A DNA stretch of 36,022 bases from an uncultured Spirochaetales bacterium (lineage in GTDB: Bacteria > Spirochaetota > Spirochaetia > Sphaerochaetales > Sphaerochaetaceae): NCBI GenBank assembly GCA_949285785.1, contig CASEAG010000020.1, positions 1 to 36,022 of the forward strand. Direction: 5' to 3'. Shown here one piece after another: positions 1 to 36,022 of this stretch (within the stretch, counting starts at the first letter, position 1; every line of letters starts with the position of its first letter). The translations under genes were made by a program, and so were the position numbers. The notes beneath the pieces were generated by a model, which saw nothing but the letters and a program-made list of their open reading frames with translations, ran no database searches and was not told where the DNA came from.

Positions 1-1232
1 CGGCAGAACTTCTTCTTGCCTGCCTTGAGCATGATCTCGCCCTTGTCGTCCAGATCGTCCATCGTGAGCTGGCGCTTGGCATCGGTGACCTTGACTCCGT
101 TGACCTCGGCTCCGCCCTGCATGACGATGGTACGCGCCTCGCTGTTGGAACGGCAGAATGTGGCCTTGACCATGGCACTGAGAAGTCCCATTCCCGCCTC
201 GAGCTCGCTTTTGTCGACTTCGACGGTCGGAATGCCATCCCGGTTGGCCTCGGCTCCGGAGAAGAGGGCACGTGCCGCCTCGCGGGCCTTGTCCGCCTCC
301 TCCTGGCCATGTATGATCCTCGTCTGCTCCCAGGCGAGGCGCTCCTTGGCCTCGTTGATGTTACGCTTCAGGTCGGCGTACTCGGCGATCTCGTCCAGGC
401 TCATGAAAGTGAACAGCTTCATGAACTTGATCACGTCGTCGTCGGGCACGTTCCTCCAGTACTGGTAGAAGTCGTACACCGGGCACATGTTCTTGTCCAG
501 GAAGATCGCACCCTTCTCGCTCTTTCCCATCTTCTTGCCGTCAGCCCTCATGACGAGATTGAACGTCAGTCCGTAGCACTGGGGACCACCGGTGCGGTTG
601 ATCAGGTCGATTCCCGCCACGATGTTGCCCCACTGGTCGGCGCCGCCGATCTGCAGACGGCAGCCTTCGTTCCTGTTGAGCATGTAGAAGTCGTACGACT
701 GCAGCAGCTGGTAGTTGAACTCGATGAAGCTGAGGCCCCTCTCGAGTCGCTGCTTCGTCCCTTCGAAGGTGAGCATGCGGTTGACCGAGAAGTAGCGGCC
801 GATGTCGCGCAGGAACGTGATGTAGTTCAGGTCGACCAGCCAGTCGGCGTTGTTGCGCATCACGGCCCTGCCCCAGCCTGCCGGCACATCGTCGCTGAAG
901 TCGATGATCTTGCCGAACTGGACCTTGAGGGCCTCGGCGTTGGCGGCGATCTGCTCGACCGAGAGCAGTTTGCGCATCTCCGTCTTGCCGGACGGATCGC
1001 CGATCAGACCGGTTCCACCGCCGACAAGAGCGATCGGGTTGTGGCCGTTCTCCTGAAGATGCCTCATGGCATACACGGGAACGGTGTGTCCGATGTGCAT
1101 CGAGCTGCCGGAGGGGTCGACTCCCAGATAGAATGTGACCGCCTGGCTGTCCATCAGGTCGGACAGCGCATCCAGATCGGTACAGTCCTTGACGAATCCT
1201 CTGTCGAAGAGGACCTGCAATGCCTTGTTCAT
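1..1232 (-). CDS. tyrS: Tyrosyl-tRNA synthetase, C-terminal tip cut by the window edge
   Basis: This class I synthetase charges tRNA-Tyr with tyrosine in the cytoplasm. Read from the ATG at 1232, the protein starts MNKALQVLFDRGFVKDCTDL. It carries the HIGH signature at residues 46-49 (context SSMHIGHTVP) and the KMSKS-type loop as KMGKS at residues 234-238. The C-terminal part has the pattern of an S4 RNA-binding domain and reaches GKKKFC at the edge. About 410 codons are present, close to the usual full length of bacterial TyrS, so only a few residues are probably missing. It is the last gene of the gltX-glyS-tyrS unit and starts only 5 nt after the glyS stop, so co-transcription is likely. 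The identification is secure; the stop codon is not visible. Confidence 0.95.
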   Translation of the reverse strand, partial: MNKALQVLFDRGFVKDCTDLDALSDLMDSQAVTFYLGVDPSGSSMHIGHTVPVYAMRHLQENGHNPIALVGGGTGLIGDPSGKTEMRKLLSVEQIAANAEALKVQFGKIIDFSDDVPAGWGRAVMRNNADWLVDLNYITFLRDIGRYFSVNRMLTFEGTKQRLERGLSFIEFNYQLLQSYDFYMLNRNEGCRLQIGGADQWGNIVAGIDLINRTGGPQCYGLTFNLVMRADGKKMGKSEKGAIFLDKNMCPVYDFYQYWRNVPDDDVIKFMKLFTFMSLDEIAEYADLKRNINEAKERLAWEQTRIIHGQEEADKAREAARALFSGAEANRDGIPTVEVDKSELEAGMGLLSAMVKATFCRSNSEARTIVMQGGAEVNGVKVTDAKRQLTMDDLDDKGEIMLKAGKKKFC

Positions 1233-1237
1233 ATCTC

Positions 1238-2575
1238 TCAGACCCTCTTGTAGCTCTTCATCGCGTTCCTGATGTACTCGCAAAGCGAGGACACGTTCAC
1301 CCTCTCCTGGGTCATGCCGTCGCGCTCACGCACAGTGACGGTCTGGTCCTGGAGAGTCTGGTAGTCGACGGTCACGCAGTACGGCGTGCCGATCTCGTCC
1401 ATCCTCCTGTAGCGGCGGCCGATGGCTCCGCTCTGGTCGTAGAACGTGACGAAGTCCTCCCTGAGGTCGTGCTCCAGCTTCGAGGCGTATTCGCCCAGTC
1501 CGTCCTTCTTGACCAGGGGAAGCACCGCGACCTTGACAGGTGCGATCGCCGGATGGAAATGCAGGACAGTCCTGACATCGCCTTCGGGTGTCTGCTCCTC
1601 GTCATAGGCGTCGCTGAGGGCCATGAGGACGTTCCTCGTGAGACCTGCGGAGGTCTCGACGACGTACGGGATGTAGCGCTCGTTCGTCTCGGGGTCGAGG
1701 TACGTAAGGTCCTTGCCGCTGAACTTCTGATGCTGCGTCAGGTCGTAATCGGTCCTGGAGTGCACGCCCTCGAGCTCCTGCCAGCCCATCGGGAAGAGGA
1801 ACTGGATGTCGTAGGCATCCTTCGCGTAGAAGGCCAGCTCGTCCGGTCCATGCTGATGCCACCTCAGGTGCTCCGGATGGATGCCCATCTTGTGGTAGAA
1901 GGCCATCCTCTGCTCTCTCCAGTACGGGAACCACTCGTCCTCTGTGCCGGGCTTGCAGAAGAACTGCATCTCCATCTGCTCGAACTCGCAGGAGCGGAAG
2001 ATGAAGTTCTTCGTGGTGATCTCGTTCCTGAAGGACTTGCCGACCTGTGCGATGCCGAAGGGGATCTTCACGCGGGACGACTGCAGGACGTTCTTGAAGT
2101 CGACGTAGATGCCCTGTGCCGTCTCGGGTCTGAGGTAGACGACGGAGGCGCTGTCCTTGTTGGCGCCGATGTGCGTCTCGAACATCAGGTTGAAGTTCCT
2201 GGGCTCGGTGAAGCTGTCCCTGTTGCCGCAGACCGGGCATGGGGCGTTCAGATCTATCTGGTCTGCACGGAAGCGGGACTTGCACACCTTGCAGTCGACC
2301 ATGGGATCGGAGAAGTTGGACACGTGCCCGCTGGCCTCCCACACCCTCGGGTGCATGAGGATCGAGGCGTCCAGACCGACGATGTTGTCATGCATCTGGG
2401 TCATCTCCTTCCACCAGAAGTCGCGTATGTTGTTCTTGAGGTCGACGCCGAGCGGACCGTAGTCGTAGGCTCCGTTGAGACCGCCGTAGATCTCCGAAGA
2501 CTGGAAGATGAATCCTCTCCTGCGGCAAAGGGAGATGATCTTGTCCATCGTGACAACCTGCTTTTCCTGTGACAT
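1238..2575 (-). CDS. glyS: Glycyl-tRNA synthetase, single-chain (alpha2) type
   Basis: This class II synthetase charges tRNA-Gly. It is the dimeric single-chain form rather than the split alpha/beta glyQ-glyS form. The 445-residue protein starts MSQEKQVVTMDKIISLCRRR and has the typical N-terminal GAYDYGPLGVDLKNN stretch. A Cys pair (CKVC, about 96-99) and a second pair (CPVC, about 113-116) probably form a zinc insertion. Motif 2 lies around FRNEITTKNFIFRSCEFEQ and motif 3 around ETSAGLTRNVLMAL. The C-terminal anticodon-binding domain begins near HFHPAIAPVKVAVLPL. It starts 1 nt after the gltX stop and ends 5 nt before tyrS. Three adjacent, unrelated aminoacyl-tRNA synthetases in one unit is the only oddity. 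Confidence 0.97.
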   Translation of the reverse strand: MSQEKQVVTMDKIISLCRRRGFIFQSSEIYGGLNGAYDYGPLGVDLKNNIRDFWWKEMTQMHDNIVGLDASILMHPRVWEASGHVSNFSDPMVDCKVCKSRFRADQIDLNAPCPVCGNRDSFTEPRNFNLMFETHIGANKDSASVVYLRPETAQGIYVDFKNVLQSSRVKIPFGIAQVGKSFRNEITTKNFIFRSCEFEQMEMQFFCKPGTEDEWFPYWREQRMAFYHKMGIHPEHLRWHQHGPDELAFYAKDAYDIQFLFPMGWQELEGVHSRTDYDLTQHQKFSGKDLTYLDPETNERYIPYVVETSAGLTRNVLMALSDAYDEEQTPEGDVRTVLHFHPAIAPVKVAVLPLVKKDGLGEYASKLEHDLREDFVTFYDQSGAIGRRYRRMDEIGTPYCVTVDYQTLQDQTVTVRERDGMTQERVNVSSLCEYIRNAMKSYKRV

Positions 2576-2576
2576 C

Positions 2577-4058
2577 TCAGACCTCCTGGTCGAAAAGGGC
2601 CTTGGCCCTGTCTATGCGTCTGACCGTCTCCTCCAGCCCGAGCAGGGCGATGGAATCGTGGAGCGGCAGCGAAACCGTGCTGTTCGTGATCGCGACGCGG
2701 ATGGGCTGGAAGATCCCGTTGACCTTTATGCCCATCTGGTCCGCAAGGGCCCTGATCTCCTCCTCGAGTGCCGAGAAGTCCTTTCCGGCCTTCTCTCCTT
2801 CGATGAGGATCTCGCTTCCGCGAAGGAACGCCTCCCTGGTCGTCTTCTCGTCCATGCCCTTGGCGATGTACTGCGCCTTGTCGGTGCATGGCTCGTCGTG
2901 GAAGAGGAAGGCCGAAAGCGGAACAGCATCCGACAGGACCTTCATCCTCTCCTTGAGCGGGGGCGCCAGCAGAGCCAGCGTCCGTCTCTCCTCAGGTGTG
3001 ACGACCTGGCTGATGTAGCCGGCCTTCTGGAGATATGGGGTGATGAGCTCGACGATCTCGTCGTCGCTCTTCATCCTGATGTACTGGCCGTTGAACCAGT
3101 CGAGCTTCTTGTAGTCGAATGTGCCCGAGGAGACGTGGATGTTCTCCAGGACGAAGCACTTCTCCAGCTCCTGACGGGTGAAGAACTCCCTGTTGCCGTC
3201 AAGCGACCAGCCGACGAGTGTGACGTAGTTGAGAATGGCCTCGGGCAGATAGCCCTTGGCACGGAAGTCTCGGACCGCGGTGTCGCCATGGCGCTTGCTT
3301 AGCTTCTGGCCGTCCTTTCCGCACACCATCGGAAGATGGCAGTACACCGGAGGCTCCCATCCGAAGGCCTGGTACAGGAGGATGTGAAGCGGTCCGGAGG
3401 GGATCCACTCCTGCGCCCTCATGATATGGGTGATGCCCATCAGGTGGTCGTCGATGACGTTCGCCAGATGGTATGTCGGATAGCCGTCGGACTTGAGCAG
3501 GACCGGATCGGGCGAGACGTCCCTGTTCTTGCGGGTGATGTCGCCCATCAGCACGTCATGGAAGGTGGTGCTGCCCTCGGTGGGGACCTTGAGCCTGATG
3601 ACAGGCTTGATCCCCGCCTCCTCGGCGGCCCTCCTCTCCTCTTCGCTCAGGTGCTCGCAGTGTCTGTCGTAGCCCTGGTAGCGGCTCTTTGATGCGGCCT
3701 GCTCCTCACGCAGTCTCTCGAGTCTCTCGGGAGTGCAGTAGCAGTAGTACGCCTTGCCGTCCTCGACGAGCTGTCTGGCATACTTCTGATAGAGCTCCAG
3801 CCTCTCCGACTGGATGTAAGGTCCGCAGGGACCGCCGACGACGGGACCCTCGTCCCACTTTATTCCAAGCCACTCGAGAGTGTCGTAAAGATCCTGGAGC
3901 GACTCGTCGCTGTAGCGCTCCCTGTCCGTGTCCTCGATGCGGAGGATGAACTTCCCTCCCTGGCTGCGTGCGAAGAAATAGTTGTAGAGCGCCGTGCGCA
4001 CTCCCCCGATATGCTGCAGCCCTGTCGGAGACGGGGCATAGCGTACTCGAACTTCCAT
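2577..4058 (-). CDS. gltX: Glutamyl-tRNA synthetase
   Basis: This class I synthetase charges tRNA-Glu. The 493-residue protein begins MEVRVRYAPSPTGLQHIGG, with the HIGH equivalent HIGG at residues 16-19. The KMSKS equivalent is KLSKR at residues 252-256 (context DGQKLSKRHGD). A cysteine-containing insert (YCYCTPERLERLREEQAAS, with a later Cys near DRHC) resembles the zinc-binding part of the acceptor-binding domain. The C-terminal third is the alpha-helical anticodon-binding region. It is the first gene of the three-synthetase operon. A GGAG-type ribosome site lies about 11 nt before the ATG, and a candidate promoter lies at 4095-4123. Whether it also charges tRNA-Gln (the non-discriminating form used with GatCAB) cannot be told from this window. 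Confidence 0.97.
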   Translation of the reverse strand: MEVRVRYAPSPTGLQHIGGVRTALYNYFFARSQGGKFILRIEDTDRERYSDESLQDLYDTLEWLGIKWDEGPVVGGPCGPYIQSERLELYQKYARQLVEDGKAYYCYCTPERLERLREEQAASKSRYQGYDRHCEHLSEEERRAAEEAGIKPVIRLKVPTEGSTTFHDVLMGDITRKNRDVSPDPVLLKSDGYPTYHLANVIDDHLMGITHIMRAQEWIPSGPLHILLYQAFGWEPPVYCHLPMVCGKDGQKLSKRHGDTAVRDFRAKGYLPEAILNYVTLVGWSLDGNREFFTRQELEKCFVLENIHVSSGTFDYKKLDWFNGQYIRMKSDDEIVELITPYLQKAGYISQVVTPEERRTLALLAPPLKERMKVLSDAVPLSAFLFHDEPCTDKAQYIAKGMDEKTTREAFLRGSEILIEGEKAGKDFSALEEEIRALADQMGIKVNGIFQPIRVAITNSTVSLPLHDSIALLGLEETVRRIDRAKALFDQEV

Positions 4059-4094
4059 TATGGCAATTCTCCATCAAGATAGAATCATCTGCTT

Positions 4095-4123
4095 ATCTTA
4101 ACGAGTATGCCCCTCTTGCTCAA
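4095..4123 (-). promoter_or_regulatory. Candidate promoter of the gltX-glyS-tyrS operon
   Basis: On the minus strand TTGAGC (4118-4123) and TAAGAT (4095-4100) are separated by 17 bp. The -35 overlaps the stop codon of the upstream hydrolase gene. An inverted repeat, AAGATA (4076-4081) and TATCTT (4094-4099), covers the -10 box and the predicted start of transcription and could be an operator or leader hairpin. The call is by eye only. Confidence 0.35.
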
Positions 4124-4947
4124 CCGAGCCGGGAGAGGAACGAGACCGTTTCGTCCAGCGCCCTCCTCTCGCATCCGGGATCGATGTCGTAGAAGACGAA
4201 ATGCGTCGCCCCTTCGATATAGACCACGTGTGCGACGTCGGCGAATCTGGCGCAGGCATCGCCGTCCACGACCGCATCCGAGTGCGAGGCGAGCATGAGC
4301 GTAGGGACCGTAATGTGTTCCATGGCCGCTCTGGCCCGAGTGGACAGCAGCGACATCTGATACAGCTGCGCCGGGTATACATGGCTGTAGTATTCATGCC
4401 CTAGTGCGAGGTCGTCGCAGGGCGCGTTCTCATAATGGAGATGGTAGCGCAGATCCTGGCTCCAGGAAGCCGGGACATCCTTCCGATGCCTGGAAAGCTC
4501 CCTCATCGCATCGCCGTCCAGGGATGGGATCGAGAAGGCAGGCATGGCAAGCACCATGCCGTCGCACCTGTGTCCTGCTTGGGCGATCACGCACAGCAGA
4601 CAGCCCATGGAATGGCCTAAGAGGAAGACACGCTCATAGCGCCTCTCCAGATCCGCCAGGGCATGGTCGACGAGGCCGAGCCAGTCATCGGAGGAAGTGT
4701 TGATGAAGTCCTCTCCGCTGGTCCCCATGCCGGGCAGACGCGGCACAAGACAGTCGAAGCCCGCCTGGTACAGGGCCAGGGCCGGAGATACCAGCTCTCC
4801 GGGGTAGCCGGCATAGCCGTGCACCTGCAGGACGCAGGAGCGTGCACCCTCGTCATGGATACAGGAGAATGACCTTGCGGCGGGGATCACGGGCGCCTTG
4901 TCCGCATACAGGCCTTCATACCAGGAGCCGAACTCCTCGTATCTCAT
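4120..4947 (-). CDS. Alpha/beta hydrolase, esterase or monoacylglycerol-lipase-like
   Basis: This is a 275-residue serine hydrolase of the alpha/beta fold, probably cytoplasmic since no signal peptide is seen. The oxyanion-hole motif VHGYAGYPGE is at about 42-51. The nucleophile elbow GHSMG puts the catalytic Ser at 113. The acid is Asp224 in SHSDAVVD and the base is His249 in GATHFVFYD. The spacing fits the carboxylesterase Est30/monoacylglycerol-lipase type, but the substrate cannot be read from sequence. Its ATG overlaps the stop of the upstream LuxR-type gene as ATGA (4944-4947), so translation of the two is very likely coupled. This suggests that the hydrolase works in whatever response the membrane regulator controls. 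It is the last gene of the unit running from 8410. Confidence 0.9.
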   Translation of the reverse strand: MRYEEFGSWYEGLYADKAPVIPAARSFSCIHDEGARSCVLQVHGYAGYPGELVSPALALYQAGFDCLVPRLPGMGTSGEDFINTSSDDWLGLVDHALADLERRYERVFLLGHSMGCLLCVIAQAGHRCDGMVLAMPAFSIPSLDGDAMRELSRHRKDVPASWSQDLRYHLHYENAPCDDLALGHEYYSHVYPAQLYQMSLLSTRARAAMEHITVPTLMLASHSDAVVDGDACARFADVAHVVYIEGATHFVFYDIDPGCERRALDETVSFLSRLG

Positions 4948-5843
4948 TGCCAGATCCCCTTGTGTATGAGATTCAGCAGGTCGATGCGGCTACGCACCCC
5001 GGTCTTGCCGAAGATGTTCGCGATATGGTTGTTCACCGTGTTGACGCTCAGCGACAGAGCGGCGGCGATCTCCTTGTTCGTCAGGCCCTGCCCCACCAGG
5101 TCTATGACCTCAGCCTCGCGGTCGGTTATGTGATAGACGGACAGGTCCACCTTCTGTACAGGAGGCTGCCTGTCGGCATCCCTGTCGTGGATCATGCGGG
5201 AGATTCCGAGGAAGAGGAAGACGAGCAACACTATCGAATAGGCCAGGAAGAATACCTGTGTGGATATCGCCCTTATGAACGGGATGAAGAGGCCGGCCAG
5301 TATCACGGGCATCATCGACAGAACCACGATGAACGTAGTCAGGACGAGTATCCTGATGTCCCTGGATTCGATCCCCTTCATGTTCTTGAACATCACGATC
5401 ACGCTGAAGAGGACCGTGAAGAGGCAAAGGCAGAAAGACAGGCGTCCGAACACCGGATGCGGACTCACGGTGCCGGCTATCGAGAATCCTGCGAACAGCG
5501 CGCTTATCAGGGGGAATATCGTCTTGTATGGATTGCGCCAGGGATGGCCTATGATCCAGGTCGTGTAGTATGGCACGAAGCTGATCAGGAAGGCCCCGTC
5601 GGCTATGACGAGTCCTGTCCAGACGTGGCCGAGGACACGGTAGACGCCCTGGGTGAACGACAGGGCGGACCAGGAATCCAGTATCTGGAAGAACACCAGG
5701 GCCAGGCTGGTCGCCGCGAAGACGATCAGAGCCGTGGCCCTTCCATGGTGGGACAGCCTCCTGTATACGATCGACAGGACCAGGTCCATGCTCAGCATAC
5801 AGAAGGCAAGAAGACCGAGCAGCAGGGATATGGATGCTTCCAT
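4944..5843 (-). CDS. Membrane-integral LuxR-family transcription regulator
   Basis: The 299-residue protein has seven predicted membrane helices in its first 215 residues (about 5-26, 36-54, 73-92, 109-126, 133-153, 164-188 and 195-214). A short charged linker follows, then a LuxR/FixJ-type helix-turn-helix at about 238-295. The HTH is unmistakable: ITDREAEVIDLVGQGLTNKE, then the recognition-helix region SVNTVNNHIANIF. It is therefore probably a one-component regulator that senses something in or across the membrane and binds DNA from there. No phosphoacceptor receiver domain is present. It lies 3 nt after the RloB-like gene and overlaps the hydrolase gene by 4 nt. The ligand and target promoter are unknown; control of its own operon is the simplest guess. 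Confidence 0.93.
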   Translation of the reverse strand: MEASISLLLGLLAFCMLSMDLVLSIVYRRLSHHGRATALIVFAATSLALVFFQILDSWSALSFTQGVYRVLGHVWTGLVIADGAFLISFVPYYTTWIIGHPWRNPYKTIFPLISALFAGFSIAGTVSPHPVFGRLSFCLCLFTVLFSVIVMFKNMKGIESRDIRILVLTTFIVVLSMMPVILAGLFIPFIRAISTQVFFLAYSIVLLVFLFLGISRMIHDRDADRQPPVQKVDLSVYHITDREAEVIDLVGQGLTNKEIAAALSLSVNTVNNHIANIFGKTGVRSRIDLLNLIHKGIWQ

Positions 5844-5846
5844 GCC

Positions 5847-6476
5847 CTACTTGAACACCTTGGTGTTGTGCGACATGTCCGCCTGTCCGCAGACCTCGAC
5901 GATGGTCTTGTCCAGCTGAGGCATCGATGTGGCCATCTCGCCTGTCGCCTGGATCGCGATCCTGTTGTAGTCGCGGGCGTTCTGGTCGGCCACGGAGTGG
6001 CGTGGGAACAGCTTCATGTGCAGGTTCAGTCCGTCCGTGAGCAGGTACTCCTCATTCCAGCGGAAGCCCTCGATGGCCTTCTGGAGCTGTGGCTCGAAGG
6101 AGGCGGCATCGGCGATGAACCCCTGCGGCTTGCCAAGGTGAAGATAGAGCCAGAGGAGGAATGACGGGTTGAACCAGCACAGGCTGATCCTCTTGCCCTG
6201 GCATGCCTCCTGTGCCTCGCGGACATCCTCGATGGTAGCACCCACGTCGTCCAGTCCGAACAGGGCGTAAGCCACATCGTATCTGTTGCGGTTCTTCTCT
6301 CTGCTGGTGAACTGGATCAGGCGTCTGAGGTCCTTTGCGCCGGAGTTCACGACCGTGAGATTGCCATAGCGGCAGTCCTTCCTCATCTGAGAGAAGAAGA
6401 GGGCTTCGGTCTCGGTAGCCGTCACGAGCAGCAGCGTACGTCTGGTCTCGGTACTTTTCTTCTTGCGCTTATCCAT
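5847..6476 (-). CDS. RloB-like Toprim-fold protein with eroded catalytic residues
   Basis: The 209-residue protein matches the general pattern of the RloB family, the partner of RloA-type ATPases in putative defence loci. It has an N-terminal strand LLLVTATETEALFF, a central YALFGLDDVG, and WFNPSFLLWLYLHLG at about 101-115. By my recollection of the family, the usual N-terminal EGxxTE is here TATETE (19-24), the FDRDD acidic pair is FGLDD (73-77), and the NPxFExW glutamate is Leu at 107. Several residues expected for metal binding and nuclease activity therefore appear to be lost, although the fold-defining NP..F..W frame remains. The gene starts within the stop of the RloA-like gene (TGATG, one shared base), so the pair is translationally coupled. 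The family call is moderately sure; catalytic loss needs an alignment. Confidence 0.8.
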   Translation of the reverse strand: MDKRKKKSTETRRTLLLVTATETEALFFSQMRKDCRYGNLTVVNSGAKDLRRLIQFTSREKNRNRYDVAYALFGLDDVGATIEDVREAQEACQGKRISLCWFNPSFLLWLYLHLGKPQGFIADAASFEPQLQKAIEGFRWNEEYLLTDGLNLHMKLFPRHSVADQNARDYNRIAIQATGEMATSMPQLDKTIVEVCGQADMSHNTKVFK

Positions 6477-7717
6477 CAGTCTGCCTCCTTCTCATCGTTG
6501 ACAAAGTAGAATTCGCTGGTGATCGGAAGAGCTCCGTAGGCACCCTGCAGATACTTCTCGCGGGTGGCCGCCTTGCCACGGGAGGCCTTGAAGTCGGCAA
6601 GGGAGAAGTAGACCGTGCTTGACTCGTGGTCCTTCTGGGCGAACCACACCCCATCCCGTCTCAGGAGGCCCTCCTTGAGCAGCGAGGGGTTGCAGTCGAC
6701 GACCAGCATCTGGCTGTCCTTGTTGCAGGCCTCGAAGATCTCGACGATGTGGCACAGGACATCCGGATGCAGCAGCATTCCGAAGTCGTCCACGACCAGC
6801 GTCTTGTGGCTGGTGAAGCATTCGAAGAACGCGACGGCAAGACTCGTGAGCCTTCTGAGCGAGAGCGATTCGAGGGTGAACAGATTGGAGTATCCATCGG
6901 CCTTCTTGTCGTTGACGTACACGTGGGTGAAGACGACCTTGCCGTCCTCCCTGACGCCGACCCTTCTGATGTCCGTGATGTCGACGGCCCAGAAGAAGTT
7001 GGACAGCTGCTCCTTCCAGCTCGGGTGCTCGGTGAGCATCCTTGCGATGTAGGTCTCGGTCGCGCTGGAGACACCCATGGGAAGGATGTGGAGGCTGTCG
7101 GTGAACCACCTGTAGAGCATCGAGCAGGTCTCTCCGCCCTTTCTGGCCGCCATGCCGAGGAAGCTTGCCGTATCGGCGATTCTGCCTGCAAGGCGCTTCT
7201 TCTCGCCGCGGTACATCTTGCCGTAGCGGTAGGCGTAGACGTTCTCGTCCTCGATGTAGCGACGCTCGAACATCAGCTTCTTCGAGTTGTTGATGATGTG
7301 GTACAGGCTCTCCTCCCAGATCCTGTCCTTGTTGGCCACGAAGCGGTAGCGGGCGATCACCGTCGGGTTCTCGTCGCTTCCATCCCCCTTCTCCAGCAGC
7401 ACCTCGATCTCGATCTGCGCCGGGGTCGCCTTGTCGACACCGTATGCGAATACGGTTCCGGCCAGGGCGCCGGAGAGCGGATTCTCGTTCTCGTCAGGGC
7501 TTGTCACGACCCTGTTGAGGACTTCCAGGGCACGGACGAAAGAGCTCTTTCCGGCTCCGTTCGGTCCGATTATCGCACTGGTCTTGATCGCCTTCAGCTT
7601 GTCCGTGATCCTGACGACCTTGCTTTCGCTCAGGCGGCTGTCCTTCAGCGCCTCGAAGCTGATCCTCTGTGGAGACTTCACGGACTTGAAGTTCGCAATG
7701 GTCATGTTGAGCAGCAT
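6476..7717 (-). CDS. RloA-like AAA/ABC-type ATPase with degenerate signature motif
   Basis: The 413-residue protein has an ABC/SMC-style ATPase N-terminus, MLLNMTIANFKSVKSPQRIS, and an intact Walker A GPNGAGKS (51-58). The C-terminal half ends in the RloA-type pattern LLRRDGVWFAQKDH...REKYLQGAYGALPI (351-399). Three ATP-hydrolysis motifs look abnormal. The S(D)GT-type signature is ESLSLRR (283-289), Walker B reads LVVDDFGMLLHP with Asp instead of the catalytic Glu (D311), and the usual TTH/STH switch is VDCNP (340-344). It may bind ATP but hydrolyse it poorly. A strong Shine-Dalgarno (AGGAGGTA, 7721-7728) precedes the ATG. It shares one base with the RloB-like gene and follows the PHP-phosphatase gene by 42 bp. 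Known relatives pair an ABC-type ATPase with a Toprim effector, as in RloAB and PARIS. Confidence 0.88.
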   Translation of the reverse strand: MLLNMTIANFKSVKSPQRISFEALKDSRLSESKVVRITDKLKAIKTSAIIGPNGAGKSSFVRALEVLNRVVTSPDENENPLSGALAGTVFAYGVDKATPAQIEIEVLLEKGDGSDENPTVIARYRFVANKDRIWEESLYHIINNSKKLMFERRYIEDENVYAYRYGKMYRGEKKRLAGRIADTASFLGMAARKGGETCSMLYRWFTDSLHILPMGVSSATETYIARMLTEHPSWKEQLSNFFWAVDITDIRRVGVREDGKVVFTHVYVNDKKADGYSNLFTLESLSLRRLTSLAVAFFECFTSHKTLVVDDFGMLLHPDVLCHIVEIFEACNKDSQMLVVDCNPSLLKEGLLRRDGVWFAQKDHESSTVYFSLADFKASRGKAATREKYLQGAYGALPITSEFYFVNDEKEAD

Positions 7718-7759
7718 AGCTACCTCCTGTCTCTCATGGGCACACCACCCATATTGTCT

Positions 7760-8410
7760 TCAGTCCAGATTGTCCTGGACGAAAGCGTTCATCCTCCTGG
7801 CAACGTACGGGTACTGTCCCAGAACCTCGTACAATGCCAGCGGCAGACTCTCGTCTCCATGGTTGTCCGTGGCGACGAAGTCCACCAGTCCGCTCCTCAG
7901 CCAGGTGCGGCCCATGTCGGTCCGGGCCCCTCTGGCGTTCACCTGCACCAGGCATCCATACTCCTCATGCAGCTGATCGAACAGCTCGCAGTGCGGAGAC
8001 AGGAAGCGGTAGCGCTCCACGTGGGCGAGTATCACGCGATATCCCCGCTCCGTGATCCTCCGGACCGTCTCGAGATACCTCTGGGGAGCGAACGAGGTAT
8101 CCGTCTCGCACAGCACGTGCGTCCCGAAGTGCGCAATGAAGTCCAGCTTCTCCTGGTCCCTGACGTAGAACTCGCATCCCAGAGTGCAGGAGATCCCGAA
8201 CTTCGCGGCCTTCGCCGCCGCCCACTCGAAGGTGGACGCGATCCTTTCGCGGCGCGTGTCCACGTATGGATCGTCGATATGAGGCGAGAACACTATGCGA
8301 TCAATTCCCGCCTCCCTGTATTTGCCCATCATCGCCGAGAAGCGGCGCCTCTTCAGCATGCTGTCGTCGACCTTCGGCAGCAGATGGGTGTGGATGTCGA
8401 TGATCGTCAT
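7760..8410 (-). CDS. PHP-domain phosphatase, CpsB/YwqE tyrosine-phosphatase type
   Basis: This 216-residue metal-dependent phosphoesterase belongs to the polymerase-and-histidinol-phosphatase (PHP) fold. The metal ligands are easy to see: His7 and His9 in IDIHTHLLPKVDDS, His44 in FSPHIDDPYVDT, Glu80 in GCEFYV, His130 in ILAHVERYRF, and Asp182/His184 in ATDNHGD. The HTHLLPKVDDS opening is characteristic of the CpsB/YwqE protein-tyrosine phosphatases that act on bacterial tyrosine kinases controlling capsule export. No kinase, wzx or glycosyltransferase gene lies nearby. Here it heads the unit with the Rlo-like pair and the LuxR regulator, so the usual capsule role is not supported by context. 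No clear Shine-Dalgarno precedes the ATG. Family call good, substrate unknown. Confidence 0.88.
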   Translation of the reverse strand: MTIIDIHTHLLPKVDDSMLKRRRFSAMMGKYREAGIDRIVFSPHIDDPYVDTRRERIASTFEWAAAKAAKFGISCTLGCEFYVRDQEKLDFIAHFGTHVLCETDTSFAPQRYLETVRRITERGYRVILAHVERYRFLSPHCELFDQLHEEYGCLVQVNARGARTDMGRTWLRSGLVDFVATDNHGDESLPLALYEVLGQYPYVARRMNAFVQDNLD

Positions 8411-8507
8411 GAAACAAGTCTAAGTCCTTTGAAAAGGGAAATGCAAGAAAAACGCTGAAAACCGCGTTTTTGCATTCCGATGTCCCTCTGGATGGGTTTT
8501 TATGCAT

Positions 8508-8540
8508 AAAAACGAAGGTAAGATGTGCTATCTTACCTTC
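8508..8540 (-). terminator. Rho-independent terminator of the argH-pdxA-lipoprotein unit
   Basis: A perfect 11-bp inverted repeat, GAAGGTAAGAT (8514-8524) and ATCTTACCTTC (8530-8540), has a 5-nt loop. On the minus strand it is followed by a short T run (TTTTT, complement of 8508-8512). It lies about 60 nt downstream of the small gene ending at 8600. The rest of the 189-bp gap 8411-8599 holds a weaker repeat, AAAAACGC (8448-8455) and GCGTTTTT (8464-8471), and no gene. Confidence 0.75.
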
Positions 8541-8599
8541 AATTTCCGTTTCGAAGACCATTTTCAGGACATCGTTGATGATTTTCTTTTCAAAAATAC

Positions 8600-8929
8600 T
8601 TAACAAATATTAAGTTCAGGCACGTCCTGGGCATCGACACCGCACAGGACGAGCCTCGTTCCAGGCTCCTGTGCGAGGTGGTCGTCGATCCATCCAAGGA
8701 CCTCGCTTCGGTCACAGGAGGCAAGCACGATGTCGAATCCGATGACCACGATCGCCTGGAAGTCCCCGCTCGAAACATACCTCTTGAGAGACTCGAACAG
8801 CCGCCTCCCGTCCGTCTCCCGGAAGCGTTTCACACCTGCCATGGGCACCGGTGCCTGTCCGCATGCCAGATACCCTGTCTTCAGCCCCTGCACCAGAGCG
8901 CTCCAGTCCCCTTTCGTCGCCACTATCAT
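8600..8929 (-). CDS. Small protein of unknown function
   Basis: This 109-residue protein starts MIVATKGDWSALVQGLKTGY. I do not recognise a family. It is a mixed alpha/beta sequence with a hydrophobic strand-like segment AIVVIGFDIVLASC (about 59-72) and another, TRLVLCGVDAQD, near the end. No signal peptide or membrane helix is evident. Its start lies 3 nt after the stop of the upstream lipoprotein gene, and the terminator at 8508-8540 follows it, so it is the last gene of the argH-pdxA-lipoprotein unit. Coding status rests on that tight packing and on codon use like its neighbours; no function is proposed. Confidence 0.65.
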   Translation of the reverse strand: MIVATKGDWSALVQGLKTGYLACGQAPVPMAGVKRFRETDGRRLFESLKRYVSSGDFQAIVVIGFDIVLASCDRSEVLGWIDDHLAQEPGTRLVLCGVDAQDVPELNIC

Positions 8930-8932
8930 GCC

Positions 8933-10063
8933 TCAATCCCCCATCACCATCGTGAAGACGCTCGCCGATCCGTCCACATAGGAGACGGGAGAGCCCTCTC
9001 CGCGGATCTGCTCCAGCGCCTCCTGGTTGCGTCTTTCAAGAGTCCTCAGCCTGTCGAGCAGTGTCTGGACATCCTCATCCACATAGGACGCGGACACGTC
9101 CTCCAGAATTCCGATAGCCCCATCGATGTCGCCCCCTACGGCGCACAGCAGCGCATAGTTGTATCCGGAAGGCAGGTGCCCATCCTCCATCCATACCCTC
9201 TCGAAGATGTCCCTGGCGGCGGAGACCGCTCCATCCCGGACAAGGTCGTATGCCTTCTCGACGCCTTTGAGCTTCGGACGGTTGTCCATGAGGTCGATCG
9301 AGACCTGGCGACGCTGAGGCGCCAGCTGCGAGGCGGCGATGGATGTGATGTCGTCGAGCATCGCGTCGAAATAGCGCATCACCCGTGGGCCGGAGAAGAA
9401 CCGCGAGGCCACCTCGCTGACGAACTCCCTCTTGTCGGAGAAGCTCTTCGTGGCGTAGATGGTCATGGTGGAGGCATCGATGACCGTGTAGGAATACACT
9501 ATCGAGACAGTCTGCGTCAGATAGTACCTGTAGCGCACCAGGCGCAGCGGATCGCCGTCCCTGTCCACCCTCGAATGGTCGTAGTAGTATTCCCGCTCGC
9601 TGGACACGTATTCGTTGACATCCATCGAGACGATGCGGGGTACGATGAAGGCATCGATGCCGAGCTCCTGCACCTCGTCGTCTATCTGCATTCCCGCCCT
9701 GCTCCTCGACACGAGACGGTCGCTCACCGTCGGCGAGACGATCTGGAAGAAGCCGGTCGAGGCAAGTGCCGAGGCAAGCTTTGCGGTCGCCTCTTTTGCA
9801 ACATCATCGGCCAGAGCCCTGTCATATGAACTCGGGATGCGGCTGTAGACCGCCGCCATGGAGTCCACCGCCCTGACGTAGCGTCCCGGCCCATGGAAGC
9901 CCTCGAACGGAACCGTAGACGTCAGTGCGACGGTGCGGTGGCGACCCATGTCGATCTCGCTCGGGTTCATGTATGACACGCTCACGCTGGTGGCGCAGGA
10001 TGAGAGGACGAGCAGCGATGCGATGACGAGCATCATGACCACAACAGGAAGCCGCGACCTCAT
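8933..10063 (-). CDS. Lipoprotein of unknown function with a C-terminal repeat-like helical region
   Basis: The preferred start is the ATG at 10063, giving 376 residues, because it shares one base with the pdxA-like stop (TGATG) and leads straight into a lipoprotein signal: MRSRLPVVVMMLVIASLLVL then SSCATS, with a good lipobox (LSSC). An in-frame ATG further upstream (10105) would only add 14 polar residues inside the pdxA-like gene. The mature part has an alpha/beta N-terminal domain (IDMGRHRTVALTSTVPFEG; LGIDAFIVPRIVSMDV) resembling CsgG/LpoB-like or DUF6340-type lipoproteins. A helical tail (SAARDIFERVWMEDG, YNYALLCAVGGDIDGAIGIL) looks like one or two TPR-like repeats. It is probably anchored in the envelope facing the periplasm. 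The role is unknown and the family link is tentative. Confidence 0.85.
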   Translation of the reverse strand: MRSRLPVVVMMLVIASLLVLSSCATSVSVSYMNPSEIDMGRHRTVALTSTVPFEGFHGPGRYVRAVDSMAAVYSRIPSSYDRALADDVAKEATAKLASALASTGFFQIVSPTVSDRLVSRSRAGMQIDDEVQELGIDAFIVPRIVSMDVNEYVSSEREYYYDHSRVDRDGDPLRLVRYRYYLTQTVSIVYSYTVIDASTMTIYATKSFSDKREFVSEVASRFFSGPRVMRYFDAMLDDITSIAASQLAPQRRQVSIDLMDNRPKLKGVEKAYDLVRDGAVSAARDIFERVWMEDGHLPSGYNYALLCAVGGDIDGAIGILEDVSASYVDEDVQTLLDRLRTLERRNQEALEQIRGEGSPVSYVDGSASVFTMVMGD

Positions 10064-11079
10064 CAGCTGACGACTCCCCTTATTATGTAGTCGCGGGCGA
10101 CGCACAGCGCCTGGACCAGGGACACGGGGACCATGACTCCTCGGCCCGCCTTCTCAAGTCTGGCACCTCTGTCGACCCTCACCGCCAGGAACGGCCAACC
10201 CCAGTTGACCGTCACAGTATGCTCGTAGTCGAGGCTCATGGCCGCGATGTGCGCCTGGTCGTGGAAGAGGGCGATCACGGCACGGTAGCAGCCCTTGGCC
10301 GCACGGTGCATCAAATGGTCGGCGCCGACAGGGCCGACTATGTCGATGCCCAGCCCTCTCGCCTTCTCTATCGCCGGGATTATGACCTCGCGCTCCTCCT
10401 GCCCCCACTCGAGCGAGTCGGCATGGTGAGGGTTCACGCTGGCTATCGCAAGCGGCTTGTCCATTTCGAACACGGACTGCTCCTGTGTAAGGGAGTCGAC
10501 ACGGATGATCGTGTCCAGGATCTTCTCGAAGGTGATCTCCCCGAGTGCCTCCCTGAGCGGGATGTGATGGGTATGGCTGAAGATCTTGACCCCGCCCACG
10601 TCCAGCATCGTCACGCCTCTGCCGCTGGATGTCAGCTCCCCTATCATCGTCTCATAGCGTGTATCCTTTATGCCGGCCATCGCAAGCGAGCGTGCATCGA
10701 GAGGCACGGTGACCAGCGCCGAGGCATATGAGTTGTTTATCAGAGACACGGCCTTGGCCGTCGTGGTGAAGCAGGCCTTGCCACACTGGGCATCCTGCCT
10801 GCCGTATGAGAAAGCGTCCATGTCTAGGCAAGGAATGTCGTAGAAGATGGTGCGCTCTCCGCTCAGCATCGCCTTCTCGAGCTGGCTGTCGTCGCTGACG
10901 AACGAGGTGAACGGAAGCGGTATGCGAAGGTCGCGGGAGAGCTTCATGAACAGCGCCCTGTCACCGACGACGATGATGCTGCCGAACTGGAGTCTCCTGT
11001 CGCAGGAGAGCGCCTTGACGATGATCTCGGGTCCGATGCCTGCCGGCTCTCCCATTGGAATCGCGATATATCTGTTCAT
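10063..11079 (-). CDS. PdxA-family dehydrogenase, divergent at the substrate site
   Basis: The 338-residue protein has the fold signatures of PdxA (4-hydroxythreonine-4-phosphate dehydrogenase): MGEPAGIGPE (9-18) and three metal-site histidine regions, HTHHIPLR (His172), NPHH (His218) and FHDQ (His273). However, the substrate-binding GHTE found in true PdxA is here TRYE (140-143), and NPHxGExG is NPHHADSLEWG. The stretch after FHDQ reads AHIAAMSLDYEHTVTVNWGW instead of the usual GLxxLKxxGFxxxVNxTxGLP. It may therefore act on a different phosphorylated acid, like the PdxA2/DenD enzymes of four-carbon acid-sugar catabolism. It lies 45 bp after argH and overlaps the lipoprotein gene by one base. 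No symbol is given because PdxA function is in doubt. Confidence 0.88.
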   Translation of the reverse strand: MNRYIAIPMGEPAGIGPEIIVKALSCDRRLQFGSIIVVGDRALFMKLSRDLRIPLPFTSFVSDDSQLEKAMLSGERTIFYDIPCLDMDAFSYGRQDAQCGKACFTTTAKAVSLINNSYASALVTVPLDARSLAMAGIKDTRYETMIGELTSSGRGVTMLDVGGVKIFSHTHHIPLREALGEITFEKILDTIIRVDSLTQEQSVFEMDKPLAIASVNPHHADSLEWGQEEREVIIPAIEKARGLGIDIVGPVGADHLMHRAAKGCYRAVIALFHDQAHIAAMSLDYEHTVTVNWGWPFLAVRVDRGARLEKAGRGVMVPVSLVQALCVARDYIIRGVVS

Positions 11080-11124
11080 ACCGACAGGATAATCGATATG
11101 CCGGGCCTTGCAAAGGAGCCAGGC

Positions 11125-12495
11125 CTACCAGGAGACGACCTTCACGGGCACGTCAACGAGCCTCGAATACACGTCCTGCAACGCATCCAGACGCGACTCG
11201 ACATCGCCCTGCATCGCCCTGACCTCCTCTTCGTCCTCCTCGAGATGGAGATTGCCGGGGGAGCCGATGCTCGTCCTCTTTTCCAGCGCCTCGTGCACAT
11301 CACGCGCATCGACGCTGTCCAGATCGAGACCGACAGCCTTGTAGCTGTCGCGGAAGCTTCCGCCTGCAAGCACGGCGTCGAAGACCTTGTCCGTCGCGTA
11401 GATCTCGCTCCTCATGCCGGCAAGCAGACGGTCCTCGTACACCTCCAGCCCGTCGACCATGCGCGTCATTATGGCGAGAATGGAATACGTCGTGGACAGA
11501 CCTGTGAGAAGCGGTTCCTTCGTGTCCTGGAAGTCCCTGTTGTAGCCGCTGACCAGACTCCTTGAGATGTCCTTGACCAGGCTGGAGCATGAGGCGACCA
11601 GCGCACTTCTCGAGCGCACCAGCTCAAGCCCGTCCGGGTTCTTCTTCTGGGGCATGATCGAGCTTCCCGTAGTAAGTTCCCTGGGAAGGGAGAAGTAGCC
11701 GAGCTCGGGCAGAGTGAAGAGTATGAGGTCCTGCGCCATCTTGCACGCACAGGACGAAAGGTATGTGCAGCAGTCCAGAAGCATGGCCTCGAAACAGCCA
11801 CGGCTGTTGTTGGCGTAAAGCACATTCTTCTGGACCCTTGCAAAGCCGAGCTGTCCGCTTGTGAACCGTCTGTCGAGGGGAATCGGCACGCCGTAGCTCG
11901 CCGCCGAACCGAGAGGGCACTGGTCCAGGATTCCGTTCACGCTCATCAGAAGGCGGCATTCATCAAGTATCTGGCAGGCGAACGACGAGAACCACAGTCC
12001 AAGGGATGAGGGCATGGCGAGCTGGGTGTGGGTCCGTCCCGGCATGGGCACCATCTCGTACCTGCGGGCCATCGAGAGAAGCCGTCCTGCGAAGGAGAGG
12101 GCCTCATGGGCGATTCTCAGAGACGCCTCCCTCATGTATATCCTCAGCGCGGTCTGGACCTGGTCGTTGCGGCTGCGTCCGGTATGGATCTTCTTGCCCG
12201 TATCTCCGCATGCGGCCGTGAGGAAGAGCTCGATCGCCGTATGGCAGTCCTCGTCCTCCTCCCGGATGACGAAGGAGCCGTCCATGCTCGACCTGGCGAC
12301 ATCCGCAAGGCCCTTCTCCAGCGCCGAGAGTTCGTCCCGGGTCAGGATGCCGATGCGCTCGAGCCCCCTTGCATGTGCGACCGAGCCGAGAACGTCCGAG
12401 ATCACGAGCTCCTTGTCGAGGATGTAGTCGTTGCGCACGGTGAAGTGCTGCATCAGGCTGTCCAGGGAATAGTCCTTCTGCCAGAGTCTTGCCAT
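11125..12495 (-). CDS. argH: Argininosuccinate lyase
   Basis: This enzyme splits argininosuccinate into arginine and fumarate, the last step of arginine synthesis. The 456-residue protein shows all fumarase-superfamily signatures: HTGRSRNDQ near 105, GRTHTQLAMPSSLG near 155, and the superfamily signature GSSIMPQKKNPD near 280. The start MARLWQKDYS at 12495 is chosen because AAAGGAGGTC lies 6-7 nt before it; a longer frame back to 12555 would run through the promoter. Neither argG nor other arginine genes are in the window. It is followed by the pdxA-like gene after 45 bp and is probably co-transcribed with it from the promoter at 12520-12549. Confidence 0.96.
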   Translation of the reverse strand: MARLWQKDYSLDSLMQHFTVRNDYILDKELVISDVLGSVAHARGLERIGILTRDELSALEKGLADVARSSMDGSFVIREEDEDCHTAIELFLTAACGDTGKKIHTGRSRNDQVQTALRIYMREASLRIAHEALSFAGRLLSMARRYEMVPMPGRTHTQLAMPSSLGLWFSSFACQILDECRLLMSVNGILDQCPLGSAASYGVPIPLDRRFTSGQLGFARVQKNVLYANNSRGCFEAMLLDCCTYLSSCACKMAQDLILFTLPELGYFSLPRELTTGSSIMPQKKNPDGLELVRSRSALVASCSSLVKDISRSLVSGYNRDFQDTKEPLLTGLSTTYSILAIMTRMVDGLEVYEDRLLAGMRSEIYATDKVFDAVLAGGSFRDSYKAVGLDLDSVDARDVHEALEKRTSIGSPGNLHLEEDEEEVRAMQGDVESRLDALQDVYSRLVDVPVKVVSW

Positions 12496-12519
12496 CGCCA
12501 GACCTCCTTTCTGGCCCCC

Positions 12520-12549
12520 ACAGTACCAGAAAGCCCCCGCATTAGTCAA
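12520..12549 (-). promoter_or_regulatory. Candidate promoter of the argH unit
   Basis: On the minus strand TTGACT (12544-12549) and TACTGT (12520-12525) are separated by 18 bp, with transcription expected about 20 nt before the argH Shine-Dalgarno and start. It lies in the divergent gap between argH and the plus-strand lipoprotein gene. Confidence 0.45.
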
Positions 12550-12576
12550 AATCATGCATCCCTGTATATGGACGGC

Positions 12577-13539
12577 ATGAGGAAGATGATCGCACTTGCA
12601 CTTGCGGCCCTGGTGGTCTCATGCAGCCAGCCGCCGATTTCGAACATGGTCGACTCGATGCTGAGCCAGGACCGGCAGCTCCCGCAGCTTGTGAGGATGG
12701 AGATGCTCGACATGCACTCGACCAGGCTCACGTTCAGTGAGGCCGTCAGCGTCCAGGACGCGACGATAGACGGTCAAAAGGCCGCATGCAGGATCGAACC
12801 GCCCAGTGCGGTCGTGGTCACCAGTCCGTCCGCACTTGACGTCAGCTCGCCTTCGGACCTGTTCATCCGTGTCGCCGACACGTCGTCCAACAGTTCCGCC
12901 TTCCATATCCCGCTATATGGTCTGAACGACAGGATCCCATCGCTCGTGATCAACGAGTTCTCCTCGAAGGGCACGGCTACACAGCCCGACAGGATAGAGC
13001 TCGAAATACGCAGCGACGGCAATCTGGAGGGGATCTGCGTCATGGACGGCACCAAGGGCAACGAGAGACACTCGCTGACGCTGCCCGACATGGATGTAGA
13101 GCGCGGCGACTATGTCGTGATCTGGTGGGACAGCAGACCCGAGGTCGAGGTCGTGGAGAACGGGGACGGCAGCACGACGTACAACATCCCGGCGCATTCG
13201 GACGAAGGGCTTGCGACCAACAACGGGGTGTTCGTCGTCTACCGCACGCCGTCCGAGGACGAGGACGTCATCGACGCACTTGTATATACCAACGGCGAGA
13301 GCACCTCCTATTCGGGCTTCGGAAGCGCACGCGTCGAGGCCAGCTACGACGACCTGACGGAATCGTTCGACTGGATGGGACCCGCCTTCAACTCGAAGCA
13401 TGCAACCTCTACGCGCACGGTCTCCAGACGCAACAACCGCCAGGACACGGACAGCGCATCCGACTTCTACATCACGGTCACACGGGGCCAGACGTTCGGA
13501 GGAATGAACAGCAGCGCCGAGTACATGCCGGAGGAATAG
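12577..13539 (+). CDS. Lipoprotein with a lamin-tail-like domain
   Basis: This 320-residue protein begins MRKMIALALAALVVSCSQPP. The basic n-region, hydrophobic core and VVSC lipobox mark an envelope lipoprotein. Alternative starts are the ATGs at 12568 and 12586, and none has a clear Shine-Dalgarno. After a first domain (about 45-115, LTFSEAVSVQDATIDGQKAA), residues about 122-310 look like a lamin-tail (LTD) beta-sandwich: SLVINEFSSKG, then DRIELEIRSDG, GDYVVIWWDS and TNNGVFVVYR. LTD domains in bacteria occur on exported proteins, often with nucleases or adhesins, but no such domain is attached here. The gene is divergent from argH and convergent with the thioredoxin-like gene, with 6 nt between stops. 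Function unknown. Confidence 0.82.
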   Translation: MRKMIALALAALVVSCSQPPISNMVDSMLSQDRQLPQLVRMEMLDMHSTRLTFSEAVSVQDATIDGQKAACRIEPPSAVVVTSPSALDVSSPSDLFIRVADTSSNSSAFHIPLYGLNDRIPSLVINEFSSKGTATQPDRIELEIRSDGNLEGICVMDGTKGNERHSLTLPDMDVERGDYVVIWWDSRPEVEVVENGDGSTTYNIPAHSDEGLATNNGVFVVYRTPSEDEDVIDALVYTNGESTSYSGFGSARVEASYDDLTESFDWMGPAFNSKHATSTRTVSRRNNRQDTDSASDFYITVTRGQTFGGMNSSAEYMPEE

Positions 13540-13545
13540 TCCGGC

Positions 13546-13863
13546 TCAGCGGACGATGTGCTTGTCGAGGACGGCCTTCATCACACCGTGGGACATCGCC
13601 CCTGTCACGTCGTCGACCAGTCTTCCATCTTCGAACACCAGTATCCTGGGCACGGAGTAGACGCTGTACTGATGGGCGAGCTCCACATCCTGTGCAATGT
13701 CGCTCCGGCAGAATGTGCACACATCTCCATACTCCTCCTCGAGACTTGTCAGCGAGTTCTCCGCCAGGACGCTGTTGACGTCCATCGCCGAGGCGAACAG
13801 GAGCACAAGGTACCGCTTCTGCCTCATCTTCTGGTCAAGTGTCTTGCGATCTGTATTCTCCAT
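13546..13863 (-). CDS. Thioredoxin-fold protein lacking the active-site CxxC
   Basis: This 105-residue protein follows the thioredoxin plan from about residue 17: YLVLLFASAMDVNSVLAENS, then SLEEEYGDVCTFCRSDIAQD, then VYSVPRILVFEDGRLVDDVT with the cis-proline. Where thioredoxins have WCGPC after the first strand there is AMDVN (26-30), so the redox pair is missing from its normal place. A Cys pair does occur at 49 and 52 (CTFC), but in the strand that normally precedes the partner-recognition region. It is unlikely to be a normal disulfide reductase; a chaperone-like or regulatory role is possible. There is no signal peptide, so it is probably cytoplasmic. It stands after ssb behind a GC-rich hairpin. 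The Shine-Dalgarno before the ATG is weak. Confidence 0.78.
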   Translation of the reverse strand: MENTDRKTLDQKMRQKRYLVLLFASAMDVNSVLAENSLTSLEEEYGDVCTFCRSDIAQDVELAHQYSVYSVPRILVFEDGRLVDDVTGAMSHGVMKAVLDKHIVR

Positions 13864-13885
13864 GCCTCAAACATAGCAGGCCAAG

Positions 13886-13916
13886 GCGGCCCGCTCAAGA
13901 GCATGAGACGGGCCGC
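13886..13916 (-). terminator. GC-rich hairpin between ssb and the thioredoxin-like gene
   Basis: A perfect 8-bp stem, GCGGCCCG (13886-13893) and CGGGCCGC (13909-13916), has a 15-nt loop. It lies 20 nt downstream of the ssb stop on the minus strand. No T run follows, so it may be a weak terminator or a leader structure for the next gene. Confidence 0.4.
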
Positions 13917-13935
13917 GCATGGCGATCGGGATGCG

Positions 13936-14403
13936 TCAGTACTCGTAGATGACGACGGGCTCCGCCAGTGCGCCGGCGTTCTCGTCGCCTCCCTCCGCGT
14001 TCAGCGTGATGTCCTCGCCATCCTCTGCAGGGCCCCTGCCCTCCGCATCCGCTTCGCCGCGTCTGCGGCGGAACTCGATGTGCTGGGCGACTATGCTCGG
14101 TCTGGAGAAGTCCTTCAGCCCGTCGCGGGACCTGTACAGCGAGACCTTGAGACGTCCGACGACGCGTACGGTCGTGCCCTTTGGTATGAGCTCCATCACC
14201 TTGCGCCCAAGGGCGCCCCAGGCGAGCACGTCCATGAACATCGTGTCGTCCTTCCACTGGCCGTCAGGAGTGTCCTGGCTGCGGTAATAGCGATGACTTG
14301 CGATGCGCAGCACCACAAGCTGCGATCCCGTCTGCGAGGTGCTCTTGACCTCGGGATCGCTGACGACGATACCCTCAAGCAGTATCGAATTGAGATGATT
14401 CAT
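13936..14403 (-). CDS. ssb: Single-stranded DNA-binding protein with atypical C-terminal tip
   Basis: This 155-residue OB-fold protein coats single-stranded DNA in replication and repair. The start MNHLNSILLEGIVVSDPEVK at 14403 is set by AGGAGG about 8 nt upstream; a longer frame to 14433 ignores that site. Residues 1-110 match SSB: NSILLEGIVVSDPEV, DTMFMDVLAWGALGRKV, GTTVRVVGRLKV and PSIVAQHIEF. An acidic disordered tail follows (EADAEGRGPAEDGEDITLNA). The usual tip, Asp/Glu-rich ending in IPF, is replaced by EPVVIYEY. The tip normally docks repair and replication partners, so this ending may be a lineage form with the same role (acidic plus aromatic). It is divergent from pyrH. Confidence 0.92.
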   Translation of the reverse strand: MNHLNSILLEGIVVSDPEVKSTSQTGSQLVVLRIASHRYYRSQDTPDGQWKDDTMFMDVLAWGALGRKVMELIPKGTTVRVVGRLKVSLYRSRDGLKDFSRPSIVAQHIEFRRRRGEADAEGRGPAEDGEDITLNAEGGDENAGALAEPVVIYEY

Positions 14404-14490
14404 CGAGATATCCTCCTGAATCCATCTACACAAGAATGCGTCGTTCCGGCTAAAATGGCGAGAAAGGGAACAATCCCGTGTGAGGTGGAT

Positions 14491-15186
14491 ATGACAAGCA
14501 GGACCACTGTGCTGTCGCTAGGCGGCTCGATCATCGCTCCGGACAAGGTCGACACGGCCTTTCTCTCGGCATTCCATGAGGCGGTAGGCGCCTATCTCGA
14601 CGAAGACAGGACACGACGGCTCATACTCGTATGCGGAGGAGGAGCCCCCGCCCGCGTCTACCAGAGCGCCCTGCGTACGGTGCGCCCCGACAGCAGCGCG
14701 GAGAGCCAGGACTGGCTCGGCATCAGGGCCACCCACCTCAACGGTGCGCTGGTGCGCGCCATATTCAGCGACTATGTGGAGGACGGGCTGGTCACGGACC
14801 CAAGCGCCGATGAGATAGCGTTCTCCGGGCAGGTCCTGGTCGCGGCGGGCTGGAAGCCCGGCTTCTCCACCGACACGGATGCAGTGCATCTCGCCCTGCG
14901 CTTCGGTGCGACGACCGTCGTGAACCTGTCAAACATAGCAAAGGTCTACACGGACGACCCGAGGACGAACCCGGATGCCAGACCCCTGGATTCCATCAGC
15001 TGGGACGACTTCCAGAAGATGGTCGGCACCGAGTGGACTCCAGGGCGGAACACTCCATTCGACCCCATCGCCAGCGCACTCGCGAAGGAGCATGGAATGC
15101 GCGTGATCTGCGCCGAGGGACGCAACATCGCCAACACCATGGCGATACTGCGCGGGCAGGACTACGTAGGCACCACGATAGGCTGA
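14491..15186 (+). CDS. pyrH: UMP kinase, archaeal-type
   Basis: This amino-acid-kinase-fold enzyme converts UMP to UDP using ATP. The 231-residue protein starts MTSRTTVLSLGGSIIAPDKV, with TGAGGTGG as Shine-Dalgarno a few bases upstream. Motifs are LSLGGSII (phosphate loop), LILVCGGGAPARVYQ, GIRATHLNGALVRAI, and TTVVNLSNIAKVYTDDPRTN for the nucleotide site, then PGRNTPFDPIAS. The short form, with the LGGS and TNVDGVYDxDP-like segments arranged this way, is typical of the archaeal-type enzyme also carried by some spirochaetes, rather than of the usual hexameric E. coli type. Its last 25 nt overlap the end of the convergent radical SAM gene. A TAAAAT box at 14451-14456 may be its -10, but no good -35 was seen. 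Confidence 0.92.
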   Translation: MTSRTTVLSLGGSIIAPDKVDTAFLSAFHEAVGAYLDEDRTRRLILVCGGGAPARVYQSALRTVRPDSSAESQDWLGIRATHLNGALVRAIFSDYVEDGLVTDPSADEIAFSGQVLVAAGWKPGFSTDTDAVHLALRFGATTVVNLSNIAKVYTDDPRTNPDARPLDSISWDDFQKMVGTEWTPGRNTPFDPIASALAKEHGMRVICAEGRNIANTMAILRGQDYVGTTIG

Positions 15187-16115
15187 GCCTTTTCGTGCTT
15201 CAGTTCCAGGAAATAGGGTAGCGCATCGGCGAACGACGATGGGAACGGAACGTCCCTGGTGAAGTCGGGGATCCACAGGATGTCGTCATCGCTCCTGTCC
15301 TGGACGAACCCCTCCTCTATTCCGCACTCGTCCAGAAGATCGATCAGTCCGTCGTACTCCTCGTCGCTCATCGGCTCGAACGAGGCATCCCCCTTCGGAG
15401 GGATGAACTGGACCATCAGCGAGAGCGCACATGAATCCCCGTAGAGCCGGGCGAATCTCCTAATGAAGCGCCTCGTCGCCGCAATCGTGCCGGGGAAGAC
15501 CAGATGGCGAACAAGCGTCCCCTCGAGCCTGTCCAGGTCGGTGTGGGGATGACGGGACGTGATGAAGTCCATCACGTCGTCTATCACGTCGACATAGCGC
15601 TCGCGGCCGCAGAACGTGCGTGCAACGGCCCTGTCGTAGGTCTTGACGTCGACGAGATACAGGTCGATGTAAGGGTCGATCGCCTCGAGCCCCTCCATGC
15701 TCTCGTAGCCCGAACTGTTCCATACCACGGGAAGGGTCAGCCCCCTGCCCCTCGCCTTCTCCAGGGCCTCGATGATCGATGGTATGAAATGGGTGCCCGT
15801 GACCAGATTGAGAGTCGCCGCTCCGAAGTCCTGAAGTGCCAGGAAATCCTCTGCCAGTTCATCCACGCCCACCTCGATGCCGTATGCACTCTCGTCAGGC
15901 GATGATATCTGCCAGTTCTGGCAGAATCGGCAGCCCAGAGGACAGCCGGTGAAGAACACCATCCCGCTCCCCCTGGCTCCGCTAACGGGAGGCTCCTCGC
16001 CCCTGTGCAGTCCGCTCCAGGCGATTCTGACCACGTCCTTCTGGCCGCAGGCGCCGGCCTTCACATGTCTGTCCACGCCGCATGCGTTGGGACACAGATG
16101 ACAGTCTTCGTACAT
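15162..16115 (-). CDS. Radical SAM protein, PflX-like (COG1313 type)
   Basis: This 317-residue protein has a radical SAM cluster motif, TGCPLGCRFCQNW, with Cys58, Cys62 and Cys65 binding a 4Fe-4S cluster. An N-terminal Cys-rich lead, MYEDCHLCPNACGVDR followed by GACGQ (Cys5, 8, 12, 23), is typical of the uncharacterised PflX group related to pyruvate formate-lyase activases. Downstream come LNLVTGTHFIP, VVWNSSGYE and DLYLVDVKTYD, the expected barrel strands. The start at 16115 is preferred to the longer frame at 16145 because AAAGGG lies about 8 nt upstream and the Cys motif follows at once. The substrate is unknown; glycyl-radical activation or peptide modification are family possibilities. 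Its 3' end overlaps pyrH by 25 nt. Confidence 0.92.
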   Translation of the reverse strand: MYEDCHLCPNACGVDRHVKAGACGQKDVVRIAWSGLHRGEEPPVSGARGSGMVFFTGCPLGCRFCQNWQISSPDESAYGIEVGVDELAEDFLALQDFGAATLNLVTGTHFIPSIIEALEKARGRGLTLPVVWNSSGYESMEGLEAIDPYIDLYLVDVKTYDRAVARTFCGRERYVDVIDDVMDFITSRHPHTDLDRLEGTLVRHLVFPGTIAATRRFIRRFARLYGDSCALSLMVQFIPPKGDASFEPMSDEEYDGLIDLLDECGIEEGFVQDRSDDDILWIPDFTRDVPFPSSFADALPYFLELKHEKAQPIVVPT

Positions 16116-16156
16116 TCGATTGACCCTTTGGCAGGATTGTAGCAAGCTTGTCAGAC

Positions 16157-17290
16157 ATGGGCAAATGGATCGACTGGCTGAAAGGACACGGGAAGGATGA
16201 GGTGCAGGAGCGCTTCATCCTCTCGATCGATGGCGGCGGAATAAGAGGGCTTGTCCCCGCCACCGTCATCCAGGCCCTGTCGTCGATGCTGAAGGAGATG
16301 GGCGACGAACGGCCGCTGTACTCTCATTTCGACCTCGTCGCAGGCACCAGCACCGGTGCCCTGATCGCCCTTGCTCTGGTGATGGACGACATCGGAGTGC
16401 AGAAGGACGAAGGGCCGGGCATTCCGGTATACAGGACGGTCAGGAAAGGCCTGTTCTCGTCGCGTAGGATTCTGGATGGCTACATCGCACGCTCGGCGGA
16501 TCCGCAATGCTTCCAGAGGCTCTACCTGGACAACGCGAAGAGAATCTTCAGCTCGAGGGGACGTTTCCTCGGAGCGGTCTTCAGCGACAAGTACGACCCG
16601 GCCAGTCTGGAGGACTTCCTCAGGGCGAGCTATCGGGACACGAGGCTGTCTGATGCGCTGGTTCCCGTGATGGTCGTCAGCTACGACAGTCTTTCGGGAA
16701 GGGGCGAGGTGCTTGCCAGCTTCAACGAGTGGAAGGACATGTATACACGCGATGCGGCCCGGGCGTCCAGCGCCGCACCCCTCTACTTCCCTCCTTTCCA
16801 GACGAAGACCCCGGACGGCAGGGACGCATTCCTGCTGGATGGAGGCATCATGGCCAACGACCCCGCCCTCCTGGCATACGTCCAGGCACGAAGGCTCTAC
16901 CCCGGCTGCAGACGCTTCCACATCCTCTCTCTGTCGACGGCACGCGGCGTCTACACGTTCAACCCGAAGGACAGTCTGACGGGAATGGCCGGCTGGGCCG
17001 AGCCCGTCATGAAGATGTACCCGAATGCACAGATGGACCTGGTCGGCCAGACGCTCTCCTCACTTGACGATGTGGACTATGTGCGCATCGCAGGACAGCT
17101 CACGAAGGAGAAGATCAGACTCGACGACACCAGGCCCGAGAGCATGCAGATTCTGATAGACGGGGCGAAGAGACTGGTCGAGGAGAACGGAAGGGTCCTC
17201 AGGGACTTCGCGGGGCTGATGGCCTCTCATGACACGTCCGATGCCGTCAGACTCTCGCGGAACCTGCTTCCCGGTCCAGCATGTCCCTGA
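16157..17290 (+). CDS. Patatin-like phospholipase
   Basis: This 377-residue acyl hydrolase uses a Ser-Asp dyad. The oxyanion loop DGGGIRG (25-31), nucleophile elbow GTSTG (Ser65) and the DGG motif with Asp228 (context LLDGGIMANDP) are all intact, so it should be active on phospholipid or other acyl esters. There is no signal peptide, so it is probably cytoplasmic or membrane-associated. The start is the ATG at 16157; a TTG at 16148 with an AGGA about 11 nt upstream is an alternative, adding three residues. Some patatins are effectors of CBASS defence (CapV), but no cyclase or other CBASS gene is adjacent, so a housekeeping lipase is at least as likely. Its last 44 nt overlap the convergent pyridoxal-kinase gene. 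Confidence 0.92.
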   Translation: MGKWIDWLKGHGKDEVQERFILSIDGGGIRGLVPATVIQALSSMLKEMGDERPLYSHFDLVAGTSTGALIALALVMDDIGVQKDEGPGIPVYRTVRKGLFSSRRILDGYIARSADPQCFQRLYLDNAKRIFSSRGRFLGAVFSDKYDPASLEDFLRASYRDTRLSDALVPVMVVSYDSLSGRGEVLASFNEWKDMYTRDAARASSAAPLYFPPFQTKTPDGRDAFLLDGGIMANDPALLAYVQARRLYPGCRRFHILSLSTARGVYTFNPKDSLTGMAGWAEPVMKMYPNAQMDLVGQTLSSLDDVDYVRIAGQLTKEKIRLDDTRPESMQILIDGAKRLVEENGRVLRDFAGLMASHDTSDAVRLSRNLLPGPACP

Positions 17291-18089
17291 TGGCGTAGGA
17301 GACGATGACCCCCTCCCTTCTCTCCCGTCCCTGGGCGAAGGTGAGATTCACCGCATGGCTTGCGATGCGGGTGGCCTTCATGACGCACACGAAGAACGGC
17401 TCGCCGTTGAGCATGAGGGCGCATAGCAGCGAAGTGAAAAGATCTCCGGATCCGGGGTAGGACATCCCGATCCGCTCGAAGGGGAACGTGCGCACCTGGC
17501 CTCCATCGCATGCCATGTTGACAGTCATGCCCCCTTCGAGAGTCATGCTGGTGACCACCACGAGGGCTCCGCACATGTCATGAAGCGTTCTGACGAGCGC
17601 CTCCGCCTCTTCGAGTCCCACCTCCCCCTTCATCGCGCATCCGGCAAGAAGGCAGGCCTCGGTCTGGTTGGGAGTGATCAGCGTGCTGCCACGTGTCAGA
17701 GACCTCATCGCCTCTATGTGTTCATGCGTGATGTTCTGGTACATGCGCCCGTCATCCCCCATCACGGGATCGGTCACCACGAGGGCGTCACTGGACAGGA
17801 GCTCCCTTCTGGCCCTCTTCACGAGCTCGACCTGCCTGTGGTCTGCAAGATAGCCTGAGTACAGGCAGTCGAAGACCAGTCCATATCCCAGCCACGCATC
17901 CATGATCCGGGTGCACTCGTCGTCCAGCGGTCGGGAATAGAGACTGTCGAAGCCGTCGGACTGGCTCGAGAGTATCGCACTGGGCAGGAACGACGTGTCT
18001 ATGCCCGCGGCATAAAGCACCGGCAGGACTACGTTCAGGCTGCTCGCAGCATGACATGACAGGTCGTGGATCGCCAATGCGCTCTTCAT
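17247..18089 (-). CDS. pdxY: Pyridoxal/pyridoxamine kinase
   Basis: This ribokinase-fold enzyme phosphorylates vitamin B6 vitamers to PLP or its relatives. The 280-residue protein starts MKSALAIHDLSCHAASSLNV and shows the B6-kinase signatures SGYLADHRQV, VTDPVMGDDGRMY, LITPNQTEACLLAG and YPGSGDLFTSLL. The last holds the catalytic Asp, with GSGD in place of the commoner GTGD. It supplies PLP, which the threonine aldolase and PatB-like enzymes encoded further right would need. There is no strong Shine-Dalgarno, and the promoter at 18097-18125 puts the transcript start almost at the ATG. It overlaps patatin by 44 nt at its 3' end. Whether PdxY or PdxK is the better name cannot be decided. Confidence 0.9.
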   Translation of the reverse strand: MKSALAIHDLSCHAASSLNVVLPVLYAAGIDTSFLPSAILSSQSDGFDSLYSRPLDDECTRIMDAWLGYGLVFDCLYSGYLADHRQVELVKRARRELLSSDALVVTDPVMGDDGRMYQNITHEHIEAMRSLTRGSTLITPNQTEACLLAGCAMKGEVGLEEAEALVRTLHDMCGALVVVTSMTLEGGMTVNMACDGGQVRTFPFERIGMSYPGSGDLFTSLLCALMLNGEPFFVCVMKATRIASHAVNLTFAQGRERREGVIVSYAIRDMLDREAGSARV

Positions 18090-18096
18090 AGGCTCT

Positions 18097-18125
18097 CTTC
18101 TACTCCTTTTCGCCTTTCTCGTCAA
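18097..18125 (-). promoter_or_regulatory. Promoter of the pyridoxal-kinase gene, probably giving a leaderless mRNA
   Basis: On the minus strand TTGACG (18120-18125) and TAGAAG (18097-18102) are separated by 17 bp. Only 7 nt lie between the -10 and the ATG at 18089, which predicts transcription starting at or next to the start codon. Confidence 0.5.
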
Positions 18126-18151
18126 AGACCATGTCCCAGCCGGACTCTTCG

Positions 18152-18160
18152 TGATACAAT
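18152..18160 (+). promoter_or_regulatory. Extended -10 promoter of the phosphohexomutase gene
   Basis: TG at 18152-18153 followed by one base and TACAAT at 18155-18160 forms an extended -10. No -35 match was seen. The ATG at 18168 is 7 nt further on and has no Shine-Dalgarno. Confidence 0.4.
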
Positions 18161-18167
18161 CCGGTAC

Positions 18168-19964
18168 ATGAGATACATCGATGAAAGGACCGGACTCGAG
18201 GTGTGCGACAGCGCCCTCGATCCTCTTTGCGGCATCAGGTGCGACAGTCCGTCCGTCGCCAGGGCACTCGACAGCTACATCCTCTCCGCCTCGGGCTGGA
18301 GGAACATCTTCGTCTCGAGCAAGGACGAGGAGGACCCGTCCTGCACAGTCGGGGACGAGGACATGGTCATCACCGCGCACATCGCCAAGGTGCTGTACGA
18401 CTCGCTGGGCATGAAGACACCATCCATTCTCCTGGCAGTGGACGCCCGGCCCACGGGCAGGATTCTCGCATACATCACGATGAGGGTGCTTTGCGCACTC
18501 GGTGCGAAGGTCTCCTACCTGTTCATATCCGCCGCGCCGGAGACGATGGCCTACTCGCACTGCGGCTTCGACGCCTTCTGCTACATCTCGGCAAGCCACA
18601 ACCCGATCGGCCACAACGGCTTCAAGTTCGGCTCGGAGGGCGGCGTCTACGAGCGGAGCATCTCCGATGCCATGGCGACGAGGCTGAGGGAATCGGTCGG
18701 CAGGGACGATGTCGTGGATGTCGCCAGATCGCTGAGCGCCGTCGCCTGCATCGACGACATCGACGCGGTCATGGCGCAGTACCCCGGGCAGAAGGCGATG
18801 GCACTGGAGCACTACCGTAGATTCGTGCTTGACACCGCCGGTGTGGACGAGAGCTTCCATGCATGCTGCGGCATCGTGGGGGAGCTCAACGGCTCGGCCA
18901 GGAGCCTGTCCATCGACAAGGACTTCCTCAAGTCCATCGGATGCAGGACGCATTTCGTCAACGACACTCCGGGCAGGGTCGTGCATGCGATCGTGCCTGA
19001 GGGGGAGAACCTGATCCCATGCCGTGACGAGCTTGCCAGGTGCCATGCCCAGGATCCTTCCTTCATACTCGGCTACTGTCCCGACAACGACGGCGACAGA
19101 GGCAATTTCGTGTATGTCAGGCAGTCTGATGGACAGTGCGAGATACTCCAGGCACAGGAGGTCTTCGCCCTCGTCGTGGCGATCGAGCTGGCCGACCTGA
19201 GCCGGCGCGGCGTATCGGACCTCGCGGTTGCGGTCAACTGCCCCACAAGCGAGAGGATAGACGCGATCGCATCGGTCTTCGGCGCGAAGGTCTTCCGTGC
19301 AGAGGTCGGAGAGGCGAACGTGGTAAATCTCGCCTCGCAGCTCAGGGAAAGCGGCCATGTGGTCCATGTGCTGGGCGAGGGAAGCAACGGAGGCAACATC
19401 ACCGCCCCGGCGAAGGTACGCGATCCCCTCAACTCCATCATGAGCGTGCTGAAGCTCTTCGCCGATCCCGGTCTCTTCTCCTATGCCGTGGAGAAGTTGA
19501 CAGGCAGACGCCCGGACGCCGAGCCTTCGATCGAGGGTCTGATCGACGCCATGCCGCACTACACCACCACGGGGGCGTTCTCCACCCTTGCGAAGATGCA
19601 CGTGAAGCACACCTGCTGGGCTCGGCTGAAGAATGAATACGAGACGCTTCTTGTCAGGCAGTGGCCCGGAATGCACCTCGAGGACGAGGGCATCGTCTCA
19701 TACGAAGTGCATCAGACAGAGGGGACGAAGGAGGTCGTCGGACTCGGCGAGGCATTCCGCTCCCCTGCCGCGAAGGGAGGACTCAAGGTCGTCTTCCTCC
19801 AGAACGACGGTACCCATGCAGGATACATGTGGCTGCGCCCGTCAGGCACCGAGAGCGTGCTCAGGGTTCTGGTTGACCTGAAAGGGGACAGGCAGGCGCT
19901 GCACGACAGACTGCTGTCCTGGCAGCGCTCGCTGATCGAGGAGGCGGATTCGGCCCTAGATTGA
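18168..19964 (+). CDS. Phosphohexomutase (phosphoglucomutase/phosphomannomutase)
   Basis: This 598-residue alpha-D-phosphohexomutase interconverts sugar 1- and 6-phosphates. All four active-site segments are present: the phosphoserine loop SASHNPIGHNGFKF (Ser143), the metal loop CPDNDGDRGN (Asp306, Asp308, Asp310), the sugar-specificity loop GEGSNGGN (403-410) and the phosphate-binding loop RPSGTE (557-562). Its length is nearer to the long PGM/PMM2-type enzymes than to the roughly 450-residue PMM/PGM, so glucose-1,6-bisphosphate-linked PGM or PMM are both possible. With the convergent hexokinase gene it would connect free hexose to sugar-1-phosphates for glycan synthesis, which suits the nucleotidyltransferase at 33173. 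The start ATG at 18168 follows an extended -10 box closely. It overlaps hexokinase by 9 nt tail to tail. Confidence 0.93.
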   Translation: MRYIDERTGLEVCDSALDPLCGIRCDSPSVARALDSYILSASGWRNIFVSSKDEEDPSCTVGDEDMVITAHIAKVLYDSLGMKTPSILLAVDARPTGRILAYITMRVLCALGAKVSYLFISAAPETMAYSHCGFDAFCYISASHNPIGHNGFKFGSEGGVYERSISDAMATRLRESVGRDDVVDVARSLSAVACIDDIDAVMAQYPGQKAMALEHYRRFVLDTAGVDESFHACCGIVGELNGSARSLSIDKDFLKSIGCRTHFVNDTPGRVVHAIVPEGENLIPCRDELARCHAQDPSFILGYCPDNDGDRGNFVYVRQSDGQCEILQAQEVFALVVAIELADLSRRGVSDLAVAVNCPTSERIDAIASVFGAKVFRAEVGEANVVNLASQLRESGHVVHVLGEGSNGGNITAPAKVRDPLNSIMSVLKLFADPGLFSYAVEKLTGRRPDAEPSIEGLIDAMPHYTTTGAFSTLAKMHVKHTCWARLKNEYETLLVRQWPGMHLEDEGIVSYEVHQTEGTKEVVGLGEAFRSPAAKGGLKVVFLQNDGTHAGYMWLRPSGTESVLRVLVDLKGDRQALHDRLLSWQRSLIEEADSALD

Positions 19965-21251
19965 CAGACCTGCGATGGCGGCCCCCAGTGCGGGGCTGTC
20001 GTCAAGGCGGATCATGCGGGTGAAGCGGCCGTGCCTCTTCTCGAGGAACTCATAGAGATAGCGGCTCGTGAAGTCGTACATGAAGGCGGTCTTGTAGAAC
20101 GTGGTGCCATCCGCGTTTATGATGACCGGGTAGCGGGGATTCGTTCCACCGTCCGTCCTGAGGACGGCAGCCGACAGGTTGATCGCCGTCAGCTTGCTTG
20201 CCCGCTCGATGATCGAGCGCAGGATCAGCCAGAGCGAGAGCGCATCGTCCTCGTCGTCGGCCACGCACCTGACCAGGTCATAGTCCTGGTTGTGGCAGTC
20301 CTCCAGGTAATGGCTCATGCGGGTGGTCGTCAGAGGCTCGATTGCCTTGAAACGCTGCACGAAGCCAGGCGAGAAGATACCCTCCTCGCATGCCATGGAG
20401 AGCACATGCTGGGCGAACGGGCCGATGTATGCTCCGCTGATCATCTTCTCGAAGTGGTAGTTGCCGGGGTTCTTCGTCGTGGCGAAGAACGACCTGTCAG
20501 CAGGTCCGAGGTCCAGTGCCAGGTTGCCAGACTCCACGTTGATGATCATCCTGCCCTTCATCGATGTGTCTATCTTTCCGATTGCATCGATGCTCTCGCT
20601 GTATGCGGTGTTCGTACCCGTTCCGAGGATGAAGCCGATGGAGCCGGACGAAGGCCCCCTGTAGCCGGCCTTGCAGGCAAGCAGCGTCGCAACCGTATCG
20701 TTGACCACCGAATACTTCATGCCGGACACGTCATGGCCACGGCCTGCCAGCTCCTCGAGAAGACACCTGGCGACCGGCTGTCCGATCACCTGAGGTGCCT
20801 TGATCTCCTTGGAGAAGACTATGGGCACGCCGTCGTGGTCCTCTGTTATGGTGGCGGCGTAGGAGAAGCAGAAGCCGATCCTGTCGGCTCTGCCGACGAA
20901 GCGCTCCACGTTGTCGGCGAGGATGCTGAAGAACTCCTTCTTCGTCACCTCGCTCTTCACACCGGGCATCGGGACCTTTCTGAAATCCTCGATGACGCTG
21001 CGTCCCTCCTCGTCGAAGCTGATCAGGCAGGTACGGAAGTTCGTTCCTCCCGCATCAAGCACGATGACCTTCCTGCCGGGGGCGACCGAGTCGACCTCCT
21101 GCACGTAGGTCGGAATCATGGCGAGGGAGCTCTCCTGACCTGCGAGCCCCTTTTCCATCTCCTGCATGAAGAACGACAGGAGCCGGTCCTCGTCGACCTG
21201 CTGTGCAAGCAGATTGTTGCGCGTAAGGAAAGACATGACCTTGTCCACCAT
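19956..21251 (-). CDS. Hexokinase, eukaryotic-type family
   Basis: This enzyme phosphorylates glucose or related hexoses with ATP. The 431-residue protein starts MVDKVMSFLTRNNLLAQQVD after a clear AGGAGG; a longer frame to 21314 would read through the upstream stop and that ribosome site. Hexokinase motifs are VLDAGGTNFRTCLISF (phosphate-1, 64-79), FCFSYAATITEDHDG, VVNDTVATLLA with the catalytic Asp185, and the adenosine-side GFILGTGTNTAY (207-217). This is the two-domain hexokinase family (PF00349/PF03727 pattern), found in several spirochaetes instead of the ROK-type glucokinase. It is the last gene of the transporter-exported-protein-hexokinase unit, starting 11 nt after the preceding stop, so the transporter may supply its substrate (inference). 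Confidence 0.94.
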   Translation of the reverse strand: MVDKVMSFLTRNNLLAQQVDEDRLLSFFMQEMEKGLAGQESSLAMIPTYVQEVDSVAPGRKVIVLDAGGTNFRTCLISFDEEGRSVIEDFRKVPMPGVKSEVTKKEFFSILADNVERFVGRADRIGFCFSYAATITEDHDGVPIVFSKEIKAPQVIGQPVARCLLEELAGRGHDVSGMKYSVVNDTVATLLACKAGYRGPSSGSIGFILGTGTNTAYSESIDAIGKIDTSMKGRMIINVESGNLALDLGPADRSFFATTKNPGNYHFEKMISGAYIGPFAQHVLSMACEEGIFSPGFVQRFKAIEPLTTTRMSHYLEDCHNQDYDLVRCVADDEDDALSLWLILRSIIERASKLTAINLSAAVLRTDGGTNPRYPVIINADGTTFYKTAFMYDFTSRYLYEFLEKRHGRFTRMIRLDDSPALGAAIAGLSI

Positions 21252-21262
21252 GAATCCACCTC

Positions 21263-21931
21263 CTAGACGATGCTCATGTGCATCGGTGCGATTTCGATCA
21301 GAAAATTGTTGCATGTCATCTTTTCGGTCGTCAAGACGATTCCATCGTCCTCTCCGTCCACAGACAGAAGGCCCTCGAAGGCGAGCGGCGTGGGGTAGTC
21401 GCGGCCGGACACCAGCATGGATATGTATACGTCGAAGTCCACGCTCGCCCAGTTCCTCATGATGTAGAGGTCGAAGATCGTGGAGAACAGGCCGTCGTCC
21501 AGCATCGCCCCTTGGAAGACAAGGGTGCCGTCCAGCACCGCGTCCCCCTTCTCCAGCTGGAGCGTTCGTACGGAATCAAGGGCGATCCGGGTGATCGGTG
21601 AAAGCCGGGACGAGGCCGTGTAGAGCATGCGCTGGAGGAACGACCTTCCCCTGTCGGGAGGGCTCTCGAGCTGGGAGGCAAGCGAAGCTACATCGCATCT
21701 GAGGTAGCTGAGTATGGCGACGGGAGCGGAACTGTCCTGACCCATCTGCTCGACCGCCACCCCCTCCAGGTCGATCGTCGGTATCGATGTCCTTGCCGCG
21801 AACGTGGAGACGACGGCGGATGCGATGGACTGGAGCGCATTCTGCATCGATGGCACATCAGGTGCATCCGATGCCCAGACGGGGCACAGGACCACAAGCG
21901 ATGCGATCAGGCAGGAGACGAGGCGTCTCAT
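21263..21931 (-). CDS. Exported protein of unknown function
   Basis: This 222-residue protein has a signal peptide, MRRLVSCLIASLVVLCPVWA, with likely cleavage after WA-SDA. The mature part is predicted soluble in the periplasm. It alternates strand-like segments (APVAILSYLRCDVASLASQL, GDAVLDGTLVFQGAMLDDG, DFDVYISMLVSG) and ends NFLIEIAPMHMSIV. I do not recognise a family. Its ATG overlaps the stop of the upstream transporter gene as ATGA (21928-21931), and its own stop overlaps the hexokinase ribosome site, so it is expressed with both. A role beside the transporter in the envelope is possible but not shown. A Cys at position 7 is in the signal h-region and is not a lipobox. Confidence 0.78.
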   Translation of the reverse strand: MRRLVSCLIASLVVLCPVWASDAPDVPSMQNALQSIASAVVSTFAARTSIPTIDLEGVAVEQMGQDSSAPVAILSYLRCDVASLASQLESPPDRGRSFLQRMLYTASSRLSPITRIALDSVRTLQLEKGDAVLDGTLVFQGAMLDDGLFSTIFDLYIMRNWASVDFDVYISMLVSGRDYPTPLAFEGLLSVDGEDDGIVLTTEKMTCNNFLIEIAPMHMSIV

Positions 21932-23220
21932 CTGTCGGCCTCCGCCACGAACTCCTTCGTGGCCCGTATCCCCTCATTCTCGTCGACCTTCCACAGCAGA
22001 AGTCCTCCTGCAAGGAAGAGCAGCACCAGGGACATGATGCCGGTCCTGTGGCTTCCCGTGACCAGCGTCACGACGCCGACGAGCAGAGGACCGATGATGG
22101 CGGCGAACTTGCCGAGCATGTTGTAGAAGCCGAAGAACTGCGCCTCCTGACCTGCAGGGACGAACCGTGTGAAGTAGCTCCTGCTCATCGCCTGTATGCC
22201 GCCCTGGAATAGGCCGATCAGGCAGGCGAGTATGTAGAACTGGGTGACGTTCGTCATGAAATAGCCGATGCAGGTTATGACGGCATAGGCGCCGATGGCG
22301 ACCAGAATCGCCCTCTTGTGCCCTATCCTCCTGCCGAACGCGTTGTAGGCAAGAGCCGCGGGGAATGCGACGAACTGCGTGATCAGCAGGGCCACGATCA
22401 GGCTCTCGGACGGAAAGCCCAGACTCGTGCCGTAGTCTACGGCCATGCGGATGATCGTGTCGACGCCGTCGATGTAGCACCAGAAGGCCACCAGGAAGAG
22501 CGCCGTCATCTTCAGCTTCCTCAGCGACCTGAGAGTATGGACCACATCGCCGACGCCCTTCCTCACGGCCTGGGAGACGGTCAGTACGCTTCTGCTCCCG
22601 TCGTCCTTGACGAAGAGGATCAGTGGGATCGTGAAGACGATCCACCAGATTCCCACCATGACGAAGGATGCCTTGACCGCGCTCACTCCCCCGTCGTCGG
22701 CAAGACCGAAGGCCGTGGGGAACAGGTACATGAGGACGTTGACAAGGAAGAGGATCCCGCCTCCGATATAGCCCAGCGAGTAACCGAGGGCGGAGACGAA
22801 GTCCACCTTCCTCTCGCTGGCCACGCTGGGAAGCAGCGCATCATAGAATATGTTGGCACCGGCGAAGCCGACGCTTGCGAAGATGTAGACGAACATCGCG
22901 CACACCCAGGCACCGGAGTTTATCATGCCAAGGCAGATCGTCAGGACGGCCCCCATGAAGGCGAAGAAGATCAGCATCCTCCTCCTGTAGCTGCCGCTGT
23001 CCGCGACGGCTCCCAGGACCGGGGCCAGGATCGCGACGATCAGGCTCTCGACGGAGTTGGCGATTCCGAGCCAGAACGTGGTGACCTCGCTGTTCTGGTC
23101 CAGGGACCAGTAGCTTGAGAAGAATATCGAGAAGAAGGCCGCCATGACGGTGGTCGCGAAAGCGCTGTTCGCCCAGTCGTACAGGGCCCATGATATGATC
23201 GTGCGTCGGGAATCCTTCAA
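21928..23220 (-). CDS. Major facilitator transporter, UMF1 (Atg22-like) family
   Basis: This membrane transporter of about 12 helices is recognised by its N-terminal signature SWALYDWANSAFATTVMAAF, typical of the UMF1/Atg22-like MFS group. Further MFS marks are the loop-2/3 region VADSGSYRRR and GQEAQFFGFYNMLGKFAAI in the second half. I choose a TTG start at 23220 (LKDSRRTIISW, 430 residues). GGAGGT at 23227-23232 lies 6 nt ahead of it, while the ATG at 23241 lies inside a TAGAAT promoter box. It is first in a unit with an exported protein and hexokinase, which hints at sugar or sugar-derivative transport, although Atg22 relatives move amino acids. Substrate unknown. Confidence 0.9.
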   Translation of the reverse strand: MKDSRRTIISWALYDWANSAFATTVMAAFFSIFFSSYWSLDQNSEVTTFWLGIANSVESLIVAILAPVLGAVADSGSYRRRMLIFFAFMGAVLTICLGMINSGAWVCAMFVYIFASVGFAGANIFYDALLPSVASERKVDFVSALGYSLGYIGGGILFLVNVLMYLFPTAFGLADDGGVSAVKASFVMVGIWWIVFTIPLILFVKDDGSRSVLTVSQAVRKGVGDVVHTLRSLRKLKMTALFLVAFWCYIDGVDTIIRMAVDYGTSLGFPSESLIVALLITQFVAFPAALAYNAFGRRIGHKRAILVAIGAYAVITCIGYFMTNVTQFYILACLIGLFQGGIQAMSRSYFTRFVPAGQEAQFFGFYNMLGKFAAIIGPLLVGVVTLVTGSHRTGIMSLVLLFLAGGLLLWKVDENEGIRATKEFVAEADR

Positions 23221-23239
23221 ACCAGACCTCCGATGGCAC

Positions 23240-23269
23240 ATTCTAAACCAACACGTGCACTCGTGGAAA
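23240..23269 (-). promoter_or_regulatory. Promoter of the transporter-hexokinase unit
   Basis: On the minus strand TTTCCA (23264-23269) and TAGAAT (23240-23245) are separated by 18 bp. A GGAGGT ribosome site (23227-23232) follows, then the TTG start at 23220. The -10 overlaps the in-frame ATG at 23239-23241, which argues against that ATG. Confidence 0.5.
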
Positions 23270-23275
23270 GCGGGA

Positions 23276-23305
23276 TTGCACACCCATCCGGCCACCGGCT
23301 ATAAT
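23276..23305 (+). promoter_or_regulatory. Promoter of sbcB, predicted to give a leaderless mRNA
   Basis: TTGCAC (23276-23281) and a perfect TATAAT (23300-23305) are separated by 18 bp. The ATG at 23317 is only 11 nt past the -10 and lacks a Shine-Dalgarno, so the 5' leader should be about 0-6 nt. It is back to back with the divergent transporter promoter. Confidence 0.7.
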
Positions 23306-23316
23306 CTTTCCAGTAC

Positions 23317-24717
23317 ATGGCACGCAACTTCCTATTCTACGATCTGGAGACCTTCGGCCTGGACAGCAGGTCCGACAGGATAGCACAGGTGGCGATGGTG
23401 CGCACCGACATGAAGCTGCGCGTCATCGAGGACCCGAAGGTCCTGATGTGCCGCATAGCGCCCGACTATCTTCCAAGCCCTTCCGCATGTCTGGTCACGG
23501 GCATCACCCCGCAGCAGACTCTGAAGGAGGGCATCGGGGAGTTCGACTTCATCAGGACCATCGACGAGGAGTTCAAGCGGTCCGACACCATTGTCACAGG
23601 CTTCAACAACATCGCCTTCGACGACGAGTTCATCCGCAACGCCCTGTACCGCAACCTGATGGACCCGTACGAGAGGGAATGGATGAACGGCTGCTCCCGA
23701 TGGGACATCATCGACCTTGTGCGTGCGGTGCACGACTTCCGTCCGGACGGCATCAGGTTCCTCCACAGGAAGGAGAACGGCTCGCCCTCCTTCAAGCTGG
23801 TCCACCTGACCGAGGACAACGGAATCCCCCAGGAGGGCGCCCACGACGCGCTCGTCGACGTCTATGCCACGATCAACGTCGCCAAGCTCATCATGGACAG
23901 GCAGCCCCAGCTGTTCGACTTCTACCTGAACAACAGGAGCAAGAGCAGGATAAACGCCATGCTCGACACGCTGTCCATGCGTCCAGTGATGTACACATGC
24001 CAGAGCTTCACCGGCGAGAGGGGCGCCTCGAGGCCGGTGTGCCCGATCACCTTCGACAAGGGACGCTCCTCCAGCGTGGTGTGCTTCGACCTGACCCAGG
24101 ACGCCCGCACGCTTCTCGAACCGGACGACTATCATGGAATAGTCCGCGTCACGACAAACCGCTGCCCTTACATAGCGCCGATCACGATCCTGACGAACGT
24201 CAGCGAGGTCCAGCAGAGGCTGGGCATCGACCTGGACCTGATGCAGCGCAATCTGGAGTTCCTGCGCACAAACCGCCAGGCGGTCATCAAGGCCCTGTCG
24301 GAGAAGCTGAAGGACGACAGGTCGCAGGACCAGAACGTCGACCCCGACCTCAGGATATACATGGACGGGTTCTACAGCGACAGCGACAGGATGAACATGA
24401 AGCTGGTCAACAGCTTTCCGCCGGCCCGCAAGCTGCGCCATAACTGGCACTTCGACAGCGGGAAGATCCCCAAGCTCCTGTTCCGCCAGGTGGCACGCAA
24501 CTGGCCCGAGGTGCTGGACGAGAACGAGCGCATCATGTGGAACAGCTACTGCGCGACGCGGCTTCTCCAGCCGTTCAACCGCAATCCGGACTACAACACA
24601 TACATGAAGGAGGTCGACGAGCTGATGAACTCCATGGGCGTTAGCGCCCGTGACAAGCTGACGCTGGTCGCCCTCAGGGAGTACGGCCAGAAGCTGTACG
24701 ACGAGGTGCTGCACTAG
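23317..24717 (+). CDS. sbcB: Exodeoxyribonuclease I
   Basis: This 466-residue single-strand 3'-to-5' exonuclease acts in mismatch repair and recombination. The DEDDh catalytic set is complete: Asp9 and Glu11 (FYDLETFG), Asp102 ([14 protein letters not shown]), and His176 with Asp181 ([10 protein letters not shown]). The exonuclease fold covers about residues 1-190. The Exo I-specific parts follow: [19 protein letters not shown] with SH3-like character near 222-240, and a C-terminal helical domain ([40 protein letters not shown]). Length matches E. coli SbcB (about 475). The start is the first in-frame ATG after a strong promoter, with no ribosome site. The prfA promoter -35 overlaps its stop codon. 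Confidence 0.95.
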
Positions 24718-24743
24718 ACCTGCGGCCCCGCCCTCGCTAATAT
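24715..24743 (+). promoter_or_regulatory. Promoter of prfA-prmC
   Basis: TAGACC (24715-24720), beginning in the sbcB TAG stop, and TAATAT (24738-24743) are separated by 17 bp. The leader is about 25 nt and contains GGAG (24767-24770) before the ATG at 24776, so this is a conventional leader. Confidence 0.5.
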
Positions 24744-24775
24744 TCCTAAGACCATTTCCATACTACGGAGACAAG

Positions 24776-25840
24776 ATGCTAGAGAAGCTTGAGGAGTTCT
24801 CCCGTCAGCTTGAAGACATAGACAGCCGGCTTGCTGACGGCGAGACGATGAAGGACATGAAGAGATACACCGCCCTGATGCAGGAGCGCAGCCACGTCGC
24901 TCCCATCGTGGAGTCGCTCACCCGCCTGTCCTCGATCCGCACACAGATCGACGAGGCCAGGGCGATGATCAGGGCCGAGGAGGACGCCGAGCTGCAGGAG
25001 ATGGCGAGACAGGAGCTTGTACAGCTCGAAGGCCAGGCGGAGGCCGAGGAGAGGAGAGCGAAGATGCTCCTCATCCCGCCCGACCCACTCGAGGGCAAGA
25101 ACATCATCATGGAGATACGCGCAGGAACCGGTGGAGACGAGGCCAGCCTCTTCGCATCGGACCTGTTCAGGATGTACTCCCACTACGCCGAATCGAAGCA
25201 CTGGAAGCTCGACGTGATGAACTCCAGCGAAAGCGGCGTCGGCGGCTACAAGGAGATCGTGTGCTCGATCAGCGGCAAGGACGTCTATGGTTCGCTGCGC
25301 TTCGAGAGCGGTGTGCATCGTGTCCAGCGCGTCCCCGAGACCGAGTCCAGCGGCAGGATACACACCTCCGCAGTCACGGTCGCGGTGCTTCCAGAGGCCG
25401 AGGAGACCGACATCGAGATCCGCCAGGAGGATCTGAAGATCGACGTGATGAGGGCCGGCGGTCCCGGCGGACAGTGCGTCAACACGACGGACTCGGCCGT
25501 TCGCATCACCCACATCCCCACCGGAATCGTCGTCATCCAGCAGGACGAGAAGAGCCAGCTGAAGAACAAGAACAAGGCGCTTCGAGTCCTCAGGGCCCGC
25601 CTCTACGACATGGAGGAGAGCCGCAAGAGGGCCGAGAGGGCCGCAGAACGCAAGAGCCAGGTCGGCTCCGGAGACCGTTCGGAGCGCATCAGGACCTACA
25701 ACTTCCCGCAGAACCGTGTTACAGACCACAGGATAAACCTGACGCTGTATCATCTGGACCAGGTCATCAACGGAGACCTCGACGAGATAATCGAGCCGCT
25801 GAAGATCGCCGCCGGAGAAGAGGCGCTTAGAAACTCATGA
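24776..25840 (+). CDS. prfA: Peptide chain release factor 1
   Basis: This 354-residue translation factor releases the peptide at UAA and UAG codons. The hydrolysis motif GGQ is at 231-233 ([18 protein letters not shown]). The stop-codon recognition region reads [20 protein letters not shown], where the PxT tripeptide is PET, the RF1 position (RF2 would have SPF). The N-terminal helical domain spans about 1-100 and [20 protein letters not shown] opens the core. ATG and GGAG spacing are normal. Its stop overlaps the prmC ATG (ATGA, 25837-25840), pairing the factor with the enzyme that methylates its GGQ glutamine, a common and functional arrangement. Confidence 0.97.
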
Positions 25841-26700
25841 CGCTCGCCCAGGCCAAGGCGGAGGCGCTCAGACGGCTGTCTGTCGCAGGACTGGAGGATC
25901 CGGTGCTCGAAGTCCAGGTCCTGCTTGGCCATGTAGGCTTCGACCGCGTACGCCAGATCCTAGATGCACACACGCCGATCGACGATGACACGCTCACCAG
26001 CCTCATGTCGCTCGTCGACAGGAGAGCGGCCAGGGAGCCGATGGCCTATCTGACAGGGCACAGGGAGTTCTACGGCCTGGACTTCACCGTCACCAGCGAC
26101 ACGCTGATCCCCCGCCCCGACACCGAGACGCTGGTGGAGGTCGCCCTCTCCAGAGGTGCACACATCCCCTGCCCCCGCATTCTGGATCTGTGCACGGGGA
26201 CAGGCTGTGTCGGAATCTCCATTGCACATTCGATCGAGGTGTCATCGCTGACACTGGTGGACATCAGCCCCCGTGCCCTTGAGGTGGCACGGCTCAACGC
26301 CTCGCGCATCCTTGGCGACTCATGCCGCTGGCGGTGCATCGAAGGCGACCTCATGTGCAACATCGAGGATGACGCTTTCGACATCATAGTATCCAACCCG
26401 CCATACATCGCACCCGAGTGGATGGAATGCCTCTCCCCGGAGGTCATGATGGAGCCGTCGCTGGCGCTGAGGGACGATGACGACGATGGTCTCGGCATCG
26501 AGAGACGCATCGTAGACGAGGCGGTCGGACATCTGGCGGACGGAGGCGTCCTGGCCCTGGAGTGCGACTACAGGCAGGCTCGTGACCTCGAGTCCTACAT
26601 GAAGGCCAGGGGATACGTGGACACGCTTGTGACGAATGACCTCGCCGGTCTTGAGCGCGTGGTGTCCGCAAGATTTGCAAAGCGGAGTCCAAAGGACTAA
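25837..26700 (+). CDS. prmC: Release-factor glutamine methyltransferase
   Basis: This 287-residue SAM-dependent enzyme methylates the Gln of the GGQ motif in release factors. The N-terminal helical domain (about 1-75, [20 protein letters not shown]) is followed by the substrate-binding [20 protein letters not shown]. The class I methyltransferase core follows: [16 protein letters not shown] (SAM loop, near 110-125) and the catalytic NPPY at 187-190 ([13 protein letters not shown]). It overlaps prfA by 4 nt, so the two are co-translated. The TAA stop (26698-26700) also forms the first half of the -10 box of the next promoter, so the following aroA unit can be transcribed separately. Confidence 0.96.
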
Positions 26701-26703
26701 TAT
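26675..26703 (+). promoter_or_regulatory. Promoter of the aroA-aldolase-PatB unit, predicted leaderless
   Basis: TTGCAA (26675-26680) and TAATAT (26698-26703) are separated by exactly 17 bp. Both lie inside or across the end of prmC, whose TAA stop is part of the -10. The aroA ATG at 26714 is 10 nt downstream with no ribosome site. Confidence 0.6.
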
Positions 26704-26713
26704 TTCCCCTGTC

Positions 26714-27979
26714 ATGATAACCCTGAAGCCATCCAAGGTCGGAGGATCCGTATGGATCCCCGCAAGCAAGAGCCAGACGATAAGGGCCCTTCTCATCGCA
26801 CTTGCCGCCCGTGGCAGGAGCATCGTCCGCAACCCGCTGTACAGTGCGGACACTCTCAGCTGCATAGGGGCGCTCAGAAGCCTGGGCTGTTCCGTCGTCA
26901 TGTGCGACGACCACCTCGAAGTGGACAGCACCTCACTCGCCTGCAATGGCCGTGACGTCAGGATCGACACCGGCAACAGCGGGACCACCACCTATCTCAT
27001 CTACGGTCTGCTTGGCACGCTCGGCTGCCGCAGCGTGACCATAGCCGGTGACGAGCAGCTCAACAGACGCCCGATAAGGCCTCTCGTCGACGCCTACCGC
27101 GACCTGGGGCTTGAAGGGACATGCACAGGGGACTGTCCCCCGGTGGTCATGCAGGGAAGACTGGACGGAGGCCGGACGAGCATCGAATGCAGGACCAGCC
27201 AGTACCTGTCATCACTGCTGCTCTCCCTGCCGCTTGCGGCGCATGACAGCGAGGTCGACATCCCTCTGCTGTACGAGAAGCCATATGTCTCCATGACTCT
27301 CGACTGGCTCGACAGGCAGGGCATCAGGTACGACATGAGAGAGGACCTTCAGCATCTGAGGATGTATGGCGCCCAGCACTACCACCCGTTCGACGAGACC
27401 ATTGCAGGAGACTTCTCCTCCGCATCGTTCTTCCTGGTCGCGGCGGCCATCACCGGATGCACTCTGACGCTGAAGGGGCTGGACATGGATGACAGCCAGG
27501 GAGACAAGGGGGTCATCGACATCCTTCGCGAGATGGGATGCGACGTCTGCAGCTCGGATGAGGGAATCACGATAAGCGGGCGGTCCGGTCTACGGGGAGG
27601 CACGTTCGACCTCAATGCGATGCCGGATGCCCTTCCCGTCCTATCCGTGCTCGGTGCGGTGACCGCATCCCCGCTCACGCTGACGAACGTGGCAAACGCC
27701 AGGATCAAGGAGACGGACAGGATTGAGTGCATGAGTGCCAACCTCAGGATGCTCGGCCTCGACGTGGAGGAGCACGAAGACGGGCTCACAGTCCATCCGG
27801 GGCATGTGAAGGGAGGCATCACGGTGCCCGGATACGGCGACCACAGGATGATAATGGCCATGGCCATACTCTCGCTGATAGCGCAGGATGGCCTGACGAT
27901 AGACGACGAGAAGGCGGCGGATGTCACCTTCCCGACATTCTTCAGTCTGCTTGACAGAGTCAAAGGAGGTAGCGAATGA
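26714..27979 (+). CDS. aroA: EPSP synthase (3-phosphoshikimate 1-carboxyvinyltransferase)
   Basis: This shikimate-pathway enzyme joins PEP and shikimate-3-phosphate on the way to aromatic amino acids. The 421-residue protein starts MITLKPSKVGGSVWIPASKS; a longer open frame to 26636 lies inside prmC and is ignored. Signatures are PASKSQTIRALLIAL (shikimate-phosphate site), DTGNSGTTTYLI (PEP loop, with Ser where many have Ala), RTSQYLSSLLLSLPLA, AGDFSSASFFLVAAA, NARIKETDRIECM and GYGDHRMIMAMAIL. All key parts are intact. The ending overlaps the aldolase start as ATGA. No other aro gene is in the window. Confidence 0.96.
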   Translation: MITLKPSKVGGSVWIPASKSQTIRALLIALAARGRSIVRNPLYSADTLSCIGALRSLGCSVVMCDDHLEVDSTSLACNGRDVRIDTGNSGTTTYLIYGLLGTLGCRSVTIAGDEQLNRRPIRPLVDAYRDLGLEGTCTGDCPPVVMQGRLDGGRTSIECRTSQYLSSLLLSLPLAAHDSEVDIPLLYEKPYVSMTLDWLDRQGIRYDMREDLQHLRMYGAQHYHPFDETIAGDFSSASFFLVAAAITGCTLTLKGLDMDDSQGDKGVIDILREMGCDVCSSDEGITISGRSGLRGGTFDLNAMPDALPVLSVLGAVTASPLTLTNVANARIKETDRIECMSANLRMLGLDVEEHEDGLTVHPGHVKGGITVPGYGDHRMIMAMAILSLIAQDGLTIDDEKAADVTFPTFFSLLDRVKGGSE

Positions 27980-28983
27980 CGATAGATCTGAGATCGGACA
28001 CGTTCACAATGCCCACACAGGGCATGCGGGATGCGATATACAGGGCCGAGGTGGGCGATGACGTCTATGGGGAGGACCCCACCGTCAACAGGCTGCAGGA
28101 GATGGGCTGCCATCTCACGGGAAAGCCCGCCTGCCTGTACGTGTCTTCCGGGTGCATGGGCAACCTGATAGCCATCGCTGTGCAGTGCGGACGCGGGTGC
28201 GAGGTGCTGTGCACAAAGGAGAGCCATATCGTCTGCCATGAGATCGGCGCCCTGAGTTCGATAGGCCTGAGCCAGCCGACCATAGTCCCGAGCACACCAG
28301 AAGGCCTCATGCTCACTGATGGTCTCGACGCATTCAAGCGCAGTTACAGCTACGACATGGCCGACAGGACTCTGGTAGAGGTGGAGAACACCACCAGCGG
28401 CATAGTCTACCCCATCGAGACGGTCAAGGCGATACACGAATGGGCGAAGGCGAACGGGATGAACGTGCACACGGACGGAGCCCGGATCTTCAACGCCGTC
28501 GTCGAGACGGGCATACCGCTGACCGAATGGGCGAAGTACACGGACACCATCACGTTCTGCCTTTCAAAGGGGCTTGGTGCTCCGATGGGAAGCCTGCTGT
28601 GCGGCAGCGAGGAGTTCATCGAGAAGGCGAAGAGGCTGCGCAAGATGCTGGGCGGAGGGATGAGGCAGATCGGCTTCATGGCGGCAGCCGGAATCTACGC
28701 GCTGGAGAACAACGTCGACAGGCTGAGGGATGACCACAGGCACGCCGCGGCGATCAGGGTGGCTCTGGAGGAGACGGACTGGGCGAAGATCGAACGCTTT
28801 GGCACGAACATGGTCTTCTTCTCATGCCACGGCACCACGAACAGGGATGTGATCGCCCATTTCAGGAAGCAGGGCATACTCTTCGCCGAGGATGCGGGAT
28901 TCTGCCGCATGGTCACCAGCATCAACGTCGACGACGAGATGACGGACAAGGTCGTCAGGACGATAAGGGAGTACAGACCATGA
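27976..28983 (+). CDS. ltaE: Low-specificity L-threonine aldolase
   Basis: This 335-residue PLP enzyme of fold type I splits L-threonine or L-allo-threonine to glycine and acetaldehyde. The opening MTIDLRSDTFTMPTQGMRDA and GDDVYGEDPTVNRLQ are diagnostic of the family. The PLP lysine is Lys198 in FCLSKGLGAPMGSLLCG, and HTDGARIFNA supplies the Asp for the pyridine nitrogen. AAAGGAGGT lies just before the ATG, which overlaps the aroA stop by 4 nt; its own stop overlaps the next gene in the same way. Beta-eliminating lyases share parts of this pattern, but the DLRSDT start favours threonine aldolase. Confidence 0.94.
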   Translation: MTIDLRSDTFTMPTQGMRDAIYRAEVGDDVYGEDPTVNRLQEMGCHLTGKPACLYVSSGCMGNLIAIAVQCGRGCEVLCTKESHIVCHEIGALSSIGLSQPTIVPSTPEGLMLTDGLDAFKRSYSYDMADRTLVEVENTTSGIVYPIETVKAIHEWAKANGMNVHTDGARIFNAVVETGIPLTEWAKYTDTITFCLSKGLGAPMGSLLCGSEEFIEKAKRLRKMLGGGMRQIGFMAAAGIYALENNVDRLRDDHRHAAAIRVALEETDWAKIERFGTNMVFFSCHGTTNRDVIAHFRKQGILFAEDAGFCRMVTSINVDDEMTDKVVRTIREYRP

Positions 28984-30209
28984 GCCATGACTTCTCGCAT
29001 TCGGTCGACCGTGCAGGAAGCAGGGCCGAGAAATGGGAAAGGGGGAACATCGCAGGCATCTGCGGCAATGCGGACGCACTGCCCTTCTGGGTGGCCGACA
29101 TGGACCTTCCCGTCAGCGACGGCATACGTCAGGCGCTGGAGGACGAGGCCAGGCTCGGCGTCATAGGATACCGTAACAGCAGCGCTCTCAAGCCGGCGTT
29201 CATCTCCTTCATGAAGGAGCGCCACGATACGGTGCTGGACGAGGACCATGTCGCATTCGCACAGGGCATGCTGCACGCGATCGCCCTGGCGATGAACATC
29301 TTCACGAAGGAAGGCGACAGGATCCTGCTACCCTACCCGAGCTATCATCCATTCATCGACATGATCGAGGACAACGGACGCGTCATCGTGCCCTACCACA
29401 TGAAGAGGACGGCAGAAGGATTCACCCTGGATCCCGACGAGTGGAAGGCGGCAGGCGAAGGCTGCCAGGCGATCCTGTTCTGCTCGCCACACAATCCCAC
29501 CGGAATCGTGTTCACGGACAGCGAGCTCGAGAGCATTCTGACGCTTGCAAGGGACAGGGGACAGCTGGTGCTGTGCGACGAGATCCACAGCGACCTGGCA
29601 CTGCCCGGCTACAGACATGTCCCGATGGTCAAGGCGAACGAGGGGATAGGAGCCGACGTCATCACGTTCGCAGCCGCATCCAAGAGCTTCAACATCGCCG
29701 GCGAGCACTGCGCCTTCGCATGCTTCTCCTCGAAGGAGATGAAGGAGCGCTACGAGAAGGTCGAGAAGAGACTGCACCTCACCAGTCCCGGCTACAGCGT
29801 CGCCTCGATGGCCGAGATGGCCTATCTTCATGGATTGGAGTACAACAGGCAGCTGTGCAGACATCTGGAGAGGAACCAGAACCGGCTGGAGGATTTCCTC
29901 AGGACACGATGTCCCGAGCTGAAGCTGTGCAAGGGCCAGGCCTCCTTCATCGTGTTCATCGACTGCAGCGCGATATGGGACAAGGTGGTCCAGGACAGAC
30001 AGGAGAATCCACAGCTGTACGACGGCGACCATTTCGTGCTTTCGCACTTCTTCGGACAGAGGGGCGGCATCTGCATGAACGATGGGACATGGTTCGGCGG
30101 AGATGAGTACAAGTGCTATGTACGTTTCAACTTCGGCTGTGGAGAGGATCTTCTGGAGAAGGGGCTCGAAGGTCTTGAGAAGGCCGTGGAATTCATACGG
30201 GAGGCCTGA
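28980..30209 (+). CDS. PatB/MalY-type cystathionine beta-lyase (C-S lyase)
   Basis: This 409-residue PLP aminotransferase-fold enzyme probably cleaves C-S bonds of cystathionine or cysteine conjugates to pyruvate, ammonia and a thiol. The start MSHDFSHSVDRAGSRAEKWE at 28980 overlaps the aldolase stop (ATGA); a longer frame to 28824 is inside the aldolase. Family marks are LPFWVADMDLPVSDGIRQAL, GVIGYRNSS, LFCSPHNPTGIVFT, VLCDEIHSDLALPGYRHVP, and the PLP lysine Lys235 in AAASKSFNIAGEHCAFAC. C-terminal YVRFNFGCGEDLLEKGLE holds the carboxylate-binding Arg. It is the last gene of the aroA unit. MalY relatives in E. coli also modulate the maltose regulator, which cannot be judged here. Confidence 0.93.
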   Translation: MSHDFSHSVDRAGSRAEKWERGNIAGICGNADALPFWVADMDLPVSDGIRQALEDEARLGVIGYRNSSALKPAFISFMKERHDTVLDEDHVAFAQGMLHAIALAMNIFTKEGDRILLPYPSYHPFIDMIEDNGRVIVPYHMKRTAEGFTLDPDEWKAAGEGCQAILFCSPHNPTGIVFTDSELESILTLARDRGQLVLCDEIHSDLALPGYRHVPMVKANEGIGADVITFAAASKSFNIAGEHCAFACFSSKEMKERYEKVEKRLHLTSPGYSVASMAEMAYLHGLEYNRQLCRHLERNQNRLEDFLRTRCPELKLCKGQASFIVFIDCSAIWDKVVQDRQENPQLYDGDHFVLSHFFGQRGGICMNDGTWFGGDEYKCYVRFNFGCGEDLLEKGLEGLEKAVEFIREA

Positions 30210-30240
30210 AGGTACCGTATAATCAATCCATAATACAGAC

Positions 30241-30270
30241 GATGCTCCCCGGAGGAATCCAGGGAGCATC
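30241..30270. terminator. Hairpin between convergent genes
   Basis: A perfect 9-bp stem, GATGCTCCC (30241-30249) and GGGAGCATC (30262-30270), has a 12-nt loop. It lies between the plus-strand PatB-like stop (30209) and the minus-strand stop at 30302. There is no clean T run on either strand, so termination strength is uncertain. Confidence 0.45.
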
Positions 30271-30301
30271 GCATTTCAAAGCCCGAAGTTGCAATTCTTC
30301 G

Positions 30302-32059
30302 TCAGACACCCCACATGTATGCAAGAGCGGGAATGACGACGAACATCGCCACCGTGCAGATCGTCAGCAGGACGAAGAGCACGCGCAGCTTGATGCCGTT
30401 GTAGGCGATGAGGACCTTGTCCTTCCTGACCGCAGCCCTCTTCGCCGCTATGGCCTGATAGGTCATTATCATGATGACGGCGAGCGTGAATATGTTGATC
30501 ATCGTGATCAGCGAGAAGATGCCGGCATCCGAGACCATAGACAAGCCGACCAGCATCGATGACATGACGCCGAACAGTCCGGTGCCGAGCATCCCGATGC
30601 TGTCCTCGCCAGTGTAGCTCTGGCTGTAGAACGCGATGATGATCCATATCACGACGCTGAAGAGGTTGATGAAGGCCTGCAGGAACAGGGAAAGACCCGC
30701 CCTGTTGGCCCTGACGATGATCTCCAGCTGGGTGCGCACCGACTGTTCGTAATCGATCGCCGGGTCGTTGTTCTCGTCGTAGTAGTAGTTCAGGCGCATC
30801 GTGAAGTTGTCCATATCCTCAGTGTCATGGATGAGCCTGTAGCCGGAGGTCACGGAGAAGTACGGCGTAAAGCCGCTGATCAGATTTCCTTCGCTGTCCG
30901 TGGACCTGTCCGGGACGTACCTGATGTAGTCGGCGTCCATAGTCGGCAGGATATACATCTTGAACTGCACCGAATCCAGAGGATAGCGGACGCTGTCGAA
31001 GGCCTTCTCGAAGGTGGCGTTGAAGCGGATCTTCTGGTAGCACATCGTGCGCAGCCTTCCCTCCTCGTCGTAGTACTGGACCTCCTCGAGCTCCTTGAGC
31101 GTGCCCAGGGAGTCCGGCACGAACTCGCCGTTTCCGATGACGAACATCGTGTTCTTGTCGGTCAGCACGTTCGAGGGCGTCTCACCCGGGTAGTACTCGC
31201 TGTCATGCGTCTCGACCCAGGTCTCGAAGTAGTCGGAATGCTCATCCAGCCATGCATCATGGTCGAATGCACCCTGGGGATGGGCCTCGTCGTTCTCGGC
31301 GTAGTAGTCCTCGATGATCTGGTCGGCCAGCACGTTGCGTGCGTAATGGCGGAACATCTCGCGGAACTCGTCCTTGTCGAACTTGAAGTACAGCTGCATC
31401 CTGCCCTCGTACGAACTGGTTGCAGAGGAGATGTTCTTGATCTTCTCCAGCACGGCGCCGACGGTCACCTCGACATAATGTGCATCCGGCTTGTTCGCCT
31501 TGCTGGTGCCCTCGAGATCGTCATGGTACTTCACCTGGATCGGGTCGTACATGTCGTAGTCCAGGCCGTCGCTTCCGATGCGGTACTTCCTCATGTCGTC
31601 GAAGCGCTCGAATGCGACCTCGCTGGCGCAGAAGATGATGTAGGCGACCAGAGGAACAGCGATGACCAGGACCGAAAGGATCAGCTTCACGCGCTTGCGG
31701 TAGCCTATCATCTTCCAGTTGCGGCTGATGAAGCGCTTCTGCTTCTGCCTCTCTATGTCGTTCTCGACATCGTTGCGCTGGACGGACACGAGGTCCTCGT
31801 CCACCTGGATCACCTCCTCCGACGGCAGGTCCTTCGAGTCGTCCGTCAGGACATCCACCGGAATGAAGAAGTACGCCGCGACCTTGACGCAGAGTCTGTA
31901 GTCCGGCTCCTCGCGTCCACTGAGCACGTCATCCATCCTCGACTGGCTTACGGACACCGCACGATAGAGCGGAAGACCGTGCTTCTGCCCGAGAAACCGG
32001 TCCAGAGCGACCAGTTTCTCCCTTGTCCTCTTTCCCACTTGTGAATTCATAGCCCGCAT
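30302..32059 (-). CDS. XRE-like DNA-binding domain fused to a pentameric-ligand-gated-channel-like membrane protein
   Basis: This 585-residue protein has an unusual build. Residues about 12-75 look like an XRE/Cro helix-turn-helix (VSQSRMDDVLSGREEPDYRL, then AAYFFIPVDVLTDD). A basic linker leads to one membrane helix (about 123-145). Residues 150-450 are predicted outside and resemble the pLGIC extracellular domain: VEVTVGAVLEKIKNI...EGRMQLYFKF (196-227) fits strands beta1-beta2, and RYPLDSVQFKMYIL (358-371) fits the loop that reads RYPFDSQTLHIYLI in GLIC. Four helices follow (about 454-478, 487-510, 513-537, 558-582) with the M1-M4 spacing. The known channels have no DNA-binding domain. The HTH and topology are well supported; the channel homology is from remembered motifs. 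No strong ribosome site precedes the ATG at 32059; a second ATG is at 32050. Confidence 0.88.
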   Translation of the reverse strand: MRAMNSQVGKRTREKLVALDRFLGQKHGLPLYRAVSVSQSRMDDVLSGREEPDYRLCVKVAAYFFIPVDVLTDDSKDLPSEEVIQVDEDLVSVQRNDVENDIERQKQKRFISRNWKMIGYRKRVKLILSVLVIAVPLVAYIIFCASEVAFERFDDMRKYRIGSDGLDYDMYDPIQVKYHDDLEGTSKANKPDAHYVEVTVGAVLEKIKNISSATSSYEGRMQLYFKFDKDEFREMFRHYARNVLADQIIEDYYAENDEAHPQGAFDHDAWLDEHSDYFETWVETHDSEYYPGETPSNVLTDKNTMFVIGNGEFVPDSLGTLKELEEVQYYDEEGRLRTMCYQKIRFNATFEKAFDSVRYPLDSVQFKMYILPTMDADYIRYVPDRSTDSEGNLISGFTPYFSVTSGYRLIHDTEDMDNFTMRLNYYYDENNDPAIDYEQSVRTQLEIIVRANRAGLSLFLQAFINLFSVVIWIIIAFYSQSYTGEDSIGMLGTGLFGVMSSMLVGLSMVSDAGIFSLITMINIFTLAVIMIMTYQAIAAKRAAVRKDKVLIAYNGIKLRVLFVLLTICTVAMFVVIPALAYMWGV

Positions 32060-32079
32060 ATGGTAACGGTTTTATGTCT

Positions 32080-32106
32080 CATGTGGAAAGCACACCACAT
32101 GTGGTG
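32080..32106. promoter_or_regulatory. Candidate operator between the HTH-channel-like gene and the glycosylase gene
   Basis: A perfect 14-bp palindrome, CACCACATGTGGTG, lies at 32093-32106, and an extra half-site, CATGTGG, at 32080-32086. It sits in the 81-bp divergent gap, about where -35 boxes of both genes would fall. Autoregulation by the adjacent XRE-like domain is the natural guess. Confidence 0.5.
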
Positions 32107-32124
32107 CATCTTCAGATACCATGT

Positions 32125-32130
32125 TATGAT
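32125..32130 (+). promoter_or_regulatory. Candidate -10 box of the glycosylase gene
   Basis: TATGAT (32125-32130) lies 10 nt before the ATG at 32141, which has no Shine-Dalgarno. No convincing -35 is present; its place is taken by the palindrome at 32093-32106. Confidence 0.35.
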
Positions 32131-32140
32131 ACCGGTACAT

Positions 32141-32641
32141 ATGCAGTGTCAGGTAGTGCATCCGTTCCCGCCAGTGGCGGACAGTGGCTCCAGAGTGCTC
32201 ATCCTCGGCTCCTTCCCTTCTGTGAAGTCGAGACAGGATGGTTTCTATTACGCCCATCCACACAACCGTTTCTGGCCGATGATGGAGAAGCTGTTCTCAT
32301 GCCGCCTTGCGGACATCGATGAAAAGAAGGCTCTTCTCCACCGTGTCCACATCGCGCTGTGGGACTCGATAGCATCCTGCACGATCACGGGATCTTCAGA
32401 CTCTTCGATCAGGGATGTCGTGGCTGCCGACATAGGCCGCCTCGTCGGCAGCACCTGCATAGACACGATTCTCGCCAACGGGACGAAGTCATACGACGTG
32501 TACATGAGGTACGTGTATCCTTCACTCGGCATCCCGGCCGTGAAGATGCCCTCCACCTCCCCTGCAAACGCCTCGTGGTCGCTTGACAGGCTGGTCGAGG
32601 CATGGAGAGAGCATCTGCTCCCTATAGTTCAAGCTCCATGA
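32141..32641 (+). CDS. Hypoxanthine-DNA glycosylase (uracil-DNA glycosylase superfamily family 6)
   Basis: This 166-residue base-excision repair enzyme probably removes hypoxanthine (deaminated adenine) from DNA. The diagnostic block is SRVLILGSFPSVKSRQDGFY then YAHPHNRFWPMMEKLF, where the Asn of HNRFW is part of the catalytic loop in this family. The C-terminal PSTSPANASWSLDRLVEAWR contains the SPANA-type loop that inserts into DNA. The ATG at 32141 is preferred to earlier in-frame ATGs because they lie inside the -10 box or the palindrome. It is divergent from the HTH-channel-like gene, sharing its operator-bearing gap, and overlaps the GNAT gene tail to tail by 20 nt. Confidence 0.9.
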   Translation: MQCQVVHPFPPVADSGSRVLILGSFPSVKSRQDGFYYAHPHNRFWPMMEKLFSCRLADIDEKKALLHRVHIALWDSIASCTITGSSDSSIRDVVAADIGRLVGSTCIDTILANGTKSYDVYMRYVYPSLGIPAVKMPSTSPANASWSLDRLVEAWREHLLPIVQAP

Positions 32642-33110
32642 ACACCGTACTCTCAACAGGACTGTCGTTGTAGCACGCCGTCTCTACGAAGCCGTAGCTG
32701 CGGTACAAGGACAGTGCGCTCTCCAGCTCAGGAAGGGAGTCCAGGAGCATGAGAGTGTAGCCGATGGCCCTGGCGTCAGACACGATCCTGTCCAGCAGGA
32801 GACGGGAATACCCGCGTCCGCGGTATCGAGGCCTCACATACAGCCTCTTTAGCTCACAGCGCCCGTCATCAAGCCGCCTGAGCGCGATGCATCCGACAGC
32901 CCTGCCATCCACCAGCAGCAGGTACAGGCGCCCTGATGGCGGTGCATATTTCGCCTCAAGGTCCCGGATCTCGTCATCGTAGCGCTGAATGTCGAGATAC
33001 AGCTGGAACGACGGGTCGAGGGAGACCAGCATGCGGGTGTATTCGTCGAAAAGGGAGAGGACCTCCTTCCTGTGTGAAAGGCCTTCCACGATCTCGACAC
33101 AGGCGGCCAC
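32622..33110 (-). CDS. GNAT-family N-acetyltransferase
   Basis: This 162-residue acetyl-CoA-dependent transferase has the acetyl-CoA loop LKRLYVRPRYRGRGYSRLLL, with R-x-x-G-x-G/Y, followed by the usual C-terminal LYRSYGFVETACYN. The acceptor is unknown. I place the start at the GTG at 33110 (VAACVEIVEGLSHRKEVL) because the first GNAT strand begins there. No ribosome site precedes it. A GTG at 33176, overlapping the upstream stop as GTGA, would give 184 residues with a Cys-rich lead running through the hairpin at 33122-33147 and is the main alternative. The strong AGGAAGGAGGT inside the gene has no start codon at a usable distance. The 3' end overlaps the glycosylase gene by 20 nt. Confidence 0.85.
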   Translation of the reverse strand: MAACVEIVEGLSHRKEVLSLFDEYTRMLVSLDPSFQLYLDIQRYDDEIRDLEAKYAPPSGRLYLLLVDGRAVGCIALRRLDDGRCELKRLYVRPRYRGRGYSRLLLDRIVSDARAIGYTLMLLDSLPELESALSLYRSYGFVETACYNDSPVESTVFMELEL

Positions 33111-33121
33111 GCATGATGAAG

Positions 33122-33147
33122 AGGGTGCACCGTCTCCGATGCACCCT
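33122..33147 (-). terminator. Hairpin between the nucleotidyltransferase and GNAT genes
   Basis: An 8-bp stem, AGGGTGCA (33122-33129) and TGCACCCT (33140-33147), has a 10-nt loop. It lies 25 nt after the nucleotidyltransferase stop on the minus strand. Only a CT-rich stretch follows, so it may be a weak terminator or a block on GNAT translation. Confidence 0.4.
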
Positions 33148-33172
33148 GTACAGCGTTCTCCACACACGCCTG

Positions 33173-34084
33173 TCACTTCTCCCACAGCTTCTCCGGGTAG
33201 TAGTGGCTGGCAATCTTCTTCCTCAGCTCGTCCATGACAAGCTGCTTGTCCTCCGGATAGGTCATGCCGAACCATCTCTCCTGGCTGGTGAGGACCTTGA
33301 TGGTGCCCTCTCCGGCCTCGACCATCTTTCCTGCCGCGTTCGGCAGGAGGCACTCGGCCTTGGCCTGGGTGATGTTGTCCCTGATGAAGGCCTCCCAGTA
33401 CGGAGTGAAGGAATCGAACGCCTTGGGCGTGAAGCCGAAGAAGTTCATCGAGACGACCTCCTTTCCGGTAAGAGCCTCGTCACCCCTGTCCATGTGGGAG
33501 ACGATTCCACCGTCTGCGGTGTACTCGATCTTCGTGTTCTCCTCCATGCTGACCAGGTAGCCGTCCTTGACGCTGCAGATTCCGCGTGACACGCTGCCGG
33601 AGCGGCTCATCGTGTTCTCCAGCACATAGCCGACCATCGCATGGGCCGTGCTGTCGTTCTCGAGAGTCGAGAGGTATGCACCGAGATCCTGGTAGGCCGT
33701 GCGTCCATAGTAGTCGTCGGCGTTGATGACGGTGAACGGGGTCTTGACCGCATCCTTGGCGCACAGCAGGGCATGGATCGTTCCCCATGGCTTCTTCCTG
33801 TCTGCGGCGAGCTTCACCTGCTCGCTGGTGAGGAGGGAGTCGAGGGACTGGAACACGTAGTCCGCATCCATGTTCCTGGCGATGCGGTCGAACAGGCGCT
33901 CCCTGAAGTCCTTCTCGATGTCCTTGCGGATGATGAATACCACCTTGCCATAGCCGGAATGGGCCGCATCATAGACGCCGAAGTCGAGCAGCGTCTCGTT
34001 GTGCATGCCGACGGCGTCGATCTGCTTCACTCCGCCGTAGCGGCTACCCATGCCTGCGGCAAGAACCAGTAGTGTCGGTTTCAT
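33173..34084 (-). CDS. Nucleotidyltransferase of the NDP-sugar/MobA-like type
   Basis: This 303-residue GT-A-fold enzyme probably transfers a nucleotide to a phosphorylated sugar or alcohol. The nucleotide-binding signature LLVLAAGMGSRYGGVKQIDA is at the N-terminus (about 4-23) and the metal-binding FTVINADDYYGR is near 110. The rest (GVYDAAHSGYGKVVFIIRKD; WGTIHALLCAKDAV) fits the NTP_transferase family. The start at 34084 is chosen for AGGAGG about 11 nt upstream; the open frame continues upstream to 34255 into the insertion-element end, which is not coding. It could make the NDP-sugar from the 1-phosphate produced by the phosphohexomutase at 18168, but the substrate is unknown. The IS end lies only about 70 bp before its start. 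Confidence 0.92.
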   Translation of the reverse strand: MKPTLLVLAAGMGSRYGGVKQIDAVGMHNETLLDFGVYDAAHSGYGKVVFIIRKDIEKDFRERLFDRIARNMDADYVFQSLDSLLTSEQVKLAADRKKPWGTIHALLCAKDAVKTPFTVINADDYYGRTAYQDLGAYLSTLENDSTAHAMVGYVLENTMSRSGSVSRGICSVKDGYLVSMEENTKIEYTADGGIVSHMDRGDEALTGKEVVSMNFFGFTPKAFDSFTPYWEAFIRDNITQAKAECLLPNAAGKMVEAGEGTIKVLTSQERWFGMTYPEDKQLVMDELRKKIASHYYPEKLWEK

Positions 34085-34119
34085 ATGTTTACATAGCCTC
34101 CTGTATGCCTTTTTGTTCC

Positions 34120-34139
34120 ATTCTAGCCCGAAACCGGGC
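34120..34139 (-). promoter_or_regulatory. Candidate -10 box with palindromic spacer for the nucleotidyltransferase gene
   Basis: On the minus strand TAGAAT (34120-34125) is preceded by the palindrome GCCCGAAACCGGGC (34126-34139, 5-bp arms), which could be an operator. No good -35 is seen. The gap 34085-34139 is all that remains between the gene and the insertion-element end. Confidence 0.3.
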
Positions 34140-34340
34140 GAAATGATAGAGAAGACCTTGTCAACTACCGCCGCCCTGAAGGGCGCCAGCTTGTAACTGC
34201 CCGGCAGTACTGACGGCATCAGGCCTCCTGCCTTTGATTCCTGCAGTTTCCTCATCAGACTTGCAGGTGGCGTTACATCGCGGGGTGGTTGACTGCACCC
34301 CAGGACTGACAGAATATATCCATCAGCCAGTCTGTCTTAT
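34140..34340 (-). ncRNA. Probable omega-RNA region at the right end of the TnpB element
   Basis: In IS200/IS605 elements the guide (omega or re) RNA overlaps the 3' end of tnpB and runs to the right end. Here the non-coding tail downstream of tnpB on the minus strand contains several possible stems and ends in a hairpin, CGCCC-TGAA-GGGCG (34172-34185), near the presumed element end. The span is approximate and inferred from family knowledge. Confidence 0.4.
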
Positions 34341-35429
34341 CTTTTCGAGTCCTCTCTTATGGATATTCATCGCCGCTATCCGGTCATCATTTCCCTTATA
34401 GCCGCACACAGGACAGGAATAAAGCCTCTCCCTTCTGTCTCTTGCCTTCTTGTCCACATTCAGACAATGAGGACAGGTCTGTGATGTATGCCTCGCATCT
34501 ACATATATCACACTGCATCCAGCAAGAGAGGCTTTGTATTCCAGTTTCTGCTGCAAGTCATAATAAGGCCATGACACACTGACATAGCGGTCTTCCCTTT
34601 TTACCCTGCAGGTCGCATTCCTCACACCGGAGAGGTCTTCCAGTACAAAGACCGTTCCTCTTTCATTATCGGCGACGAGTGTCTTTGCCAGCTTATGATT
34701 GACATCACTGACGTAGCGGTTCTCTCTTCTCCCGATTGCCTTGAGTCTTCTTCTGGATGATGGTGTGTTACGTTTCTGCAGAGATTGTCGCACTGCCTTG
34801 AACTTCGCTCTCTTCTGTTTTACTTCTGTTCCCTTATGGAACCTTGTCTTCTTTCCGTCATATGTAACTGCTGTGTTGATTATCCCCCTATCAATTCCGA
34901 CAACCTTTTTCTCATCCACAATGAAATCAGGACTGCCGAGTGTGACGGAAACATGGAAAAAGGCTTTGCCTTTCCTAAGGACAAGCTTTGCTCCCCCATA
35001 CACTGCATCCTTATTGATATACTTCTCAAAACCCTTTGAAGAAAAAGGAACCCTTATTCGCTTTTCCAGTGTATTGAGAGAGACAATTCCTTTTTCAATA
35101 TCAATCGACCAGTCTCTTCCTCTTACCTGATCACACTGCGGCAAAGAGAAGAAGACAGGCTTATCAAGCTTTATACGGGTTTCCTTTGTATATCTTGCCG
35201 CGACTGTCCTTGTCACAGAGATTGCCATCTGGGCTTTAAGAGCGAACCTGTCTCTTAAAACCGCATAGCTCATTTTCTGAAGATTGACGGCATTGTATTC
35301 CCTTTTATAGAAGGCAAGAGAGGAGACATGATTACAGGCATCCCTGTAAGCACAAGAGACAGCTTCAAGGTGTTTCAATTCCTCTGCACTCACGTTCAAA
35401 GAAAGCTTTGCCGTAATCACTGTTTCCAT
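34323..35429 (-). CDS. tnpB: TnpB RNA-guided nuclease of an IS200/IS605-type element
   Basis: This 368-residue OrfB/TnpB protein, the ancestor type of Cas12, is an RNA-guided DNA nuclease. The split RuvC site is complete: Asp180 in VVGIDRGIIN, Glu264 in VFVLEDLSGVR and Asp349 in GNDDRIAAMNI. The zinc finger CPHC (319-322) and CPVC (339-342) lies between the second and third. The N-terminal recognition part includes SAEELKHLEAVSCAYRDACN. The gene looks full length and intact, so it should be active. Codon use is more A/T-rich than neighbours, as expected for a recent arrival. A TATAAT box lies 7 nt before the ATG at 35429, and there is no Shine-Dalgarno. Confidence 0.95.
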   Translation of the reverse strand: METVITAKLSLNVSAEELKHLEAVSCAYRDACNHVSSLAFYKREYNAVNLQKMSYAVLRDRFALKAQMAISVTRTVAARYTKETRIKLDKPVFFSLPQCDQVRGRDWSIDIEKGIVSLNTLEKRIRVPFSSKGFEKYINKDAVYGGAKLVLRKGKAFFHVSVTLGSPDFIVDEKKVVGIDRGIINTAVTYDGKKTRFHKGTEVKQKRAKFKAVRQSLQKRNTPSSRRRLKAIGRRENRYVSDVNHKLAKTLVADNERGTVFVLEDLSGVRNATCRVKREDRYVSVSWPYYDLQQKLEYKASLAGCSVIYVDARHTSQTCPHCLNVDKKARDRRERLYSCPVCGYKGNDDRIAAMNIHKRGLEKIRQTG

Positions 35430-35436
35430 GCCTAAG

Positions 35437-35466
35437 ATTATATCATAAAACGACTTATTTTACCAA
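35437..35466 (-). promoter_or_regulatory. tnpB promoter
   Basis: On the minus strand TTGGTA (35461-35466) and a perfect TATAAT (35437-35442) are separated by 18 bp. The tnpB ATG at 35429 lies 7 nt past the -10, so the mRNA should be leaderless or nearly so. Confidence 0.55.
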
Positions 35467-35536
35467 AAAAACGAAAGAAAACTAAAAGATCCTTCTCTTT
35501 TCTTTCTTCTTCAGACATTGCTGAACCGCAATTCCT

Positions 35537-35558
35537 CTGCCGCCTTGAAAGACGGCAG
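35537..35558. repeat. Left-end hairpin of the TnpB element
   Basis: CTGCCGCC (35537-35544) pairs with GACGGCAG (35551-35558) with one mismatch around a TTGAAA loop. Its loop and arm sequences resemble the right-end hairpin at 34172-34185. The whole gap 35430-35743 holds the tnpB promoter, this hairpin, the TTACGT repeats and the permease promoter, and no convincing gene. Confidence 0.55.
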
Positions 35559-35635
35559 CTTCCTTTCTTGTTATTTTGTGAAAACGGGCGAATGGATGCA
35601 AATGTCCACCACGCCTGATGCAAGTCGGAAAAACA

Positions 35636-35671
35636 TTACGTCAAAATACATTACGTAAGGTTTTGTTACGT
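35636..35671 (+). promoter_or_regulatory. Three TTACGT repeats with 15-bp period, likely regulator sites
   Basis: TTACGT occurs at 35636-35641, 35651-35656 and 35666-35671, exactly 15 bp apart. The last ends 30 bp upstream of the -35 box of the permease promoter. The placement fits an activator of the sugar-transport operon, such as an AraC-type or LacI-type regulator. Confidence 0.5.
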
Positions 35672-35701
35672 GAAACATCTCCTTATACAGAAAGGAATTG
35701 T

Positions 35702-35730
35702 TTGACATGAAGACGGCAAAGAGCTATCTT
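35702..35730 (+). promoter_or_regulatory. Promoter of the ABC permease operon
   Basis: A perfect TTGACA (35702-35707) and TATCTT (35725-35730) are separated by 17 bp. The expected transcript start is about 35737, 7 nt before the ATG at 35744 and at the GTG at 35738. Confidence 0.6.
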
Positions 35731-35743
35731 TCCAGCCGTGGAG

Positions 35744-36022
35744 ATGAACAAGGCAAGACCATATCTGTACATACTGCCGGCGATGATTCTGGCGCTGGTG
35801 TTCGTCTATGCCCCGTTCATCGGCTCCGTGCTCTCATCGTTCTTCAACGTGCGCTTCGACGGGAGCTTCTCGTCCTATGCCGGGCTGGACAACTACCGCC
35901 GCGCCCTCTCGTCGGACATCTTCTGGCAGAGTCTTGGCAACACTTTCCGCTTCATGGTCATCTTCGTCCCGCTGAACATCATCGTCATAATGGCGGCGGT
36001 GCTGCTGACCTGGAGGAGGACG
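35744..36022 (+). CDS. Sugar-type ABC transporter permease, N-terminal part only
   Basis: The first 93 residues start MNKARPYLYILPAMILALVF. They show the first membrane helix (about 7-28), a short periplasmic stretch with FDGSFSSYAGLDNYRRAL, and a second helix (FRFMVIFVPLNIIVIMAAVL) running off the window. YAGLDNYRRAL is typical of the MalF/UgpA-type subunit of carbohydrate importers (CUT1). ATG at 35744 is chosen; an in-frame GTG at 35738 is possible and an in-frame TGA at 35708 excludes anything longer. It appears to be the first gene of its operon, with the partner permease and solute-binding protein expected beyond the edge. Control by the TTACGT repeats upstream is likely. Confidence 0.85.
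   Translation, partial: MNKARPYLYILPAMILALVFVYAPFIGSVLSSFFNVRFDGSFSSYAGLDNYRRALSSDIFWQSLGNTFRFMVIFVPLNIIVIMAAVLLTWRRT

Follow-up and report, generated by a model that had tools for sequence, protein, structure and literature searches.

Gene Content of the Locus

The window analyzed here is a stretch of 36,022 nucleotides from an uncultured Spirochaetales bacterium (GenBank assembly GCA_949285785.1, contig CASEAG010000020.1), whose genome comprises 2.05 Mb in 40 contigs. On the reverse strand, positions 10063-11079 hold an intact ORF with an ATG start that encodes a PdxA-like protein of 338 amino acids with a rebuilt substrate pocket, likely a pseudoenzyme judging from its family match, residue comparison, tree and dN/dS. 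The product matches PF04166 with an E-value of 8.7e-57 (193.1 bits against a gathering cut-off of 27), which places it in the family. It falls far below the cut-offs of the narrower models, scoring 189.3 bits against TIGR00557, the NCBIfam PdxA equivalog (cut-off 290.35), and 141.3 bits against NF002891, the NCBIfam model for D-threonate-4-P dehydrogenase (cut-off 583). Two canonical proteins encoded at the same locus, L055 and L072, exceed the TIGR00557 cut-off with 297.2 and 310.2 bits. The solved structures closest in sequence are 2HI1 (E 1.8e-37) and 6E85 (E 1.6e-35), both PdxA2-type. An AlphaFold2 model of the window protein, built from an eight-row alignment, reached a pLDDT of 57.8 and fell below 50 over most of the pocket; it supports no claim.

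Immediately downstream, positions 8933-10063 (reverse strand) encode a lipoprotein of 376 amino acids whose ATG overlaps the stop codon of the PdxA-like gene (TGATG). A lipobox is recognizable by eye, and a weak TPR_19 match together with an AlphaFold2 model (pLDDT 85.6) suggests a CsgG-like β part joined to TPR-like helices. Foldseek matched this model to CsgG, FlgT and PelC with a best E-value of 1.4e-5 and low TM-scores (0.2-0.3 of the query), and one canonical relative scores 20.1 against the Pfam cut-off of 20.8 for CsgG; “CsgG-like” is therefore used here as a hint at the predicted fold. The lipoprotein is present in 134 of the 139 genomes of the family that were searched (an order-level search yielded the same 139), including 75 of 75 of high quality. 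Some of its matches (e.g., in G121, G089, G026, G087, and G123) show one inner stop, reflecting either a broken gene or a match that overruns.

Gene neighborhoods were read at 40 loci besides the window (12 from the window genus, hereafter g1, 15 from its sister genus, g10, and 13 canonical), and the lipoprotein gene lies downstream of the PdxA-like gene in all 40. In five canonical loci (L051, L072-L075) an ABC-transporter-like gene lies in the roughly 1.4 to 1.9 kb that separate the two. The first-pass annotation had described the PdxA-like gene as sandwiched between argH and an envelope lipoprotein. Both do flank it, but argH adjoins the gene in only one of the 40 relatives and an association with it was rejected; the conserved neighbors are the lipoprotein gene and a degenerate BtuR gene. 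Further along, most loci carry CpsB/CapC, an AAA ATPase, an RloB-like gene, a LuxR-type regulator, an alpha/beta hydrolase and two genes resembling tRNA synthetases (assigned by eye as glyS and gltX). The RloB-like gene and AAA ATPase (5847-7717, reverse strand) resemble a defense pair, yet most of the 40 loci conserve them at this position.

The degenerate gene occupies positions 8600-8929 on the reverse strand and encodes a “pseudo-BtuR” of 109 amino acids, a relative of the C-terminal half of BtuR/CobO without a P-loop. Canonical genera carry BtuR/CobO as the next gene after that for the lipoprotein, and all 11 of their proteins that were aligned have an intact P-loop. In g1 and in seven of 15 long-form g10 loci the same slot holds a protein of 105-125 amino acids without the P-loop half. 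The slot gene of the window lacks the P-loop half and has no Pfam match up to an E-value of 5, PF02572 of BtuR/CobO included. Its relationship is apparent from profile-profile alignment (hhalign) of 19 slot proteins against 11 BtuR proteins, which gave a probability of 98.4 and an E-value of 6.6e-15 over 62 columns. PF02572 scores above cut-off in 46 of the 139 genomes; among the 16 g1 genomes none does so, and g10 yields one weak match below cut-off (G049). Taken with those of the PdxA-like gene below, these comparisons show degeneration of two metabolic enzymes from one gene row in a single lineage, with both reading frames preserved. An obligate pairing of the two is unsupported, since the slot gene is absent at eight of 15 long-form g10 loci. 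At one g10 locus (L148 in G029, 244-1791, reverse strand), the lipoprotein and pseudo-BtuR form a single frame of 515 amino acids, which is either a real fusion or a stop codon lost to sequencing error.

Several other features of the window deserve mention. Positions 16148-17290 (forward strand) encode a patatin-like phospholipase that scores 150.2 bits against the 200 of a CBASS lipase model, with no CBASS partner noted beside it, and 34323-35429 (reverse strand) encode a TnpB/IS605 OrfB-type protein with a Cas12f1-like domain. Positions 19956-21314 (reverse strand) encode a PF00349/PF03727 hexokinase, a type known chiefly in eukaryotes. The ORF at 13558-15186 (forward strand) has as its C-terminal part a UMP kinase, for which the archaeal model is the nearest (154.2 against 158.05 bits), and its long N-terminal stretch may reflect an over-extended start.

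Same-Locus Relatives and Phylogeny

Genes of the same clade were found in 75 of the 139 genomes: 13 in g1, 27 in g10 and 35 in other genera, the last referred to as canonical copies. Three of the 16 g1 genomes lack the PdxA-like gene (G003, G004, and G006). A contig scan, whose reach is limited to close relatives, identified seven loci at 66-87% identity, and the canonical same-locus proteins are 40-43% identical to the window protein. In a maximum-likelihood tree of 71 rows (41 same-locus copies and 30 other family members), the same-locus copies form one clade with support of 100/100, and common descent at a conserved position is evident from the sequences. The g1 (100/99) and g10 (100/100) copies are sisters (100/100) nested among the canonical copies (97/95). 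The stems leading to g1+g10 (0.92) and to g10 (1.45) are long, and the exact placement among the canonical genera is therefore less sure than the nesting itself.

Escherichia coli PdxA falls outside this separate clade (100/100). The genome of the window encodes a second, canonical PdxA2-like paralogue with a full active site on contig C28 (G000:C28:121067-122008; L001 and L034), in a genome without a DUF1537 kinase. This paralogue also lies outside the clade, on the side of the PdxA2-type and other family members.

In vitamin B6 metabolism, pdxJ has been used as the signature of the DXP-dependent route, and PdxA2 has been treated as an organic-acid catabolism paralogue that is nevertheless able to catalyze the PdxA reaction (PMC9997740). 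Searches for PdxJ returned no match in the genome of the window or in any of the 139 genomes of the family, and PdxS was likewise without a match in the window's own genome. The DUF1537 kinase (PF07005) is present in 55 of the 139 genomes, with no match in this one. The first-pass annotation had pointed to a pyridoxal kinase elsewhere in the window, and a match to that family is indeed found at 17325-17858. It had argued from this that de novo B6 synthesis need not be the role of the PdxA-like gene, and had proposed phylogeny and a search for pdxJ as checks. Both agree with it: the window protein lies outside the true PdxA clade and the genome contains neither pdxJ nor pdxS. The combination that would have refuted the annotation, membership of that clade together with pdxJ, was not found.

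Active-Site Residues of the Window Protein

Residues were numbered according to E. coli PdxA (L035), to which the window protein was aligned. From the E. coli entry, we take H166, H211 and H266 to be the metal ligands and H136, T137, K274, N283 and R292 to be substrate residues. The metal triad is intact in the window protein, as H172 (codon 10564-10566), H218 (10426-10428) and H273 (10261-10263, all on the reverse strand), so that the first-pass statement that the metal-binding histidines remain holds. D247, D267 and the GEPAGIGPE loop are also retained. The substrate site is different: H136, T137, K274, N283, R292 and H297 correspond to Y, E, M, T, A and R, and on our assumed assignment the substrate residues T137, K274, N283 and R292 of PdxA are thus all replaced. 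The codon for M281, which replaces K274, lies at 10237-10239 (reverse strand).

The GHTE motif had been reported as replaced by TRYE. The replacement is real, but the reading was one residue off; the alignment places R141-Y142-E143-T144 (codons 10648-10659, reverse strand) opposite G135-H136-T137-E138 of E. coli PdxA. The divergence that had been noted after NPHH and FHDQ is borne out by the alignment, in which NPHAGEGGHM of the E. coli protein becomes NPHHADSLEW and a second segment, of 34 residues in E. coli PdxA, is replaced by FHDQAHIAAMSLDYEHTVTVNWGWPFLAVRVDRG.

How much weight can these substitutions bear? In PdxA the active site is situated at the dimer interface, and wild-type H136 hydrogen-bonds the substrate; in E. 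coli PdxA, H136N raises pyridoxine production and E214N allows it (PMC10471632). H136Y and E214D of the window protein are therefore weak evidence, the more so as tyrosine occupies position 136 in 22 of the 35 canonical copies, and H136 was dropped from the argument. Because the metal triad, D247, D267 and the GEPAGIGPE loop are all retained, the window copy could still be active. That its site was rebuilt beyond chance is indicated by K274M, N283T and H297R, which are fixed in 13 of 13 genus copies, while K274 is kept in 35 of 35 canonical copies and in 30 of 30 other family members.

It is highly improbable, in our estimation, that the protein is an ordinary PdxA or PdxA2-type enzyme acting on a phosphorylated four-carbon acid, its substitutions being tolerated drift. 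The PF04166 match, the metal triad and the full pocket of the canonical same-locus relatives would suit such an enzyme. They have to be set against pocket residues that are not only replaced but fixed, scores far below both equivalog cut-offs, the lack of PdxJ across the 139 genomes and of a DUF1537 kinase in this one, and the separate canonical paralogue on contig C28.

Stepwise Loss of the Active Site

A census of the 75 copies places these substitutions in a series. All 35 canonical copies retain the triad, T137, K274, R292 and H297, position 136 being tyrosine in the 22 already mentioned. In g1, K274M, N283T and H297R each occur in 13 of 13 copies, and the triad is intact in seven. The six remaining g1 copies carry H211V (one), H211I (three), H166Y with H266Y (one) or H166N with H266Y (one), so that the position of H218 of the window protein is V or I in four of 13 genus copies; at least four changes to the triad are required within g1. 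The relative that is 87% identical to the window copy is the one with H211V. In g10 no metal histidine is left in any of the 27 copies: H166R is found in 27 of 27, H211 is never histidine and H266 is alanine or serine in 27 of 27, while R292 is still arginine in 25. As a control, the triad and K274 are retained in all 30 other family members (paralogues, PdxA, PdxA2, and TphB-like proteins). Most of the genomes are draft assemblies, and a substitution seen in a single genome may be an error; H211I recurs in three and the g10 losses in 27.

The protein has also become shorter. In some g10 species it is reduced by about a quarter, to about 262 amino acids. Fourteen further g10 loci lack the long form, and 11 of these hold a remnant of 259-285 amino acids at the same place, with none at the other three. 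The remnants match the g10 profile with E-values of 1e-8 to 5e-15 (one at 1.6e-7) and retain the GLPF motif.

Selection on the Protein

Comparison of the window copy with its nearest relative gives a dN/dS ratio of 0.11 (bootstrap 0.07-0.16). The median ratio is 0.146 in g1, 0.152 in g10 and 0.071 in canonical copies (maxima 0.27, 0.27, and 0.35), values that are to be read as samples, since most pairs are saturated and a usable synonymous distance was available for 10 of 78, 8 of 351 and 41 of 595 pairs, respectively. Constraint is thus strong in both derived groups, though somewhat looser than in the canonical copies. Two measurable pairs of the shrunken form gave 0.05 and 0.12. Over measurable pairs, neighboring genes range from 0.02 to 0.26 and the slot gene from 0.08 to 0.30.

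Conservation of the pocket was compared with that of the remaining protein, using as pocket columns our own choice of loops around the ligands. In canonical copies these columns are strongly conserved (entropy 0.27 against 1.28 elsewhere). They are more conserved than the rest in g1 as well (0.50 against 0.91, p 4e-4), which does not hold for g10 (0.96 against 1.10, p 0.13).

These values bear on the notion that the gene is decaying and owes its retention solely to its translation, which would drive the coupled gene for the lipoprotein. The TGATG overlap, the wider distribution of the lipoprotein (134 genomes, against 75 with the PdxA-like gene) and the existence of shrunken forms all invite it. 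Relaxed decay is disfavored, however, by dN/dS far below 1 in g1, in g10 and in the two pairs of the shrunken form. New residues have also been fixed in the g1 pocket, and in some genomes the lipoprotein is retained although no PdxA-like gene was found upstream of it. We judge this explanation very unlikely.

When the window is compared with G008, the nearest genome, the genes from the alpha/beta hydrolase to CpsB (4120-8410) show synonymous distances of 0.2-0.4. The values rise to 0.9-1.1 for the three genes at 8600-11079 (slot gene, lipoprotein gene and PdxA-like gene). This jump makes a recombination boundary between 8410 and 8600 likely.

A Probable Pseudoenzyme

Pocket, metal site and length have been lost stepwise while the gene has remained intact, which suggests a different and probably non-catalytic job. 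At the level of the clade, the sequence hallmarks of a pseudoenzyme are present, in that catalytic residues have been lost although the clade is conserved and its coding sequences are under purifying selection; the window copy itself has lost only the substrate residues and K274. We consider it reasonably probable that the window protein is a pseudoenzyme whose PdxA fold, together with its newly fixed pocket, serves to bind a ligand or partner instead of carrying out NAD-dependent oxidation. Ligand loss and selection can be read directly from the alignments; inactivity and a binding role for this particular protein are what we infer from them. Besides the metal site kept in the window copy, two observations weigh against a pseudoenzyme: the triad persists in seven of 13 g1 copies, more than expected if it were wholly idle, and the conserved new pocket would suit a new substrate no less than a new ligand.

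The main rival is an active metal- and NAD-dependent dehydrogenase for a non-phosphorylated acid, akin to TphB, with the triad-less members of the genus representing separate losses. This is possible, if rather unlikely. It would account for the triad in the window copy and in seven of 13 g1 copies and for pocket columns conserved with newly fixed residues, and TphB-like references encoded beside dioxygenase genes do lack GHTE, R292 and N283 while keeping the metals. Yet both TphB-like references keep K274, which is lost in 13 of 13 g1 copies; the 87%-identical relative lacks H211, yet the pair has a dN/dS of 0.11; and no dioxygenase or catabolic genes lie beside the PdxA-like gene. The pseudoenzyme and TphB-like readings both speak against the first-pass proposal of action on a new phosphorylated acid, which is not supported: the residues assigned to phosphate and substrate binding (T137, K274, N283 and R292) are replaced, and the metal site has been lost repeatedly in g1 and wholly in g10 under purifying selection.

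On the pseudoenzyme reading, the history of the protein would be as follows. It descends vertically from a canonical PdxA/PdxA2-type dehydrogenase encoded in a conserved row of PdxA, lipoprotein and BtuR. In the common ancestor of g1 and g10, the residues holding the phosphorylated substrate would have been lost, and BtuR would have lost its P-loop half. Selection on catalysis may then have ceased, the metal ligands being lost several times in g1 and completely in g10, part of which shrank the protein to about 262 amino acids; the protein itself stayed under purifying selection. The window copy would represent a middle stage, its pocket replaced by newly fixed residues and its metal site present, though apparently not required in the genus. 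It would probably act through the fold it has kept, by binding a ligand or partner. As a doubtful extension, pseudo-PdxA and pseudo-BtuR might form a non-catalytic module that senses a metabolite or builds a complex serving the CsgG-like lipoprotein encoded between them; the single frame at L148 touches on this idea, as one g10 genome there carries lipoprotein and pseudo-BtuR together.

One syntenic position in one family thus offers a graded series of intact copies (35), copies with a new pocket and optional metal (13), metal-less full-length copies (27) and remnants (11 of 14 loci), through which the conversion of an enzyme into something else becomes testable with existing sequences. Among the open-access titles and abstract openings surveyed for PdxA in connection with pseudoenzymes, Sphaerochaeta or spirochaetes, none describes such a series.

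Comparison with Known Systems

E. coli PdxA (PDB 1PS6/1PS7) shares its Pfam family and metal triad with the window copy, which differs in lying outside the clade of that enzyme, in its replaced substrate residues and in a genome without PdxJ. PdxA2/D-threonate 4-phosphate dehydrogenase (2HI1, 6E85) is closest among solved structures by sequence, but the pocket residues of the window protein are replaced, its NF002891 score is 141.3 of 583 bits and its genome lacks the DUF1537 kinase partner. The terephthalate dihydrodiol dehydrogenase TphB (PDB 4ATY) and TphB-like plasmid proteins have, like the window copy, lost the phosphate-site residues and kept the metals. The TphB-like proteins retain K274 and adjoin ring-hydroxylating dioxygenase genes, whereas the window protein has K274M and no such neighbors.

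Corrinoid adenosyltransferase BtuR/CobO and the gene at 8600-8929 share the same slot and a C-terminal similarity of 62 columns, and differ in the P-loop half and the Pfam match that the slot gene lacks. A further comparison is with the canonical same-locus proteins (e.g., L055 and L072), which occupy the same position upstream of the lipoprotein gene, fall in one clade with the window protein and are 40-43% identical to it. They differ in having kept the triad, K274, T137, R292 and H297 in 35 of 35 copies, and the adjacent BtuR is intact in the 11 aligned.
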